Source of the DNA: Roseovarius sp. M141
Lineage (GTDB): Bacteria; Pseudomonadota; Alphaproteobacteria; Rhodobacterales; Rhodobacteraceae
Assembly (NCBI RefSeq): GCF_024355225.1
Contig: NZ_VCNH01000008.1
Coordinates: forward strand, 2,418,001 to 2,482,000
Length of the DNA: 64,000 bases
Reading direction: 5' to 3'
In this document: positions 1 to 64,000 of the stretch, piece after piece
How the letters are laid out: the number at the start of each line of letters is the position of its first letter
Numbering within the stretch: position 1 is the first letter of the stretch
Translations under genes and position numbers: made by a program
Notes under the pieces: generated by a model
What the model was told of the DNA's origin: nothing
What the model saw: only the letters and a program-made list of their open reading frames with translations
Databases searched by the model: none

Positions 1-1
1 G

Positions 2-2029
2 GCGGTCGTGACCTCCGCCGATCTGGGCCTTCCCGAGGACGAAAGCCTGCGCGACGTGCAGGACAACTGCATGGCGCGCGGCAAGGTGCTGTATGACGGC
101 CACGCCGTCGCCGCCGTCGCCGCCAAGGACATGGTGACCGCCAAGGCCGCGCTGAAACTGATCAAGGTGGACTACACACCCCTGCCCCATGTCACCGAGG
201 TAGACGAGGCTATAAAGGTAGACGCGCCCGTGGTCCAAGAAGCGCGCGCCGACGACTCCGTGCCCGAGGGTAGCAGCCCCAACGTCACGCATTATTGCGA
301 ATTCGGGCATGGCGATCTGGAGGCCGGTTTTGCCAGCGCCGACAAGATCATCGAGCGCAGCTTTACCACAGCCGCAACCCATCAGGGGTATATCGAGCCG
401 CACGCCTGCCTTGCCACCTTCGGCAATGACGGCAAGGCCGATCTGTGGTGCTGCACCCAAGGTCAGTTTTTTGTGCGCGAGCTGTGCGCCGGCATCATGG
501 AGATGGAAGCCAGCCAACTGCGCGTGACAGCCTCCGAAATCGGTGGCGGCTTCGGCGGCAAGACGACGGTGTTCATCGAACCTGTCGCGCTGGCCCTGTC
601 CCGCAAGGCCGGCCGCCCGGTCAAGATCGTAATGAGCCGCGTCGACGTCTTTCGCGCCACCGGACCCACCGTGTCGTCCTCGATGGATGTGCGCATCGGC
701 ATGACCAAGGATGGCCGCATCACCGCAGGCGAGGCCAAGCTGCGCTATCAGGGCGGCGCGTTTCCCTGCGTCACCGTCGATATGGGCGCCCAAGCTGCCT
801 TTGCCGCCTACGACATGGAGGCTGTGCGCACCCAGGGCTGGAACGCGCTGACCAACCGCCCCAAGGAGGCCGCATACCGCGCACCCGGCGCACCGATGGC
901 GATCTACGCGGTGGAAAGCGTGGTCGACGAACTGTGCCAGGAATTGGATCTGGACCCGCTGGACGTGCGCCTGAAAAACGCCGCCGACGCGGGCACCAAA
1001 GCCTCCTACGGCGTAACCTTCGACCAGATCGGCCTGCGCGCCACGCTGGAAGCCGCCAAGGAGCACGCGCACTACCACGCGCCGCTGGGCGAAAATCAGG
1101 GCCGCGGCCTTAGCTGTGGGTTCTGGTTCAACTTCGGCGGCAACACCTGCGTATCGCTGAACGTCAACAGCGACGGCACAGTCGGCGTGACCGAGGGCAA
1201 CCCCGATATCGGAGGCAGTCGCGCGTCGATCTCGATGATGGCCGCCGAAGAGATGGGCATCCCCTACGAAAAGGTCCGCACCGTCATCACTGACACCAAC
1301 AGCCTTGGTCACAACGACGTCACCGACGGCAGCCGCGTGACCTTTGCCGTGGGCCTTGCCACAATCGAGGCCGCGCGCGCCGCGATCCGCGTGATGTGCA
1401 GCCGCGTGGCGAAAATCTGGGGCATCGACGAGGATGCGGTCGTCTGGGAGGATGGCGCCGCCAAACCTTCTGGCCCGAACGCGGGCGATTTCGAGCCGAT
1501 GACACTGGCCGACATCGCCGCCATCGCGTCTGAAACCGGCGGGCCGATCGCGGGCCATCACGAGGTCAACGCCGAGGGCGCGGGCGTCAGCTTTGGTGTG
1601 CATCTGGCCGATGTGGAGGTCGATCCCGAGACAGGCGCGACGCAGGTATTGCGCTACACCGTCTTTCAGGACGCGGGCAAGGCCGTGCATCCCGACTATG
1701 TCGAAGGCCAGATGCAGGGCGGCGCGGTTCAGGGCATTGGCTGGGCGCTGAACGAGGAATATATCTATGGCGAGGATGGCCGCCTGCAAAACGCGGGCTT
1801 TCTCGATTATCGCATTCCGGTGGCCTCGGACCTACCCAATATCGACACGGTAATCCTGGAGATCCCCAACCCCGGCCACCCCTACGGCGTGCGCGGTGTG
1901 GGCGAAACACCGATTGTCCCGCCCCTCGCCGCCCTGTCGAACGCGGTCAGCCGCGCGGTGGGCGTGCGCCTGCACGAATTGCCGATGTCGCCGCCCAAGA
2001 TCCTCAAGGCGATCACGGCAAAGGGCTGA
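2..2029 (+). CDS. Molybdopterin-binding large subunit of a xanthine dehydrogenase/aldehyde oxidase family hydroxylase (5' truncated)
   Basis: Catalytic large subunit of a molybdenum hydroxylase, which hydroxylates aldehydes or N-heterocycles with water-derived oxygen. The frame is open to the window edge and the first residues read like the middle of the a/b-hammerhead domain, so the true start lies upstream; about 675 residues are present. Visible signatures are the glycine-rich GGGFGGKT stretch of the first Moco-binding domain and a C-terminal GVRGVGE motif holding the catalytic glutamate of the family. The substrate cannot be read from sequence, and the FAD and 2Fe-2S subunits are not in the window. 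A MoaD/ThiS-like gene follows after 4 bases and is probably co-transcribed. Confidence 0.9.
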   Translation, partial: AVVTSADLGLPEDESLRDVQDNCMARGKVLYDGHAVAAVAAKDMVTAKAALKLIKVDYTPLPHVTEVDEAIKVDAPVVQEARADDSVPEGSSPNVTHYCEFGHGDLEAGFASADKIIERSFTTAATHQGYIEPHACLATFGNDGKADLWCCTQGQFFVRELCAGIMEMEASQLRVTASEIGGGFGGKTTVFIEPVALALSRKAGRPVKIVMSRVDVFRATGPTVSSSMDVRIGMTKDGRITAGEAKLRYQGGAFPCVTVDMGAQAAFAAYDMEAVRTQGWNALTNRPKEAAYRAPGAPMAIYAVESVVDELCQELDLDPLDVRLKNAADAGTKASYGVTFDQIGLRATLEAAKEHAHYHAPLGENQGRGLSCGFWFNFGGNTCVSLNVNSDGTVGVTEGNPDIGGSRASISMMAAEEMGIPYEKVRTVITDTNSLGHNDVTDGSRVTFAVGLATIEAARAAIRVMCSRVAKIWGIDEDAVVWEDGAAKPSGPNAGDFEPMTLADIAAIASETGGPIAGHHEVNAEGAGVSFGVHLADVEVDPETGATQVLRYTVFQDAGKAVHPDYVEGQMQGGAVQGIGWALNEEYIYGEDGRLQNAGFLDYRIPVASDLPNIDTVILEIPNPGHPYGVRGVGETPIVPPLAALSNAVSRAVGVRLHELPMSPPKILKAITAKG

Positions 2030-2033
2030 GCCG

Positions 2034-2279
2034 ATGGTCGCTGTCAAACTCTGGGGGTCATTGCGCGATCACGCCGAGGGTCAAGAGGTGGTTGAGGTCG
2101 AGGCCAGCAATTTCAAGGAATTGCTGGACGCCCTGGCCGCCAAGTATCCGGGGCTGAAGCCACAGATCGACCGCGGGGTATCCCTCGCGGTCGATGGGCT
2201 GGTCTATCGCAATTCGTGGTTTACGGAGGTGAAGCCGGATAGCGAAGTGGTGTTGATGCCGTATATGAAGGGCGGATGA
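2034..2279 (+). CDS. MoaD/ThiS-family small sulfur-carrier-like protein
   Basis: An 81-residue beta-grasp protein ending in Gly-Gly, the terminus that is adenylated and thiocarboxylated in MoaD (molybdopterin synthase small subunit) and ThiS. The ATG at 2034 lies 4 bases after the stop of the hydroxylase large subunit; a longer frame starting at 1896 only overlaps that gene and is rejected. Position beside a Moco enzyme suggests a role in cofactor supply or sulfuration for that enzyme. This may be a dedicated paralogue rather than the housekeeping moaD, because moaE is not adjacent. Family assignment is good; the exact role is inference. Confidence 0.75.
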   Translation: MVAVKLWGSLRDHAEGQEVVEVEASNFKELLDALAAKYPGLKPQIDRGVSLAVDGLVYRNSWFTEVKPDSEVVLMPYMKGG

Positions 2280-2471
2280 ATTTGTCGGACGGTGGGGTCT
2301 TTTCCCGCCGTCGATATATGCGATCGCAGGCCGTGTTTACAAATCGCGACACGCCTGACGCTCTGCCCGACCCGCCTGATCACCATACCGCCGCAGTTTT
2401 GCCAAATCCGAATATTATTGGCGACTGATGCGGCCGGACTTGCTAAACTCGACGATGGGAGGAGCCTGCAA

Positions 2472-3194
2472 ATGCAGTCCCATGGCGATACGCATAGTCT
2501 GGTGATGATACGTTCGGTTCTCGTGATCGACGATCATCCTTTGTATTGCGATGCGCTGGCGTCGACATTGAAACGGATTTACCAGCTTCAGACGGTCAGG
2601 ACCGCGACAACCCTCAGTGATGCGCTGAAGTTGGTTGGGCCGCGCTTCATGCCGGATCTGGTCGTTCTGGATCTCAAACTGCCCGATGTCACCGGGCTGA
2701 GCGGGTTTCTGAAGATCAGGGACAAGATACCCGACGTGCCGGTTCTGGTCGTGTCCGCCATTTCTTCGGACGAAACGATACATGCCCTGATGCAGGCAGG
2801 CGCGGCGGGCTTCGTGCCCAAGGACGCTTCGCCAAAGGTATTGCAGAACGCGCTGACGATCGTTCGCGAGGGACAGAAATACCTGCCGCCAGGCTATACC
2901 GCGCCGTCCGGGCCATCAGGTGATACGCTTTCCACGTGCGAGATCGCCCGCAAGATCGCGGACCTGCCCCCGCAGCAGGCCCGTATCATGCAACTGATTT
3001 GTGCGGGCAAACCCAACAAGCAGATCGCCTATGAGATGTCCCTTGCCGAAGCGACGGTGAAGGCGCATATCACCGCGCTTTTACGGCGCCTTGGCGTTCA
3101 CAACCGCACGCAGGCGGCAGTTCTGGTCCGAAGTGCGCAGCTTGATCAGAGCGCCGAAAGCTCTGACGCCGATTTGCGCGCCCTGTTGAACTAA
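2472..3194 (+). CDS. Two-component response regulator, REC plus LuxR-type HTH
   Basis: A 240-residue NarL/FixJ-class response regulator. The receiver domain spans about residues 13-130, with acidic pocket IDD (19-21), phospho-acceptor Asp67 in VVLDLKLPD, and Lys near 117 in FVPKDAS. The LuxR-type HTH (NKQIAYEMSLAEATVKAH) lies near the C-terminus. The ATG at 2472 is chosen because a GGGAGGAG ribosome site ends 7 bases before it; the frame runs further upstream but without family similarity. It is followed by a FIST protein and a hybrid kinase, so the three likely form one signalling unit. The layout recalls FlhR/RfdR and ErcS/ExaE-type regulators of C1 and alcohol oxidation; that link is inference from context. 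Confidence 0.88.
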   Translation: MQSHGDTHSLVMIRSVLVIDDHPLYCDALASTLKRIYQLQTVRTATTLSDALKLVGPRFMPDLVVLDLKLPDVTGLSGFLKIRDKIPDVPVLVVSAISSDETIHALMQAGAAGFVPKDASPKVLQNALTIVREGQKYLPPGYTAPSGPSGDTLSTCEIARKIADLPPQQARIMQLICAGKPNKQIAYEMSLAEATVKAHITALLRRLGVHNRTQAAVLVRSAQLDQSAESSDADLRALLN

Positions 3195-3200
3195 CCCGCG

Positions 3201-4370
3201 ATGGAGGACAGCACCACTGATAGTCACCCGGCCAGCAAGATCGTCGGTGTGGGCGTATCGCGGGCCGACAATGCGGATCAGGCCATGCGCGAAGCAGTGG
3301 TCGCGCTGCCGGATACCGGAATCTGCTTTGCCTTGGTGTTCGTCCCCGAGCGGCTGGAACCCGACGCCGTCGCCGCCGCGCTGGCGCGCCACCTTCCCAC
3401 GACGCTGGCCTTCGGGTGCACCACTGCCGGGCAGATCACGCCCGAGGGCTACGAAAGCGACGCCTTGCTGATCGTCACCTTTCCGCGCGAGCATTTTCGC
3501 TGTTCCTCGTCGCTGATCCATCCGTTGAAACCCGTATCCATCGCCGCGACGGCGACAAAGGCGCGCCAACTTGCGACCCGGTTTCAAAAGACCGCCGGTT
3601 GGAACCGGTTTGCGCTTGTGCTCGCCGATGGGCTTTCGAAACAGGAGGATGTTCTGGTCGCCGCGCTTGAGGCGGGGCTGGACGACATGCCCGTCTTTGG
3701 CGGGTCCGCAGGGGGCGGCATGGCGTTCCGTTCAACCTTCGTGTTGCACGGCGACAGTTTCCACAGCAACGCCGCCCTGCTGATCCTGCTGGAGACCGAT
3801 CTTGCGTTCAACGGGATCGGTTTCAACCATTTCCTGCCCACGCAGCAGTGCATGGTAGTGACACAGGCCCTACCGGACGAGCGCGTTGTGCTGGAGCTCA
3901 ACGGCTCGCCTGCCGCTCAGGAATACGCGCGTCAAATCGGTTGCGAGATTGGCGATCTTTCGCCCCGCGTGTTCGCCGAAAACCCTATGTTGGTGCGTAG
4001 TCACACCGCATGGCACGTCCGTGCGATCCAGCAGGTGACCGAAAACGGCGGACTGTCGTTTCTGTGCGCCATCGACGACGGGCTGCTGCTGACGCTGGGG
4101 CGCAGCCGGGCGATCCTGGAGACGCTGGAAAGCGGTCTTTGCGTGCTTGGCCCGGACGGCCCGCATCCGGATCTGATCCTCGGGTTCGACTGTTTCCTGC
4201 GCAAGCTCGAGATCGAACAGAACGGGATCGTGCCGCAGGCGTCAGAAGTGTTGCGTCGGCACCGTGTCCTGGGCTTCAACACTTTCGGAGAGCAGCACCG
4301 TGGCGTCCATGTCAACCAGACCTTCGTTGGCGTCGCCTTTTTTGCACCACAAGGGGAAAATCCGTGCTGA
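3201..4370 (+). CDS. FIST domain (FIST_N/FIST_C) sensor protein
   Basis: A 389-residue protein with the FIST N and C domains, a ligand-sensing module found alone or fused to kinases. Recognisable segments include the N-terminal VGVSRADNADQAMREAV, the GCTTAGQITPEGY turn, the FGGSAGGGM segment and a C-terminal HVNQTFVGVAFF. No signal peptide or membrane segment is seen, so it should be cytosolic. It starts 6 bases after the response regulator and its stop codon overlaps the kinase GTG start, so the three genes are translationally coupled. It probably presents a small ligand to the kinase; the ligand is unknown (amino acids have been proposed for the family). Confidence 0.85.
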   Translation: MEDSTTDSHPASKIVGVGVSRADNADQAMREAVVALPDTGICFALVFVPERLEPDAVAAALARHLPTTLAFGCTTAGQITPEGYESDALLIVTFPREHFRCSSSLIHPLKPVSIAATATKARQLATRFQKTAGWNRFALVLADGLSKQEDVLVAALEAGLDDMPVFGGSAGGGMAFRSTFVLHGDSFHSNAALLILLETDLAFNGIGFNHFLPTQQCMVVTQALPDERVVLELNGSPAAQEYARQIGCEIGDLSPRVFAENPMLVRSHTAWHVRAIQQVTENGGLSFLCAIDDGLLLTLGRSRAILETLESGLCVLGPDGPHPDLILGFDCFLRKLEIEQNGIVPQASEVLRRHRVLGFNTFGEQHRGVHVNQTFVGVAFFAPQGENPC

Positions 4371-6625
4371 TCGACCGTAATCAGCCGCTGGAGATACAGG
4401 TCGAGAAACAGGCCCGCATCATCGACGCCCTGATCCTGCGCGCCAACCGTGCGCATGATTTCGGCGACTCGGCCTATGCGCTTTTTCAGTCCGCGGTATC
4501 GCTTCAGGACGAAGTTTGGGAGAAATCCAAGGATCTGGAACTTGCGCTCGACACGCTGGGCAAGGCCAGTGTCGAGCTGGAAACTGCGGAATTCGCCCGC
4601 GATCAGATGCAGCGCAATCTGGCCGATGTGCTGGACATGATGGAGGGCGGATTTGCGCTGTTCACCGCAGACAAGCTTCAGATTTGCAACGACATCTTCC
4701 AAACGCTGATCCCCGACATCGCGGCGCGGATCGTCCCCGGGCTGACTCTGGAAGCCTATTTTGAACTCCTGAACGGCAGCGCGCTGGCCACGCTCAACCA
4801 TGACCTTGCCACGCCGCCCGGCGCACGGGAGCAGACTCAGAAGCTCAGCCCAGGTGCGTCCTTTGTGCTGGCCCTGCCGCATGACCGGTGGTTTCAGGTC
4901 ATTTCGCGGCGCACCAGTTCCAACAGTACAGCGCTTTTGCAAACCGAAATTACCGGCATTGTCCGCAAGAACCGTCTGGAAAAAGACCGGCTGATCGATG
5001 AGCAGACGCATTTTCTGCAAGCGGCGTTTGACAACATGACCCAAGGGGTCTGCACGTTTTCCGCAGAAGGAACGCTTCTGATCCAGAACGCGGCATTCGG
5101 GGGGCTTCTGGGCCTGCCCTACCCACTGCGTCGCAAAGGAACGGCCTTTGCCCAGATCCTTGAGCATGTGACACGCAATCGCCTGTTGCAGGTCACGGGT
5201 CTCCGGCGCGACATCGAGGAAATGATCCTACGAATGCGCCGTGACGGCATGCTTCAGGACCGGATTCGGCAAATCGACGGCCGCGTTCTGGACCTTCACT
5301 TCAGCATGCTGCCCGATGGCGGCTTTATCGTGAACATCATGGATATCACCGCCGAAACCCAGACCACGGAATCGCTGGAGAAACGCGTTCAGGAAAGAAC
5401 CGCGGAACTCACGCAGGCCAATCTGCGCCTGCGCCAGCAGTATGAAGCGCAGGCAAGGGTCGAGGACGAGTTGCGCATCGCCAAGGAAGAGGCCGAAGCG
5501 GCAGTATCCTCCAAGACGCGTTTTCTGGCAGCGGCAAGCCATGATCTGCTCCAGCCGATCAACGCGGCAAAGCTGCTGATCTCGTCACTGGTCGAAGGCT
5601 CGCGCGGCAGCGGCATGCTTGAAACCGTCGAGCGGCTGGACCGCGCATTTAATTCTATCGAGAGCTTGCTGCACGCGCTTCTCGATATCTCCCGGCTGGA
5701 GTCGACAGGCACCGAAATTGCGCTGAGCGAATTTGAGATCGATCAGATCCTTCACCATGTCAGCGAGGATTGCGCGCCTCTGGCCGCTGAAAAATCCCTG
5801 CGCCTGTCGGTCGTGCCAAGCGGTCTGCGCGTGAAAAGCGATCAGCATTACCTGTTACGTTGCGTGCAGAACCTTGTCGTCAACGCGATTGAATATACCC
5901 CGAAAGGGCGCGTTTTGGTCGGTTGCCGACGGCGTGGCGGCAAGGCGGTGCTTGAGGTTTGGGATTCGGGCATCGGGATTTCCCGCAAGGACCAGAAGGT
6001 GATCTTCAAGGAATTCAGCCGTATCAATACCAGTGCCACCGGCCCCGGCATGGGGTTGGGGCTGTCGATAGTCGAACGGGCCTGCCGTCATCTTGGCCAC
6101 AGTATCAGTGTGCGCTCCAAGCCCGGTGTGGGGTCGGTGTTTTCGCTGGAACTGCCGATTGCGCAATCCGGCAGCGCGGCGCAAGGCGTTCGCTCGCGGA
6201 TGCCGTCGACGCCGCAGTTCGACATGGACCTGATCATCGTCGTGGTGGAGAACGACCCCGACGTCCTGTTCGCCACCACCCAAAAACTGGAAAGCTGGGG
6301 CGCCAGTGTGCTGGGTGCCCACGGCACGCAAGAAGCGATCCAACTGGTGCGCGAGATCGGCATGCCCCCCGACCTCATCCTGGCCGACTATCAGTTGGAC
6401 GATACGGATGACGGGATCAAAGCCATCACGGCGCTGCGCGATCTGGTGAAATCCGAAACCCCCGCGATCATGATTACCGCCGACCGCAGCGAATGGCTGT
6501 TGCAGGCGGGGCAGAACCATAATTTTTCGGTTCTGACGAAACCCGTGCATCTGTCACGTCTGCGCCCGCTCATTGATTGGAAGACACGCCCCGCCGGTCC
6601 ACAAGGCCAGCAAACGCAGACATAA
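4364..6625 (+). CDS. Soluble hybrid histidine kinase with C-terminal receiver (NahK/ErcS'-like)
   Basis: A 753-residue kinase without obvious membrane helices. It shows an N-terminal coiled region, PAS-like segments (about 85-190 and 225-330), a second coiled coil (about 345-385), HisKA with phospho-acceptor His393 in the HDLLQP variant of the H-box, HATPase_c (N box NLVVNAIEY, G boxes DSGIGIS and GMGLGLS) and a receiver domain with Asp675. The GTG at 4364 overlaps the FIST stop and has AAGGGG 7 bases upstream; the longer frame from 4010 lies inside the FIST gene and is rejected. The HDLxQP box is typical of NahK/ErcS'/FlhS-type kinases. It is likely the partner of the response regulator at 2472. 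Confidence 0.88.
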   Translation: MLIDRNQPLEIQVEKQARIIDALILRANRAHDFGDSAYALFQSAVSLQDEVWEKSKDLELALDTLGKASVELETAEFARDQMQRNLADVLDMMEGGFALFTADKLQICNDIFQTLIPDIAARIVPGLTLEAYFELLNGSALATLNHDLATPPGAREQTQKLSPGASFVLALPHDRWFQVISRRTSSNSTALLQTEITGIVRKNRLEKDRLIDEQTHFLQAAFDNMTQGVCTFSAEGTLLIQNAAFGGLLGLPYPLRRKGTAFAQILEHVTRNRLLQVTGLRRDIEEMILRMRRDGMLQDRIRQIDGRVLDLHFSMLPDGGFIVNIMDITAETQTTESLEKRVQERTAELTQANLRLRQQYEAQARVEDELRIAKEEAEAAVSSKTRFLAAASHDLLQPINAAKLLISSLVEGSRGSGMLETVERLDRAFNSIESLLHALLDISRLESTGTEIALSEFEIDQILHHVSEDCAPLAAEKSLRLSVVPSGLRVKSDQHYLLRCVQNLVVNAIEYTPKGRVLVGCRRRGGKAVLEVWDSGIGISRKDQKVIFKEFSRINTSATGPGMGLGLSIVERACRHLGHSISVRSKPGVGSVFSLELPIAQSGSAAQGVRSRMPSTPQFDMDLIIVVVENDPDVLFATTQKLESWGASVLGAHGTQEAIQLVREIGMPPDLILADYQLDDTDDGIKAITALRDLVKSETPAIMITADRSEWLLQAGQNHNFSVLTKPVHLSRLRPLIDWKTRPAGPQGQQTQT

Positions 6626-6683
6626 GTCTTTGGTGACACATGGCCCGCACCGCATAAACTGGACGCGAAGGTAGGAGCCGCCG

Positions 6684-7334
6684 ATGATGAGAGTCCCGAT
6701 CTGTCTACTGGTACTGCTATTGGGGACCAGCGCGCTGCACGCGGCTGAGCCTTATGATCTGATCTTCAGAACCGGTACGCTATCAGGCGTTCCCGCCGAC
6801 GATCAGCTGATCTATTCCCGTGCCATGACGTTGCTCGGAAACCCGCAGAGGGAGCAGGCAGGCACTGGTCTGATCGTGCTGAGTTTTGCTGCGGACGACA
6901 TGGCCGAACTCGATTTCCGCCAAGGCGATCGTCACCGGATAGTCGGGCTGTTTCCATCAACGGTGGGCAATCCACTGGCCATGTATTTCCTTGAGACGGT
7001 CATCAATGACATAGCGCGCGATACCGGGGGCAGCCCCTACTATATTCGCAACCGAATCAAGGAGTCGCTGCTTGAACCGGCAGAGATCACGGAGCTGGAG
7101 ACACAGGCTGGCGGGCAGAATATCACGGCCCACCAGATCATTTTGCGACCGTTTCAGGGCGACAGGCACCGTGACCGGATGCTGCTCTATGGCGATCTGG
7201 CGATGACGTTCACAATGTCGGATGACGTGCCGGGCTGGTATGCCTCTTTGGTGGCCGAAGTGCCCTCGGGCGATACCGCGCCGCCGCTCTATCGCAACAC
7301 GCTGACCTTGACTGATCCGGAGGCATCACAATGA
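6684..7334 (+). CDS. Exported protein of unknown function
   Basis: 216 residues with a clear signal peptide (MRVPICLLVLLLGTSALHA, cleavage near residue 20). The rest is a soluble periplasmic protein with mixed alpha/beta character and no cysteines in the mature part, so neither heme nor a disulfide can be argued. GGAG lies 8 bases before the ATG. The stop overlaps the ATG of the next exported protein (ATGA). Both follow the FIST-kinase triad and may be an output of it. I do not recognise a family; a periplasmic accessory of methylotrophy is a guess from context only. Confidence 0.75.
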   Translation: MMRVPICLLVLLLGTSALHAAEPYDLIFRTGTLSGVPADDQLIYSRAMTLLGNPQREQAGTGLIVLSFAADDMAELDFRQGDRHRIVGLFPSTVGNPLAMYFLETVINDIARDTGGSPYYIRNRIKESLLEPAEITELETQAGGQNITAHQIILRPFQGDRHRDRMLLYGDLAMTFTMSDDVPGWYASLVAEVPSGDTAPPLYRNTLTLTDPEASQ

Positions 7335-7681
7335 CACGGCTGGTACTTGCTCTTTGTGCTACATTGTTGACCGTTCCGGCAGGCGCGCAGACCGTCGCCC
7401 AATCGATCAACGACTATCCGACCGAGGCGCGGGCGGATTACGTCTTTGGCTGCATGGCGGCGAACGGTCAGGGGCGGGATACGCTGCGCAGATGCGCGTG
7501 CTCGATCGACCGGATCGCGTCGATCCTGCCCTACGAACAATATGTCGAGGCCGAAACCGTCCTGTCCATGCAGCAAACCGGGGGGGAGCGTATGTCGATC
7601 TTTCGCACCATGCGCATGGCACAGGATCTGGTGGCCGACCTGCGGCGCGCGCAGGCCGAGGCGGATATCATCTGCTTCTGA
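7331..7681 (+). CDS. Small exported protein of unknown function with conserved-looking cysteines
   Basis: 116 residues with a signal peptide ending near VPAGAQ and a compact helical mature domain. Four cysteines in the mature part (FGCMAA, RRCACS and the penultimate IICF) suggest disulfides. The ATG overlaps the stop of the preceding exported gene, so the pair is translationally coupled. It ends 9 bases before the convergent SoxYZ-like gene. I cannot name a family; small Cys-bearing exported proteins of this sort occur near PQQ-dependent methanol oxidation genes, but that is context only. Confidence 0.72.
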   Translation: MTRLVLALCATLLTVPAGAQTVAQSINDYPTEARADYVFGCMAANGQGRDTLRRCACSIDRIASILPYEQYVEAETVLSMQQTGGERMSIFRTMRMAQDLVADLRRAQAEADIICF

Positions 7682-7690
7682 AATCGGCGT

Positions 7691-8533
7691 TTACGATGAT
7701 GTGCCCTTGTCCAGCAGGTTCTCGAACACGTTGCCCTCGGTATCCTTGGCGCGGACCCGCAGCGCCGGGGCACCGTTATCGGTATACTCGAAACGGAACA
7801 CGGGGTTTTCACTAATGGAAATACCCCCCTCAATGGTAAACAGCATGTCGTCGCCCTGATAGACTTCGAGACGGTCGATGAAATGCGCGTTCATGAACAA
7901 ATGGGTGATCTGGTCGCGCTGAAACCCCGAATAGTTGGGATGGCGGATCATGATCTGCGCCTCCCGGCGATGCCCCGCAGCGGGCAAGTCGGCGGCAATA
8001 GGTTTGAGCCGCATCTGCCCCATGCCGACAAGAGCGGCCTCGGGATCCTTGGTCGCCGGAGCCGAACAGCCGCCCGACGCCTTGACAAACCGTCCCTGCA
8101 TATAGCTGCCCTGCTCGGTGTGCGCGATCACACGGACATTGGAATAGGTGTTCACCCGCACGCGCATCTCAAACTTCAGCGGCGACATGGCGGGGCCGAA
8201 AACCATCTCGGCGGCGAGCGGCGCTGGGTTTTCATCGATGACGATATCCATTTGCGTGATCACCGCGTCCTCATCGGTCTGGACGATCGAGACGGGAACC
8301 GTGGCCGCATCAAACGCCCGATAGGGCGCATCGACCGTGAAAAGCCCCGCGCCGTCCTGCAACGCCACGTCGCCAACGAGATCGCCGCGCAGTTCCTCCC
8401 AGCTGGGCGACTCGGTCAGCGGATTCTCGACCGGACCATCGGCTGCAAACGCGCCGACGGCGGACAGTGCGAAAAGTGCGGCGAGGACGATGGTTTTGAT
8501 GACGACTCTCCCATGCAATATACAATCGCGCAT
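7691..8533 (-). CDS. Quinoprotein dehydrogenase-associated SoxYZ-like carrier protein
   Basis: A 280-residue fusion resembling SoxY joined to SoxZ, matching the family known as quinoprotein dehydrogenase-associated SoxYZ-like carrier (TIGR04557 type). A signal peptide lies at about residues 12-31 (ALFALSAVGAFAA). The SoxY-like half ends with KASGGCSAP, in which Cys156 corresponds to the sulfur-carrying cysteine of the SoxY GGCGG tail; the SoxZ-like half follows (IMIRHPNYSGFQRD, the canonical SoxZ opening is similar). The start is uncertain because upstream SD support is weak. It lies 53 bases downstream of the M16C peptidase at the end of the pqq operon. Its proposed partner, a SoxH-like metallohydrolase, is at 29572-30606. 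Confidence 0.85.
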   Translation of the reverse strand: MRDCILHGRVVIKTIVLAALFALSAVGAFAADGPVENPLTESPSWEELRGDLVGDVALQDGAGLFTVDAPYRAFDAATVPVSIVQTDEDAVITQMDIVIDENPAPLAAEMVFGPAMSPLKFEMRVRVNTYSNVRVIAHTEQGSYMQGRFVKASGGCSAPATKDPEAALVGMGQMRLKPIAADLPAAGHRREAQIMIRHPNYSGFQRDQITHLFMNAHFIDRLEVYQGDDMLFTIEGGISISENPVFRFEYTDNGAPALRVRAKDTEGNVFENLLDKGTSS

Positions 8534-8586
8534 TATAGCATTTTTCTTCGGCTAAATATACTACTCCCAAAGGAGCGGTCGCGCCG

Positions 8587-11400
8587 TCATTCTCCGGGCA
8601 GATCTTTGATCTCGAATAGGTCCGGGCGCTGCGCCAGCGCAAGACCAAGCGCCTGTTTGCTACCGAATATGACGATATTCGCTGATTTCCCTGCTTCGCT
8701 CAGCACCGTGCCAATATTATTCAGATCGTCGGCATCGGTGGTCAGCACCTCTGCGCGAAACGCCCTGCGGCGCTCGGCGCACGATCCCGTGAGCCAATCG
8801 GTCAACGCTTTCAATGCGCTGTCCGGCGGCGACAGCGGCCGATCCAATCTGCCGACGGTGGCTATGATCGAACGGTTCAGATCGTCACGGCTCACCCCAT
8901 GTCCCAGTTGTTGCCCCGCCGCCGCGAACACCTCAAGCGTGCGCAGGATATGTGGATCGCGATAGGAGAGGAACGTGCTGACCCCGTTCAACGCATCGCC
9001 CCGGCAAAGCGCGCCATACGCCCTGCCCTCTTCACGCAGTTTTTGCCAGATCCAGCCCGTTTCGAGATACTTCAACCCAACGACAAGCGCGGCTTGGCGC
9101 AGAGTTTCACGCGCCTCGGGATTCAGCGCCATCCCGACGAAATTTGCCGCGCCGGGCAGGATGAACCCCTCAGGGCATCCTGAACCGGCCCCGTTTGCGT
9201 GGGCTTCTACCGTTTTTCCGGCGGGGAGAAGGCTGACCAGCCCTTCGGCGCTGCGCCGCAGATCCGCCGCGCGGCGCCTATCAGACGTGATACTGATGGT
9301 AAGTCGCTTGCGACATGCGAGCGTAGCATGACACTCACGAAGCCGCTGCACTGCCAGACCCGGATCATGCAGGATCAGGGACTGAAAATCGTGCAGAAAT
9401 TGCAAATAGGACAGGCCGTCCGTTTGCTCAGATGCGCTGACGTGACGGCGCAACCGCCTGTCCAGAAACTCATGCGCCTTGGGCAAGATCTGTGCCCTGA
9501 CGCGGACAATCTCGGAACCGACGATTTCAGACAAATACTGCGGTTCGGGAATTTGCCATTCACTCAGCAATTCGCCCAGAATGTCGAACAGACATGGCAC
9601 CCGGTCGGCCAGTACTCGCCCGCGCAGGATAAGGTGGGTCGCTTCGCCCGCGCCAGTCGCTAAGGGCGCGCTAAGCACTTCGCAGCACAGGCCGCCAGTT
9701 TCCACGCCGATCCGGTTGGTCATGTCGCGGGCGCTGCGCCGCGCTGTGCCGGAGCGCAATAGTACCCGCGCGAACAGCGCAGCGCATGACAGGTCTGACA
9801 CCCCCCGAAGATCAAGCGCCAGATCAACATAGGCAAGCCCGTTGGTATGGCGTTGATGAAACAGGACGGGCACCCTGTCCACCTGATCGACCGTCATGAG
9901 ATCTTCAACAGGGCCCGGCGACAGATCCCGCAGCGCAAGACGCGGGATCCCGGTTGTCGCCCCCGGCGTTCGGCGCGGCGCGCGGCTATCGGGCAGTGCG
10001 CCGGACGGGCCGCGCGGGGGGGCTTTGCAAGTGTTGTCTGCCTTGACGGTATCGGGCGTCAAAACAACCATCGTAAAGCACGGGTTCTCAAGAAGATGCG
10101 TTTTCAGCATGCTCTCGAAAAAACCCGCGGGCGCCGCCCGCAGTTCGGCAAGTTCGGGCGCAAACCCCAGCCCATGGACCGGATTGCGCCCCAGCCGCCA
10201 GCCCTTGGCGACATCCAGCAAAAGGCCTACCGCGTGCGGCCGCTTCCACGAGCTTCGGTCCCGGTTTCGGAACTCCACCGCGTTGACTGCACCCGCGATG
10301 CTATGCCTGTCAAAGCTGTCCAGTAGCAACCGACCGATCGTTTCGCGCACGACCTCTTGCACATCCTCGGTCCTGTCGACGTTCACGCCGACAAGTTGGA
10401 TAGAAAGGCGCGGCGGTGATGTGTCGTCGCAAAACCGACCCTCCACGACATCCGCGCAATGGCCAGTATCAATCAACGCACGCCGCAGCGGCGCGAACGG
10501 TTGACCGACCAGCGCCTCGCACAGCACGTCACAGGCCAGTTCGGCCAGCCGGCCCTCTGGCGCGGGAAAGATCCAGTTCAGCGCAAGGCGCGATGGGTCG
10601 GCCCCGGCATGGCTGAACGCCAGAGTTCGTGGCACCGTGATAACAGGCCAAGTCGTAGTCTGGTGCGGTTCACCCCTTTCGAACTGGTTGAAAATCCGGT
10701 CAAGGCGGCGCAGTTCCCCCTGAATGTCAGCCGCCCCCGAATAGGCGGCCAATGCGTTCGAGGGATGATAAGATACCCGATGAAATCGCTTCATCCCGTC
10801 ATGGGTCAGATCCGGGATCCGGTCCGGATCACCGCCATAGGCGTGGCTGAACGGTCCAGCCGCGAACAGCGAGCGGCGGGCATGTTCAGCCAGCATGTGA
10901 ACGGGCGAGGCGCACATCCCTTTCATCTCGTTCAGGACCACACCTTGCTGGGTGCCGTCTGCGCTCAGGTGCCATCCCTCGCGCCGAAAACACTCTTTGG
11001 TCAAAAGCGGAAAGAACACCGCATCCAGATAGACATCCACAAGGTTCTGAAAATCGATGGGGTGCGGGCTAGCTGCCGGGAAAATCGTGAAATCGGCAAA
11101 TGTCGAGGCATTGAGATAGCTTTGCAGCGACCCTTTCAGTAGCTCGACAAAGGGTTTCTCTGCTGGATAGGCGCGCGATCCGGACAGCACGCAATGTTCG
11201 AGAACATGGGCAACACCGGTCGACTCCGCCGGGTGCGTGCGAAAGGCGATGGCAAAGGTTTGGGCCGCATCCGCGTTCAGCAAAAAGACCGCGTCGGCGC
11301 CGGTCTTGTCATGGCGAAAATGACGGGCGCGGGTCGCGATTTCGGGGATTTTGCGGGCCGCGACCTCGGTGAAACCGGTGAAGTCATCACCGGTCATCAC
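8587..11400 (-). CDS. M16C (presequence-protease-like) zinc metallopeptidase
   Basis: A 937-residue single-chain M16 peptidase of the presequence protease/Cym1 type. The inverted zinc motif HVLEH gives His65, Glu68 and His69, and the third ligand is probably Glu158 in VVLNEMKG. The four-domain M16C architecture fits the length. No signal peptide is seen, so it should be cytosolic. Its ATG overlaps the stop of the proline iminopeptidase gene and it is the last of the tightly packed pqqA-B-C-D-E-pip series. M16 peptidases (PqqF, PqqF/G) trim PqqA-derived peptide in other bacteria, so this is a candidate for the same step, though the subfamily differs. Confidence 0.88.
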   Translation of the reverse strand: MMTGDDFTGFTEVAARKIPEIATRARHFRHDKTGADAVFLLNADAAQTFAIAFRTHPAESTGVAHVLEHCVLSGSRAYPAEKPFVELLKGSLQSYLNASTFADFTIFPAASPHPIDFQNLVDVYLDAVFFPLLTKECFRREGWHLSADGTQQGVVLNEMKGMCASPVHMLAEHARRSLFAAGPFSHAYGGDPDRIPDLTHDGMKRFHRVSYHPSNALAAYSGAADIQGELRRLDRIFNQFERGEPHQTTTWPVITVPRTLAFSHAGADPSRLALNWIFPAPEGRLAELACDVLCEALVGQPFAPLRRALIDTGHCADVVEGRFCDDTSPPRLSIQLVGVNVDRTEDVQEVVRETIGRLLLDSFDRHSIAGAVNAVEFRNRDRSSWKRPHAVGLLLDVAKGWRLGRNPVHGLGFAPELAELRAAPAGFFESMLKTHLLENPCFTMVVLTPDTVKADNTCKAPPRGPSGALPDSRAPRRTPGATTGIPRLALRDLSPGPVEDLMTVDQVDRVPVLFHQRHTNGLAYVDLALDLRGVSDLSCAALFARVLLRSGTARRSARDMTNRIGVETGGLCCEVLSAPLATGAGEATHLILRGRVLADRVPCLFDILGELLSEWQIPEPQYLSEIVGSEIVRVRAQILPKAHEFLDRRLRRHVSASEQTDGLSYLQFLHDFQSLILHDPGLAVQRLRECHATLACRKRLTISITSDRRRAADLRRSAEGLVSLLPAGKTVEAHANGAGSGCPEGFILPGAANFVGMALNPEARETLRQAALVVGLKYLETGWIWQKLREEGRAYGALCRGDALNGVSTFLSYRDPHILRTLEVFAAAGQQLGHGVSRDDLNRSIIATVGRLDRPLSPPDSALKALTDWLTGSCAERRRAFRAEVLTTDADDLNNIGTVLSEAGKSANIVIFGSKQALGLALAQRPDLFEIKDLPGE

Positions 11401-12368
11401 GATACACGGGCGATCATGTCGACAATTGCGCGCTGCATCGCACCTACCGTTTCGCCGTCTCTCAACGAATGGCCCGCCTGGCTGGAGACCCGGATTTCAA
11501 CGCCGGGCCAACGCGCCGCCAGCCTGTGAGACGTGGCGGGCGGACATAGAAGGTCATAGCGGGGCTGGATGATAATACCCGGAATCCCCGCAAGCGCCGT
11601 TGCGTTCTCCAGTAGCGGCCTGTCCTTCAGGAAACAATCATGGCTGAAATAATACGCCTCCATGAACGGCGACGCGGGCAGCGCCACCTTTGGATCGTCC
11701 AAGCGCAGCGGATCCAGCGTTGTGCACTCCGGCGCTATTTGCGACAGGATACGCTCGGTATCATGCCAAGCGAGGGCAAAGCGTCGGCTGTGCTGCGCGT
11801 CCGCGTCCAAAATATGCGCCCAATAGGCGCCAAGCGGATCTGCGCGTTCATCATCCGGTAGCATGGCCAGAAAATCATCATGCAAATTTGGATAAAACAT
11901 CGACAGATTGGCGCAAAATGCAGTCTCAAGCTCGGCGTGCGTTCCTAGAAAGACCGACCGCATGACCATCCCGATGACGTGCCGGGGATGCCGTTGGGCA
12001 TAGGCCAGCGCCAGTGTGGCCCCCCACGATCCGCCGGCAACGATCCATTTATCGATCCCGAAATGCGCGCGCAGCTTTTCCATGTCGGCGATCAGATGAT
12101 CGGTCGTGTTGTCCGCACGGCTGCGTTTGGGCAGACTGCGCCCGGCGCCGCGCTGATCGAACATCACCAGATATGCGTCTTTGGGGAAAAGCTGGCGATG
12201 CGCCGTCTGGCAGCCACTGCCCGGCCCGCCGTGCAAAAACACGATCGGCATGCCATCGATCGCTCCGGAGGTTTCGACGTAGATCTGATGCCCATCACCG
12301 ACCGGCACGTGCCCGGTTGTCAGAACGCTCGCCCGGCGCCCCGCATCTGTTTCAGCCCTATCTATCAC
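11397..12368 (-). CDS. pip: Proline iminopeptidase (alpha/beta hydrolase, S33)
   Basis: A 323-residue S33 peptidase that removes N-terminal proline from peptides in the cytosol. It carries the oxyanion motif HGGPGSG (about 46-52), DQRGAGRS, nucleophile Ser114 in GGSWG, a late acid in PRYDLLCPP and the catalytic His in QAGHS. The GTG at 12368 is preferred: it overlaps the last codons of pqqE and gives the usual family length, whereas the frame back to 12515 lies inside pqqE. The overlap with pqqE upstream and with the M16C gene downstream places it in the pqq operon, where it may finish degradation of PqqA-derived peptide (inference). Confidence 0.86.
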   Translation of the reverse strand: MIDRAETDAGRRASVLTTGHVPVGDGHQIYVETSGAIDGMPIVFLHGGPGSGCQTAHRQLFPKDAYLVMFDQRGAGRSLPKRSRADNTTDHLIADMEKLRAHFGIDKWIVAGGSWGATLALAYAQRHPRHVIGMVMRSVFLGTHAELETAFCANLSMFYPNLHDDFLAMLPDDERADPLGAYWAHILDADAQHSRRFALAWHDTERILSQIAPECTTLDPLRLDDPKVALPASPFMEAYYFSHDCFLKDRPLLENATALAGIPGIIIQPRYDLLCPPATSHRLAARWPGVEIRVSSQAGHSLRDGETVGAMQRAIVDMIARVS

Positions 12369-13521
12369 CGCTCTGCGTTTCAGGTTCCGGCGTGCCGCCG
12401 ACAAAATTGCGGTAGATGAAGCGCGTCGGTCCCTCTGCGGCCTCTTGCCGGGCGGTATGAAAAATCTCCTCGTGTCTGGGCGACAATGCACAGGCCGGGT
12501 CGGTATCGGCCGCATTCCCGGTCAGCGCAAAGGCTTGGCAGCGGCAACCGCCGTAATCTTCCTCTTTCAGATCGCAACTGCGGCAGGGTTCTGGCATCCA
12601 GTCGGTGCCGCGATACAGATTGAAGGCTGGGGAATGTTCCCAGATCCACGCCAGCGAGTGATCCCGAACCGAATCAAACACTAGTCCGGTTATGCTTTCA
12701 GCCGCGTGACAAGGCAGCACCTTGCCTGCAGGCGAAATATTGAAGAACTGCCGCCCCCAGCCGCCCATGCATTTCTTGGGGCGCTGCGCGTAATAGTCGG
12801 GCACGACATAATCGATCTCAAGGATACCGGCGAAGCGCTCACGCGCCGCTTCGACAAGGGCCGTCGCCTCCTCAATCTGGGCCTCGCTTGGCATCAGGGC
12901 GGCGCGGTTTTTCAGCGCCCAGCCGTAATATTGCACATTGGCCACCTCCAGCCGGTCGGCGTCCAGCGCGACGGCCATGTTGATGAGGTCTGGCAGTTCA
13001 TGCAGATTCTGGCGATGGACCACGGCATTCACCGTCAGCGGCAGGCCAATATCGCGCACCCATTTCGCCGCCTCCAGTTTCTTTGCATGCCCGCGCCGAT
13101 AGCCGCCGATGCGGTTGGCAAGCGTCTCGTCGCTGGCCTGAAAGCTGACCTGCACATGGCACAGCCCGGCATCCGAAAGCGCGGCCAGCCTGTCCCTGGA
13201 CAGCAGGACGCCCGAGGTGATCAGGTTGGAATACAGCCCCACATCCGTGGCGCATTGCACCAGTTCCAGCAGGTCCTTGCGCGCCGTCGGTTCGCCGCCC
13301 GAAAAATGGATTTGCAGCACGCCGAGATCGGCCAGCTCCTGTAACACCCGCTGCCATTCTTCTGTCGAAAGTTCGCTTGTGGCGCGGTCCATCTCGACAG
13401 GGTTGGAACAATAGGGGCATTGCAACGGGCAACGGTGGGTGATCTCGGCAAGGACCGATAGGGGCAGGCCGAACGGGGTCGATTTGGCCGGTGCGATACT
13501 GTCGGCAAGCGCGTCGGTCAT
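12358..13521 (-). CDS. pqqE: PqqA peptide cyclase, radical SAM/SPASM enzyme PqqE
   Basis: A 387-residue radical SAM protein that, with PqqD, forms the C-C bond between the conserved Glu and Tyr of PqqA. The CxxxCxxC cluster motif is at Cys31, Cys35 and Cys38 (RCPLQCPYC). The C-terminal SPASM region has the auxiliary-cluster cysteines in KCMGGWG, LPCHAAE, CRSCDLKEEDYGGCRC and PACAL. The ATG overlaps the stop of pqqD (ATGA). It lies in the canonical order pqqA-B-C-D-E on the minus strand. Confidence 0.97.
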   Translation of the reverse strand: MTDALADSIAPAKSTPFGLPLSVLAEITHRCPLQCPYCSNPVEMDRATSELSTEEWQRVLQELADLGVLQIHFSGGEPTARKDLLELVQCATDVGLYSNLITSGVLLSRDRLAALSDAGLCHVQVSFQASDETLANRIGGYRRGHAKKLEAAKWVRDIGLPLTVNAVVHRQNLHELPDLINMAVALDADRLEVANVQYYGWALKNRAALMPSEAQIEEATALVEAARERFAGILEIDYVVPDYYAQRPKKCMGGWGRQFFNISPAGKVLPCHAAESITGLVFDSVRDHSLAWIWEHSPAFNLYRGTDWMPEPCRSCDLKEEDYGGCRCQAFALTGNAADTDPACALSPRHEEIFHTARQEAAEGPTRFIYRNFVGGTPEPETQSGDR

Positions 13522-13826
13522 GATGTCGCCTCCTTGATTTCGGCGAGAAAGCCCTTGTCCGCCAACTCCTGAAGCATCGAAAGCACATCGCCCAAGATTT
13601 CGGCCTCGGGCGCGTCATATTTTGCCGCGAGGATTGTAACCATTTCGGTGATGGACGTCTCCCCATCGCATTGTTGCAGCACCTCGACCGAGGTGTCGTC
13701 GGGGACAAGGATGCGTTCCGGGGCCAGCAACAGCCATCGCTCGCGCAGTTTGTCGAACTTCAGCCGGACGTGGCGCGGCAGTACCGGGCGGGTCTCTGGT
13801 CCAAGCGTGATATGTCTTGCGGTCAC
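13518..13826 (-). CDS. pqqD: PQQ biosynthesis peptide chaperone PqqD
   Basis: A 102-residue RRE-fold protein that binds the PqqA precursor and delivers it to PqqE. It contains the typical RLKFDKLRERWLLLAPERIL opening strand and turn and the LQQCDGETSITEMV helix-turn. It overlaps pqqC upstream and pqqE downstream by 4 bases each (ATGA), showing tight coupling. Length and context match free-standing PqqD. Confidence 0.96.
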   Translation of the reverse strand: MTARHITLGPETRPVLPRHVRLKFDKLRERWLLLAPERILVPDDTSVEVLQQCDGETSITEMVTILAAKYDAPEAEILGDVLSMLQELADKGFLAEIKEATS

Positions 13827-14590
13827 GATTCCATTCCCCTTGGAATAAACGCGCCCGGCGGCGGAAAGCCCGTGACATAGGCATGATAGAGGGCATCAAG
13901 CTGGACCCACAGCACATTTGTCTTGAAAATCAACGCCTGACAGACCGCTTCGCGAGCTTCAGGTGTGGTGGCATGCGTCCTTACGTAATCCAGCGCGAAA
14001 TTCGCATCGCGCGGGGCCTGCTCCAGACGGCGCTGGAAATAGGTCATGACGGAAGGGTTGATGAAGTCATAATGCTTGAGCATTCCGGCGATGCGCTGTT
14101 CGTGAATGCTGGGCGCGAACAGTTCGGTCAGCGACGAGGCGATGGCTTCCAGCGGGGGTTGCCTGCCGACGAAATGCACATAGGCGTCGACCGCAAACCG
14201 GGTCGCGGGCAGGATGCCTTGGGTGGATTCAACATAGGCCGCATCCAGCCCCAGCCCTGTCGTCAGTTGCAGCCAGCGTTCAATCCCGCCTTCGCTGCCT
14301 GCGTCGCCGTCGTGATCCTCGATCCGGTGACGCCACTCGACCCTGGTTTGGCGGTCGCGGAACCGGGACAGGACGACCGCATCCTTGATCGGGATCGAGC
14401 TTTGGTAATAGTAGCGGTTCAACGCCCAGGCCTGCACCTGCCCTTTGTTCAACTGACCGCCATGCAGCATCTCGTGAAATGGATGAAGGTTGTGATAGCG
14501 CGCAGCGCCGATGGCGCGCAGCCGTTGTTCCAGCGCGTCGGCATCCATCAGGGGCGCATCCTGCACATGCGATGTACCCGGCATGTTCAC
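13823..14590 (-). CDS. pqqC: Pyrroloquinoline-quinone synthase PqqC
   Basis: A 255-residue cofactor-free oxidase that carries out the last ring closure and oxidation to PQQ. Family hallmarks visible are the N-terminal HPFHEMLHGGQLNKGQVQAW segment, the NRYYYQSSIPIKDA helix and the WRHRIEDHDG motif with active-site His residues. Length is normal. The start overlaps the stop of pqqB and the stop overlaps pqqD. Confidence 0.97.
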   Translation of the reverse strand: MNMPGTSHVQDAPLMDADALEQRLRAIGAARYHNLHPFHEMLHGGQLNKGQVQAWALNRYYYQSSIPIKDAVVLSRFRDRQTRVEWRHRIEDHDGDAGSEGGIERWLQLTTGLGLDAAYVESTQGILPATRFAVDAYVHFVGRQPPLEAIASSLTELFAPSIHEQRIAGMLKHYDFINPSVMTYFQRRLEQAPRDANFALDYVRTHATTPEAREAVCQALIFKTNVLWVQLDALYHAYVTGFPPPGAFIPRGMES

Positions 14591-15507
14591 AGCTCGATCT
14601 CCTCACCGATTGTTGGAATGCGCCACCCGGCCGCCTCGACATGGCGCCGTTCGTCGCTTTCGGGGCGCAGGACCGGGTTGGAGTTGTTGATATGGATGAA
14701 CAACTTCTGCGGGATATCCAGATCGGCAAGCCGGGCCAGCGCACCCTCCCCGCCTGAGATCGACACATGGCCCATCCGTTGCCCGGTCTTGTGGCTCAGT
14801 CCCGCCGCGATCATCTCGTCATCGCGCCAGAGCGTTCCGTCGAAAAACACCAGCGGCGCGCCGTCGATGCGCTGTTTCAATGCGTCGGTGATCTGACCGC
14901 AGGCGGCGATGAAATAGAACCCTTTGGAGCCATCCGTTTCGCGAAGGTGCAGGCCAATGGTATCACCCGCGCCATGCGTGCCCTGCGCCGTGCCTTCCAG
15001 ATACCAGGCGGGTTTGCCCGGCACCTCGAAGGTCTCGACTGTCAGCCCCGAGGGCGTCCCGTCCTGAAGTTCCGGTTCAAACGCCGCGTCGATCTCGATC
15101 CGCTGGCGCGGGACCAGATCGCGATTGAGCACATTGAAGATGCTGTTGCCCTCCAGAACCGACAGAACGCGATCATGCCCGTAGATGGTGAAGGGTGATC
15201 CTTCCCGCAGGTTCAGCAGGCCCGCGACGGCATCGACCTCGCCATTGGTCAGGATCACACCCGCTATGGGGTTATGGCGGATCTGACCTGCGGCTGGATG
15301 CAGTTGCTTCGTGGCATTGATCTGCTGGCGGATGTCGGGCGAGGCGTTGATCAGAAACCAATTCTTGTCGTCGGCACTGACGGCGATGGACGCTTGAGTA
15401 TTAACCAATTCAGGGCGCGCGCGCGCAGCCCGACACCCCGCGCAATTGCAGTTCCACTGCGGCACCCCCCCGCCCGCCGCCGTGCCGAGGACGATGATCT
15501 TCAGCAT
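14587..15507 (-). CDS. pqqB: PQQ biosynthesis protein PqqB (metallo-beta-lactamase fold hydroxylase)
   Basis: A 306-residue metallo-beta-lactamase-fold protein implicated in hydroxylation of the PqqA-derived tyrosine. Visible signatures are the start LGTAAGGGVPQWNCNC, the zinc-site-like cysteines NCNCAGC, and LTNGEVDAVAGLLNLREG, where the classical HxHxDH is altered, as is normal for PqqB. The gene starts 41 bases after pqqA and overlaps pqqC by 4 bases. Confidence 0.96.
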   Translation of the reverse strand: MLKIIVLGTAAGGGVPQWNCNCAGCRAARARPELVNTQASIAVSADDKNWFLINASPDIRQQINATKQLHPAAGQIRHNPIAGVILTNGEVDAVAGLLNLREGSPFTIYGHDRVLSVLEGNSIFNVLNRDLVPRQRIEIDAAFEPELQDGTPSGLTVETFEVPGKPAWYLEGTAQGTHGAGDTIGLHLRETDGSKGFYFIAACGQITDALKQRIDGAPLVFFDGTLWRDDEMIAAGLSHKTGQRMGHVSISGGEGALARLADLDIPQKLFIHINNSNPVLRPESDERRHVEAAGWRIPTIGEEIEL

Positions 15508-15548
15508 GGCCAGCGCGCTGTGGCGGTTAACGGACGAAGGGCCAAGAC

Positions 15549-15629
15549 CTACTTCTGCTTGGCGCAGGCATACATGTTGATTTCCATGCCGACGGGCACT
15601 TCCTCAATCTTCGGGGCTTTCCAAGCCAT
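15549..15629 (-). CDS. pqqA: PQQ precursor peptide PqqA
   Basis: A 26-codon gene encoding the ribosomal precursor of PQQ. Glu16 and Tyr20, in the Glu-x-x-x-Tyr arrangement (GMEINMY), are the residues cross-linked by PqqE. The peptide starts MAWKAPKIEE and ends with YACAKQK; the tail carries a cysteine at position 22. A strong GGGAGAAGG ribosome site sits just before the ATG. It lies 41 bases upstream of pqqB and 97 bases downstream of the LysR gene on the same strand. Confidence 0.95.
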   Translation of the reverse strand: MAWKAPKIEEVPVGMEINMYACAKQK

Positions 15630-15697
15630 AAACCTTCTCCCTTTCGTGTTTGCGCAGCACATTGCTGCTGGTTTAAGCATAGTCTGGCAACGGTTAT

Positions 15698-15730
15698 CGT
15701 CCATCTATGCTGATGATAGGGTCACCCTAT
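15698..15730 (-). promoter_or_regulatory. pqqA upstream region: candidate regulatory dyads and shared 13-mer
   Basis: Between the LysR stop and pqqA there are two inverted repeats: AGCATAG (15676-15682) paired with CTATGCT (15705-15711) across 22 bases, and ATAGGG-TCA-CCCTAT at 15716-15730, which overlaps the LysR stop codon. The minus strand at 15710-15698 reads GCATAGATGGACG, an exact copy of a 13-mer in front of fghA. Operator function is inferred, and the second dyad could equally be a weak terminator. Confidence 0.45.
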
Positions 15731-16752
15731 AAGGCATTCACCATAAAGCGCGGCAGGTCGTGGACAGGCGGCAAGTCACACTCGGCCCCGGCAGCCTGAA
15801 GCGCCTCGATCAACGTGGTATAGGCCGGATTGTGCAGATATTGCGGCGCCACAAGGGCCACGATGTTGCGCGGCTCAAGATCGACACGGTAAAGCCGCAC
15901 GTTGCCGGAAGGCTTGCCGCCAACCAGCGTCGACAGCGCTGGCGCTAGGCAGACGCCCAGATTCTGCTGCACCATGGCGATGGCGCTTTCATAGCTTCGG
16001 ACCCGCGCGAACAGGGCGTTTTGCGGCAGGGCCCGGTCATACCATGCCTGCACCCTCTCACTGTATTGTGTGCCGAATGAAAACTGGATGGTGCGGTTCA
16101 GCATGGCGCGATCTTCCGGCGCAAAGTCGGTTTCGCCCTTGCGCGCATCCTCCAGCCGCAGCCGCTCGGGAACCACCAGCACCAGCGGATCGGCCATGAT
16201 TGGCACCTGATGAAATCCGGCACTGGCCGATGCGATCGAATTCGACGCGATCAGGCCCAGATTGATATGTCGGCCGTAAAGCAGATCCAGCACCTCGGTC
16301 GGTGCGCTGTCGTGGATGTCGAACTCGGCCTCCGGCATCGCCGCGTGGACCGCGCTCAGCGCGCGCGGCAAAAGCACCCGCAGGATGGAGCTGAGCCCGG
16401 CCAGCCGGATCGTCTGGCGCGCGCCCTGGCCCATGGCCTCGACCCCGTCTTCCAGCGCCTGCATGCTGTTCAGAACCCGCTCGGCCAGCCGCAGGATGCT
16501 GCGGCCCTCCTCGGTCAGCGTCATGCGGTTCGAGCGCCGATCGAACAGCTGCGCGCCCACCGCGCTTTCCAACCCGGATAGTTGCTGGGATAGAGAGGGT
16601 TGCGCCACCCCCAACTGCTTGGCCGCCTTGGTTAGCGTTTCGCTATGTGCGACCACCCAGAAAATCTGAAGCCGTCGCAGGGTGATGCCGCAACCCGCGC
16701 TCACTAGCTGGGCGATGGGGGCATCGGTGCTGCCCGACAGTTTGCGTTGCAT
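15727..16752 (-). CDS. LysR-family transcriptional regulator
   Basis: A 341-residue LysR regulator with the winged HTH at about residues 23-85 (FDRRSNRMTLTEEG follows the recognition helix region) and a periplasmic-binding-like effector domain after about residue 110. The first ~20 residues precede the usual LysR start (ITLRRLQIF), so translation may begin a little downstream. It sits directly upstream of pqqA on the same strand and downstream of the ABC gene set. A pqq/methanol regulatory role is likely by location but not shown by sequence. Confidence 0.9.
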   Translation of the reverse strand: MQRKLSGSTDAPIAQLVSAGCGITLRRLQIFWVVAHSETLTKAAKQLGVAQPSLSQQLSGLESAVGAQLFDRRSNRMTLTEEGRSILRLAERVLNSMQALEDGVEAMGQGARQTIRLAGLSSILRVLLPRALSAVHAAMPEAEFDIHDSAPTEVLDLLYGRHINLGLIASNSIASASAGFHQVPIMADPLVLVVPERLRLEDARKGETDFAPEDRAMLNRTIQFSFGTQYSERVQAWYDRALPQNALFARVRSYESAIAMVQQNLGVCLAPALSTLVGGKPSGNVRLYRVDLEPRNIVALVAPQYLHNPAYTTLIEALQAAGAECDLPPVHDLPRFMVNAL

Positions 16753-16781
16753 CTGAACGCCCTCCCTATCGGGTCAGTCTA

Positions 16782-16803
16782 GCCTGTCATTCTGAAATCA
16801 GGC
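16782..16803. promoter_or_regulatory. Inverted repeat upstream of the LysR gene
   Basis: GCCTG (16782-16786) and CAGGC (16799-16803) flank 12 bases, 30 bases upstream of the LysR start codon. The spacing fits a LysR-type autoregulatory box, but the arms are short. It lies in the only non-coding gap between the ABC operon and the LysR gene. Confidence 0.25.
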
Positions 16804-16848
16804 AAAGACTCTGCTGCGCCGGGACACCAACTTTAGTCGTGGCGGGCG

Positions 16849-17634
16849 CTATCTGCGGGTCAGCCCGCGGGCCGGATCATAGCCGATCAGCGCGCCGATC
16901 AAAAATACGGCAAAGGCGACGGCCACCCAGACCAGTGCCCAGAGGTTGACGCTTTCATACAGCGCAAAGCGGATCAGTTCGACCGCGTGGGTGAACGGGT
17001 TCAGCGCGCAGATATCGCGCAGCAAGGGCGAGCTTTCGGCCATTTTCCACAGCGGATAGAGCGCGCTCGACATGAAGAACATCGGGAAGATGACGAAATT
17101 CATAACTCCCGCAAAGTTCTCCAACTGCCGGATGGTGGACGAGATCAGCAGACCCAGCGCGCCCAGCATCAGCCCGCTCAGCACCAGCGCCGGAAAAACA
17201 TAGAGATACCCCAATGGCGGCATGGTGATCCCGAACGCGGCGGCGAGCGCGAGAAAGACATAGACCTGAAGGATCGACACCGCCGTGCCCGCCAGCAGCT
17301 TGCAGAACAGGAGCCACGCGCGTGGCAGCCGGCTGGTCAGAAGCAGCCGCATTGACCCCATTTCCTGATCATAGACCAGCGACAGCGACGATTGCATCCC
17401 GTTGAACAGCTGAATCATGCCGCACAGCCCCGGCACGATATAGACCTCATAGGTGATATAGGTCTGATAGGGCGGAATGATCGACACGCCCAGCGCGGCG
17501 CGAAACCCCGCTGCAAAGATGACCAGCCAGACCAGCGGGCGCACCAGCGCCGACAGAAAGCGGCTGCGCTGATGCACGAAGCGCAGCATCTCGCGCAGCA
17601 CAATGGCGCGCAGGGCTACCAGATAGGCGGTCAT
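16849..17634 (-). CDS. ABC-2 type transporter permease of the PQQ-dependent alcohol dehydrogenase system
   Basis: A 261-residue inner-membrane permease of the ABC-2 class with six predicted helices, including LVWLVIFAAGFRAAL and the final WVAVAFAVFLIGALIG. ABC-2 permeases usually export. The family repeatedly linked to PQQ-dependent alcohol oxidation (PedC-like, TIGR03861 type) matches in length and context. Its ATG overlaps the stop of its ATPase (ATGA). It is the last gene of the nine-gene transcript that begins at 23330. Confidence 0.85.
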   Translation of the reverse strand: MTAYLVALRAIVLREMLRFVHQRSRFLSALVRPLVWLVIFAAGFRAALGVSIIPPYQTYITYEVYIVPGLCGMIQLFNGMQSSLSLVYDQEMGSMRLLLTSRLPRAWLLFCKLLAGTAVSILQVYVFLALAAAFGITMPPLGYLYVFPALVLSGLMLGALGLLISSTIRQLENFAGVMNFVIFPMFFMSSALYPLWKMAESSPLLRDICALNPFTHAVELIRFALYESVNLWALVWVAVAFAVFLIGALIGYDPARGLTRR

Positions 17635-18356
17635 TGCACCGCCTCCTCCCAGGTCATGGCGATGAAGGCATCGCCCAGATCGCCGCCGCGCGCGATGTCG
17701 CGCGCGGGCCGATGCGCCAGAACGCGGCCCCTGTGCAGCACGATCACGTCATCGCCGGGGCGGATTTCATCGACAAGATGCGTGGCCCAGAGCACGGTCA
17801 GACCGTCCCCGGCCAGATCATGGACGTGCGCGGTGATCGCGCGGCGGCTGGCGGCGTCCAGCCCGACGGTCGGTTCGTCCAGCAGCAGCACCTCGGGGCC
17901 GTGGATCAGCGCGCGGGCGATCTCCATCCGGCGGCGATGCCCGCCGTTCAGGGCGCGCACCAATTCGCCCGAGCGTTCGCGCATGTCCAGCCGGTCCAGC
18001 GCGGCGTCGATGCTGGCCTGCGCCTCCCGCCCTGATAATCCCTGAAGCGCGGCGAAATAGCTGAGGTTGCGCGCCACCGTCATGTCCAGATCGAGGGTCG
18101 GCTGCTGAAACACCACCCCGATCCGCGCCAGCGCCGCGCGGGGGGCGGCGCGCACGTCGAAGCCCGCCACGAAGATCTGGCCGTGCCGCGTGACAAGAAG
18201 CCGGGTCAGAAGCGCGAACAGCGTCGATTTGCCCGCGCCGTTCGGGCCCAGCAGCGCCGCAAAGCGCCCGGCCTCAAGGTCAAAGGACACGTCGTTCAGC
18301 GCCGTTCTGGCGCCGAATCTGTAGCTGACATTGCGGACGCTGAGCGCGGTCATCAT
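17631..18356 (-). CDS. ABC transporter ATP-binding protein of the PQQ-dependent alcohol dehydrogenase system
   Basis: A 241-residue ABC ATPase: Walker A GPNGAGKST, Q-loop VVFQQPTLDLDMTV, a signature region with LNGGHRRRMEIARAL (the LSGGQ equivalent reads LNGGH), Walker B VLLLDEPTVGLD and H-loop WATHLVDE. It pairs with the overlapping ABC-2 permease downstream and matches the PQQ-associated ATPase family (TIGR03864 type). In Methylorubrum a similar ABC set belongs to the lut lanthanide-uptake cluster, so metal or metallophore handling is one possible role. Confidence 0.87.
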   Translation of the reverse strand: MMTALSVRNVSYRFGARTALNDVSFDLEAGRFAALLGPNGAGKSTLFALLTRLLVTRHGQIFVAGFDVRAAPRAALARIGVVFQQPTLDLDMTVARNLSYFAALQGLSGREAQASIDAALDRLDMRERSGELVRALNGGHRRRMEIARALIHGPEVLLLDEPTVGLDAASRRAITAHVHDLAGDGLTVLWATHLVDEIRPGDDVIVLHRGRVLAHRPARDIARGGDLGDAFIAMTWEEAVQ

Positions 18357-18359
18357 GCG

Positions 18360-18791
18360 TTACTGGATGGTGATTTCAACGCGCTGGCTTTCGCCGCTGG
18401 AGCCGGGCTGGCGCATGAAATAACGGCCCGGCTTGATCGCGATGAATTCGATCTCCATCGTGCCCGCCTTGTCGAATTCCACGCTGTCCAGACCAAGGGG
18501 GCGGATCTCCAGACCGTTTATGACGATCTCGTTGATCCAGATCGCGCGGAAGAACCCCGGGCCTTCCAGCCCCAGTTCGCCCGTGCCGTCAGCGGTGATC
18601 TCGATCTCGTAGGCTTTGCCCGATTTCAGCATCAGCGGCGCCTCGGCGATGGGTTTGCCGACCGAAAGGGTGATCGGCGCCAGCTCCTCCTTGTTGCTTT
18701 TCGACAGCAACCCGGCAAAGCCAAGATCCTGGGCAGAGGCCGTTCCGGCCATCGTGAGGGCGGCAATCACCAGGGCGTTGACAAGTTTCAT
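18360..18791 (-). CDS. Exported beta-rich protein of unknown function in the ABC/PQQ operon
   Basis: 143 residues with a signal peptide ending at TASAQ and a beta-rich mature domain that looks cupredoxin-like in pattern (APLMLKSGKAYEIEITADG near the middle, IKPGRYFMRQPG near the end), but with no Cys and no clear type-1 copper ligand set. The ATG overlaps the stop of the upstream ATPase, and the next ATPase starts 3 bases downstream, so it is firmly within the operon. Small exported proteins occur in the lut lanthanide-uptake cluster; equivalence is inference. Confidence 0.78.
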   Translation of the reverse strand: MKLVNALVIAALTMAGTASAQDLGFAGLLSKSNKEELAPITLSVGKPIAEAPLMLKSGKAYEIEITADGTGELGLEGPGFFRAIWINEIVINGLEIRPLGLDSVEFDKAGTMEIEFIAIKPGRYFMRQPGSSGESQRVEITIQ

Positions 18792-19405
18792 GACGTATCC
18801 TTTCGGGGTTGCGAAGTCACAATCGTGGCGGGGAATCCGCCGAGTTCGAATATCTGGTCGGCCAGACGCTCCGCCTCGCTGCGCGCATGGGTCACGAAGA
18901 TCGTGGCGGGGCCGGTTTCGGCAATCAGTGCCTCGGTCAGGACCAGCATGTCATCGGAGGTGGCCGGATCGAGCGAGGCGAAGGGCTCGTCCATAATTAG
19001 AAGTTGCGGACGCCCCGCAAAGGCCCGCGCCAGCGCCACCCGGCGCTGCTGACCCAGCGACAATTGGCCGGGAAAGAGCGCGGCCTTGTCAGCAATCCCG
19101 ACACGCGCCAACGCAGCCAGTGCCGCATCCCGCGCCAAATCCGCATGCACCAGCGTGATGTTCTGCAACACGCTGCGCCATGGTAACAGCACAGGCTCCT
19201 GAAAGACGATAGCCATGCGCGCGGCCCGCGTGATCTGACCGGTAAACGCCGAATCAATGCCTGCGATCAGGTTCAGAAGCGTTGATTTCCCGATGCCAGA
19301 GGGGCCAAGCACGGCCACGGTTTTCCCCGGTGCCACGGCGAAGGAAATATCGCGCAGGATCTCGATTTCACCGAACGCCTTGCGCCGGATATCTACGCGG
19401 ATCAT
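18788..19405 (-). CDS. ABC transporter ATP-binding protein (TauB/SsuB-like)
   Basis: A 205-residue ABC ATPase: Walker A LGPSGIGKST, Q-loop IVFQEPVLLPW, signature LSLGQQRRVALARA, Walker B LLIMDEPFASLD and H-loop FVTHARSE. This is the nitrate/sulfonate/taurine importer class. The start at 19405 overlaps the permease stop (ATGA); the long upstream frame to 20158 runs through the permease gene and is rejected. It forms a three-gene importer with the permease and binding protein at 19402-21141. Confidence 0.9.
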   Translation of the reverse strand: MIRVDIRRKAFGEIEILRDISFAVAPGKTVAVLGPSGIGKSTLLNLIAGIDSAFTGQITRAARMAIVFQEPVLLPWRSVLQNITLVHADLARDAALAALARVGIADKAALFPGQLSLGQQRRVALARAFAGRPQLLIMDEPFASLDPATSDDMLVLTEALIAETGPATIFVTHARSEAERLADQIFELGGFPATIVTSQPRKDTS

Positions 19406-20163
19406 GGCGCCCTCCAGCGGCGGACGCGGCGTTCGATTGGTTGCAGTAACAGCCACTCGACCAGCAGCATGACCGCGATGAACGACAGCGAATAGACCAG
19501 CACCAGCGCGACGTTGAACAACTGGAAATAGAGGTGAATCTGAAACCCGACGCCGTTGGAGCGGCCCAGAAACTCGACCACCAGCACGATTTTCCAGATC
19601 ACCGCGATGCCCGAACGCGCGGCGCCCGCGATGAATGGCGCAAGCTGCGGTATCAGCACATGGCGTAGATAGGTCACCTTGCGCATCCCGAACACCTGTG
19701 CCATCGCGCGCAGGCTTGGGTCGCGCGCGCGGGCGCCCTCGCGCAGGATGGTGGTGACGTTCGGGATCTTGTTCAGCGTCACGGCGATGATGGCGGCCGT
19801 TTCGTTCAGCCCGATCCACAGATAGCACAGCACGATCAGCACCAGCGCCGGCAGGTTCAGGAACACCACCAGCCACGGATCCAGCCAGCGATCCACCGCC
19901 GGATAACTGCCCATGACAAGGCCCAAAACCGTCCCGATGGTCATCGCAAGGGCAAAGGCCCAGAGTACCCGCAGCCCGGTATGCGCCAGATGGTAGGGTA
20001 ACGCGCCCGAGGTCAGCTCCCGCCAGAATGGCTGCGCCAACGCGCCCGGCATCGGCAGGATCTCGGGGTCGGCCGTCAGCGCGGCGGCAGCGACCCACAC
20101 ACCCAGCAGCAGCAGAAGCGAGAGCAGCGGAATTGTGACAGGGGATAGGTGCAGCCATTTCAC
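19402..20163 (-). CDS. ABC transporter permease (TauC/SsuC-like)
   Basis: A 253-residue binding-protein-dependent permease with about six helices and the EAA-type cytoplasmic loop around AAIIAVTLNKIPNVTTILREGARARDPS. It starts 3 bases after the binding protein stop and overlaps its ATPase. It is the importer channel of a TauABC-like system embedded inside the PQQ-linked operon. Confidence 0.9.
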   Translation of the reverse strand: MKWLHLSPVTIPLLSLLLLLGVWVAAAALTADPEILPMPGALAQPFWRELTSGALPYHLAHTGLRVLWAFALAMTIGTVLGLVMGSYPAVDRWLDPWLVVFLNLPALVLIVLCYLWIGLNETAAIIAVTLNKIPNVTTILREGARARDPSLRAMAQVFGMRKVTYLRHVLIPQLAPFIAGAARSGIAVIWKIVLVVEFLGRSNGVGFQIHLYFQLFNVALVLVYSLSFIAVMLLVEWLLLQPIERRVRRWRAP

Positions 20164-20166
20164 GTC

Positions 20167-21141
20167 TTACTTCACGTCCGCAAACAGGCCGTCCGGCAGC
20201 GTGCGTGCCGCGCCTACCAGATCCTCGCCGCCAAGCTCGGCCATGAGGCGCAGGAACCGGTCGGCCGCGTCGCTGTCAACCGGGCCGGCAGGCGGGATGC
20301 CGGCGCGGAAATCCTGCCGCAGCAGCTCGAACTCCGCATCGCTGCCAGCGTTCATCCGGTCGCGCAAAGGCTCCCACGCCGCGTCGTCGCTGGCCAGCAG
20401 ATCCTTGGCCGCGCGGGAGGCATCATAAAGCTGCTGCGCGATGCCGGGATGCTGCGCAATGAAACTTTCCTTCATCACATAGCCCAGAATCGGGACGTCG
20501 GGGTCAAGCCCCAGCGCATGCGCCGCGTCGCTGACCGAAATCAACTCGCGCATGCCGCCTGCCTTCATTTTCGCCAGAAAATGCCAGTAGTTGATGGCGC
20601 CGTCCGTCTCGCCCTGAAGTGCGGTCTTGTAGATCAGCGGCGGCGCGCCAAAGACCTGCTCGGTCTCACCGGCCAGATCCATGTCGTATTCCTGCGCGGC
20701 GAACCCCCGCAGGATCAGCCAGCTTTTGTCCAGCGGACCGCCAGCAATGCCGATCTTCTTGCCGGCCATGTCCTTCAGGCTCTGCGCCGGGCTGCCGTCT
20801 GGCAGGACCAAGCCGCCGACCGCCTTGGAGTAGGGGATAAAGACATACTCCTTGCCCGCCGCGCGCTGCCGCGCGACCCAGATCCAGTCGATGACGGCGA
20901 TATCGGCCTCGCCCCCCTCAAGTGCGACGCGCGTCGCGCCATTGTCGGCAAAGGACTGAATGAACAGTTCGAATCCGTTATCGGTGTCAAACCCGTTACG
21001 TGTGATCGTATCAAGCTCCCAGTTCACCGTGCCGATCTGGAGCACCGCTGCGCGAATGCGCGGCAGATCCTCGGCGCTGGCCGGACCTAACCAGAGCGCT
21101 GCCACCAGCGTCAAAGCCAACCGGCCAAATGCATTTGCCAT
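20167..21141 (-). CDS. ABC transporter substrate-binding protein (NMT1/TauA-like)
   Basis: A 324-residue periplasmic binding protein with a signal peptide (VAALWLGPASAED). The mature part has the class signature LEGGEADIAVIDWIWV and MAGKKIGIAGGPLDKSWLILRGFA. AAGGAG precedes the ATG. The ligand cannot be read; its place in a lanthanide/PQQ gene set makes a cofactor, metal chelate or C1-related solute possible. It follows the beta-propeller gene by 18 bases. Confidence 0.87.
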   Translation of the reverse strand: MANAFGRLALTLVAALWLGPASAEDLPRIRAAVLQIGTVNWELDTITRNGFDTDNGFELFIQSFADNGATRVALEGGEADIAVIDWIWVARQRAAGKEYVFIPYSKAVGGLVLPDGSPAQSLKDMAGKKIGIAGGPLDKSWLILRGFAAQEYDMDLAGETEQVFGAPPLIYKTALQGETDGAINYWHFLAKMKAGGMRELISVSDAAHALGLDPDVPILGYVMKESFIAQHPGIAQQLYDASRAAKDLLASDDAAWEPLRDRMNAGSDAEFELLRQDFRAGIPPAGPVDSDAADRFLRLMAELGGEDLVGAARTLPDGLFADVK

Positions 21142-21159
21142 GATACACTCCTTCCCGGT

Positions 21160-22134
21160 TCAATCCGGTGCGACCACGACGCCCCAGGGCTGCTGCCCGA
21201 CCTGCACCGATTTCAGCGCCTTTTGCGCCGCCACGTCAATGATCGTCACGTCGTTGGAATTGCCGTTGGTCGTGATCAGGTATTTCTGGTCCGGCGTGAA
21301 CGCCAGTTGCCAGACCCGCTGACCCACAAGGATGTAGTCGGCGACCTCGTCGGCGCTGAGATCGACGACCGCGACCCGGTTCGCGGGGCCAAGCGCCACG
21401 AACAGCCAGCGGCCATCGGACGTCACTTTCATACCCACGGGTTGCAGCCATTCCGGCTCGACACCGGGCACGGCAAACTCGATTTTCTTCAGCAGCTCCG
21501 GGCCGCCCTCGGCGTTGGGGTCGATCACGCTGACCGTTCCGCCGATCTCGGCGCTGACGAACAGCCGGGTGCCATCATCGGTATAGACCGCATAGCGGGG
21601 GCGCTGATCGACCAGCACGTTGTGCTTGATCTGATAATCACCGGTGTCGATGAAATGCGCCATGTTGGTGGTTTCGGATGTGTTAACGACAAAAGCTGCA
21701 TCGGGGCTGATCGCCATGCCTTCGGGTTCGACCCCGACGGGGATTTCGGCGATGACCCTGCGCTTTTCCGTGTCGATCACCGTGACGATGTTGTCATCCT
21801 CATTGGCAACATAGATCGGATTGCCCGAGGGGTGCAGGGTGAACAACTCGGGGTCGGGACCGGACGGCAGGGTCCAAAGTTCCTCGTAGGTGTCGGCATC
21901 GAAGACCCGGATGGTATCGTCGTCGGATGCGCAGACATAGACGTGCTTTCCGTCCGGGCTGATCCCGATACCGCGCGGGCGGTTGCCGGCGTCGAACTCC
22001 GTCAGCACCTCCCAAGTGTCGCTGTCCAGAACGGTGATGCTGTTCCCCTTTTCATTGCTGACGAACACCTTGTTGGCAAACGCAGGGGGGGCAAACGCGC
22101 CCAGACAGCCGAGCAAAAGAAAGACAGATTTCAT
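21160..22134 (-). CDS. PQQ-dependent catabolism-associated beta-propeller protein (YncE-like)
   Basis: A periplasmic seven-bladed YVTN-type beta-propeller (324 residues from the preferred start) with repeats such as IGISPDGKHVYVCASDDDTIRVFD and TPDQKYLITTNGNSNDVTIID. It matches the propeller family found beside PQQ-dependent dehydrogenases (TIGR03866 type); the LutD protein of the Methylorubrum lanthanide cluster is of this general class. Two starts are possible: 22146, which overlaps the upstream stop (ATGA), and 22134, which has GAGGTG before it and a cleaner signal peptide (MKSVFLLLGCLGAFAPPAFA). Confidence 0.9.
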   Translation of the reverse strand: MKSVFLLLGCLGAFAPPAFANKVFVSNEKGNSITVLDSDTWEVLTEFDAGNRPRGIGISPDGKHVYVCASDDDTIRVFDADTYEELWTLPSGPDPELFTLHPSGNPIYVANEDDNIVTVIDTEKRRVIAEIPVGVEPEGMAISPDAAFVVNTSETTNMAHFIDTGDYQIKHNVLVDQRPRYAVYTDDGTRLFVSAEIGGTVSVIDPNAEGGPELLKKIEFAVPGVEPEWLQPVGMKVTSDGRWLFVALGPANRVAVVDLSADEVADYILVGQRVWQLAFTPDQKYLITTNGNSNDVTIIDVAAQKALKSVQVGQQPWGVVVAPD

Positions 22135-22142
22135 CGCGCACC

Positions 22143-23330
22143 TCATTTTTCAAAAGCCGTGCAGGCGGATTCCGGCGCGTCCAGACCCAGCGTATCCAGC
22201 GCAGTTCGCTGATGCAGATAGCCCTCTTGCGGCGAGACGCTGACCGTCACCTTGCTGTCGGTCAACAGGATTGGCTGGCGCAGTTGACCGTTCCAGTTGC
22301 GAAAGGTGACCGCCTGCCCCTTGAACGCCGCCAGTTCGAAATTGTCACCCAAGGCATAGCCCCTTAGAGTCGCCGGATCGGCGCTGTTGGTGCGGATCAC
22401 CGCCTCACCGATCACGCGCACCGCCAGCCAGGCCTGATAATCCTCGTCCCTGACATAGCGCGTCGCAAGCTTTTCAAACCGGTTTTGGAATTGCGTCGCA
22501 CCCCAGGATTCATGGGCCGCATGGAAGGTAACAGGGCGCAGCCCCGCCGAGCCCATCACCGGGCGCGCTGACCACGTGTGAAACGGCAGGTAGAGCGCAA
22601 AGACGTCCGACGCATCTGCTGCAATTACCAGATCATGTTCTCGCGCGCCTTGGGTGAACACCGGGATCTGGCGCTGCACAAGGACATGCCCGGTATCGGC
22701 GCGGCGCGATCCACCCGTGTCTTCGAAGGTGCGCTCTTCGACAAGCTTGGCACCGAATTTCTGCGCAGCGCGGCGATATTCCTCGCCAAGGGCACGATCA
22801 GCGTCGTTCGACCCCTCGATCAGAAACCAGCGCGGCCATTTCTTCCACATGGCGAACTGCGCCACCGCATCGGCCATCATCGCCTGGCTGGGCGCGACAT
22901 GCAGAACGTTGGCGCGGCATTGATCATCGCGCAGCGCGGTGCCACGGGCCATGGCATTCAGGATCAGCGCATCCTCCCCGGCGGCATCCGCGAGTTTCAG
23001 CAGATCATCATCGCCGGCCAGCACCACGATCAGCCTGATCCCGTCGGCCAGCAGCAATTCCAGCGCCTCGCCCGCCATGTCTGGCGGTGTCGCCACATAT
23101 TCGGCGCTGAACTCCATCCCCAGAAAGGACCCCGTCGTGGCGTTATCCTCGTTGCCAAGGATCGCACCGGCAAAGCCCATGTCGCCCGGAATCATGTCAA
23201 ACCGCGAGATGGGCGCAAGGCTCGGGTAATCGACGCGCAACACCGCTGTGCGGATTTCCAGCGCCGACAGGGGCATAGTGGCCAGAAGACACGCCAGAAC
23301 ACTAGCACAAATTGCAGTGATCAGCCTCAA
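22143..23330 (-). CDS. ABC transporter substrate-binding protein, PQQ-dependent alcohol dehydrogenase system
   Basis: About 395 residues, a periplasmic binding protein of the branched-chain amino acid type that matches the family linked to PQQ-dependent alcohol oxidation (TIGR03863 type). A signal peptide lies at LACLLATMPLSALE. The TTG at 23330 is preferred because GGGAGGGGG lies 4 bases upstream and it gives a normal signal peptide; the frame extends to 23489 but would overlap the divergent gene at 23443. It opens a minus-strand operon of nine genes and is odd in being paired with an ABC-2 (export-type) permease. Confidence 0.86.
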   Translation of the reverse strand: MRLITAICASVLACLLATMPLSALEIRTAVLRVDYPSLAPISRFDMIPGDMGFAGAILGNEDNATTGSFLGMEFSAEYVATPPDMAGEALELLLADGIRLIVVLAGDDDLLKLADAAGEDALILNAMARGTALRDDQCRANVLHVAPSQAMMADAVAQFAMWKKWPRWFLIEGSNDADRALGEEYRRAAQKFGAKLVEERTFEDTGGSRRADTGHVLVQRQIPVFTQGAREHDLVIAADASDVFALYLPFHTWSARPVMGSAGLRPVTFHAAHESWGATQFQNRFEKLATRYVRDEDYQAWLAVRVIGEAVIRTNSADPATLRGYALGDNFELAAFKGQAVTFRNWNGQLRQPILLTDSKVTVSVSPQEGYLHQRTALDTLGLDAPESACTAFEK

Positions 23331-23361
23331 GTAACCCCCTCCCAAGATACGGTAAAATCGA

Positions 23362-23386
23362 GTTTGCGACAGGAGTGCGCGCAAAC
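23362..23386. promoter_or_regulatory. Perfect dyad in the divergent promoter between the binding-protein operon and the DUF3280 gene
   Basis: GTTTGCG (23362-23368) and CGCAAAC (23380-23386) are exact inverted 7-mers separated by 11 bases, midway in the 112-base gap between the divergent starts at 23330 and 23443. Position and symmetry suit a dimeric regulator controlling both directions. Which regulator is unknown. Confidence 0.45.
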
Positions 23387-23442
23387 GAAACCTATACCTT
23401 TGGCTGATTGCCAGATTGGCGGCAGACGGTAACATATGCCGC

Positions 23443-23943
23443 ATGAAAGCAGCGCTCGTCTCAATTGCTCTGATATGTGCTGTCGTCACGGCAGCGACGG
23501 GTCAAATTCGCGAGGACGCGAGCGTTGCATTTCTGGGCATAACATTTCTAGATACTTCGACCGAGGGGGCCTATAGCGGCCCGCGACAAGACGAGGCTGA
23601 TCGCCTCGCTCTGCTAGAGGGCGAAGTGCGCACGCAGTTCACCGATCACGGGTTGACGCTGCTCGACCTCGCCCCGATTGCCGAGAACCTGGAAAGCACC
23701 ACGAACCCTGCCAACTGTTACGGCTGCGAGATCCGCATGGCGCGGGAACTGGGCGCGGATTACGTTCTGGTCGGCGTCGTGCAGAAAGTGTCCAACCTCA
23801 TTCTGGCTATGAATCTGGTCATGCGCGATGTCGAGACCGAAGAAGTCGTCGCGTATCGCGTGGTTGAAATCCGCTCGAACACGGACGACTCGTGGCTGCG
23901 CGGCATACGCTACATCCTGAAAACCGCCTTTTTCAAACCGTGA
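23443..23943 (+). CDS. Exported DUF3280/DUF2380-type protein of unknown function
   Basis: 166 residues with an N-terminal signal peptide (MKAALVSIALICAVVTAATG). The mature part has a Rossmann-like pattern (VAFLGITFLDTS, LGADYVLVGVVQKVSNLILAMNLVM) typical of DUF3280/DUF2380 proteins, often found near PQQ-linked clusters. NCYGC gives a CxxC pair at mid-protein. The ATG at 23443 is preferred over 23416 because the signal peptide then begins at the N-terminus. It is divergent from the binding-protein operon and converges on the rhodanese gene with a 4-base gap. Confidence 0.78.
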   Translation: MKAALVSIALICAVVTAATGQIREDASVAFLGITFLDTSTEGAYSGPRQDEADRLALLEGEVRTQFTDHGLTLLDLAPIAENLESTTNPANCYGCEIRMARELGADYVLVGVVQKVSNLILAMNLVMRDVETEEVVAYRVVEIRSNTDDSWLRGIRYILKTAFFKP

Positions 23944-23947
23944 AGCC

Positions 23948-24484
23948 TCACGGCTCGGGTTTGGCCTCCACCTCCTCCATCGGGTATTCATGCGCCGCCC
24001 AATCGTCAGTGCCACCGCGAAACCAGAAAACGTGGTTGTAGCCCCACTCCTGCACCCGCTTGGCCGCGTTCCAGGACATCCAGCAATCGTCGCGGCAGAA
24101 CACCACAATCGGCATGGCGGGGTCGCCACCCGTCGCCTCGTCCAGCCCGGCTTTGAAATAATCTGCCGTTTCCGCCGCGATGGCACCATAGCCGACATTG
24201 GGCAGCCAGATCGCGCCGGGCACCGAGATCCGCGGTTGATCGTGCCACAGCGTGTCTTCGGGCAGGTTTTTGGGCTTGGGCTGGCGCGGCAGCACGTCGA
24301 CAAAGGCGACGCGATCCGTTTTCCACAGCGCGAATGCCGCCTTGGCATCGACGGCGGTGGCCCCTTTCAGGGTCAACGGGATCGGAGCGAGATACGCTTC
24401 CATCCGGTAATCCGCAGGCTCGGGAACCTCCTGCGCGAACGCGGCGAACGGGATCAACAGCGCAAATAGCAACGCACGGATCAT
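23948..24484 (-). CDS. PQQ-dependent catabolism-associated rhodanese-like protein (CXXCW motif family)
   Basis: 178 residues with a signal peptide (ALLFALLIPFAAFAQ) and a rhodanese-like fold. The active-loop region reads FCRDDCWMSWNAAKR, the signature of the PQQ-associated CXXCW family (TIGR03865 type); here the two cysteines are separated by three residues. Downstream, GYNHVFWFRGGTDDW resembles the end of a rhodanese domain. The ATG overlaps the stop of xoxJ, so it is the last gene of the fghA-xoxFGJ series. It probably handles redox or sulfur chemistry in the periplasm. Confidence 0.88.
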   Translation of the reverse strand: MIRALLFALLIPFAAFAQEVPEPADYRMEAYLAPIPLTLKGATAVDAKAAFALWKTDRVAFVDVLPRQPKPKNLPEDTLWHDQPRISVPGAIWLPNVGYGAIAAETADYFKAGLDEATGGDPAMPIVVFCRDDCWMSWNAAKRVQEWGYNHVFWFRGGTDDWAAHEYPMEEVEAKPEP

Positions 24485-25338
24485 GGTGAAACCTCCAGTG
24501 CGGCGGTGCCCATATCGTTGATCAGCGGCACGCCCGCGTCTTTCAGGATCGTGCTGATTTCAGTCTGGTTGCGCCGGATCAGCGCGTTCAGCTCATGCTC
24601 CCAGACTTTCTCGCCAAGGCGCACGCCCATCGTGATGCGAAAAAACAGCCGTGGCGGCAGGGTTTCCTTCAGCAGCGGCGTCACTTTGAGATCGGGAAAG
24701 CCCTGTTTGACCAGCGGCCCGCCGATCGGCCCCCAGACAGCGGCGGCGTCCAGCCGCCCGGCCTCAAGATCGGCCAGCATGTCGTCGACGGGCGATTCAT
24801 AACGACGATCGACCATAAGGTCGTAGCCATGCACGTTCGACATAAGCCCATTGCGCGCCATATGGCTGGCCGGCGGCGACCCGGCGACAACCCCGATCAC
24901 GGCCCCCTTCAGCCGGGGATCGGCGAGGTGGTCGACATCTGCCAGCGGCCCGCCTGCCTTGGTGATCAGCGAATAGGCCGATGTCATGTAGTGATTTGTG
25001 TTCTGCACCAGTTCATGGCCCTGCGCATAGCCGATGACCACATCACAGCGATTGGCCCGCAGCGTGTTGCGGATAAAACCAGTCGCCATCGGGTACCAGG
25101 TATATTCAATCGGCAGCCCCAGCTTTTCGGCAACGAAATCGGCCAGACGGTTCTCGAACCCCTGCTCGCTTTGGTCGGACATCGGCAGATTGGCGGGGTC
25201 AGCGCAGACACGCAACGCGGTTTTCGACACCAGATCCGAGACCTGCGCCGCCGCGCCGCCTGCGCCAAACAGAATGGCTGTGGCGCAGGCGCAAATCATC
25301 TTAGCCCATGCAGGCGTCTTCTTCTTCGCGAATGGCAT
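24481..25338 (-). CDS. xoxJ: XoxJ periplasmic binding-protein-like MDH accessory
   Basis: About 285 residues of the quinoprotein dehydrogenase-associated substrate-binding family (MxaJ/XoxJ, TIGR03871 type), thought to help activate methanol dehydrogenase in the periplasm. Typical text includes LRVCADPANLPMSD and CDVVIGYAQGHELVQNTNHYMTSAYSLI. The ATG at 25338 gives a basic n-region (FAKKK) and a signal peptide ending at GGAAAQ, overlapping xoxG by 38 bases; a second ATG at 25299 is possible. It lies directly behind xoxG. Confidence 0.92.
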   Translation of the reverse strand: MPFAKKKTPAWAKMICACATAILFGAGGAAAQVSDLVSKTALRVCADPANLPMSDQSEQGFENRLADFVAEKLGLPIEYTWYPMATGFIRNTLRANRCDVVIGYAQGHELVQNTNHYMTSAYSLITKAGGPLADVDHLADPRLKGAVIGVVAGSPPASHMARNGLMSNVHGYDLMVDRRYESPVDDMLADLEAGRLDAAAVWGPIGGPLVKQGFPDLKVTPLLKETLPPRLFFRITMGVRLGEKVWEHELNALIRRNQTEISTILKDAGVPLINDMGTAALEVSP

Positions 25339-25828
25339 CGCTTTTGGCTTCCTTCTTGGCCGGGCGCCCGCGCGCCACTGCGTCGGTCCCGCGAGCCTTG
25401 AGATAGACGTAGATGTCATCAAGATAGCACATGACATTGCGGTTCTCGCCAAAGGCGGGCATGACCGAGGTTTCCGATGCGGTAACTTTCTCGCGGCCGT
25501 TCACGACCACATCGTAGAAATCGTAGTAATCCATGTCGACGGCGGAGTCTTTCAGGGCCGGCGCGTAGCTTGACCCTTCGCCATCCGGCCCGTGACAGAC
25601 GTGACATTCCGAATGGTAACGGCGAAAGCCGGAATAGGTCTGCCAGTCCACCGTACCATCTTCGGCGATATTGTAGGTCGGGATGTCGTCTTCGGTAAAA
25701 TAGCGCCCGTCCTCGCTATAGGCCACGGTGATATTTTTGGCCTTCGCCGCCGCGTCGTCCTGTGCAAGGGCAGCCTGGCCCGGAGCGAATGCCATGCCGC
25801 ACAGCAGCAGAAACTGAAGATGTCGCAT
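25301..25828 (-). CDS. xoxG: XoxG c-type cytochrome, electron acceptor of XoxF
   Basis: 175 residues with signal peptide MRHLQFLLLCGMAFAPGQAALAQ trimmed near residue 22. It has one heme-binding motif C75-HV-C78-H79 and a likely axial Met in TSVMPAFGENRNVMCYLDD. It belongs to the cytochrome cL/c553i-like family that takes electrons from XoxF methanol dehydrogenase. The C-terminal tail is rich in Lys/Glu and ends in DACMG. It lies 79 bases downstream of xoxF, separated by a strong hairpin. Confidence 0.93.
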   Translation of the reverse strand: MRHLQFLLLCGMAFAPGQAALAQDDAAAKAKNITVAYSEDGRYFTEDDIPTYNIAEDGTVDWQTYSGFRRYHSECHVCHGPDGEGSSYAPALKDSAVDMDYYDFYDVVVNGREKVTASETSVMPAFGENRNVMCYLDDIYVYLKARGTDAVARGRPAKKEAKSDAIREEEDACMG

Positions 25829-25859
25829 ATACAGTGTCCTCGGTTAGGTCATCGTGGCG

Positions 25860-25888
25860 GCCGACACGAGGTTACTCCGTGTCGGCCG
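25860..25888 (-). terminator. Intercistronic hairpin between xoxF and xoxG
   Basis: GGCCGACACG (25860-25869) and CGTGTCGGCC (25879-25888) are perfect 10-base complements with a 9-base loop. No T-run follows in the direction of transcription, so it is better read as an mRNA-stabilising or partial-termination element than a full terminator. It would let xoxF accumulate above xoxG. An 11-base sequence in the loop (AGGTTACTCCG) recurs at the xoxF stop codon. Confidence 0.6.
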
Positions 25889-25907
25889 AACGTTTGGGCA
25901 AAACAGG

Positions 25908-27710
25908 TTACTCCGGCACGGAGAAGACCGTCAGCTGCCCTCCGAGCGCGGTGTAATCGCTGAGCGAGGCATAGCCCCCCACCGCCCCCAGACCATCGGT
26001 CGGGTTGGTCAGACCTGCGGCAAGGCCGATACCGGCCCAGCCGCCCACGCCTGACAGGACGGCGACATACTGCCTGTCATCCACCGTGTAAGTCATGACG
26101 TTGCCGATGATGCCCGACGGAGTTTTGAACTTGTACAGTTCATCCCCGGTCTCGGCATCGACCGCTTTCAGATAGCCTTCGAGGGTGCCGTAGAAGACCA
26201 CGTTGCCCGCCGTTGCAAGCGCGCCGGACCAGACCGAGAATTTCTCGGGCAGCGACCACTTGATCTCGCCTTTCGTGGCGTCCCAGGCGATGAAGTTGCC
26301 CATGCCGCCATGGCTTTCCTTGGGCGGATACATCGACAGCGTTGCCCCGACATAAGGCTGCCCGGCGGTGTAGTTGACCCGGAACGGTTCGTAATCCATG
26401 CAGACATGGTTGGTCGGCACGTAGAACAGCCCGGTCTCGGGCGAGAATGCCGCCGGCTGCTGGTCCTTGGACCCCAGCGCCGCCGGACAGATCCCGGTCG
26501 TGTTCACGTCCTCGCCGTTCTGTTCGGTCGAGAATTCGGCCACGACCTGAGGACGACCGTGCTGGTCCGACTCCTTGTCCACCACCACTTCGGACGCCCA
26601 ATTGACGGCGGGATCGAACTTTTCCGCCACCAGCAACTCGCCCGTTTCACGGTCCAGCGTGTAGCCAAAGCCGTTGCGGTCGAAGTTAACCAACAGCTTG
26701 CGCATCTCACCGTCGATCTCCTGATCGACGAGGATGTTTTCGTTCACGCCGTCATAATCCCACTCATCATGCGGGGTCTTCTGATAGAACCATTTCGCCA
26801 TCCCGTCATCGGGATTGCGTGCCATGATGGTCATCGTCCACTTGTTGTCGCCGGGGCGCTGTGCAGGGTTCCAAGTCGAGGGGTTGGCGGTGCCGTAATA
26901 GACCAGATCCAGTTCGGGATCGTAGCTGTACCAGCCCCAGGTCGTGCCGCCGCCGATCTTCCACTGATCGCCCTCCCAGCTATCGAGCGAGGAATTCTCG
27001 CCGATCGGCTTGCCCAGATGCGTGGTGTTTTCCGGATCGATCAGCATGTCCTCGTCAGGGCCCAGCGAATAGGCGCGCCACGCCATCGTCCCGTCGGCGA
27101 TGTTGTACGCGGTCAGGTGCCCGCGCACGCCGAACTCACCGCCCGAAATGCCGACCAGCACCTTGTCCTTGACCGGCATCACCGTCGCGGTGTTGGTTTC
27201 GCCAATGGACGCGTCGCCGTTCTGCACGCTCCAGTCGACTTCTCCGGTCTCGGCGTTCAGCGCCACCAGTGTGGTATCAGCCTGATGCAGGAAGATCTTG
27301 CCGTCGGCATAGGCGACGCCGCGGTTGACCGTGTCACAGCACATTACCGGAATGACCGCAGGGTCCTGCTTGGGTTCGTATTTCCAGATAATCCGCCCGT
27401 CATCCTTGAGATCGAGCGCATAGACGATGTTTGGAAACGGCGTATGCACATACATCACGTCGCCAATCACCAGCGGCGCCCCTTCGTGCCCACGCAGAAC
27501 CCCGGTCGAGAACGTCCAGTCCACCTGAAGGTCGCCCACGTTGTCCTTGGTGATCTGATCCAGCACCGAATACCGATGATTCTGGTAATCTCCGGTCTGG
27601 ATGGCCCACTGGCCGGGATCATCGATCAGATTTTGCAATTCCTCGTTCGCGCTGGCCATCCCGGCCGAGCACAACGCGATTGCAGACGTCAAAGTCAGAA
27701 ACTTATGCAT
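25908..27710 (-). CDS. xoxF: Lanthanide-dependent methanol dehydrogenase XoxF
   Basis: A 600-residue PQQ-dependent methanol dehydrogenase of the XoxF type that oxidises methanol (probably also formaldehyde) in the periplasm. A signal peptide ends near residue 22. PQQ-site vicinal Cys124-Cys125 (VMCCDT) is present. Metal ligands Glu192 and Asn276 are in place, catalytic Asp318 lies in DEWDYDG, and the extra Asp320 two residues later is the residue that marks Ln(III)-dependent enzymes. GGAGG precedes the ATG. It heads xoxF-xoxG-xoxJ-CXXCW, with fghA 132 bases upstream. No mxaF is in the window. Confidence 0.97.
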
Positions 27711-27727
27711 TTTAACCTCCCTATTTC

Positions 27728-27831
27728 GTTAAATCTTAACGTGATGATCCACAATCGGCTTGTTACTTCGCCGCAGGTTTGTCAGCAGATCGGTCGTTCT
27801 GATGCTCGGTGCGCGCCCCACCTATCTATGC
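27728..27831 (-). promoter_or_regulatory. xoxF upstream region: short dyad and GCATAGATAG motif
   Basis: The 132-base gap upstream of xoxF holds GTTAA-ATC-TTAAC (27728-27740), a perfect 5-base dyad just before the ribosome site. On the minus strand at 27831-27822 it holds GCATAGATAG, a variant of the 13-mer found upstream of pqqA and fghA. It could hold a separate xoxF promoter; the evidence is pattern only. Confidence 0.35.
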
Positions 27832-27842
27832 GCGTCGTCTTG

Positions 27843-28691
27843 TCATGCTCCCCCGTTTGCCGCCCCATTCAGACGCTCGGCGTGCCAGGCGACGTGATCG
27901 GCGGCGAATGTCGATACGAAAAAATAGCTGTGATCGTAGCCCTCCTGCATCCGCAGCACGGCAGGCTGACGGCGCCTTGAGATCACGTCCGAAAGGGCCT
28001 GCGGACACAGCAGGTCCAGAAACTGGTCATTGGTGCCCTGATCGATCAGGATATCGCCTTGCCAGCCCCGTTCTTGCAGCAGGATCGACGCGTCGTAATC
28101 GGCCCAGGTCGATTCGTCGTCGCCCAGATAGGAACTCAACTGCTTTCTTCCCCAATCGGATCGGGTCGGGTTCGCGATAGGCGCAAACGCAGACACCGAT
28201 TGGAACAGATCCGGATTGCGTATCGCGATCGTCAGCGCCCCGTGCCCGCCCATCGAGTGCCCGGTGATCCCGTGGTTTGCGCTGATCGGAAGCTCGGCCT
28301 GAACCGCCGCACGCAGATCCTTGACGATGTAGTCATACATCTGGAAATGCGCCTTCCACGGCGCTTGCGTCGCATTCACGTAAAACCCCGCACCCATCCC
28401 CAGATCGTACGAGTCGTCGTCCGCCACCCCCTCGCCGCGCGGCGAGGTGTCGGGAAAGATCAGCGCGATGCCGTGGTGCGCCGCATGCTGTTGCATCCCG
28501 CCCTTCGTCATGGCGTTTTCGTGGGTGCAGGTCAGCCCTGACAGATACCACAGCAACGGCACCGGCCCGGACTGCGCCTGTGGTGGCAGGTAGATGCCAA
28601 AGTTCATTTCGGTTCCACAACTGTCGGAGTCGTGCCGGAACACGGTCAATTCACCTCCGAAACATTTGTTCTGCGAAACGATCTTCATCAT
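27843..28691 (-). CDS. fghA: S-formylglutathione hydrolase
   Basis: A 282-residue esterase-D family serine hydrolase that converts S-formylglutathione to formate and glutathione, the step after glutathione-dependent formaldehyde dehydrogenase. Nucleophile Ser146 lies in GHSMGG, preceded by the family motifs WYLSGLTCTHENAM and PDTSPRGEG; the catalytic His is in EGYDHSYFF. The start is one of two adjacent ATGs (28691 or 28688) behind GGGGAG; the open frame to 28832 lacks similarity. It lies upstream of xoxF in the same direction. A second, broken copy is at 39384-39594. Confidence 0.95.
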   Translation of the reverse strand: MMKIVSQNKCFGGELTVFRHDSDSCGTEMNFGIYLPPQAQSGPVPLLWYLSGLTCTHENAMTKGGMQQHAAHHGIALIFPDTSPRGEGVADDDSYDLGMGAGFYVNATQAPWKAHFQMYDYIVKDLRAAVQAELPISANHGITGHSMGGHGALTIAIRNPDLFQSVSAFAPIANPTRSDWGRKQLSSYLGDDESTWADYDASILLQERGWQGDILIDQGTNDQFLDLLCPQALSDVISRRRQPAVLRMQEGYDHSYFFVSTFAADHVAWHAERLNGAANGGA

Positions 28692-28712
28692 GCTCCCCGG
28701 TAGGTCACGACC

Positions 28713-28725
28713 GCATAGATGGACG
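28713..28725 (+). promoter_or_regulatory. 13-base motif shared with the pqqA upstream region
   Basis: GCATAGATGGACG lies 22 bases upstream of the fghA start and in the divergent gap shared with the gene at 28887. It is identical to the minus strand at 15710-15698 upstream of pqqA. An exact 13-mer in two short intergenic regions of the same pathway is unlikely by chance, so a common regulator is plausible (inference). Confidence 0.45.
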
Positions 28726-28837
28726 GCAGGCTCACCCCCTGCATGTGCAAAACTATAAATCCCGACGGATTTCACGCAATTGCGACCTTGGTGTATGTTT
28801 CCCCGCAGCGCGTCGGCGCAAAGAATGATCACGGAAC

Positions 28838-28871
28838 ACTGATCTCATCTGTCAACTGATCTCATCTGTCA
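28838..28871 (+). repeat. 17-bp perfect tandem duplication before the gene at 28887
   Basis: Two abutting exact copies of a 17-base unit (28838-28854 and 28855-28871) start ACTGATCTCATCTG. The second copy ends directly before the AAAGGAG ribosome site of the next gene. It could be a duplicated regulator half-site or a slipped-strand duplication in the leader. Confidence 0.7.
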
Positions 28872-28886
28872 AAGGAGTTTGCAGAG

Positions 28887-29501
28887 ATGATCCGATCACG
28901 TATTTTCAGCCTCTGTCTGGTGGCCCTGACCGCCCCTGCCCCGGCCTATGCCGCCAATCCCGGCGATCCGACCTGGCCCTGCGTCCAGCGCAAGGTCGAA
29001 ACATTGTCGCCGGGTCTGATGTGGCCCCATCCCATAAATGAGGCACCGCTGCGTGAGGCGATCGCAGCCGACGCTGCGGATCTGGCGGCAAAATTGGAAC
29101 AGCGCCGCGTCGATCTGGACGAGGCAAAGACCCTGATCGCGCAATTCGTCACCGAGCATCCCGACGTGACGCAGGCCGAGATGGGGCAGATGTTCCTGCA
29201 CATCTTCGACAGGATCAACCGTGACCGCCGTGCGCTGATCGCGGGTATCGGGAAATATGCACAGAAACAGATCGCACTGTCCGATCGGATCGACGAGGCC
29301 CGTATCAGTATGAACGACCTGACAGCGGCGACCCCGCCCGATCGGGACGCGATAAACAGCTTGCAGCAGCAGATCGCGTGGGACGAGCGGGTCTTTCAGG
29401 ATCGATCCCGCTCGCTCACCTATGTCTGTGAAACGCCCGTGCTGTTGGAACAGCGGCTGTATGCCATTGCGCAGCTGCTGCTTAGCGAGGTGCCGCAGTA
29501 G
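28887..29501 (+). CDS. Exported helical protein of unknown function
   Basis: 204 residues with a signal peptide ending at APAYAA and an all-helical mature part rich in Glu/Arg/Gln. A Cys near the start (WPCVQRK) and another near the end (YVCETP) may form a disulfide. AAAGGAG lies 9 bases upstream of the ATG. It is divergent from fghA across 195 bases and sits inside the C1/PQQ island, so a link to quinoprotein metabolism is likely, but I do not recognise a family. Confidence 0.75.
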   Translation: MIRSRIFSLCLVALTAPAPAYAANPGDPTWPCVQRKVETLSPGLMWPHPINEAPLREAIAADAADLAAKLEQRRVDLDEAKTLIAQFVTEHPDVTQAEMGQMFLHIFDRINRDRRALIAGIGKYAQKQIALSDRIDEARISMNDLTAATPPDRDAINSLQQQIAWDERVFQDRSRSLTYVCETPVLLEQRLYAIAQLLLSEVPQ

Positions 29502-29571
29502 AACGCTTCGGGTATGTCTTGAATTGCAATGCGTTACATATGGCTGGTGCTTGAAGACAAGCTATCCGCGC

Positions 29572-30606
29572 CTATTCCCATTCCAATTCGGTAAACGCCA
29601 CGGTCGCGTTGCGCGGGTTGAAAAGGTCGAACAACTGCCAGTTCGCCGCTTCGCTCTGCCCGATGGTCTCAACCGCTTCGCCAAGGCTGCTGCCCGCCGC
29701 GATGGCCGCACGGGTATCGTCGCCCAGAACATCGAGGTAGCGCAGCATCGGAACCGACGCCTCGGGCCAGTCCAGCAGCGGCCCGCCATGACCCGGTACG
29801 ATCTGTGACAGATCAAGTGCGGCCATCTCTGCCAGGACCGCCTGCCAACCCGTCAACGATCCGTCAAGCGACGGTGTCTGCACATCAACCACCAGATCCC
29901 CGGTAAACAGGACGCCGCTGTGGCTGTCATGCACCGTGATATCCGTGGTCGAATGCGCCGTCGGCCATGCGCGCAATTCCAGCGCGCGCCCGCCAAGGTC
30001 GATCGTCAGGCTCTCACTGAACTCGGTTGTCGGCAGGGCGACCGTGGTGCCGATGAACGCCGCTTTGCCGATCCTCTCGGCGAACGTGTCCAGATAGTTT
30101 GGCGCGCGGTCTCTCAATGCGTCGGCCAGCCGCGCATGTCCGACAATCTCGGCCCCCGCATCGGCAAAGACCGACGCCCCAAGCACATGATCAGGATGCA
30201 TATGCGTCAGGACCACATGTCTTATCGGCAGATCAGTTTCGCGCCGGATCGAGCGATAGACCGACTCTCCCACCATGCGCGAGCCGCCGGTATCGATCAC
30301 CGCGACCGCGCGTGACCCGACCACGAACCCGATATTCGCCACATCGCCCAGATTGTCCTGCGCGGCATCGCTGACGATCCCCCGATGGGCGAACACACCC
30401 GGCGCGATCTGCGTGAATGCGGCCCCGGCGCCCAGAGGCCGACACACCGCCGCGGCGCCGCGAAGGTCCGGGAACTGCGGCAGATCGGCGGTCGCCAGTG
30501 CCTGCATGCAGGCCTCGGGGGTGCTGGCTTCGAAACCGGGCAAGAGAACGTCACGGCACATCTGCGGCGTCCCGATCAGGCACAGCGTAACCACTGCCTC
30601 AAACAT
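29572..30606 (-). CDS. Quinoprotein relay system zinc metallohydrolase 2 (SoxH-like)
   Basis: A 344-residue metallo-beta-lactamase-fold protein. The zinc motif THMHPDH, the following H in PTAHSTTD, the metal-bridging Asp in LFTGDLVVD and the final VPGHGG are all present. It matches the SoxH-related metallohydrolases predicted to work with the SoxYZ-like carrier near PQQ dehydrogenases (TIGR04559 type). The N-terminus has a hydrophobic start and Cys pairs (LCLIGTPQMC, ACMQAL, AVCRPLG) as expected for that subfamily. It is transcribed away from cytochrome c550. The real reaction is unknown. Confidence 0.87.
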   Translation of the reverse strand: MFEAVVTLCLIGTPQMCRDVLLPGFEASTPEACMQALATADLPQFPDLRGAAAVCRPLGAGAAFTQIAPGVFAHRGIVSDAAQDNLGDVANIGFVVGSRAVAVIDTGGSRMVGESVYRSIRRETDLPIRHVVLTHMHPDHVLGASVFADAGAEIVGHARLADALRDRAPNYLDTFAERIGKAAFIGTTVALPTTEFSESLTIDLGGRALELRAWPTAHSTTDITVHDSHSGVLFTGDLVVDVQTPSLDGSLTGWQAVLAEMAALDLSQIVPGHGGPLLDWPEASVPMLRYLDVLGDDTRAAIAAGSSLGEAVETIGQSEAANWQLFDLFNPRNATVAFTELEWE

Positions 30607-30998
30607 GGATCTTCCTCCATTTCAGCAACGCGATTGGCCTGCCAACGGCACGGTCAAACCGCGCGACCGTCAACGGCAGCCCTTTGCCTATGATACCAGT
30701 TTCCTTGTGATTGTGGCGCGAATACTGTAGAAATTGGAGGTTGATGTGAGTGCTCTGTGCACTCTCGCAGGGCGACATGTACCATCTATCGGCGTTCCAT
30801 TAGTCAACTGAGATAACAGTCCATCTATTGGAGATTGGTGGATTATCGCTGAGCCAAGCAGGGAGTGGTTTGATGTTGCGCAACGTCATATTCAAACCTA
30901 TCATCTATCTGAAATTAGTCACCAATCAGCTAGTATATTCGGACCCTGACCCGCCAAACCATTCCGTAACTGACTTATCTGACCCCAAGGAGCGAACA
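30607..30998. other. 392-base gap upstream of cytochrome c550: candidate regulatory region
   Basis: This is a divergent intergenic region between the metallohydrolase start (30606) and the c550 start (30999). It holds no convincing gene; a frame opening at 30828 merely runs into c550. Two copies of CCATCTAT(C/T)GG lie at 30782-30792 and 30821-30831, which on the minus strand contain the ATAGATGG core of the pqqA/fghA motif. The last 60 bases before c550 are relatively A/T-rich and probably carry its promoter. Confidence 0.4.
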
Positions 30999-31391
30999 AT
31001 GATCAAACATATTTTCGCAAGTGCCGCCGCGATCGCGATGCTTTCAACTGCCGCGTTTGCCGCTGGCGACGCCGAGAAGGGCGAAAAAGTATTCAAGAAA
31101 TGTAAGGCCTGCCATAAGGTGGGCGACGATGCCAAGAACGGCGTGGGGCCGATCCTGAACGGTGTTGTCGATCGTCATGCGGCGGCTGTCGAGGATTTCA
31201 AGTATTCCACTGCCATGGTCGCGGCAGGTGAAGATGGATTGACCTGGACCCATGAAAACATCGCCGAATATCTCAAAAAGCCTCGGGATTTTATTCCTGG
31301 CAACAAGATGACCTTTCCCGGTTTGCGCAAGGAAGACGATATTGAGAACGTAATCGCCTATCTCGAAACTTTTCCGGCCAACGAAGAGTAA
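30999..31391 (+). CDS. Cytochrome c550 (class I c-type cytochrome)
   Basis: A 130-residue periplasmic cytochrome with a signal peptide ending at AAFAAG. Heme attaches at Cys35-KA-Cys38-His39 and Met104 in GNKMTFPG is the axial ligand, the classical class I (c550/c2) pattern with a short form. AAGGAG lies 6 bases before the ATG at 30999, while the open frame to 30828 is non-homologous. It probably carries electrons from XoxG to the terminal oxidase, and possibly to nitrogen-oxide reductases. Confidence 0.93.
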   Translation: MIKHIFASAAAIAMLSTAAFAAGDAEKGEKVFKKCKACHKVGDDAKNGVGPILNGVVDRHAAAVEDFKYSTAMVAAGEDGLTWTHENIAEYLKKPRDFIPGNKMTFPGLRKEDDIENVIAYLETFPANEE

Positions 31392-31451
31392 GCCGCCAAA
31401 TCCATGCGCATCGTCTAGCTGACCCCCACGCGGTGGTAGCGGAGACTCTTC

Positions 31452-31479
31452 TTATCTGGAGCCATTTATCTGGAGCCAT
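31452..31479. repeat. 14-bp perfect tandem repeat
   Basis: TTATCTGGAGCCAT occurs twice in direct succession (31452-31465, 31466-31479), 60 bases after the c550 stop and immediately before a large hairpin. It lies in a 212-base convergent gap that holds no gene. Confidence 0.75.
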
Positions 31480-31481
31480 CT

Positions 31482-31510
31482 CAACTATGAACGCAATGCG
31501 TTCATAGTTG
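31482..31510. terminator. Perfect 13-bp-stem hairpin, likely bidirectional terminator of c550 and puuB
   Basis: CAACTATGAACGC (31482-31494) pairs perfectly with 31498-31510 across a 3-base loop (AAT). It lies between the convergent ends of c550 (31391) and the puuB-like gene (31604). There is no strong T-run, so it may act as a rho-independent-like or mRNA-end-stabilising structure. Confidence 0.6.
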
Positions 31511-31603
31511 CAGACGATTTGACTTCGGGCATGATCGCGCATCTGGTGCGCCCAGAAGGATCTGCCGAACTGGCGTGACGCCGGTATCCGCATCAAAACC
31601 TGA

Positions 31604-32914
31604 TCAAATCCCGAATTTGTCGCGCAGCCCATACCACCACGAGCCCATCGCCGAATAGGGAACGCGGAACATGCGCCCGCCGGGGAATGGATACCACGGC
31701 ACCTTGGCGAACACGTCGAACCTTGTCAGGTCGCCGTCAATCGCCTCTGACAGGATGCGTCCGAAGGTGTGTGATCCGGTAACGCCATGGCCGCTGTAGC
31801 CATGCGCGAAATAGGTGTTGTCGCCGATACGGCCCATCTGCGGCACGCGGCTGAACGACAGGGCGAAATTACCGCTCCAGGCGTAGTCGATTTTGACGCC
31901 CTTCAGTTGCGGGAACACCTTGTCCATGTTGCGCTGCAACTTGGCTTTGATATCGCTGGGATCTGCACCACCGTAAACCGTGCCGCCGCCAAACAGCATG
32001 CGATTGTCGCCGGACAAACGATAGTAATCAAGAATATAGCGGATATCCTCGATGCAGGTATCCGTCGGCAGCAATTCCTGCGCGCGCGCCTCGCCCAAGG
32101 GTTCGGTCGCCATCACCTGCGTCGAGACCGGCATCACCCGCGCGGTCAGCGTCGGCACCACATGGCCCAGATAGGCATTGCCGCACAGAACCAGCGTCTT
32201 GCAGGTCATTGACCCCTTGGCGGTTCTGACCACGGGTCGGGCCGCCGCGTGATCCACGTCGATGACCGGCGACATTTCATAGATCGTGCCGCCGTTCTTC
32301 TCGAACGCCGCCGCCTCGCCCAAAGCCAGATTCAAGGGGTGCATATGGCCGCCGGAATGGTCGATCAGCCCGCCCGCGTAGAGGTCGGAATTGACGTGTT
32401 TGCGCAGCTCGGTCTTGTCCAGCATCTCTTGGTTCTTGATGCCGTAGCTGGCCCACAGCTTCATCCGGTCCTCCAGCTCGCCCATATGGGCGCTGGTCAG
32501 GCCGGTAAAGATGTTCTTTTCCTTCAAATCGCACTTGATGTCATAGGTGCTGATCCGCTCGCGAATGATCTCGCCGCCCTCCTGCACCAGACCGGCGACG
32601 AACGTGGCCGTATCCTGACCATAGCGTTTCCTGATCGTCTGCAAGCTGGCGTTCAGCCCGTTGACGATCTGCCCGCCATTGCGCCCCGAGGCACCCCAGC
32701 CGACCCGTGCGCCCTCGATGATGGCGACCTTGTAGCCCTTTTCCGCAAGGTGCAAACCTGTCGAGAGGCCGCTATATCCGGCGCCGACGATACAGATGTC
32801 GATCTGATGATCGCCGGACAGTTCGGGCCGCTCCGGCGCGGGGTTGGCCGAGGCCGCGTAGTAGCTGGCGGTGTGGCTGCCGTCGCCGGCATAGGATTTC
32901 TGCAACGTCATCAC
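31604..32914 (-). CDS. puuB: Gamma-glutamylputrescine oxidase-like FAD-dependent oxidoreductase
   Basis: A 436-residue DAO-family flavoprotein: the dinucleotide-binding motif DICIVGAGYSGLSTGLHLAE is followed by the GWGASGRNGG segment typical of PuuB/OrdL oxidases, and the C-terminal FAHGYSGHGVTG binds FAD. It would oxidise gamma-glutamyl-putrescine (or a related glutamylated amine) with oxygen. Its start overlaps the stop of the glutamine-synthetase-like gene, giving a puuA-puuB pair. The true amine in this organism could differ (ethanolamine, methylamine-like). Confidence 0.83.
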   Translation of the reverse strand: MMTLQKSYAGDGSHTASYYAASANPAPERPELSGDHQIDICIVGAGYSGLSTGLHLAEKGYKVAIIEGARVGWGASGRNGGQIVNGLNASLQTIRKRYGQDTATFVAGLVQEGGEIIRERISTYDIKCDLKEKNIFTGLTSAHMGELEDRMKLWASYGIKNQEMLDKTELRKHVNSDLYAGGLIDHSGGHMHPLNLALGEAAAFEKNGGTIYEMSPVIDVDHAAARPVVRTAKGSMTCKTLVLCGNAYLGHVVPTLTARVMPVSTQVMATEPLGEARAQELLPTDTCIEDIRYILDYYRLSGDNRMLFGGGTVYGGADPSDIKAKLQRNMDKVFPQLKGVKIDYAWSGNFALSFSRVPQMGRIGDNTYFAHGYSGHGVTGSHTFGRILSEAIDGDLTRFDVFAKVPWYPFPGGRMFRVPYSAMGSWWYGLRDKFGI

Positions 32915-34260
32915 ACGACCTCCAGATAGCTGTCATATTCAAGATTGGTCACATGGCGGGCAAATTTACGCAGTTCCTGCATCTTGCATTCGACCAGCAT
33001 CGTCTGCAAACGCCGCGAGAAGATGGTCGGCACATCGCCGCCCTTGCGAAAGGCGTCGATGGCTGTCGCCCAGTCCAGCGGCAGATTGTCCAGCTTCATC
33101 GCATATGCGTCGCCCGCAATCGGTGCGGTTGGCTGCATGTCGTTTTCGATGCCCAGCAGCGCCCCGCCCAGAATGCTGGCCAGCACCAGATAGGGGTTGG
33201 CATCGGCCCCGGCGACGCGATGTTCGATGCGACGCGCCCTTGGATCTCCGCCGGGAATACGGATCGCGGCGGTGCGATTCTCATAGCCCCACGCGACGTT
33301 GGTGGGCGCATGGGCACCGGGCAGCAGACGGCGATAGGAATTTTCGTGCGGCGCAAATGTAAGGGTATTTTGCTGCATCGTCGCCAGCAATCCGGCCACG
33401 GCGTTCAGCAACAGCGGGGTTCCCTCATCGCCGCCATTGTCGAACACGTTCACCCCATTTTCATCGACCAGCGAGAAATGCACGTGAAAGCCGCTACCCG
33501 ACAGATCGCCATAGGGTTTGGCCATGAAGGTCGCGGCAAAATCGTGTTTGCGGGCGATGCCGCGCACCAGCCGCTTGAACAGAACCGCATCATCAGCGGC
33601 ACGCAAGGGATCGGCGACATGCCTCATGTTGATTTCGAACTGCCCTGCCCCGTTTTCCGAGATCGCCGCATCCGCCGGAATGCCCTGCAATTCGCAGGCG
33701 TCGTAAACATCGTTCAGAAATTCATCAAAATGTTGCAAGTCGTCAAGCGACAGCGCCCCGTCGGAATCCAGACGCTTTCCGGTGACCGGTGATTGTGGCG
33801 CTTGCGGGTGATCCTCCGTGGGATCGACCAGATAGAATTCCAGTTCGGTCGCCACCACTGGCGTCAGCCCGCGCTCCTTGTACTGCTCGGCCACGCGCGC
33901 CAGGGCCCGTCGCGGATCGCCCGGAAACGGCGCGCCGTTCTCTTGCCGCATCCACAGCATCGCCAGCGCCGTCGGGCGGCTGGTCCAGGTGATCGGCATC
34001 AACGGGCGACCGGTGAAATCGCACAACCCATCGGAATCGCCCGTCTCAAAGACCAGTTCGCTGTTTTCAACATCCTCGCCCCAGACATCCATGCCAACGA
34101 TCGAGAGCGGCATCCGTAGACCACCCTCCACCACCTTGGAAACCTGATCGACCGGAACACGCTTGCCCCGCATTGTGCCGTTCAGATCGCATACGCAGGC
34201 AAAGATGGAATCAATCTCCGGGTGCTGCGCCAGCCACGCTTCGGCCTTGTTGTCAGACAT
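32911..34260 (-). CDS. puuA: Gamma-glutamylputrescine synthetase-like glutamine synthetase family protein
   Basis: A 449-residue GS-fold ligase: TELEFYL, ENGAGQFEINMRH, AKPYGDLSGSGFHVHFSL and NRTAAIRIPGG are the metal, glutamate and nucleotide-binding motifs of the GS catalytic domain. It joins glutamate to an amine using ATP and feeds the overlapping FAD oxidase. It lacks the adenylylation loop signature of GlnA, which supports a polyamine-type paralogue. A divergent GntR gene lies 124 bases upstream. Confidence 0.85.
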   Translation of the reverse strand: MSDNKAEAWLAQHPEIDSIFACVCDLNGTMRGKRVPVDQVSKVVEGGLRMPLSIVGMDVWGEDVENSELVFETGDSDGLCDFTGRPLMPITWTSRPTALAMLWMRQENGAPFPGDPRRALARVAEQYKERGLTPVVATELEFYLVDPTEDHPQAPQSPVTGKRLDSDGALSLDDLQHFDEFLNDVYDACELQGIPADAAISENGAGQFEINMRHVADPLRAADDAVLFKRLVRGIARKHDFAATFMAKPYGDLSGSGFHVHFSLVDENGVNVFDNGGDEGTPLLLNAVAGLLATMQQNTLTFAPHENSYRRLLPGAHAPTNVAWGYENRTAAIRIPGGDPRARRIEHRVAGADANPYLVLASILGGALLGIENDMQPTAPIAGDAYAMKLDNLPLDWATAIDAFRKGGDVPTIFSRRLQTMLVECKMQELRKFARHVTNLEYDSYLEVV

Positions 34261-34290
34261 GCGTCACCTTTCGATACTGTTGGATAAATT

Positions 34291-34322
34291 GTGATATCGT
34301 TGTATAGCTCGTAATATCGTTA
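34291..34322. promoter_or_regulatory. Direct repeat in the puuA/gntR divergent promoter
   Basis: GTGATATCGTTG (34291-34302) and GTAATATCGTTA (34311-34322) are near-identical and 20 bases apart start to start, that is, on the same helix face over two turns. They lie between the divergent puuA and GntR genes and are candidate operator half-sites for that GntR regulator. Confidence 0.45.
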
Positions 34323-34384
34323 ACCGCATTGTGTCAATCGTTTTACGGAATATAACCACACTCGGCATTACCAAGGGCAGCCTC

Positions 34385-35080
34385 ATGACCAGCAACGGCG
34401 AACTCAATATCCCGGATATCCCCGAAACATCCGGTGCGACGACACAGGAACACGTGTACGAGCGCCTGCGCAACGCAATCATGCTGGGTGCGATCGAGCC
34501 AGGCACATCGCTGACGATGCGTGGGCTGGCCGAACGTCTGGGCCTTAGCCCGACCCCGGTTCGCGAGGCGGTGCGGCGGCTCAGCTCGGAACATGCGATC
34601 CAGATCAAGGATAACCGCCGCATGACGGTGCCCTTGATGACACCTGATCGCTTTGAAGAACTGGTCGCGCTGCGCGTCGCGGTCGAGGTCCATGCCGCCA
34701 ACCGCGCGCTGCCCTATGTGTCGGATATCATCATCGAAAAACTGACGGAGATTGATAACAGAATGGACAGGTTCGTGTCCGAAAGAGATCTGGACCAACT
34801 GACCTTGCTGAACCAGGCCTTTCACCGCACGCTGTACACGGTCAACCCGGCCCAAGCCTCGATGCCCATCATTGAAAGCATCTGGCTACAGCTGGGTCCG
34901 TTCCAGCGTCAGGTCATCACGCGGGTCACGGAATATTACGAGATTGATCGCCACAAGGAGATTCTGGCCGCGCTGACGACCCGCGACGCAACCGCTCTGC
35001 ACGACGCCATCGCCAACGACATCAAGGATGGCGTATTGCAATCCGGCCAAAATCTGCTTGCTTTGACCGACGCGGCATGA
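34385..35080 (+). CDS. GntR-family (FCD) transcriptional regulator
   Basis: A 231-residue regulator with an N-terminal winged HTH (ERLRNAIMLGAIEPG, LAERLGLSPTPVREAVRRL) and a C-terminal FCD helical ligand domain (ELVALRVAVEVHAA, FHRTLYT, HKEILAALTTRDA). The ATG at 34385 behind AAGGGCAG is preferred; another in-frame ATG at 34331 would add 18 residues. It is divergent from puuA-puuB and probably responds to the amine or its glutamyl derivative. Confidence 0.9.
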   Translation: MTSNGELNIPDIPETSGATTQEHVYERLRNAIMLGAIEPGTSLTMRGLAERLGLSPTPVREAVRRLSSEHAIQIKDNRRMTVPLMTPDRFEELVALRVAVEVHAANRALPYVSDIIIEKLTEIDNRMDRFVSERDLDQLTLLNQAFHRTLYTVNPAQASMPIIESIWLQLGPFQRQVITRVTEYYEIDRHKEILAALTTRDATALHDAIANDIKDGVLQSGQNLLALTDAA

Positions 35081-35224
35081 GGCGCTTGCAAGCAAAAATC
35101 GGGTAATGGGTCACTTTGTAATCTGAAAGATGAGAGGTTCGATTGACGACTTGGACTAACTTGTGAATGTGATACGGTTTCTCTTGGAAGCAGTACCAAT
35201 GGCCACAGTCGGGAAATCAAGCAT

Positions 35225-36196
35225 ATGAAGGCGATCAAGTTTTACAAAACCGGCAGCCCGGACGTCATGCAATATGAAGACGTTACCCTGGATGCTCCGG
35301 GGCCCGGTCAGGTACGGTTGCGCCATACTGCCATCGGACTCAACTACCTCGATACCTATTATCGGTCTGGTGCCTATCCCCTGCCCTTGCCCAGCGGTTT
35401 GGGTTTTGAGGGAGCCGGCGTTGTCGAAGCAGTTGGCGATGGTGTCACACATCTCAAAGACGGCGACAGGGTTGCCTATGGCGCGGGGCCGCTGGGGTCC
35501 TATTCGCAAGCGCGCAACATGCCAGCGAACAGGCTTAGCAAAATGCCGGACACAATCGCGGATGAAACTGCGGCCGCCATGATGCTCAAGGGCATGACGG
35601 TGCGCTATTTGTTGCGGGAAACCTACAAGGTCAAAGCGGGCGATACGATTCTGTGGCACGCGGTTGCCGGTGGCGTTGGCCTGATTGCCGTTCAGTGGGC
35701 GAAACATCTGGGCGCCCGCGTCATCGGCACGACCAGTTCACCGGAAAAGGCCGCGCTGGCCAAATCCTTCGGCTGTGACGAGGTGATAAATTACACCGAA
35801 GAAAACGTGGCAGAGCGGGTCCGCGCGCTGACGGATGGCAAGGGGGTGCCGGTGGTTTATGATGGTGTCGGTCAGGCCACGCTAGATGCATCGCTCGACA
35901 GCCTCAGCCCGTTTGGCCTGCTGGCCAGTTTTGGCTCTGCCTCCGGTCCGGTAAAGGATTTTGACACTGGCGTTCTGGCGGCGAAAGGGTCGCTTTATCT
36001 GACGCGCCCATCGCTGAACACATATGTGGCCTCGGATGAGGCATTGCAGGCCAACGTGGCTGACCTGTTCGAGGTTGTCGGGTCGGGCGCCGTCAAGATC
36101 GAGGTCAACCAAACCTATGCACTGGCGGATGCCGTCACGGCACATCAGGATCTGGAAGGTCGCAGAACGACCGGCTCGACCATATTGTTGCCATAG
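35225..36196 (+). CDS. qor: NADPH:quinone oxidoreductase / zeta-crystallin family (MDR)
   Basis: A 323-residue zinc-free medium-chain reductase: N-terminal GroES-like domain (GLNYLDTYYRSGAYPLPLP, GFEGAGVVEAVG) and Rossmann domain with HAVAGGVGLIAVQWAKHLGARVIGT, typical of QorA. It reduces quinones or reactive carbonyls with NADPH in the cytosol. It is upstream of, and in the same direction as, the UvrA paralogue (72-base gap). Confidence 0.88.
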   Translation: MKAIKFYKTGSPDVMQYEDVTLDAPGPGQVRLRHTAIGLNYLDTYYRSGAYPLPLPSGLGFEGAGVVEAVGDGVTHLKDGDRVAYGAGPLGSYSQARNMPANRLSKMPDTIADETAAAMMLKGMTVRYLLRETYKVKAGDTILWHAVAGGVGLIAVQWAKHLGARVIGTTSSPEKAALAKSFGCDEVINYTEENVAERVRALTDGKGVPVVYDGVGQATLDASLDSLSPFGLLASFGSASGPVKDFDTGVLAAKGSLYLTRPSLNTYVASDEALQANVADLFEVVGSGAVKIEVNQTYALADAVTAHQDLEGRRTTGSTILLP

Positions 36197-36268
36197 CCAG
36201 ACGAGACCTGAACAATTACCCAAAATAAACCTGAGACTGTCGCCTGCGACCCTGACCACTGCATTCAG

Positions 36269-38737
36269 GTGCGCGGCGCGCGTGTCCACAATCTGAAAAA
36301 CATCGACATTGATCTGCCCCGCAATGCGCTGGTCGTTTTTACGGGTATTTCGGGGTCTGGAAAATCCTCGCTGGCCTTTGGGACGCTGTTTGCGGAATCG
36401 CAGCGCCGGTATCTTGATTCCGTGTCGCCCTATGCGCGCCGGTTGATTGATCAGGTTGGTGAACCGGACGTCGATGCCATCGACGGCCTTCCGCCAGCGG
36501 TCGCGCTGCAACAGCAACGGGGCGCGCCGTCTGCGCGATCCTCGGTCGGGAGCGTCACGACGATATCCAACGGCCTGCGCATGCTGTATTCGCGCGCCGG
36601 GCAGTATCCGCGCAGGCAGCAGATGCTTTACGCGGATGCGTTCTCGCCCAACACACCTGACGGCGCCTGCCCGCGATGCCATGGCATCGGGCGCGTGTTT
36701 GAGGTGACAGAAAAGCTGCTCGTGCCCGACGATACGAAAACCATCCGGCAGCGCGCCGTCGCTGCGTGGCCGCCCGCGTGGCAGGGTCAAAACCTGCGCG
36801 ACATCCTTGTTTCGCTCGGCCATGACATCGATATCCCGTGGAAGGATCTGCCCCAGAAAACGCGCGACTGGATCCTGTTTACCGACGAAACGCCGGTCGA
36901 GCCGGTTTACGCCGGGTTCGACCCAGATGAGACGCGCATCGCGCGGCAGCGCAACCTGTCGCCCAGTTACATGGGGACATTCACCAGCGCGCAGCGCTAC
37001 GTGTTACACTCGTTTGCAACGACGCAAAGCCATCGCACCAAGAAACGTGTGTCACAGTTCATGCAGATTTCCGAGTGCCCGGACTGCAACGGCAAGAAGC
37101 TGAAGCGCGAGTCGCTGTCGGTGAAATTTGCCGGACTGGATATTGGGGAATTGTCGCAACTCACGCTGAGCGAGCTAGCCGGGCGGCTGCGAGGTGCTGC
37201 CACTGCAAAACCGGAAGAGAGCGATTTGCACCCGGAGAAAACCATCGTGGCACAGCGCATTGCCAGCGATATTCTGGCCCGCGTCGAGACGCTAACAGCC
37301 CTTGGGCTTGGATACCTGTCGCTGGAACGCAGCACGCCAACCTTGTCTCCGGGCGAGTTGCAGCGCCTGCGGCTGGCCACGCAAATCCGCTCGCAACTGT
37401 TCGGTGTGATCTATGTTCTAGATGAGCCGTCTGCGGGGCTGCACCCATCGGACACGCTGGCATTGCTGGGTGCGCTGGATGAACTCAAAGGCGCCGGCAA
37501 CTCCCTGTTCATTGTCGAACATGATGACAGCGTCATTCGACATGCCGACTGGATCGTGGATATCGGGCCGGATGCCGGAACGCATGGCGGGCAAGTTGTC
37601 TACAATGGCCCGATAGACGGCCTGCGCGGCGTGCAGGAGTCCCATACCGGGCGCTATCTGTTCTCGCCTGATATCTCTGCGGATCGCACGCCAAGACACC
37701 CGTCAGGCTGGCTAAAGCTGGAAGGGATCGACCGAAACAACCTGCGGAGTCTGGACGTCGAATTCCCGCTCGGGGTTTTGACAACCGTCACAGGTGTATC
37801 AGGTTCGGGCAAATCCAGCCTTGTCAGTCAGGCGCTCGTCGAACTCGTTGGCGACGCGTTGGGGCAAAAGAAGCCTCTTGAAGCCCCAAGCGGTGACGCC
37901 GAGTTGCTGGAGCGCGAACTGGAGGCAGCCACCGGCGGGCGGATTGTTGGTGGGATGGTGCATGTTCGCCGTTTGGTGACCGTTGACCAAAAGCCCATCG
38001 GGCGCACGCCGCGCTCCAACCTTGCCACATATACCGGTTTGTTTGACCACGTTCGCAGGCTGTTCGCCGCGACCCGCGACGCGAAGGCACGCCGCTACGA
38101 TGTGGGGCGCTTTTCTTTCAATGTCGCAAAGGGTCGTTGCCCGAATTGCGAAGGCGCCGGTTTTGTCAGCGTGGAGCTGCTGTTTCTTCCCAGTGTCTAC
38201 GCGCCCTGCCCCGTATGTCACGGCCAACGGTACAACGCCAAGACGCTGGAGATCACCTACCGCGACAAGAACATTGCCGAAGTGCTGGACCTGACGGTCG
38301 ACATGGCCCACGCATTTTTCCGCGATGAACCTGCGGTTTCGCGTGCCCTAGAAGCTTTGCTGCAAGTCGGCCTCGGCTATCTGCGCCTCGGTCAGCCCGC
38401 AACCGAGCTTTCGGGCGGCGAAGCACAACGGATCAAGCTCGCAACGGAATTGCAACGCGCGGGTCGAAGCGACACGCTGTATGTTCTGGACGAACCCACC
38501 ACCGGCCTGCACCCCGCGGATGTGACTATGCTGATGGCACAATTGAACGGGCTGGTCGAGGCAGGCAACTCCGTCATCCTGGTCGAACACAATATGCTGG
38601 TCGCCCGAACCAGCGACTGGATCATCGACATCGGCCCCGGTGCTGGCGACGAAGGCGGCGCCGTCGTCGCGCAAGGGCCACCGGCCAGTGTGGCAACGTC
38701 AAAAGCCAGCCGAACCGCGCCCTTCCTGTTTCCGTAA
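36269..38737 (+). CDS. Short UvrA paralogue (UvrA2-like ABC ATPase)
   Basis: An 822-residue UvrA-family tandem ABC protein. It has first Walker [10 protein letters not shown] (26-34), zinc-finger-like CPRCHGIG and CPDCNG, first signature [12 protein letters not shown], second Walker [22 protein letters not shown], second signature [12 protein letters not shown] and Walker [13 protein letters not shown]. Housekeeping UvrA is about 940-970 residues; the stretch after the first nucleotide-binding half is short, so the UvrB-binding insertion seems reduced or absent. Such paralogues are linked to drug or DNA-adduct tolerance. The GTG at 36269 is the only conventional start after an upstream stop and removes a few usual N-terminal residues. 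Confidence 0.85.
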
Positions 38738-38807
38738 CGCGCGCTTCAGCGTGACGTCTGTCAGTCGCCCACAATGACCGATGATGCCAAGATCAAGAAT
38801 GGGACCG

Positions 38808-38821
38808 CCCGCTCAGGCGGG
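38808..38821. terminator. Small GC hairpin between convergent uvrA2 and gfa genes
   Basis: CCCGC-TCAG-GCGGG (38808-38821) straddles the stop codon of the GFA gene, 70 bases after the uvrA-like stop. It is short and lacks a T-run, so its role as a terminator is only possible. Confidence 0.25.
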
Positions 38822-39253
38822 TTCGGGCCAGACAAATTCCGGGCGCAGGCCCTCATAGACCGGGCGACCGTCCGATGGTTTGGCGTAATCTTTCGAACCG
38901 TCGTAAAATGCGTGATAGGTGGCCTCGGGGAACGACGAGTCATTGTAGCCCATGACATTCGGCACGGCGACGCGGATGCGTTTCTGCTTGTCGTCAAGCA
39001 TCAGGGCGGCGCCGCACTCGGCACAAGTGCAAAGCTCGAGCGGGCCGTCGGGGTTATCCTTGTTGAACGGCTGGCGATTCATCTTTTCCGGGTGGTCGAC
39101 CGACAGGTCGCCGTAATTGAAGAAGGCCACATGGGTGGTCTGCTGGCCGGTCACGCCCTTGCAGACATTGCAATGGCAGACGTGATTGTCGATCGGCTCC
39201 GCGTTGGCACTGACGTGGACGTGATCGCATCCACCTTTATAGGAACTGGACAT
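38813..39253 (-). CDS. GFA-family (glutathione-dependent formaldehyde-activating enzyme-like) protein
   Basis: 146 residues with the Mss4-like zinc fold of the GFA family. Cys9 (GGC), Cys26/Cys28/Cys31 (CHCNVC) and Cys77/Cys80 (CTCAEC) are the two zinc sites. The family name comes from Paracoccus Gfa, proposed to speed S-hydroxymethylglutathione formation. AAGGAG before the ATG at 39253 fixes the start; the frame to 39349 extends into non-homologous sequence. It lies beside the remains of an fghA gene, consistent with a former formaldehyde locus. Many family members have unrelated or unknown substrates. Confidence 0.82.
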   Translation of the reverse strand: MSSSYKGGCDHVHVSANAEPIDNHVCHCNVCKGVTGQQTTHVAFFNYGDLSVDHPEKMNRQPFNKDNPDGPLELCTCAECGAALMLDDKQKRIRVAVPNVMGYNDSSFPEATYHAFYDGSKDYAKPSDGRPVYEGLRPEFVWPEPA

Positions 39254-39383
39254 TGTCTCTTCTCCTTGTGTGAATATTTCGCTCGGCCTCAGGCATAATC
39301 TAACACCAAACGGTGGAAAATTGCGAAAAAACCTTGCCGTGGCGCCCATCTATGGCGCTAAAATCCAGCACAGGAAAAATGGA

Positions 39384-39594
39384 ACGCGGGCTGGTATCAA
39401 GGGCGACAATTGCAACACCCAGCTTTGCGGCCATGCTCTGCGCGCCGGTTTTCTGCATGAAATTCTCATTGGCGAAGGTCGGCACCGACAGCCGATAGAG
39501 CACCGGCACCTATTGCCCCTTCGCAGTCTGCGACGGCAGGTAGATAGCGAACCGCATGTCGCGGTTCAACGGGGTCAAGTGGTGTGTATACTGC
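39384..39594 (-). pseudogene. Remnant of a second S-formylglutathione hydrolase gene
   Basis: Reading minus from 39594, the frame gives YTHHLTPLNRDMRFAIYLP, then an in-frame TAG, then VPVLYRLS, ENFMQKTGAQSMAAKLG and VALDTSPR. This is the N-terminal third of an FghA, in the same order as the intact gene at 27843 but clearly a different lineage. After about 39384 the similarity stops, and there is no catalytic Ser region. It is a truncated gene with an internal stop in the 475-base gap between the GFA gene and the LysR remnant; nothing else is seen in that gap. Confidence 0.75.
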
Positions 39595-39728
39595 TAGGTC
39601 CCAGGGGGCTCGCGTCGCTTTGGTTGATGGGGATGTCGCTCGTGCAGCGGGTAATATGCGGGACACCCTGTATTTCTATCCCGCCATAATCATATATCTT
39701 TACAAATCAGTATGAGGTTAGCGTAACA

Positions 39729-39981
39729 ATGGAGGCGCGTCTGTTCGCAAGGGAGGCGTCGATTTCCAGTTGGGAAGGAGTGTCCGAATTTGTCGCCGAC
39801 GCAGAGACCGCAAGCCTTACAGCCGCCAACCGGCTGGGGATTTCCACAGCGCAGGTCAGCCGTCAGATCGGGGCACCTGAAGCGCGGTTGGCATCATGCA
39901 CCGGACGCGATCCATCCACAAAACCAGCCCCTGCCGCCCGAGGTGCTGCTGCTAGACCATCTGAGCCAAGGGCTGGACTGA
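39729..39981 (+). pseudogene. Remnant of a LysR regulator (internal deletion and frameshift)
   Basis: The first part encodes the LysR HTH (SEFVADAETASLTAANRLG, ISTAQVSRQIGAPEARL). About 50 codons in, the similarity jumps, in another frame, to a typical LysR C-terminus (AIHPQNQPLPPEVLLLDHLSQGLD). The effector domain is missing, so about 200 codons were lost and the frame shifted. An open frame runs through to 40025 but cannot make a functional regulator. A LysR gene is often divergent from frmA/fghA-type loci, which fits the adjacent fghA remnant. Confidence 0.72.
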
Positions 39982-40021
39982 TCTTGCGCTTTTTGAAGCT
40001 GCAATCGATGGGGAAAATCAG

Positions 40022-40927
40022 ATGATCGTCAGAGAGCACCCGTCTTCACTCCAACTTTTCTTTGTGATGCAAGGATCGGTTGTGCCGAAAATCATCGGCA
40101 GGATCATCGGGGTCGCCCTGTTGTCGGCGACTATCCTGGTAATCGATCAACGCGTCGTCACCTTGCCGCATATTTCGATAGGCGCCATGGGGATATTTGG
40201 CGTCGCGCTGTCGCTGTTCCTTGGGTTTCGCAACAACGCAGCCTATGACCGTTGGTGGGAGGCCCGCAAACTTTGGGGATCAATGATCGCCGATGTGCGC
40301 AATCTGGGGCGACACATGTGTGTCTTTGTCGGGAAGGGGTCAGACCGCGAGCATATCCTGTCCTGCGCCGTCGCGTTTGCCCATCTTCATCGCGGTTTTT
40401 TGCGAAAAGTCGACGTACGCTCTGACATAGTTCCCTGGATCGGCGAGGCGAAATCTACAGCGATGATTGCGCGCAACAACCCTGCAGATGCGGCACTACG
40501 GTCCATGGCCGATCAAATTGGCAAACTGAGTGAGAAAGACGCCATCAGCGGTTTTGGCCAGATGACCATCTCGCAGACACTGTCCTCATTGGCACTGGCA
40601 CAAGCGGGATGCGAGCGGATCGTGACGACGCCGCTGCCCTTCGTGTATTCCCTGCTGGTGCGCCGAACGACCTACCTTTACTGCTGGTTGCTGCCCTTCG
40701 CGCTGATCGAATCCACCAGTTGGTTCGCCCCGGTATTTTCGGCGGTGGTGGCCTACGTGTTCTTTGGCCTCCAAGCAGTGACCAATGAGCTGGAACTGCC
40801 GTTTCGCAATGTTCAGAACGGCCTGCCGCTCGATGCGATGTGTCGCACGATTGAGATTTCCGCGTCAGAAGCACTGGACCGCCAGCCCCCGGAACCCTTG
40901 AGCGCGACGAACCATGTGCTGACTTAG
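40022..40927 (+). CDS. Bestrophin/UPF0187 (YneE-like) family membrane channel
   Basis: A 301-residue member of the bacterial bestrophin family, pentameric anion or cation channels of the inner membrane. The hallmark FLGFRNNAAYDRWWEARKLWG follows the first two helices, and the C-terminal ALIESTSWFAPVFSAVVAYVFFGL and NELELPF segments match the family. The start at 40022 abuts the LysR remnant. No operon partner is obvious. Confidence 0.85.
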   Translation: MIVREHPSSLQLFFVMQGSVVPKIIGRIIGVALLSATILVIDQRVVTLPHISIGAMGIFGVALSLFLGFRNNAAYDRWWEARKLWGSMIADVRNLGRHMCVFVGKGSDREHILSCAVAFAHLHRGFLRKVDVRSDIVPWIGEAKSTAMIARNNPADAALRSMADQIGKLSEKDAISGFGQMTISQTLSSLALAQAGCERIVTTPLPFVYSLLVRRTTYLYCWLLPFALIESTSWFAPVFSAVVAYVFFGLQAVTNELELPFRNVQNGLPLDAMCRTIEISASEALDRQPPEPLSATNHVLT

Positions 40928-41105
40928 GTTCACGGCGAAAGCGCGCCATTGTCCCCGCTGGCGACATCCCGCGTGGAGCGCATCACAAATGGGTTCGGCG
41001 GCACTTGTTGATAGCGCATGCAGTGGACAAATGACCGCGTCCGGCCCATCACTGCGCTGCGGACACCCACCAGTCCGGATGACTGACCAAAGGAGAAAGC
41101 CCTGA

Positions 41106-41768
41106 ATGTTGCTGCGCATCTCAATCATCGCCTTAGTTCAGTGGGCGATCGTTGCCCCTGCGTGGGCGGCCAGTTGCAGAACCTCGCTAAACGGGACACT
41201 TCATCAGATTGACTACACCGTGTCGCAGAGGGATCTGAGCGGCACCGGCCAGTACATCCTGAAAAAGGAAATGAAGGGTAATACATCGGTCCGCGAAAGG
41301 CTGTTCGGGCGTTGGGGCAAAGTGGATTGCCCCGCCTATCTGACGCTGCGGGAATTTACGCCCGGCCTGACCGATGCAGAGCGCAAGCCGTTCTGCCTTG
41401 TCTACGACAAGGATGCCGATACCTATACGGGGTTCTCTGAGGGGGATCGCAATGCCTATCTGATCTGCAACAACCCAAAGACATTCTGCGAACGCGTGAA
41501 CGCCACCAAGGACGAAGCGCGGTCCTACGCGCAAACGGGCCTTGATATGGCGATGAACACGGCGCAATCCGCGCTGTCACCCGATGTTGGAGAGATCATC
41601 AGCCACAGTTCCGGGGCGCTGATCATGAAAGGCTCCGGCAGCTTCATCTCCGGCGTATTGGGGACTTCGGGAACCTCGATTGGCGCAGCTCTGACCGCGC
41701 CCGCCGTCGTTGCCGCCGGTGCGGTGACGCTGGTCGGGGTGGGCGGCGCCGTCTATTTCTGCCGATAA
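41106..41768 (+). CDS. Exported protein of unknown function with C-terminal Gly/Ala hydrophobic segment
   Basis: 220 residues with a signal peptide (ALVQWAIVAPAWAA). Seven cysteines (for example SCRTS, DCPAY, PFCLVY, LICNN, TFCER) suggest disulfides in the periplasm. The last 50 residues are Gly/Ala/Val-rich (SGVLGTSGTSIGAALTAPAVVAAGAVTLVGVGGAV) and may insert in a membrane. The gene stands alone, 178 bases after the bestrophin-like gene. Family not recognised. Confidence 0.68.
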   Translation: MLLRISIIALVQWAIVAPAWAASCRTSLNGTLHQIDYTVSQRDLSGTGQYILKKEMKGNTSVRERLFGRWGKVDCPAYLTLREFTPGLTDAERKPFCLVYDKDADTYTGFSEGDRNAYLICNNPKTFCERVNATKDEARSYAQTGLDMAMNTAQSALSPDVGEIISHSSGALIMKGSGSFISGVLGTSGTSIGAALTAPAVVAAGAVTLVGVGGAVYFCR

Positions 41769-41849
41769 CAGTTCAAAAGGCACCTCTGGACGCCTTAACA
41801 TGCCCGTTTCGTGCCGCACTACAGCCCTGCAAGCCCAGAGCCCGAGAGA

Positions 41850-42125
41850 TTACTTTCCCGCGGTCAATTTCTCGACCGCATTCGCAGTGCGCAGAGTGTT
41901 CTGATAAATGCCAACACCCAGATACATAAATCCTCCCATCAAGACGACGTAAATCGCGCCGACAAAGAGGAAAATCAAAGCAGCGAAGATCCCCCCGGAC
42001 TGTCCGTAAGGTCCGTAACCTCCGCCAAAGGCAATTCCGAAAAACCCGATGATGATACCGATGCCCATCAAAACGATGATGACGCCGATAAGCTTCTCAA
42101 GGGAGTGAATAAAAAAATCTCGCAT
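41850..42125 (-). CDS. Small inner-membrane protein of unknown function
   Basis: 91 residues with two hydrophobic helices (LIGVIIVLMGIGIIIGFFGIAF and GIFAALIFLFVGAIYVVLMGGFMYLGV) joined by a Gly/Tyr-rich loop. An AAGGAG ribosome site sits 4-9 bases before the ATG. A palindrome at 42186-42210 lies in its promoter region. Function not recognised. Confidence 0.65.
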   Translation of the reverse strand: MRDFFIHSLEKLIGVIIVLMGIGIIIGFFGIAFGGGYGPYGQSGGIFAALIFLFVGAIYVVLMGGFMYLGVGIYQNTLRTANAVEKLTAGK

Positions 42126-42185
42126 GTTTTCTCCTTGGGGGTGGATGCCTGATCACCTGTGAGCTTGAATATCTTATCAGTTTAA

Positions 42186-42210
42186 GATGTCAAATCTTAA
42201 GATTTACATC
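42186..42210. promoter_or_regulatory. Large near-perfect palindrome upstream of the small membrane protein
   Basis: The core AAATCTTAAGATTT (42192-42205) is a perfect 14-base palindrome; it is flanked by GATGT (42186-42190) and ACATC (42206-42210), symmetric except for one extra C. It is markedly AT-rich against the GC-rich background and lies 60 bases upstream of the gene ending at 41850. It is a candidate operator; its overlap with a possible ATG at 42187 casts doubt on that ORF. Confidence 0.45.
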
Positions 42211-42450
42211 AATTGGTTACGGATTTTCGTGGAAACGAACCCGCTCTGCGGCGAACCTAAGGAAAACGCGTTCGTATACACGCTGCTCTTTGCCTCGACC
42301 ATCAAACTGAAAAAATCCACGTTGCAGGTGGACCGCGCGAAACTCAGCGATGCCGACATCACGGAATTTGAGGCGAGATTCAAAATGCAGGATCCTGAAA
42401 TCAAACGAAAACCATATGCACGGCGCCCCACAAGTCAGCGCCATGCGTAA
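42187..42450 (+). CDS. Possible small ORF of unknown function (doubtful)
   Basis: An 87-codon frame with no recognised similarity, no clear ribosome site and an ATG lying inside the palindrome at 42186-42210. Composition is Lys-rich and less GC-biased than its neighbours. It is listed because no other gene covers this stretch between the divergent membrane protein and the oxidase operon; it may not be translated. Confidence 0.25.
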   Translation: MSNLKIYINWLRIFVETNPLCGEPKENAFVYTLLFASTIKLKKSTLQVDRAKLSDADITEFEARFKMQDPEIKRKPYARRPTSQRHA

Positions 42451-42593
42451 TCGAATCCGTCTGCGGAATTCAGATGACCTGCGAAAGTAGCGTCAGCGTC
42501 TATTTCTTGCTGGAATCCGGGGCTGGAGAAGGCCGAAATCTGCATTTGCATGAAAATTCTGAACTGTCTTGACAGGTCATCAGTTTCCGTCGA

Positions 42594-42616
42594 AATAGGT
42601 ATCTTAAATACCGATT
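42594..42616. promoter_or_regulatory. NsrR-like dyad upstream of the heme-copper oxidase operon
   Basis: A 23-base imperfect dyad centred on 42605: GGTAT (42598-42602) and ATACC (42608-42612) with extra paired positions outside. Its core GTATCTTAAATAC is very close to the published NsrR (nitric-oxide-sensing Rrf2 regulator) box core of GTAT(T)TTAAATAC type. It lies 19 bases downstream of a TTGACA -35-like hexamer (42569-42574), placing it over the -10/+1 region, 24 bases before the subunit II ATG. This supports repression relieved by NO; assignment is by pattern. Confidence 0.5.
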
Positions 42617-42639
42617 AAATCAAGCGCAGAGGAGACGCT

Positions 42640-43164
42640 ATGCAGATGACGGTTCTGGCCATCAGCCTCGTTGTGATGGCATTGATCAGCCTTGTCTTTA
42701 TCGGTGCGATCCGGTCAGGCGGCAGGGCACAGGCGCCGGGAAGTGTCGAACGTCGCCGCTTGGCGCTGATACTGGCGATGCTGGCGGTCGGCATCGTGGT
42801 TACGATCGCGTCCCTGCGGCCTTGGCCACAAGCCGTCGCAATGACAGCGGATACCCCCACCATCAATGTCACAGGCGGGCAATGGTACTGGGAAATCGAT
42901 AACACGGAACTGCCACAGGGTGTTCCGGTCATATTCAACGCGCACACAGAGGACGTGACCCATGGCTTTGGCGTGATGAACGACGTCGGCCGACTGTTGT
43001 TCCAGGTTCAGGTGATGCCGGGATATGTCAATCAGGTCCAGTATGTCTTTGACACACCGGGCGAGTACACGGTGGTTTGCCTCGAATACTGCGGCGTTGC
43101 CCATCACGCGATGATTACCGACTTTACAGTGGTGACAAACCAGGGGGGCGACGACAATGGCTGA
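42640..43164 (+). CDS. CuA-containing subunit II of a heme-copper oxidase-superfamily enzyme
   Basis: A 174-residue short subunit II. It has two N-terminal hydrophobic segments and a C-terminal cupredoxin domain with the binuclear CuA ligands His108, Cys147, Glu149, Cys151, His155 and Met158 (CLEYCGVAHHAM). The aromatic QWYWEID is also present. GAGGAG precedes the ATG. It overlaps subunit I by 8 bases. The length matches ba3-like or NO-reductase-type CuA subunits rather than A-family oxidases. Confidence 0.9.
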   Translation: MQMTVLAISLVVMALISLVFIGAIRSGGRAQAPGSVERRRLALILAMLAVGIVVTIASLRPWPQAVAMTADTPTINVTGGQWYWEIDNTELPQGVPVIFNAHTEDVTHGFGVMNDVGRLLFQVQVMPGYVNQVQYVFDTPGEYTVVCLEYCGVAHHAMITDFTVVTNQGGDDNG

Positions 43165-44596
43165 AGCAAGGTATGCGCCACAGACGGCGATGGTGAAGTT
43201 CACGATGATCCTGGTCGGTGTCGTGCTGATCCTGATGATGACCTTCGGGTTGATCATGCGGCTCAACCAATCCGGCATGATCGAAATCGACCCGATTCTG
43301 TTTTACGAAATTCTTACCGCCCATGGCGCCGGCATGGTTGGCACCGCCGGACTGACCGGCGCGGCGATCATGTGGTATTTCATGGGCCGCTACGTGCCGC
43401 TTGTCGGCGCTGTCTACGCAATCTTTCTGGGCCTTTTCCTGTTGGGCGTTGTGCTGATCCTTGGCGCCATTTTCGTGGGAGGTTACGCCGGCGCCTGGAC
43501 GTTTCTCTACCCTCTTCCCGCAATGTCTGGCGGCCTTTGGTCGGGCGGCGCCGCGGCGATTTTCCTGTTGGGGTACATTTCAATCGGCGTCGGCTTCTTG
43601 CTGATGCATCTTGAGGTCGGTCGCCAACTCATTCGCGCCTATGGCGGCGTCGGCGGGGCCTTGGCCTGGCCGTTGATTTTCGGCAAGGGCAAGCCCGAGG
43701 ATGCGCCGCCTGCGTCGGTGATCGCGGCCATGGCCTCGACCATATTCAACGTGCTCGGAATTGTCGTCGGCGCGGCAGTTCTGGTGGCGAGCATCGTCAA
43801 CCTGCTGGTGCCCGGGTTCGCCGTAAACGCGCTCTTGGCCAAGAACATGATCTATATCTTTGGCCATATCTTCATCAACGCCGCGATCTACATGGCGGTG
43901 ATCGCAGTTTACGAGATTGTGCCGGAATATACCGGCAAACCGTGGAGAGCATCGCGTGTCTTTGCAATTTCGTGGAGCGTCATCCTGCTCTTTGTCGTCA
44001 TCATCTATCCGCACCACCTGCTACAGGACGTCGCGATGCCAGCCTGGGCGCTGGTCATGGGGCAAATCATCTCATACCTGTCGGGTATCCCGCTTCTGGC
44101 GGTCACGGCCTTTTCATTGCTGGTCTATCTGCGCGCGGGGCCGGTCAAATGGGATCTGGCGTCAGCGCTTCTGGTTCTGGGCGTGGCCGGGTGGACCGTG
44201 GGGGTGGTTCCGGCGGTCCTTGACGGGATGATCATGGTCAACCGGGTGATGCACAATACCCAGTGGGTGCCGGGGCATTTTCATATCTACCTCCTGCTCG
44301 GCGTCGTCGCGATGGGCTTCGGGTTCATGGCCTGGCTGGTGCGAGACGCACGCACGGCAGGGTTTGGCACCCTTGATCGTCTGGGGGTCGGCGTTTTCCT
44401 GACAGGTGGCGCAGGGTTCACGCTGATGTTTCTGATCTCCGGTGCCATGTCGATCCCGCGCCGCTGGGCGGACCACGCGCCGGAATGGCAACCTCAGGCT
44501 GTCATCGCGTCGGGCTTCGCCGTTCTGACCATCCTCGGGGCGCTGTTGATCGTGGTGCTCTATTTGCGCGGATTGACGGCCCGCAAAAGGGCCTGA
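43157..44596 (+). CDS. Heme-copper oxidase-superfamily subunit I (B-family-like; possibly a CuA nitric oxide reductase)
   Basis: A 479-residue catalytic subunit with about 12 helices. Heme ligands: His56 (TAHGAGM) and His376 for the low-spin heme, His374 for the high-spin heme (VPGHFH). Active-site metal ligands: His237 in helix VI (FGHIFIN) and His286/His287 (YPHH). Oxygen-reducing A and B families have a cross-linked Tyr four residues after the helix-VI His; here that position is Asn241. A Tyr at 284 is the only nearby candidate. With the NsrR-like dyad upstream and denitrification genes in the window, NO reduction is a serious alternative to oxygen reduction. Confidence 0.85.
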   Translation: MAEARYAPQTAMVKFTMILVGVVLILMMTFGLIMRLNQSGMIEIDPILFYEILTAHGAGMVGTAGLTGAAIMWYFMGRYVPLVGAVYAIFLGLFLLGVVLILGAIFVGGYAGAWTFLYPLPAMSGGLWSGGAAAIFLLGYISIGVGFLLMHLEVGRQLIRAYGGVGGALAWPLIFGKGKPEDAPPASVIAAMASTIFNVLGIVVGAAVLVASIVNLLVPGFAVNALLAKNMIYIFGHIFINAAIYMAVIAVYEIVPEYTGKPWRASRVFAISWSVILLFVVIIYPHHLLQDVAMPAWALVMGQIISYLSGIPLLAVTAFSLLVYLRAGPVKWDLASALLVLGVAGWTVGVVPAVLDGMIMVNRVMHNTQWVPGHFHIYLLLGVVAMGFGFMAWLVRDARTAGFGTLDRLGVGVFLTGGAGFTLMFLISGAMSIPRRWADHAPEWQPQAVIASGFAVLTILGALLIVVLYLRGLTARKRA

Positions 44597-44597
44597 G

Positions 44598-45197
44598 ATG
44601 CGCGTTGCGCTGATCGCGTCGACGCTTGTCCTGGCGACGGGCGTCGGCGTTTTATGGCACGCGACCGACGAGGGACGCGCGCTAACCACCGAGACCGCGC
44701 GGCGGATCAACGTGGCCGAGACTTTGCCGCGCGTTCCCGACGCAGCCCTGGAAACCATGACCGGCGCGCATCTGCAGCTCCATCCGGGGCCGGGTCAGAT
44801 CACGGCGGTTGAATTCATCTACACCACATGCCCTACAATCTGCCAAAGCGCAGGCGCGGATTTTGCCCGCTTGCGGGACGCGGCGGCCGCCATTGCGCCA
44901 CAACTGCGGCTGATATCCCTGTCATTCGATCCCGAGACCGACGATCCCGAACACCTTGCGATCTACGGCAACTGGCACGGTGCGGATGGCGACATCTGGA
45001 CAGTGGCGCGCCCCTCGCGTGCGGACTTGCCCGGACTTCTGGACAGTTTCGGGGTTACCGTGATCCCCGATGGCTGGGGCGGCTATATCCACAATACGGC
45101 GATCCACCTTCTGGATGACCGGGGACGATTGGCGGCAATCGTCGACACTGACGATATTGACGGCGCGCTCGCTGCGGCCAGACAGATTTTGAGATGA
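44598..45197 (+). CDS. SCO1/SenC-family copper chaperone
   Basis: 199 residues, membrane-anchored by an N-terminal helix, with a thioredoxin fold. Copper-binding Cys78 and Cys82 (CPTIC) are present; a late His (165 or 170 in YIHNTAIHLLD) completes the site. It probably delivers copper to the CuA subunit of the preceding genes. It starts right after the subunit I stop and overlaps the next gene by 4 bases. Confidence 0.87.
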   Translation: MRVALIASTLVLATGVGVLWHATDEGRALTTETARRINVAETLPRVPDAALETMTGAHLQLHPGPGQITAVEFIYTTCPTICQSAGADFARLRDAAAAIAPQLRLISLSFDPETDDPEHLAIYGNWHGADGDIWTVARPSRADLPGLLDSFGVTVIPDGWGGYIHNTAIHLLDDRGRLAAIVDTDDIDGALAAARQILR

Positions 45198-45784
45198 GCC
45201 GCGCGGCGCAGATATTGACCGGGGCCGGTCTGCTTGCACTGGCGTTGCTGGCGCGCGGCTGGCTAGAAGCGACGCCGACACGTCACATGCTGGTGCAATA
45301 TCCGATGCTCATCGCGGCCGGGGCCCTGATTGCCGGGTCATTGGTGCAGTTCGGCGCGGGCGCATGGAATCGCGGCGGGGTGGCCAGTGTGCTGACCGCG
45401 ATCTTCGCCATGGCGTTCTGGATGCTGCCCCGCATGCTGGATGCTTCTGTCGCCGCACTGTCGGCGGACCTTCTCAAGGCGGCAAGTCTTGCTGCCCTGA
45501 TCGGTGGCGGCTTGCGTCTGGGCTGGCCGCGCGCGCACCCATTGCTTCGCGCGGTTCTCAAGGCACAGGCGATTTCGATGCTTGGTATTCTCGCCTTTCT
45601 ATACACGCATGCACCCGGGCGGCTGTGCAATGCCTATCTGCTGGACGACCAGCAGCGTCTGGGTGAGATGTTCCTGCTGGCAGCGATCGCGCTTGCCGCA
45701 TTATGGATCATCCCTCTGTTTGGTTTCTCCCACCCTGCCCCCAAACCGTCGGCCCAGGCATCAGGGCCGCCGAACCCGCATTGA
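45194..45784 (+). CDS. Membrane protein of unknown function in the oxidase operon
   Basis: 196 residues with about six hydrophobic segments and several His/Met residues within or near them (RHMLVQYPMLIAAG, FWMLPRMLDAS, FLYTHAPGRLCNAYLL). Overlap with the SCO gene shows co-translation. The His-bearing helices recall small heme or copper membrane proteins (CtaG-like or NnrS-like), but no firm match is seen. Its stop codon lies inside the 8-bp target duplication of the downstream IS element. Confidence 0.7.
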   Translation: MSRAAQILTGAGLLALALLARGWLEATPTRHMLVQYPMLIAAGALIAGSLVQFGAGAWNRGGVASVLTAIFAMAFWMLPRMLDASVAALSADLLKAASLAALIGGGLRLGWPRAHPLLRAVLKAQAISMLGILAFLYTHAPGRLCNAYLLDDQQRLGEMFLLAAIALAALWIIPLFGFSHPAPKPSAQASGPPNPH

Positions 45785-45788
45785 ATTT

Positions 45789-46939
45789 GGCTGTGTCTTG
45801 ATATCGTGTTGGTCGGCGTTCGTTTTGCCAGAAATGGCCAATATTCCACTCTGGTCGCAATAAACCGGAGGCCTCCGTGTCATTGAAGCAAGCCACGAAT
45901 ATCAGCCAGCACGCGTTCCGTCAGTTCCTCGATCGGATCATCCAGCTTACCCCGCGACAGATTGAGGATCTGCTTTCGCGGGCGCACGATGTCCGCCAGA
46001 GGCGGGCTGCATTGGCAGAAATAGAAACACGAACAGAACAAGAACGCAAGTGCCCACATTGCAACGAAGAGAGGCGCCAGAAATGGGGACAAACGCGAAC
46101 CGGTGTGCAGCGTTATCGCTGCGACTGCTGTCTGCGAACTTACTCTGGTCTCACCGGAACCGAGATTTGCGGACTGCACCGGCACGATCTTTTCTTGGAG
46201 GTTATCCGGAATATGCTGTCGGACACGCCTCTCTCGTGTCGCAAACTCGCCGCGCGTCTCGGACTTACAAAAGATACGATATGGCGGTGGCGGATGATTA
46301 TTCTGGAATCACTTGCAGAGGCTTGCGACAAGGATTTTAGCGGCGTTGTGGAGGTCGATGAGACCTATCAGCGAGAAAGCCGGAAAGGCTCTCGTGAGTG
46401 GGCAAATCACGCGGCTAACTCCAACCAGTATCCCGCTCCACCTCGGCCGCAGTGGTATGTTTATCGCAGCGGACGGATCAAGATGGCGCGCGGCCTCTCG
46501 CAGTGGCAGATCCCCTTGCTGACTGTGATGGATCGGGGCGGCAGGCGTCTCTTCGCACCGATCGCAAACCGCCGAAACCGGACAATCGAAATCGCCCTGG
46601 CACCGATCATTCCAGATGATGCGGTGCTATGTAGCGATGGCTTGAGACCATATCGCTCTTTCTGCAAAAAGCACAGCCTCACACACTACGAGGTCTCGAA
46701 CAAACTTGGGAAACGGGTTGTCGCCGGCGCGTTCCACATCCAGAACGTCAATGCGTTGCACGCGCGATACGATGCTTTCATTCGACCGTTCTGCGGACCA
46801 GCGACGAAATATCTCTACCGCTATCTGCGCTGGTTCCTCCTTCGCGCCAAAATCAAGCCCGAAGCCGCCTTTCAGAGCATCCTCGCAGCAACCTGATCAG
46901 GAGATCTGAACATTCCCAACACGATATAGCGACACATCC
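45789..46939 (+). mobile_element. Complete IS1595-family insertion sequence with terminal inverted repeats and 8-bp target duplication
   Basis: 1151 bp. The left end (45789-45812) and the complement of the right end (46916-46939) match at 20 of 24 positions, both reading GG(C/A)TGTGTC...ATATCGTGTTGG. Flanking direct repeats TTGAATTT (45781-45788 and 46940-46947) are identical, the 8-bp duplication usual for IS1595 elements. One intact transposase gene lies inside. The duplication contains the stop codon of the preceding gene, which is therefore undamaged. Confidence 0.93.
45877..46896 (+). CDS. IS1595-family transposase
   Basis: A 339-residue transposase with an N-terminal zinc ribbon (Cys59, Cys62, Cys82, Cys85), an HTH region (LAARLGLTKDTIWRWR) and an RNase-H-like ISXO2-type catalytic domain: Asp161 in VEVDETY, a second Asp in LCSDGLRPY and the late GAFHIQNVNALHARYDAFI block with the His/Asn residues typical of the family. 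Frame and length are intact, so the element may be active. Confidence 0.95.
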   Translation: MSLKQATNISQHAFRQFLDRIIQLTPRQIEDLLSRAHDVRQRRAALAEIETRTEQERKCPHCNEERRQKWGQTRTGVQRYRCDCCLRTYSGLTGTEICGLHRHDLFLEVIRNMLSDTPLSCRKLAARLGLTKDTIWRWRMIILESLAEACDKDFSGVVEVDETYQRESRKGSREWANHAANSNQYPAPPRPQWYVYRSGRIKMARGLSQWQIPLLTVMDRGGRRLFAPIANRRNRTIEIALAPIIPDDAVLCSDGLRPYRSFCKKHSLTHYEVSNKLGKRVVAGAFHIQNVNALHARYDAFIRPFCGPATKYLYRYLRWFLLRAKIKPEAAFQSILAAT

Positions 46940-47104
46940 TTGAATTTCATCCAAAGCCCCGGGCCAAACGCGATCATTTGACCGCGAACGCGGTAATCTC
47001 ATCCCGTTGGAGACGATCACTTACCGGGACATTCCATGACGCTGGCGCCAGTTGCCGGAACGCCGCGGGATGACTAAGCTGCGCCGGACTCCATTATCAA
47101 CCGG

Positions 47105-48085
47105 ATGAACATCATGGCCAATGACCCCTACGCCGCGCTTGGCTTGGACAAGACCGCAGATGCCGCCGCGATCAAGAAGGCGTATCGCAAGATTGCGCGC
47201 ACATCGCATCCTGATCTGAACCCGGACGATCCCGCCGCCGAGGCCCGGTTCAAGGCCGCGAATGCCGCTTACGAACTGCTGAAAGACCCCGAAACGCGCG
47301 CGCGTTTTGACCGGGGCGAAATCGGCGCCGACGGAACCGAACAGGCACCGCGCGGGTATTACCGCGACGCGGCGGGCGGACCACAGGACAGCTACAGCAG
47401 GTCAGGATTTGATGCCGGGCGCGGCGGCGCGCAGGGCGATTTCGGCGGCATCGACCCCGAGGATATCTTTGCCGCCTTCGCCCGGCACGGGCGCGGCGCG
47501 GGCGGCGGCGACCCTCGCGGCGGCTATGCAGGTGGCGCGCGGTTCGACATGCCGGGGCAGGATCAGCGCTATACGCTGGAGGTGCCGTTTCTGGATGCCG
47601 TGCGCGGCACCAAGACCCGCATAAGCCTGCCCGGCGGCGGCGATCTGGCGGTGACCATACCCGCCGGCGCCACGGATGGCCTGACACTGCGCCTGCGTGG
47701 CAAGGGCGGTGCTGGCTATGGCAGCGGCCCACCGGGCGACGCCTATGTAACGCTGGCGGTCGCGGACGATCCAGCCTTCGAGCGGCAGGGCGATGACATC
47801 CACACCCGGCTGGACATCTCGCTGGACGAGGCGGTGCTGGGCGCCAAGGTGCCCGCGCGCACCGTGGACGGCGAGGTCAATGTGACCGTGCCCGCCGGCG
47901 CCAGTTCGGGCCGTGTTCTGCGGCTGCGCGGGCGGGGCGTCAAACGGCGCGGCAGCGATGCGCGGGGGGATCATCTGATCGAACTGCGCATCGCCCTGCC
48001 CCCCAATATCGACGATGATCTGCGCAGCTTCATCGAGGGCTGGCGCGAAACCCATGCCTATGACCCGCGGGGAGGCCGGACATGA
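47105..48085 (+). CDS. cbpA: DnaJ-class co-chaperone (CbpA-like)
   Basis: 326 residues: J domain (residues 6-70, with HPD at SHPDLNP), Gly-rich linker (about 75-145) and two DnaJ C-terminal beta domains (RYTLEVPFLDAVRGTKT, LDISLDEAVLGAKVPART), without the zinc-finger repeats of DnaJ. This is the CbpA arrangement. It overlaps the CbpM-like gene by 4 bases, which supports the name. Either of two ATGs (47105, 47114) may serve. Confidence 0.88.
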   Translation: MNIMANDPYAALGLDKTADAAAIKKAYRKIARTSHPDLNPDDPAAEARFKAANAAYELLKDPETRARFDRGEIGADGTEQAPRGYYRDAAGGPQDSYSRSGFDAGRGGAQGDFGGIDPEDIFAAFARHGRGAGGGDPRGGYAGGARFDMPGQDQRYTLEVPFLDAVRGTKTRISLPGGGDLAVTIPAGATDGLTLRLRGKGGAGYGSGPPGDAYVTLAVADDPAFERQGDDIHTRLDISLDEAVLGAKVPARTVDGEVNVTVPAGASSGRVLRLRGRGVKRRGSDARGDHLIELRIALPPNIDDDLRSFIEGWRETHAYDPRGGRT

Positions 48086-48408
48086 CCGAACAATACACAG
48101 AAACCGACCTGATCGAAACTATCGCCCCCCTGACCCGCGACCGGCTGCTGCACTATGTCCATCTGCGCATCGTGCAGCCAGTCCAGACAGAACACGGTGC
48201 CCGCTACCGCGAGATCGACCTGCGGCGCGTCACCCTGCTGTGCGAGTTGGCCGACGACATGGATCTGAACGAGGACGCTTTGGTCGTGGTGATGAACCTG
48301 CTTGACCAGCTACACGGAAGCCGCGCCCGGCTGGACGCCGTGATGACTGCGCTGGCTGCTGAGGATGAGCAGGTGCGCGCGCGCATCGCCCGATCCCTGA
48401 TCGGGTAG
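48082..48408 (+). CDS. cbpM: CbpM-like modulator of the CbpA co-chaperone
   Basis: A 108-residue helical protein of the CbpM/MerR_2 type (TLLCELADDMDLNEDALVVVMNLLDQLHG). In E. coli CbpM binds the J domain of CbpA and inhibits it. The ATG overlaps the cbpA-like stop (ATGA). Similarity is moderate, but the pairing is characteristic. Confidence 0.82.
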   Translation: MTEQYTETDLIETIAPLTRDRLLHYVHLRIVQPVQTEHGARYREIDLRRVTLLCELADDMDLNEDALVVVMNLLDQLHGSRARLDAVMTALAAEDEQVRARIARSLIG

Positions 48409-48507
48409 GCAAATCGCCTATTTTCTGGTCAACCCGCATATCGCAACTAAACTAAGGTGGGCGGCGCAGCGGATATGGGCCGCGATCGGGTCATGACGGG
48501 GAAACGC

Positions 48508-49935
48508 ATGAGGCGCATCTACACCTACCGCAATCGCGGCGGTCTGCGACATTTCGGATATGCCGCGATGCTGTGCGCGCTGGCGGTCCTGTCGGTCGGC
48601 GCGCCTGTGACGGCTCAGACGTATCCGGCCGCGCAGGATCCGGCAGCCAGCGCCTCGCAAAAAGAGATTGCTGTCGCCCCCGATGTGCGCGATTCCGAGA
48701 TCGCAGACCGGTTGCAGCGTATTCTGACCGCCAGTCAGTGGTTCAAGTCCCTTGCCGTTTCGGTAAGCGAGGGCATCGTTTTCCTCGACGGCGATGCCGA
48801 AACGGACGAGCACAAGGAATGGGCGCGTCAGCTGGCGCTCAGGACCGAAGGTGTCGTCGCCGTCGTCGACCGGATCGAGGTCAAACCGCAGATCAGCTGG
48901 GATCTGACCCCGACCTGGCGCGAAGTCGAACGGCTGGCCGAGCGCGCACAGTGGTTCGCACCTCTCACCGTTGTGTCGCTGTTCATCCTTTTGTTCACAT
49001 GGATCATTTCGCGCGGTGTGACGGCGCTGGCGCGTCACTGGTTGCGGCGGCGCATTCCGTCGACCCTGTTGCTGCAATTCGTGGCACGCGCGCTGTCGAT
49101 CCCAGTGATCCTGATCGGTATCTACCTTGTGCTTCAGGTCGCTGGCCTCACCCGGCTGGCCGTCACCGTTCTGGGCGGCACGGGCCTGATCGGTATCATT
49201 CTGGGCCTTGCCTTTCGCGAGATTGCGGAAAACTCGCTGGCCAGTATCCTGCTCAGTATGCGCAACCCGTTTCGCGTGGGCGATCAGATACGCGTGGCCG
49301 ACCATCAGGGAATCGTCCAGAATCTGAACATGCGCACGACCGTCCTGCTGACGCTGGACGGGAACCACGTGCAGATACCCAACGCCGTCGTTTTCAAGAG
49401 TATTATCGAGAATTTCTCGACCAATCCCAACCGGCGATCAGAATTCGTTGTCGGCATCGGGTACGACGATTCCGTGCTGGAAGCGCAGAGCGTCATCATC
49501 GCCGCGCTGCACCAGCACCCCGCCGTCCTGAACGATCCTGAACCGAACGCACTGGTCGATCAACTGGGTGCCTCGACCGTCAATATCCGGGTGCAGTTCT
49601 GGTTCGACGGCAAGGCGTATTCAGTGTTCAAGATTCGCTCGGCGCTGATGCGGCAGGTCAAGCAGGCACTTCAGAACGCTGGCATTTCGATGCCCGACGA
49701 GTCGCGGGAAATCATCTTTCCCGACGGTGTTCTGGTGCGTCATGCGCCCGCGTCCGAGGATGGGCGCCAGACCACGCCGCCGCCCCCCGACCTGCGGTCG
49801 GAAGATGCGGCAATGGTCACATCCGGCGAGGGCGATCTGACCTCTGAGCGCGACGAACTGGAACGTCAGGCAGATGCCGCGGACATGACCGGCGCCGGTG
49901 AAAACCTGCTGGCGCCGGAAAAGAAGGCAGACTGA
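48508..49935 (+). CDS. Small-conductance mechanosensitive channel family protein with periplasmic BON-like domain
   Basis: About 475 residues. Order: signal peptide/first helix (ALAVLSVGAPVTAQ), a BON-like domain (IADRLQRILTASQWFKSLAVSV...EGIVFLDGDAETDEHKEWARQLA), two or three membrane helices (LTVVSLFILLFTWII onward), the MscS pore-lining helix and beta domain (LGLAFREIAENSLASILL, RNPFRVGDQIRV, GNHVQIPNAVVF) and an acidic C-terminal tail. GGGGAAA supports the ATG at 48508; in-frame starts at 48457-48493 are possible. It acts in the inner membrane as an osmotic release valve. Confidence 0.87.
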   Translation: MRRIYTYRNRGGLRHFGYAAMLCALAVLSVGAPVTAQTYPAAQDPAASASQKEIAVAPDVRDSEIADRLQRILTASQWFKSLAVSVSEGIVFLDGDAETDEHKEWARQLALRTEGVVAVVDRIEVKPQISWDLTPTWREVERLAERAQWFAPLTVVSLFILLFTWIISRGVTALARHWLRRRIPSTLLLQFVARALSIPVILIGIYLVLQVAGLTRLAVTVLGGTGLIGIILGLAFREIAENSLASILLSMRNPFRVGDQIRVADHQGIVQNLNMRTTVLLTLDGNHVQIPNAVVFKSIIENFSTNPNRRSEFVVGIGYDDSVLEAQSVIIAALHQHPAVLNDPEPNALVDQLGASTVNIRVQFWFDGKAYSVFKIRSALMRQVKQALQNAGISMPDESREIIFPDGVLVRHAPASEDGRQTTPPPPDLRSEDAAMVTSGEGDLTSERDELERQADAADMTGAGENLLAPEKKAD

Positions 49936-49959
49936 CGCCCTACCGGCCAGTCTGCCGTG

Positions 49960-50757
49960 TCAGATGGTACGAATGTCAGGGCCGGATATCTGCGCGGCAG
50001 ATATCAACCCGTCAACGAAACTTCGCGCGGCTTTGGTCCAGGCCGCCTTCTCCATCGCTTCGGCCAGCTTGGGGCGGACGGTGTCGAAGGGCAGGACTTG
50101 GCCCTCGGCGCAGGCATCAAGCCGGACAACATGCCAGCCAAAGCGTGTACGCACGGGAGCGGGCGTCATTTCGCCCTCGCCCAGAAGGCGCAATGCCGCC
50201 TCGAATTCGGGCACCGTGTCCCCCGGCCCCAATTGTCCCAGCGCGCCGCCGTTGGCCTTGGACCCGCAATCGCTGTCGCTTGCGGCAAGATCCGCGAAAC
50301 GGCGCAAGCCCTTGTGCGCCGCGTCAGCCAGTATGTCCGCCCGCGCCTTAGCACCGATGGCACCTTCGTTTTCGCCCGGATCGCAGGCGCACAGGATATG
50401 CGAGACCTCCCAGAGCGGGGGTGCGCGATACCGGTCCGGCGCCTTGACCCATTCGGCGCGCACGGCCTCCTCCGGCGGGGTCGACACGTCGATGGCGGTC
50501 TCTAGCAGGGCGCGGATTTGCGCCTCGTCTTCGGTTTCGCTGCGCCCGGCGCCGACCTCTTCGGGCACCGCCGCAACCCCGCGCCGCTGCGCCTCCTCCA
50601 GCAACAGCTGGCGTACGGTCAGGGCGCGGGCGGCCATGCGCCAGGCAAGGCCCGGCTTGCCCTTCGGGGCGTGGTGGTTCTGGGCTTCGGCGGCGATGGC
50701 CGCCGAAGGGATGGTGATGCCGTTGACGATCATATCCGGGAAAAGGGCAACTGACAT
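49960..50757 (-). CDS. Parvulin-type peptidyl-prolyl isomerase at the end of the nar operon
   Basis: 265 residues with a C-terminal PpiC/parvulin domain (VSHILCACDPGENEGAIGAKA, FADLAASDSDCGSKANGGALGQLGPGDTVPEFEAAL, RFGWHVVRLDA) and an N-terminal helical region, without a signal peptide, similar to NifM-type cytosolic isomerases. It follows narI by 3 bases. Such a gene often closes nar operons and probably helps fold nitrate reductase subunits (inference). Confidence 0.87.
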   Translation of the reverse strand: MSVALFPDMIVNGITIPSAAIAAEAQNHHAPKGKPGLAWRMAARALTVRQLLLEEAQRRGVAAVPEEVGAGRSETEDEAQIRALLETAIDVSTPPEEAVRAEWVKAPDRYRAPPLWEVSHILCACDPGENEGAIGAKARADILADAAHKGLRRFADLAASDSDCGSKANGGALGQLGPGDTVPEFEAALRLLGEGEMTPAPVRTRFGWHVVRLDACAEGQVLPFDTVRPKLAEAMEKAAWTKAARSFVDGLISAAQISGPDIRTI

Positions 50758-50760
50758 GGT

Positions 50761-51519
50761 TTACTCCGCAGGTTTGGCGGCGGCGCGGCGTGCGGACACG
50801 GACGCCTTGGGCGCGACCAGTGCCGTTCGGTGCGGCAAGGGGGTCTGGCGGCGCGAACGGACGACCTGATATCCGGGCCGCCAGAGGTATCGCACAGGGG
50901 CCGAGATCATGTGGACAAGGCGGCTGAAGGGAAACAGCACAAAGATCGTCAGGCCCAGCAGGATATGCAGTTGAAACAGCACCGGCGCCCCCTCGACATA
51001 GGACGCAGCGCGGCCATCAAGGGTAAAGATCGCCTGCGCCCACAGCATGAATTTCACCATCTCGCCGCCGTCGATATGTTGCAGCGAAACGATAATGGTC
51101 AGCAGCCCAAGGCACAGTTGCAGCAGCAAAAGGCCAAGGATCGCGATGTCCATGGTGCTGGATGTGGCGCGGATACGCGGATCGGTCAGGCGCCGGTGGA
51201 TCAGGATGATCCCGCCGACAAGCGCGGCAATTCCCGCCACGCCGCCGACGACAACGGCGAGGATCTGTTTCGCCTGATGGCTGATGCCCAGCCCCTCGAC
51301 CAGCCAGAGTGGCGTCAGCAGGCCAAAAAGGTGGCCGAAAAAGATCGTCAGAACTCCGACGTGGAACAGGACCGATCCCAGGATCAGCTGCTTGCGGCGC
51401 AAAAACTGGCTGGACGATGATTTCCATGTGAACGGATCGCGCTCGTAGCGGGCAATTGTGCCGATCAGCAGAACGGACAGGGCGATGTAGGGGTAGATCC
51501 CGAAAATGAAATTGTGCAT
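50761..51519 (-). CDS. narI: Respiratory nitrate reductase gamma subunit (cytochrome b) NarI
   Basis: A 252-residue membrane diheme cytochrome b that oxidises quinol and passes electrons to NarH. Five helices; His ligands are visible in LFHVGVLTIFFGHLFGL and LFQLHILLGLTIFVLFPFSRLVHMI. The C-terminal basic tail is cytosolic. It follows narJ by 11 bases. Confidence 0.96.
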   Translation of the reverse strand: MHNFIFGIYPYIALSVLLIGTIARYERDPFTWKSSSSQFLRRKQLILGSVLFHVGVLTIFFGHLFGLLTPLWLVEGLGISHQAKQILAVVVGGVAGIAALVGGIILIHRRLTDPRIRATSSTMDIAILGLLLLQLCLGLLTIIVSLQHIDGGEMVKFMLWAQAIFTLDGRAASYVEGAPVLFQLHILLGLTIFVLFPFSRLVHMISAPVRYLWRPGYQVVRSRRQTPLPHRTALVAPKASVSARRAAAKPAE

Positions 51520-51530
51520 CTGAGCCTCCT

Positions 51531-52256
51531 TTATTCCGCCGCGTGCCGGGGTTTCGGCGCGGGTGTCTTGGGGGTTTCCATATTGGACAGCATGTCGCGG
51601 ACCTGCGGGCAGCCGGCATTGGGGTCGGGGCCAAAAGTGACCTGAGCCTCGTCCCAGACCGCGTCGAGCGCGGCCAGATCGGTGGGGTCGTCGTCCTCCT
51701 GCCCCAGCAATGCGCTCACGGCCTCGGCGTCCGGCTGGGCGCGTGACAGTTGCCCCAAGGCGTCAAAGACCGGCGCATAGACACTCTCGCGGCGGCTCAG
51801 CCTTTCGGACAGCGCCGCAAAGATATGCGCCGCGTCTGCCAGCGTGTCTGCCGCCTCGGCGGCGGGGCGTGTCGCCAGAAACTCCAGCAATACCGGCAGG
51901 TGATCCGGCAGCTCGGACGTGGCCGGATCAAACCCGCCATCGCGGTAGGTTTCCACCAGCGACACCATAGCACCGCCCCTGTCGCGGCTTTCGCCGTGGA
52001 CATGCTCGAACAGGTTCAGCGACAAGGTGCGCGAGCGGTCGAACAGCATCACGAACCGTTCTTGCAGCTCGTAAATATCGCCGCCGCCAAGGGCCGTCAC
52101 CAAGGGCCGCAAGGCCCGCCGCACCGCAGCCGTCAGCCGCGTATCGGAGGCAAGCACGCCTCCGATTTCGGGCATGGCCGATTGAAGGGCCTCGGTCGGG
52201 TAGCTGAGGACCAGCGAAATCGCCTTGAGCGTACGGTCGTTCAGGACAAGTGTCAT
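51531..52256 (-). CDS. narJ: Nitrate reductase molybdenum cofactor assembly chaperone NarJ
   Basis: A 241-residue TorD/NarJ-family chaperone that binds NarG before Moco insertion. It has SLVLSYPTEALQSAMPEI near the start and LFEHVHGESRDRGGAMV, the family signature. The ATG at 52256 overlaps the narH stop by one base; the frame continues upstream to 52823 inside narH and that part is rejected. Confidence 0.95.
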   Translation of the reverse strand: MTLVLNDRTLKAISLVLSYPTEALQSAMPEIGGVLASDTRLTAAVRRALRPLVTALGGGDIYELQERFVMLFDRSRTLSLNLFEHVHGESRDRGGAMVSLVETYRDGGFDPATSELPDHLPVLLEFLATRPAAEAADTLADAAHIFAALSERLSRRESVYAPVFDALGQLSRAQPDAEAVSALLGQEDDDPTDLAALDAVWDEAQVTFGPDPNAGCPQVRDMLSNMETPKTPAPKPRHAAE

Positions 52257-53779
52257 CACATCGCCTCCGTCGGCATTATGAGCGGGCGCTTCTTGCCACC
52301 GAACAGCGATCCCTTGCTGATCCCCGGCGAGCATCCGTTCGTGTCGGTAAATCCACATTCGCCGCGCAGATCGTAGGCTTCTTCGACCTGCTCGCGGTGC
52401 GTCGTCGGGATGACAAAACGATCCTCGTAATCGGCCAGGGCCATGATCTTGTACATGTCCTCGATCACGCGCCCGGTCAGGCCGACACGGGTGGCGATGC
52501 CTTCGTCGATGACGCCGTCCACGGTTTTCGCGCGCATATAAGCGCGCATCGCCAGCATCCGCTCCAGCGCGGTCACGACCGGCGCCTCTTCGCCCGCTGT
52601 CAGCATGTTGGCCAGATACTTGACCGGGATCCGAAGCGAGCGGACGTCCGGCATGTCGCCGTCCACCCCGATCTTGCCCGCTGCGGCGGCGTTCTGAATG
52701 GGACTGAGCGGCGGGATATACCAGACCATCGGCAGGGTCCGGTATTCGGGGTGCAGCGGAAATGCGACCTTCCACTCCATCGCCATTTTCCAGATCGGGC
52801 TTTCCTGTGCGGCCTTGATCCAATCCTCGGGGATGCCGTCGGCGCGCGCCGTTTCGATCACCGCCGGATCGCGCGGATCCAGGAAGACGCCCAGCTGTGC
52901 ATCATACAGATCCGTCTCATCGGGCGCGTTCGCGGCCTCGGCGATCTTGTCGGCGTCATAGAGCATTACGCCGATATAGCGGATCCGCCCGACGCAGGTT
53001 TCCGAACAGACCGTCGGGTTACCGGATTCGATGCGGGGATAGCACAGCGTGCATTTCTCGGACTTGCCCGAGGACCAGTTGTAATAAACCTTCTTGTAAG
53101 GGCAGCCCGACACGCACATCCGCCAGCCCCGACATTTTTCCTGATCGATCAGGACGATGCCGTCCTCTTCGCGCTTGTAGATCGCGCCCGATGGGCAGGA
53201 CGCCGCGCAGGTCGGGTTCAGGCAGTGTTCGCACAGCCGAGGCAGATACATCATGAAGGTGTTTTCGTACTCGCCGTAGATCTCCTTCTGGATGCCTTCA
53301 AAGTTGTAATCCGCCGACCGCTTGGAGAATTCGCCGCCCAGGATTTCCTCCCAGTTCGGGCCTTTTTCGATCTTTTCCATTCGCTCGCCGGTAATGATGG
53401 AGCGCGGCCGCGCGGTGGGAAAGGCCTGCATTTCAGGGGCCGATTTCAGGTGGTCATAGTCAAAGGTGAACGGCTCGTAATAATCGTCGATCTCTGGCAG
53501 GTCCGGGTTGCCGAAGATATTCGACAGGATCCGCCATTTGCTGCCCTGCTTTGGCTGAAGCTTGCCGGATTTCGTCCGCGCCCAGCCGCCATTCCATTTC
53601 TTCTGGTTTTCCCAGTCGGTCGGATAGCCTGTGCCCGGCTTGGTTTCGACGTTGTTGAACCACGCGTATTCGACACCCTCGCGGCTGGTCCAGACGTTCT
53701 TGCAGGTGACGGAACAGGTGTGGCACCCGATACATTTGTCGAGGTTCAGAACCATCCCGATTTGTGCGCGAATTCTCAT
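52256..53779 (-). CDS. narH: Respiratory nitrate reductase beta subunit NarH
   Basis: 507 residues with four iron-sulfur clusters: Cys groups CIGCHTCSVTC, CEHCLNPTCAASC, CRGWRMCVSGC (Trp in place of a Cys, marking the 3Fe-4S cluster) and CTLCYPR...CSETC. It transfers electrons from NarI to NarG on the cytosolic face. It overlaps narG and narJ. Confidence 0.97.
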   Translation of the reverse strand: MRIRAQIGMVLNLDKCIGCHTCSVTCKNVWTSREGVEYAWFNNVETKPGTGYPTDWENQKKWNGGWARTKSGKLQPKQGSKWRILSNIFGNPDLPEIDDYYEPFTFDYDHLKSAPEMQAFPTARPRSIITGERMEKIEKGPNWEEILGGEFSKRSADYNFEGIQKEIYGEYENTFMMYLPRLCEHCLNPTCAASCPSGAIYKREEDGIVLIDQEKCRGWRMCVSGCPYKKVYYNWSSGKSEKCTLCYPRIESGNPTVCSETCVGRIRYIGVMLYDADKIAEAANAPDETDLYDAQLGVFLDPRDPAVIETARADGIPEDWIKAAQESPIWKMAMEWKVAFPLHPEYRTLPMVWYIPPLSPIQNAAAAGKIGVDGDMPDVRSLRIPVKYLANMLTAGEEAPVVTALERMLAMRAYMRAKTVDGVIDEGIATRVGLTGRVIEDMYKIMALADYEDRFVIPTTHREQVEEAYDLRGECGFTDTNGCSPGISKGSLFGGKKRPLIMPTEAM

Positions 53780-56700
53780 TCTGCGGCCTCCTTGTTGTCG
53801 GCGGGTTGATCGAGCCAGTCGACCTTGCGCATCTTTCTGACGATCACGAATTCATCGCGGTTCGATCCGACGGTGCCGTAATAGTTGAAGCCGTAGGACA
53901 GATGCGCGTAGCCGCCGATCATGTGGGTCGGTTTCAGCGTCGCGCGCGTTACCGAATTGTGGATGCCGCCCCGGTTGCCGGTGCGCTCCGATCCCGGTGT
54001 ATTCACGATCTTTTCCTGCGCGTGATACATGAACAGCGTGCCCTCCTTCATGCGCTGGCTGACCACTACGCGCGCGGTCAGCGCGCCGTTGGTGTTGTAG
54101 ACCTCGACCCAGTCGTTATCGACGAGACCCGCCTTTTTCGCATCCACTTCGGACATCCAGACCACCGGACCGCCGCGGTTCAGCGTCAGCATCAGCAGGT
54201 TGTCGCTATAGGTTGAATGGATGCCCCATTTCTGGTGGGGCGTGATGAAGTTGAGAACGACATGAGGCTGGTTGTCGCGGGCGTCATGGTTGACGTCCTT
54301 GGTGATCGTCTTCAGATCTACCGGCGGGCGATACTGGCAGAACCCTTCGCCAAAGGCGCGCATCCACAGATGGTCCTGATAGAGCTGCTGACGCCCGGTC
54401 AGCGTGCGCCACGGGATCAGTTCGTGCACGTTGGTATAGCCCGCGTTGTAGCACACCGTCTCGGACTCGATCCCCGACCAAGTGGGGGACGAGATGATCT
54501 TGCGGGGTTGGGCCGCGATATCGCGGAAGCGGATCTTTTCGTCTTCCTTGCTATGGGCCAGATGGGCGTGTTCGCGGCCGGTGGCGACGCTCAGCGCGTC
54601 CCATGCCTTGACCGCGACCTCGCCGTTGGTTTCGGGCGCCAGCATCAGGATGACTTCGGTTGCGTCGATATCGGTTTCGATCTTCGGGCAGCCCTTGGCC
54701 GGACCGTCCAGCCATTCGCCGTTCAGATCGCGCAGGTGCTGGACCTCGTGCTTGGTGTTCCAGCCGATGCCCTTGCCGCCATTGCCCAGCTTGTCCAAGA
54801 GCGGCCCCAGCGCGACGAACCGGTCATAAAGCGCGGTATAATCGCGCTCGACCGCCACATAGGCGGGCGCCGTCTTGCCGGGAATCAGATCGCATTCGCC
54901 CTTTTTCCAGTCCTTGACGTCTGGCTGGGCAAGCTCCCCGGCGGTGTCGTGCAGGATCGGCACGGCAACGATGTCCGTCTCCTTGCCCAGCACCTCGGGC
55001 GCGACCTCCTGAAACTTTTTGGCGATTGCCTTGAATATCTCCCAGTCGGATTTGCTTTCATAGGCGGGGTCGACGGCGGCCTGAAGCGGGTGGATGAAGG
55101 GGTGCATGTCCGAGGTGTTCAGGTCGTTCTTTTCGTACCAACTGGCCGTTGGCAGAACGATATCGGAATAGACGCATGTCGTGCTCATCCGGAAATCGAT
55201 GGTCACCAGCAGGTCCAGTTTCCCCTGCGGCGCCTTGTCGTGCCATGCGGCCTCCTTGGGCTTGGTGCGCCCCTCCTCACCCAGATCGTGACCCAGCACG
55301 CCGTGCTGCGTGCCCAGAAGATGCTTGAGGAAGTATTCGTGCCCCTTGCCGCTGGATCCCAGAAGGTTCGAGCGCCAGACAAACATGTTGCGCGGCCAGT
55401 TTTCAGGGGCGTCAGGATCTTCGCAGGACATCTGGATCGTCCCATCCTTCAGCCCGGCCGTCACGTAATCCTTCGGCTCGACCCCTGCCGCCTTGGCGGC
55501 CTTGGCCACCTCCAGCGGATTCTGCTTCAACTGCGGCGCCGAGGGCAGCCAACCCATGCGTTCGGCCCGGATGTTGTAGTCGATCAGCGAGATGTCCCAA
55601 TCGCCTGCGGGGGCCGTGGGCGACAGGATCTCTTCCGCTGTCAGCGTCTCGTAGCGCCACTGATCGGTATGGGCGTAAAAGGCGCTGGTACCGTTCATCT
55701 GCCGCGGCGGGCGGTTCCAGTCCAGCGCAAAGGCCAACGGCAGCCAGCCGGTCTGCGGGCGCAGTTTTTCCTGCCCGACATAATGGCTCCAGCCGCCGCC
55801 GGACTGGCCGACACAGCCGCACATCACCAGCATGTTGATGATGCCGCGATAGTTCATGTCCATGTGATACCAGTGGTTCAAACCGGCCCCCAGAATGACC
55901 ATGGACTTGCCTTGGGTCTTTTCGGCGTTGCGGGCAAATTCGCGCGCGACGGTGATGATCTTATCTGCGGCGACGCCGGTGATCTTTTCGGCCCAGGCGG
56001 GGGTGTAGGGTTTGTCCTCGGTAAAATCCTTGGACACCCAGTCGCCGCCAAGTCCCCGGTCAAGACCGTAATTGGCGCAGAACAGATCGAACACGGTCGC
56101 AACCATCGCGTCGCCATCACCCAGCGCGATGCGCTTGATGGGCACATTGCGCGTCAGCACGTCGGGATGCTCGCATTTGACGAAGTCCTGCGTCGCCGCA
56201 CCGCCGAAATACGGGAAATCTACGCCGACGACGTCGTCATGGTCCGACTCGAGGATCAGCGATAGCTTCAGCCGTGTCTCGGCGGCGCCTGCACGCTCCT
56301 CCAAGTTCCACGATCCCTTTTCGCCCCAGCGAAATCCGATCGTCCCGTTCGGCGCGACAACCGATTTTGACACCTCGTCAAAGGCCACCGTCTTCCAGTC
56401 GGGGTTATTCGACTCGCCCAGCTTGTCAGAGAACTCGTCCGCCCGCACGAACCGGCCCGGGATCAGCTTGCCGTCTTTTTCTTCCAGCCGCACCAGCATC
56501 GGCATGTCCGAATACTTGCGCGCGTAATCCTCAAAATACTCGGCCTGCCGGTCGAGGTGGAATTCACGCAAGATCACATGGCCCATCGCCATCGCCAACG
56601 CGGAATCCGTGCCCTGCTTGGGCGCCAGCCAGATGTCCCCGAATTTTGCCGCTTCGGAATAGTCGGGGCAGATCACCGCCGATTTTGTCCCCCGATAACG

Positions 56701-57513
56701 GGCCTCGGTGTAAAAATGCGCATCCGGTGTGCGCGTCTGCGGCACGTTCGACCCCCATAGCAGCAGGAAACCGGCGTTGTACCAGTCAGCCGATTCCGGC
56801 ACATCGGTCTGCTCGCCCCAGGTCTGGGGGCTGGCCGGCGGCAGGTCGCAGTACCAGTCGTAAAATGACAGGCAGGTGCCGCCCAGCAGGCTCAGATACC
56901 GCGATCCGGCTGCGTAGCTGACCATCGACATCGCCGGGATCGGCGAAAATCCGAACACCCGGTCCGGGCCGTATGTCCTGGCTGTGTAGGCGTTGGCGGT
57001 CGCGATGATCTCGGTCGCCTCATCCCATGTGGCGCGCACGAACCCGCCCTTGCCGCGGGTCTGAACGTAGGACGCCCGCAGGACCGGATCGTTTTGCAAT
57101 TTGGTCCAGGCCTCGATTGGCGTCATGGTCTTGCGCATCTCACGCCAGACCTTCATCAACCTGCCCCGGATCAGCGGGTTCTTCACCCGGTTGGCCGAAT
57201 AGAGATACCAACTGTAGGACGCCCCCCGCGCGCAGCCGCGCGGTTCGTGGTTGGGCAGATCGGCCCGCGTGCGCGGATAATCGGTCTGCTGCGTCTCCCA
57301 TGTGACGATCCCGGATTTGACGTAGATCTTCCACGAACACGACCCGGTGCAGTTCACCCCGTGGGTCGAGCGCACGATCTTGTCATGCCGCCAGCGGTTG
57401 CGATACGTCTCCTCCCAGTCGCGGTTTTCGCGCGTGACCTGGCCGTGGCCGTCCGAGAATTTCTCCAACTCTTTGGGCTGGAGGAAGTTCAGTCTGTCGA
57501 GCAGATGGCTCAT
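53776..57513 (-). CDS. narG: Respiratory nitrate reductase alpha subunit NarG
   Basis: A 1245-residue bis-MGD catalytic subunit reducing nitrate to nitrite in the cytosol. The N-terminal FS0 cluster motif with a His ligand is seen as His51, Cys55 and Cys59 (HGVNCTGSCS). The GYNP-type region reads GFSPIPAMSMVSYAAGSRY, and the C-terminal molydopterin dinucleotide domain ends in FNYYGTVGSNRDEFVIVRKM. It follows narK by 15 bases and overlaps narH by 4. Confidence 0.97.
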   Translation of the reverse strand: MSHLLDRLNFLQPKELEKFSDGHGQVTRENRDWEETYRNRWRHDKIVRSTHGVNCTGSCSWKIYVKSGIVTWETQQTDYPRTRADLPNHEPRGCARGASYSWYLYSANRVKNPLIRGRLMKVWREMRKTMTPIEAWTKLQNDPVLRASYVQTRGKGGFVRATWDEATEIIATANAYTARTYGPDRVFGFSPIPAMSMVSYAAGSRYLSLLGGTCLSFYDWYCDLPPASPQTWGEQTDVPESADWYNAGFLLLWGSNVPQTRTPDAHFYTEARYRGTKSAVICPDYSEAAKFGDIWLAPKQGTDSALAMAMGHVILREFHLDRQAEYFEDYARKYSDMPMLVRLEEKDGKLIPGRFVRADEFSDKLGESNNPDWKTVAFDEVSKSVVAPNGTIGFRWGEKGSWNLEERAGAAETRLKLSLILESDHDDVVGVDFPYFGGAATQDFVKCEHPDVLTRNVPIKRIALGDGDAMVATVFDLFCANYGLDRGLGGDWVSKDFTEDKPYTPAWAEKITGVAADKIITVAREFARNAEKTQGKSMVILGAGLNHWYHMDMNYRGIINMLVMCGCVGQSGGGWSHYVGQEKLRPQTGWLPLAFALDWNRPPRQMNGTSAFYAHTDQWRYETLTAEEILSPTAPAGDWDISLIDYNIRAERMGWLPSAPQLKQNPLEVAKAAKAAGVEPKDYVTAGLKDGTIQMSCEDPDAPENWPRNMFVWRSNLLGSSGKGHEYFLKHLLGTQHGVLGHDLGEEGRTKPKEAAWHDKAPQGKLDLLVTIDFRMSTTCVYSDIVLPTASWYEKNDLNTSDMHPFIHPLQAAVDPAYESKSDWEIFKAIAKKFQEVAPEVLGKETDIVAVPILHDTAGELAQPDVKDWKKGECDLIPGKTAPAYVAVERDYTALYDRFVALGPLLDKLGNGGKGIGWNTKHEVQHLRDLNGEWLDGPAKGCPKIETDIDATEVILMLAPETNGEVAVKAWDALSVATGREHAHLAHSKEDEKIRFRDIAAQPRKIISSPTWSGIESETVCYNAGYTNVHELIPWRTLTGRQQLYQDHLWMRAFGEGFCQYRPPVDLKTITKDVNHDARDNQPHVVLNFITPHQKWGIHSTYSDNLLMLTLNRGGPVVWMSEVDAKKAGLVDNDWVEVYNTNGALTARVVVSQRMKEGTLFMYHAQEKIVNTPGSERTGNRGGIHNSVTRATLKPTHMIGGYAHLSYGFNYYGTVGSNRDEFVIVRKMRKVDWLDQPADNKEAAE

Positions 57514-57528
57514 GACATGCGTCCTTTC

Positions 57529-60264
57529 TTATTGTGCTGGTTGGGTGGCCGCATTTGCGGATCTGCCACGTTCGATGTCGTGCAAAAGGCCGCCTGGCCT
57601 TGTGTAGAAGGCCCAGGTGATGACCACGCAGATCGCGTAGAACCCGAGGAACGCCCAGAGCGCCATCACCGGCCCGCCGGTCATCGCAATCGAGGTGCCG
57701 TAGGCCTTGGGGATGAAGAACGCCCCATAGGCTGCAATGGCCGAGGTAAAGGCGATGATCGCCGCGCTTTCGCGCCCTGCCTGTTTACGGCCTTCCGCAG
57801 CGTTGAGCTGGGGCATCAGGCGCGGGATCTCGCGGCCCATGATCGCGGGGATCATCTGGAACGTCGACGCGTTGCCGATCCCGGTCAGCAGGAACAGCGC
57901 CATGAAGCAGGCAAAGAACCCGACAAAGCTGCCCCCGGTCCCGCCGACCGGCAGGAACGCGATCACACCGAACACGGCGGCAATCATGCCCAGAAACGTC
58001 CAGAACGTGACCCGCCCGCCGCCGAAACGGTCGCTGATCCAGCCCGTACCGGCACGGCTGAGCGCACCGACCAGCGGCCCCAGAAACACGTATTGCAGCG
58101 CGTTGATTTCAGGAAACATCAGCCGGGTCAGCAACGGAAAGCCTGCCGAATACCCGATGAAACTGCCGAATGTGCCAGTGTAGAGGACGCACATCAGCCA
58201 GTTATGCTTGCGGGTGAAAATGATAGCCTGATCGCGGAAACTGGCCTTGGCATCGGCAATATCGTTCATCCCCAGCCAGGCAGCGACTGTTGCAATGATA
58301 ATGAACGGTACCCAGACAAAACCGGCATTCTGCATCCACAGCTGACCACCGTCCGACATCGTCTGCGGCTGACCGCCAAGCGCGCCGAACACGCCCGCCG
58401 TGATGACGATCGGCACCAGGAACTGCATGACCGACACGCCCAGATTGCCCAGCCCCGCGTTCAGGGCCAGCGCGTTGCCCTTTTCAGCTTTGGGATAGAA
58501 GAACGCGATATTGGCCATCGACGAGGCAAAGTTGCCGCCCCCGAGGCCGCACAAGAGCGCCAGTACGAGAAAGATCAGATAGGGTGTGCCCGGGTCCTGC
58601 ACAGCGTATCCAATGCCGATGGCAGGAAACAGCAGCGAAGCGGTCGACAGCGTGGTCCAAAGGCGCCCGCCGAAGATCGGCACCATGAAGCTGTAGAAGA
58701 TCCTCAGCGTGGCGCCGGACAGGCCCGGCAGCGCCGCCAGCCAGAACAACTGGCCCGAGCTGAAGCCGAACCCGATCGCCGGCAGGCGTGCAACCACGAC
58801 CGACCATACCATCCAGATCGAAAATGCCAGCAGCAGCGCGGGGATCGAAATCCACAGGTTGCGCCGCGCGATCGCCCTGCCCTTGTCGGCCCAGAATGCC
58901 GCATCTTCGGGTTTCCACTCTGTCAGGGTGCGCGGCACGACCGTGCGACCGGGGACGTGGATCGGCGCCATTTCGGGCAATTCCGGCAACGTATCCAGCG
59001 CCTGACCATGCGCGGCGCGTTCCATGGTGCGGATCGACATGTGCATCCACACCAGCGATACGGCGACAATGCCCAGCAGCAGCGCGAAGCAACTTGTATA
59101 AATGCCCGTCAGATCCAGAAGCGCGCCGAAGATGATCGGCAGAATGAACCCGCCAAGGCCCCCGATCATGCCCACCAATCCGCCCACCGCGCCGACATGC
59201 CGCGGATAGTAGACCGGGATATGCTTGAACACCGCCGCCTTGCCGAGGCTCATGAAGAAGCCCAGCACGAACAGGATCATCACAAAGGGCCACACATCCA
59301 ACTGCGTTGAAAACGCGATAGGTCCGTTCTTGCCCTGGATCACATAGTCGGTCGGCGGATAGGACAGCATCAGCAGCAGCACCATGCTGAAGCCAAAGCA
59401 CCAGTACATCACCGTCCGCGCACCGACGCGGTCCGACAATTGCCCGCCATAGGCCCGAAACACCGAGGCCGACAGCGAAAACGCCGCCGCCGACATGCCG
59501 GCCACGCGGATATCAAGCCCGTACACATCCACCAGATAGTGCGGCATCCACAGTGCCAGCGCGACGAAGGCCCCGAAGACAAAGAAGTAATACAGCGAAA
59601 AGCGCCAGACTTGCAGATTGGCCAGCGGCGCGAACTGTTCGGCCAAGCTGGGCGCGCGGGCCCCGCTCTTGCGGCGCGCGACCAGTGCCGGATCGTCCTT
59701 GGCGAACACGAAGAACGCAATCGCCAACGCCGCCAGCGCCCCCGCCCAGACATGGGCGACACCGTGCCAGCCATAGGCCACCATCACAAAGGGCGCGACA
59801 AATTTGGTGACCGCCGCGCCGACGTTGCCGGCCCCGAATATCCCCAGCGCGGTCCCCTGGCGCCCTGCATCGTACCAGCGCGACACATAGGCGACCCCGA
59901 TGATAAACGAGCCCCCCGCCAGACCGATCCCCAAGGCCGCGACCAGATACATCGTATAGGTCGTCGCAAAGGTCAGCATCCAGGTGGCCGCCGCCGTCAG
60001 CAGCATCTGCGCCGTAAATACCAGACGTCCGCCGTATTTCTCGGTCCAGACACCCAGAAACAGCCGCGTGACCGATCCGGTCAGGATAGGCGTGGCGACC
60101 AGCAGTCCAAACTGGAATTCGGTCAGCCCAAGCTCTGCCTTGATGGCGACGCCGATGATAGAAAAGATCGTCCAAACCGCAAAACATGCGGTAAAGGCGA
60201 TGGTGCTGAGCGCAAGCGCCCGGTTCTGATCAGAGCTGCGGACGCCCTCGATACTGTCCATCAT
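57529..60264 (-). CDS. narK: NarK1-NarK2 fusion nitrate/nitrite transporter
   Basis: 911 residues made of two complete MFS halves (about 1-430 and 460-900), each with about 12 helices and a nitrate-porter signature (GLAGGSFIIGVAYVSRWYD in the first; GLGGGNFASSMANIAFFYP in the second). In Paracoccus a fused NarK combines a proton-nitrate symporter and a nitrate/nitrite antiporter; the same is expected here. The ATG at 60264 follows AAGAGG; the frame runs on to 60498 but without similarity. It heads the narKGHJI operon. Confidence 0.93.
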   Translation of the reverse strand: MMDSIEGVRSSDQNRALALSTIAFTACFAVWTIFSIIGVAIKAELGLTEFQFGLLVATPILTGSVTRLFLGVWTEKYGGRLVFTAQMLLTAAATWMLTFATTYTMYLVAALGIGLAGGSFIIGVAYVSRWYDAGRQGTALGIFGAGNVGAAVTKFVAPFVMVAYGWHGVAHVWAGALAALAIAFFVFAKDDPALVARRKSGARAPSLAEQFAPLANLQVWRFSLYYFFVFGAFVALALWMPHYLVDVYGLDIRVAGMSAAAFSLSASVFRAYGGQLSDRVGARTVMYWCFGFSMVLLLMLSYPPTDYVIQGKNGPIAFSTQLDVWPFVMILFVLGFFMSLGKAAVFKHIPVYYPRHVGAVGGLVGMIGGLGGFILPIIFGALLDLTGIYTSCFALLLGIVAVSLVWMHMSIRTMERAAHGQALDTLPELPEMAPIHVPGRTVVPRTLTEWKPEDAAFWADKGRAIARRNLWISIPALLLAFSIWMVWSVVVARLPAIGFGFSSGQLFWLAALPGLSGATLRIFYSFMVPIFGGRLWTTLSTASLLFPAIGIGYAVQDPGTPYLIFLVLALLCGLGGGNFASSMANIAFFYPKAEKGNALALNAGLGNLGVSVMQFLVPIVITAGVFGALGGQPQTMSDGGQLWMQNAGFVWVPFIIIATVAAWLGMNDIADAKASFRDQAIIFTRKHNWLMCVLYTGTFGSFIGYSAGFPLLTRLMFPEINALQYVFLGPLVGALSRAGTGWISDRFGGGRVTFWTFLGMIAAVFGVIAFLPVGGTGGSFVGFFACFMALFLLTGIGNASTFQMIPAIMGREIPRLMPQLNAAEGRKQAGRESAAIIAFTSAIAAYGAFFIPKAYGTSIAMTGGPVMALWAFLGFYAICVVITWAFYTRPGGLLHDIERGRSANAATQPAQ

Positions 60265-60343
60265 TGAGCCTCTTTTAAAATGCGTGTCGTTTGATGCCAG
60301 GATTGGCTTGGGTGAAAACTGGAACTCAGATCCACCGGGGTGC

Positions 60344-60357
60344 TTGATCTGGATCAA
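60344..60357. promoter_or_regulatory. FNR/NarR-type box upstream of narK
   Basis: TTGAT-CTGG-ATCAA (60344-60357) is a perfect FNR-family site, centred 87 bases upstream of the narK ATG. A class II promoter would place the narK start site near 60309, leaving a leader of about 45 bases. This is the binding class expected for FNR, NNR or NarR proteins. Confidence 0.75.
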
Positions 60358-60480
60358 ATCCACAGGTCCAACCGTGTGAAACAAGTAACTGGGGGGAAAA
60401 TGCATGGCGCCGCGCCGGTGGATTTCCGCCCTCCAACTACCAGAACAATCCGGTCGCCTTGACAGAGGCCATTCCGGAAC

Positions 60481-60494
60481 TTGACAAATATCAA
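60481..60494. promoter_or_regulatory. Second FNR-like box, in the narR 5' region
   Basis: TTGAC-AAAT-ATCAA (60481-60494) matches the FNR consensus in 9 of 10 defined positions. It lies between the divergent narK and narR and includes a TTG that could otherwise be taken as the narR start. It may control narR or act from a distance on narK. Confidence 0.6.
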
Positions 60495-60516
60495 GCAATC
60501 ATCAGGATTAGGTCCG

Positions 60517-61215
60517 TTGAAAGAATCCGACATACCCGACATCCGGTCCCTGCCCCTGCTCTGCGGCATGGCGGATGAGAATTTCGATTTGTTGACGCGC
60601 GCGGCCTATATCCAGAACTTTCCGCCGCAGATCGAATTGATCAGCGAAGGCGAGCCAAGCGATTTTCTGCATATCGTTGTGGACGGCACCGTGGAATTAT
60701 TTGCCAAGTGGAACGACCGTGAAACGACGATGGCAACGGTCAGATCGCCGGGCACCTTCATTGTGGCGGCATCGATCATGCAGTCGCCTTACCTGATGTC
60801 GGCGCGCACGCTCGAAAAATCCCGCCTTGTCCTGCTGCCTTCCGAGGATGTCAGAACCCTTTTCACAATCGACAAGGGGTTTGCGCAAGCCGTCGTTACC
60901 GAGCTGTCACGCTGCTACCGGACGCTGGTCAAGAACACCAAAAACCTCAAACTGAGAACAGCGATCGAACGGCTTGCCAATTACCTGATCCGCAAGCAGG
61001 CCAATACAGGCAGTGCGCAATCCTTCATGCTTGATATCGAAAAACGGCTTCTGGCCTCATATTTGGGTATGACGCCTGAGAACCTGTCGCGCGCAATCAA
61101 GGCCTTGCAGCCTTATGGCGTGTCGTTTGATGGTGCACAGGTGAAGATCTCGGATGCCAAAGCCCTGCTGGGTCTGGCCAAACCATCGCCGCTGATCGAC
61201 AATGCCGCCCTCTGA
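60517..61215 (+). CDS. narR: NarR-like Crp/Fnr-family regulator of nitrate respiration
   Basis: About 232 residues: cAMP-binding-like beta barrel (ISEGEPSDFLHIVVDGTVELF), long dimer helix and C-terminal HTH (LLASYLGMTPENLSRAIKAL). The four FNR iron-sulfur cysteines are absent, as in Paracoccus NarR. The start is uncertain: TTG at 60517 with TAGG upstream is preferred because the upstream TTG (60481) is part of an FNR box; ATG 60568 is too late. Divergent from narK, it should activate the nar operon in response to nitrate/nitrite. Confidence 0.83.
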   Translation: MKESDIPDIRSLPLLCGMADENFDLLTRAAYIQNFPPQIELISEGEPSDFLHIVVDGTVELFAKWNDRETTMATVRSPGTFIVAASIMQSPYLMSARTLEKSRLVLLPSEDVRTLFTIDKGFAQAVVTELSRCYRTLVKNTKNLKLRTAIERLANYLIRKQANTGSAQSFMLDIEKRLLASYLGMTPENLSRAIKALQPYGVSFDGAQVKISDAKALLGLAKPSPLIDNAAL

Positions 61216-61309
61216 GGGCGCTCTAGGGGTGCTATATTCCAAATCCCAAGCCTTCCGCAACGAGCGCAGTACAGTGCCGCGTTGCAGGCGGGCCGCAATG
61301 GAGATGCAG

Positions 61310-62002
61310 ATGGAACAGGCCGTTTCTGCCAAGGTGGCCTTGCTACAGATCGGGACGCCCCGCCCCTTTGGGCCGAACGGTGTGCCCAGCAGCATGGGTC
61401 GTGCGCAAACGGCCGACCGCGTCGCCGTCCGCGCCTTGGGGTTCGAGGGCGACCGGGTCGGAGATCCGGTGTTTCACGGCGGCCCGGACAAGGCGGTTCA
61501 CGCCTATCCGCGGGCGCATTACGTCGATTGGCGCCGCGATCTGCCGAAAACTGCGGCGTTGCTGGTCGATGGATCCTTTGGCGAGAACCTGACACTGAAC
61601 CACCTGACCGAACGTGACATCTGCATCGGGGACGTCTTTGCCTGCGGCCCGGTACGGTTGCAGGTCACTCAGGCGCGCCAGCCATGCTGGAAGCTGAACA
61701 TCCGGTTCGATCGCCGGGACATGTCGCGTCTGGTGCAGGACACGGGCCGCACCGGGTGGTATTTTCGCGTGCTGGAACCGGGCGATATCGGCGCAGGAGA
61801 CACGCTGAAACTGGTCCAGCGACCAAATCCTGACTGGCCGCTGGATCGCGTCTGGCGTCTGCTGTATCGCGAGGCGCCAGACGCTGTGACATTGCAGGCA
61901 TTCGCCGCGCTTGAGGGCCTTTCAGCTTCGTGGCAAAGGCTGGCCGCGCGGCGTCTGGAAACCCTCAATGTCGAAGACTGGTCCCCGCGTCTGGATGGCT
62001 AG
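61310..62002 (+). CDS. MOSC domain protein (YiiM-like)
   Basis: A 230-residue MOSC protein with a C-terminal 3-alpha domain. It has GDRVGDPVFHGGPDKAVHAYPR, FGENLTLNHL and the conserved Cys in QARQPCWKLN of the YiiM type, which binds Moco and reduces N-hydroxylated compounds. The ATG at 61310 has GGAG 7 bases upstream (inside an earlier frame from 61202). It lies 94 bases after narR in the same direction; Moco handling suits the nar neighbourhood. Confidence 0.87.
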   Translation: MEQAVSAKVALLQIGTPRPFGPNGVPSSMGRAQTADRVAVRALGFEGDRVGDPVFHGGPDKAVHAYPRAHYVDWRRDLPKTAALLVDGSFGENLTLNHLTERDICIGDVFACGPVRLQVTQARQPCWKLNIRFDRRDMSRLVQDTGRTGWYFRVLEPGDIGAGDTLKLVQRPNPDWPLDRVWRLLYREAPDAVTLQAFAALEGLSASWQRLAARRLETLNVEDWSPRLDG

Positions 62003-62226
62003 CCCTTCCAGTATCCGTTGGCGGCCGCGACCGTGGCGAAATGTGTGGCGACAACCGCGCTGACAGCAATCAGGGAATCGGCATTTTCGGCATAATCGGG
62101 CCGCAACCGGCCACGCACATCCGCATCGCCTTGGGTCTTCTTTATCGTCATGCGGGCCAGCTTTATCGCAAGGTCATAGCCCTCGGTCGGGGTTTCTGTG
62201 ATCAGACTGGGAAGCCAGTTTTCCAT
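61999..62226 (-). CDS. Hexameric tyrosine-coordinated heme protein (HTHP)
   Basis: 75 residues matching HTHP, a small hexamer that binds heme through Tyr and has peroxidase/catalase-like activity. The opening ENWLPSLITETPTEGYDLA and the ending SAVVATHFATVAAANGYWKG are characteristic; Tyr17 or Tyr45 is the likely ligand. CAGGAGAGA precedes the ATG at 62226; the frame to 62271 is ignored. It converges on the MOSC gene with a 4-base overlap. No signal peptide is seen. Confidence 0.9.
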   Translation of the reverse strand: MENWLPSLITETPTEGYDLAIKLARMTIKKTQGDADVRGRLRPDYAENADSLIAVSAVVATHFATVAAANGYWKG

Positions 62227-62533
62227 TGTGGGTCTCTCCTGTTGTGGCAAAAGGATTAGCCTGCCCGCCACCCGGGCACGATACGCGATATCCGCAATCG
62301 GTGATGAAGATCAGGCGCACCAATGTTCAAAATGATAATAAGCATTTGCAATGCCCATTATGCGGTACCCATTGCTTGATGCAAGGTTTGAATCCTGCAT
62401 ACCCACCCTGCCTTGTGGTCCGCCAGCCATAATAGTAAGCCTCCCCACTCGACGCAGCCAACCGTGCAGAAACCCCCCGCCGTTATTGATTTAACGCAAA
62501 GACCTGCGCCCGAATATCTTGTTAGCAGGTGAA
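62227..62533. other. 307-base intergenic region between HTHP and the nosR-linked gene
   Basis: This is a divergent promoter region. I see no gene in it. It contains the FNR/NnrR-like site at 62486-62499, and a short dyad TTGC-TTGAT-GCAA at about 62371-62385 whose role is unknown. Composition is more AT-rich than the flanking coding DNA. Confidence 0.4.
62486..62499 (+). promoter_or_regulatory. NnrR/FNR-like box upstream of the nos genes
   Basis: TTGAT-TTAA-CGCAA (62486-62499) combines an FNR half-site and the CGCAA half-site typical of NnrR-type boxes. It lies 34 bases before the ATG of the Cys-rich protein that overlaps nosR. It suggests induction by low oxygen and/or NO. Confidence 0.55.
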
Positions 62534-62995
62534 ATGAAGACCGCTTACGCCCGTATTCCACGCATGCTGCTTGTCCTGTGCCTTATCTGGTACGGCCCAT
62601 TTGCCATGGCTGGAACAGGCTATGCCAACGGCATGTTGACAATGGAGATTTGCGCCAACGGCGCGGTCGAAACAGTGCGTATCGACACCGGCGGCACCTC
62701 CGAAGAGCCGACAGATGACTGCTGCGTCTGCGTCGGCTGCTGCCACATTGCAGGCGACGAGCCGCGGGAACCGCGTGTGATGCGCGTCCTGCACACTCAT
62801 GAAATGCCGCTCAACTTTACCCTTAGCGGGACATCCCTCACCCGGATATCCATTATTCGCCCGTTGCCGCGTGCGCCCCCGCTGGCGCACATCGCGATAA
62901 TGACCACCCAAGATGTGATCGAGCCTGATCATTCCGACACCGGTCAAGTCATGCACTGCAACGGGCGACCTCTTTCAAAGGACGCCGACGCATGA
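62534..62995 (+). CDS. Cys-rich exported protein upstream of nosR (DUF2946-like)
   Basis: 153 residues with an N-terminal helix or signal peptide (LLVLCLIWYGPFAMAG), a short mature region with ICANGAVETVRID and a Cys/His cluster TDDCCVCVGCCHIAG, then a polar tail. The layout resembles DUF2946 proteins, some of which accompany copper-protein genes. The ATG at 62534 has AGGTGA upstream, and the stop overlaps the nosR ATG (ATGA). A role in copper supply to N2O reductase is plausible but not shown. Confidence 0.65.
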   Translation: MKTAYARIPRMLLVLCLIWYGPFAMAGTGYANGMLTMEICANGAVETVRIDTGGTSEEPTDDCCVCVGCCHIAGDEPREPRVMRVLHTHEMPLNFTLSGTSLTRISIIRPLPRAPPLAHIAIMTTQDVIEPDHSDTGQVMHCNGRPLSKDADA

Positions 62996-64000
62996 CGACC
63001 CTCCGCTCCCTCCTGAAAACTTTAGCCCTGTTCAGCCTGATGTCCCTTTTCGGGCTACCGGCGGCGGCGCAATCTGTCCTGTCCCAGCTCATCGATGATG
63101 TCGAGGTGGGGCAATTGGTGGAGGGCGCCGATGCGTTCGGGGCAATTCATCCGGACATACCTGCGGTGCAGGTCCTCAAGGGCGGGCAGCAGATCGGCTG
63201 GGCGTTCGTCACGTCCGATTTCGTCTCGACCACGGGGTATTCAGGCAAACCCATCCACACCATGGTCGCCGTCGATGAGGCCGCGCAGGTCATCGGTGTC
63301 GAGCTTGTCAAACACTCCGAACCGATCGTTCTGATCGGTATCCCGGATTCCAAGGTCAAGACGCTGGTTGCCGGATATCGCGGCCTCGATCTGGTGGCCG
63401 AGGCGGAATCCGGCGGCTCGTCGCACGAGTTGGACATCATTTCAGGCGCGACCGTGACGATCATGGTGATCGACGATTCGATCATTCGCGCCGGTCTGAA
63501 GGTCGCCCGCCAACTGGGCCTTGGCGGGCTGGCGGTCGAGGAAAAGGGCACCGGACCGCAGTTTGAGATCAACCCGGACGCGACCGCCGCCACCGACTGG
63601 ATGACGCTGGAGGGCGACGGCACCCTACGCCGCTTGTCACTGGATGTTGGCCAGGTCAATGCCGCCTTCGCCGCGATGGACGACCCCCGAGCCGCCAAAC
63701 GGGCGCTGACCGAAGCGCCCGAGACCACGTTTATCGAAATGCAGACGGCGCTGGTATCCGTTCCTGCCATCGCACAGGCGCTACTGGGCGATGCGGTCGC
63801 CGCCAATCTGGACGAGTGGCTGGACGAGGGCGATAACGCGGTCGCCATTTTTGGCCGGGGGCTCTATTCCTTCAAGGGGTCGGGCTATGTGCGGGGCGGC
63901 ATCTTTGACCGGATCGTACTGATCCAGAACGATATTTCGGTCCGCTTCCGCGACCGGATGCACAAGCGGATCAACACCATCGCCGCAAATGGCGCGCCCG
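62992..64000 (+). CDS. nosR: NosR, membrane-bound flavoprotein required for N2O reduction (3' truncated by window)
   Basis: The N-terminal 336 residues of NosR: signal peptide (LFSLMSLFGLPAAAQ), the NosR-type start SQLIDDVEVGQLVEGADAFG, and an FMN-binding domain with the flavinylation motif SGATVT (residues 151-156). The iron-sulfur membrane half lies beyond the window. NosR supplies electrons to and activates nitrous oxide reductase, so nosZ and the rest of nos should follow. The frame is open to the edge. Confidence 0.95.
   Translation, partial: MTTLRSLLKTLALFSLMSLFGLPAAAQSVLSQLIDDVEVGQLVEGADAFGAIHPDIPAVQVLKGGQQIGWAFVTSDFVSTTGYSGKPIHTMVAVDEAAQVIGVELVKHSEPIVLIGIPDSKVKTLVAGYRGLDLVAEAESGGSSHELDIISGATVTIMVIDDSIIRAGLKVARQLGLGGLAVEEKGTGPQFEINPDATAATDWMTLEGDGTLRRLSLDVGQVNAAFAAMDDPRAAKRALTEAPETTFIEMQTALVSVPAIAQALLGDAVAANLDEWLDEGDNAVAIFGRGLYSFKGSGYVRGGIFDRIVLIQNDISVRFRDRMHKRINTIAANGAP

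Follow-up and report, generated by a model that had tools for sequence, protein, structure and literature searches.

An sNOR-type operon in Roseovarius sp. M141, a probable copper-type nitric oxide reductase beside cNOR

A 2024 PNAS paper reportedly names eNOR, sNOR, gNOR and nNOR. The published sNOR operon, norSY-senC-orf1, is NE0683-86 (PMC4940428), and Table A4 of PMC8756737 gives Silicibacter, by genus name only, among the sNOR genera, with residue N at the cross-link position of subunit I. N is listed there for CuANor as well, and the residue is not unique to sNOR. The purified CuA enzyme of Bacillus azotoformans was filed as qCuANOR, sNOR in PMC3475470, and the later PMC11388526 separates bNOR from sNOR. 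Both sides of the question whether sNOR acts on NO or O2 have been argued in print (PMC6967387, PMC3772326). Our literature search, which covered titles and the starts of abstracts among the matches listed and lay mostly outside subscription journals, returned no purified sNOR.

We analyzed a 64,000-nucleotide stretch of the Roseovarius sp. M141 genome (the window), in which an initial annotation had proposed a candidate CuA-type NO reductase. The proposal stood in so far as the enzyme belongs to a CuA- and Asn-bearing branch put forward as NO reductases; the family itself already has a name, sNOR. The cluster is a norS-norY-senC-orf1 operon of a described enzyme type, and its control site and the usual neighbors of its relatives bear on the dispute over the role of sNOR.

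Operon, active site and family

The operon begins with norS (42640..43164, + strand), encoding a CuA subunit II of 174 aa (COX2 31 bits, cut-off 22). Its CuA site is complete, as previously read, with the motif CLEYCGVAHHAM (pattern CxExCx3HxxM) at 43078-43113 on the + strand; the motif was present in 83/84 subunit II ORFs, the lone exception being a short ORF. The heme-copper subunit I gene norY (43157..44596, + strand; 479 aa; COX1 150.5 bits, cut-off 34.8) is intact and overlaps norS by 8 bases at its 5' end. It is followed by senC (44598..45197, + strand; SCO1-SenC 45 bits, cut-off 22.8), whose SCO1/SenC product is presumably the copper chaperone that loads the CuA of NorS, and by orf1 (45194..45784, + strand), which overlaps senC by 4 bases and encodes a small membrane protein of 196 aa with a relative in 76/80 related loci. 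Orf1 matched no family over its cut-off (DUF1404 19.5 bits vs cut-off 29.4), and an NCBIfam search with all four operon proteins yielded no model reaching its cut-off. Directly 3' of orf1, an IS1595-family transposase gene (45877..46896, + strand; NF033547 137.1 bits, cut-off 75) occupies the place where many relatives hold a formate/nitrite transporter gene; the element is no part of the enzyme. Scans for sigma-70 promoters and terminators gave hits at chance level only.

All metal-ligand histidines of NorY are present (H56, H237, H286, H287, H374 and H376) and aligned to H72, H233, H282, H283, H384 and H386 of the ba3 oxidase. N241 (codon at 43877-43879, + strand, position read from the ORF) aligned with the ba3 cross-link residue Y237, giving a helix-VI motif of HIFIN, not HxxxY. 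ORF reading and alignment thus agreed with the initial annotation on both the complete ligands and Asn241. Asn occupied this position in 240/240 proteins scored among the matches listed, 120 from a first protein search (the window's own included) and 120 from a second, and Asn241 is therefore no sequencing slip. These sets were the best 120 of ~2,000 and the best 120 of ~2,600 matches, by which the clade is uniform for Asn within those best-120 sets, short of proof for every match. The ba3 K-channel residues Y237, Y244 and S309 were replaced by Asn, Val and Val/Leu/Ile in 21/21 sNOR rows (Asn241, Val248 and Leu313 in NorY of the window), while T312 and Y248 were kept. Table A4 of PMC8756737 assigns sNOR 0 proton channels. 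By sequence, the nearest solved structures to NorY were ba3 oxidases, at a low score.

For the superfamily placement that had been suggested as a check, we built a maximum-likelihood tree from 41 proteins, in which NorY fell outside the Tyr-bearing B-family oxygen reductases. Twenty-one sNOR-like rows, including the window and Ruegeria pomeroyi, made up one side of a branch supported at 98/97, or at 100/100 once an Asn-bearing Thermomicrobium roseum protein joined them. The Tyr-bearing B-family rows (n = 9) formed their own group at 94/88, as did the Gln-bearing eNOR-like rows (n = 4) at 100/100. The tree joined the A family, not B, to the sNOR rows at 96/92, a join that carries a long-branch warning and was left unused; the published position of sNOR is near the B family, unlike in our tree.

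The protein of R. pomeroyi DSS-3 (formerly Silicibacter) was 62% identical to NorY over 98%, and lies on a megaplasmid with the four genes in the same order as in the window. Three protein searches returned no Nitrosomonas NorY by name among the matches listed. Asn at the cross-link position, the adjoining CuA subunit II, the operon order and the grouping with R. pomeroyi make the window enzyme almost certainly an sNOR. Its helix-VI motif and its place outside the Tyr-bearing group differ from those of B-family oxygen reductases, its Asn and separate grouping from the Gln of eNOR, and the lack of a Glu (HxxxE) together with a CuA protein as partner, not NorC, from cNOR. Public records label sNOR genes as cytochrome c or cbb3 oxidase, and KEGG files them as coxA according to PMC11388526, so a capacity to form N2O can go unnoticed in genome surveys.

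Control site, neighborhood and genome setting

An NsrR-type palindrome, AATAGGTATCTTAAATACCGATT, lies at 42594..42616 (+ strand), 23 bases before the norS start, with AGGTATCTTAAATACC at 42597-42612. Across the 4.5-Mb genome, the 16-base pattern AGGTATNNNNNATACC, derived from this site, matched exactly at the site itself and nowhere else, and its one-mismatch matches were at the level of a reversed control. Upstream of norS, a similar palindrome (fixed AT-N5-AT core, at least 7/9 outer pairs complementary) was found in 40/80 regions, against an expectation of 1.5 when two-letter blocks were shuffled; these regions include the window and plasmid loci and many near kin, and the region read falls too far upstream wherever the true norS start sits inside the called ORF. 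The NsrR-like site noted earlier ahead of the operon is thus recurrent among relatives. An earlier palindrome search with other settings returned only an unrelated partial palindrome. Some relatives' sites nearly equal the published NsrR consensus gATGyAT-N5-ATrCATc (PMC1274295), and in the window site and several from the Roseobacter group, GG stands where the consensus has TG.

The genome encodes a three-Cys Rrf2 protein, for which NsrR was the top-scoring NCBIfam model, below its cut-off (115.9 vs 182). Its gene lies within ~10 kb of nirK and norB, in a region that also has genes read as nnrS, pseudoazurin, a CRP/FNR regulator, norC, norQ and norD, and the best copy of the site upstream of it had two mismatches, which is no better than chance. 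Judged from these sequences, the operon is likely controlled by this NsrR-like protein. For Nitrosococcus oceani, the locus numbers in PMC3772326 put NsrR (Noc2967) close to sNOR (Noc2969-2971).

We sampled the neighborhood in 80 named loci, the best 80 of 280 from one scan. The four genes were in order in 72/80 loci under a strict position filter and in 4 more by table reading; L067, L072, L074 and L078 fail the strict filter solely through over-long called ORF starts. A contig edge cuts the operon in L041, senC and orf1 are absent from the ORF list in L044, the norS ORF is short and orf1 absent in L052, and orf1 is absent in L073. Among the 71 loci with >1.7 kb before norY, 45 had an Rrf2-family gene no more than 4.5 kb away. 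A formate/nitrite transporter was near the operon in 41 of the 74 loci with >2.1 kb after it. Neither adjoins the operon at the window locus, and a genome-wide search found no formate/nitrite transporter. The recurrent palindrome and the Rrf2 and nitrite-transporter neighbors provide a separate line of evidence in favor of a nitrogen-oxide role. A cbb3 subunit gene was near 21/80 related operons, which fits low-oxygen use, and a truncated-hemoglobin relative occurred in 13/80 loci.

Several other loci had neighborhoods of their own. On a Thermomicrobium roseum plasmid (L088, 3339-6261), a deep-branching Asn-bearing pair is followed by a formate/nitrite transporter, extending the transporter link outside Proteobacteria. 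A Burkholderiaceae contig (L077, 1-1837) has an eNOR-like subunit pair a few kb from its sNOR operon on the opposite strand, which places two candidate NO reductases of CuA type next to each other; a second Burkholderiales contig (L073) resembles it. Within the Gln-bearing eNOR-like group, plasmid-encoded proteins of Thermus thermophilus (L097, 5821-7503; L098, 5821-7506) read GHFK vs GHFH/AHFH in the other aligned CuA-type rows, a Lys replacing the low-spin heme His, and are followed by Rrf2 and DUF542 genes.

Six COX1-family proteins of the Roseovarius genome were typed by motif and reading as aa3, quinol oxidase, two cbb3, the cNOR subunit NorB and NorY. The initial annotation reported no cNOR in the window, which holds, but the genome elsewhere encodes NorB (L005, L114; motif HLWVEGTWE), together with genes read as norC, norQ and norD; sNOR would therefore be a second NO reductase and not a stand-in for a missing one. 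There were two NirK matches, the main nirK at C8:1086381 and a second on a smaller contig (C1:217925-218821; 320 bits, over cut-off). The nitrate and nitrous oxide reductase genes described earlier were recovered by reading, with narI, narJ, narH, narG and narK at 50761-60498 of the window (- strand) and the nos genes across the window end, from the start of a gene read as nosR (62992-64000) to nosZ-like and further nos-like genes beyond it. With NirK, cNOR, nar and nos together, the strain is by appearance a complete denitrifier in which sNOR is an extra. A search for NirS gave no convincing match in the genome. Within the window, one ORF of 328 aa matched cytochrome d1 (22.2 bits, or 27.5 with in-frame neighbors, just over the cut-off of 25.5), but the match covers only positions 9-95 of 368 and was, by judgement, not accepted as NirS. 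Elsewhere in the window, an ORF at 25908-27710, flanked by ABC-transporter and other genes, reads as a 600-aa secreted quinoprotein resembling lanthanide-type methanol dehydrogenase (XoxF).

sNOR was found in 4/196 genomes of the order (E 1e-60) and in 0/8 other genomes of the genus within that sample, a rare and patchy occurrence that suggests horizontal gain. cNOR was present in 4/4 of these sNOR genomes vs 63/196 overall (p about 0.01 by hand arithmetic, kinship uncorrected), and a NorB match in 19/26 named sNOR genomes, the 26 of the 80 loci that are isolates or complete genomes; sNOR is thus seldom the sole NO reductase. For Bacillota, PMC11388526 likewise gives sNOR as rarely occurring without another NOR (2/433). 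A link between sNOR and nirK was unconvincing, with nirK over cut-off in 2/4 sNOR genomes vs 28/196 overall, and in 9/26 named genomes. The draft genome of Bradyrhizobium sp. AUGA SZCCT0176 contained sNOR and two NirK matches, with no NorB match at 1e-12 and no cNOR or qNOR found. Three of its four COX1-family proteins were read as aa3, cbb3 and sNOR. A COX1 score of 453.6 bits was the sole ground for judging that the fourth (L136) is not a NOR. This strain offers a background where loss of sNOR would show directly.

Nitric oxide or oxygen as substrate

As a whole, the locus is best explained as a copper-type NO reductase under NsrR-type control beside cNOR, to which we give a probability of roughly 0.7. 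Electrons from a donor in the periplasm would enter NorS at CuA and move on to NorY, whose low-spin heme would feed the heme-CuB site, where two NO are most likely reduced to N2O. Asn241 replaces the cross-linked Tyr that O2 splitting requires. With that replacement and two further ba3 K-channel positions turned hydrophobic, the enzyme probably takes up its protons on the periplasmic side, and there is probably no pumping. An NsrR-type repressor probably occupies the palindrome ahead of norS and is released when NO appears, which would make sNOR an NO sink based on copper, alongside cNOR with its FeB.

Residues and regulation together favor NO reduction, and NO is the probable main substrate of the window sNOR. 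Counted against the explanation as a whole are the unclear nirK link in sNOR genomes, the absence of Rrf2 and transporter neighbors at the window locus, and an NsrR-like protein that scores below the NsrR cut-off and has its own upstream site at chance level. The N. europaea transcript data and the cbb3 genes near related operons, taken up below, count against it too. In the literature, sNOR is treated as an NO reductase in Nitrosococcus (PMC3772326), and the evidence for NO reduction by sNOR in Nitrococcus, as cited in PMC6967387, is indirect alone.

A tentative alternative, which overlaps the NO reductase reading, is an NO scavenger that works mainly under microoxic conditions on NO and O2 at modest rates and serves detoxification, not denitrification. 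The frequent company of cNOR in the order sample, in the named genomes and in the Bacillota counts of PMC11388526 would suit such a role, as would the NsrR-type palindrome and the truncated-hemoglobin relatives. The co-occurrence counts behind it ignore kinship, however.

Rather unlikely is a function of sNOR as a high-affinity oxygen reductase at low O2 with NO present, in which Asn241 would only slow or alter the chemistry. PMC6967387 favors this function for the N. europaea enzyme, with sNOR transcripts up 2.7- to 10.8-fold under O2 limitation, and the nearby cbb3 genes, the copper, not FeB, site expected by homology and the ba3 oxidases as nearest solved structures all agree with it. The position without Tyr in every scored protein argues the other way, as do the lost K-channel positions, the separation of the sNOR rows from the Tyr-bearing group, and the palindrome and Rrf2 neighbors of relatives.

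The initial annotation had also raised Tyr284 (codon at 44006-44008, + strand, position read from the ORF), which aligned with the ba3 residue two before the His pair, as a possible substitute in the manner of cbb3. On that reading, the cross-link would move to helix VII and oxygen chemistry would be kept. Tyr was present there in 120/120 nearest proteins among the matches listed, the window's own included (first search). In the second search, 78/120 proteins among the matches listed had Phe, as did 6/6 Aromatoleum and Noviherbaspirillum loci with an unchanged operon. In the two cbb3 proteins of the genome (IYIWAGPHH, FYIWVGSHH), the Tyr that we take to be the cbb3 cross-link residue stands six, not two, before the His pair. 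With Phe so common at 284, Tyr284 is unlikely as an obligatory cross-link, and a relocated one is highly improbable, which weakens this objection to the NO reductase reading.

For the family at large, the chances are about even that sNOR is a true NsrR-controlled copper NO reductase module, patchy in Proteobacteria, often accompanied by a nitrite channel and an NsrR-like gene of its own, and the sole NOR in some members, such as Bradyrhizobium sp. AUGA SZCCT0176.

Comparison with described systems

The ba3 oxygen reductase of Thermus thermophilus, whose sequence is the closest to NorY among solved structures (E 5.9e-13), has the same His ligands, but Tyr237, Tyr244 and Ser309 where the window has Asn241, Val248 and Leu313. 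eNOR is likewise a CuA-type branch without the Tyr, but it has Gln at that position and its four rows stand apart at 100/100.

As described in PMC3475470, the type II cluster of B. azotoformans, cbaB2-cbaA2-senC2-cbaC2, has the same four-gene order as the window; compared by size and order alone, its genes of 519, 1482, 606 and 582 nt correspond to 525, 1440, 600 and 591 in the window, and its proposed electron donors include menaquinol. The bNOR/CuANOR of B. azotoformans shares the Asn position, CuA, SenC and likeness to ba3 (PMC3475470, PMC8756737), but its subunit I is longer (1707 nt); it enters this comparison by description, and our tree was built from other proteins.

The closest match is sNOR itself (NorSY of Nitrosomonas; Silicibacter). 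Whereas many sNOR relatives have Rrf2 and formate/nitrite transporter neighbors, and the window, without both, has an IS1595 element following instead, it shares with sNOR the operon order, the Asn, the CuA subunit II and SenC.
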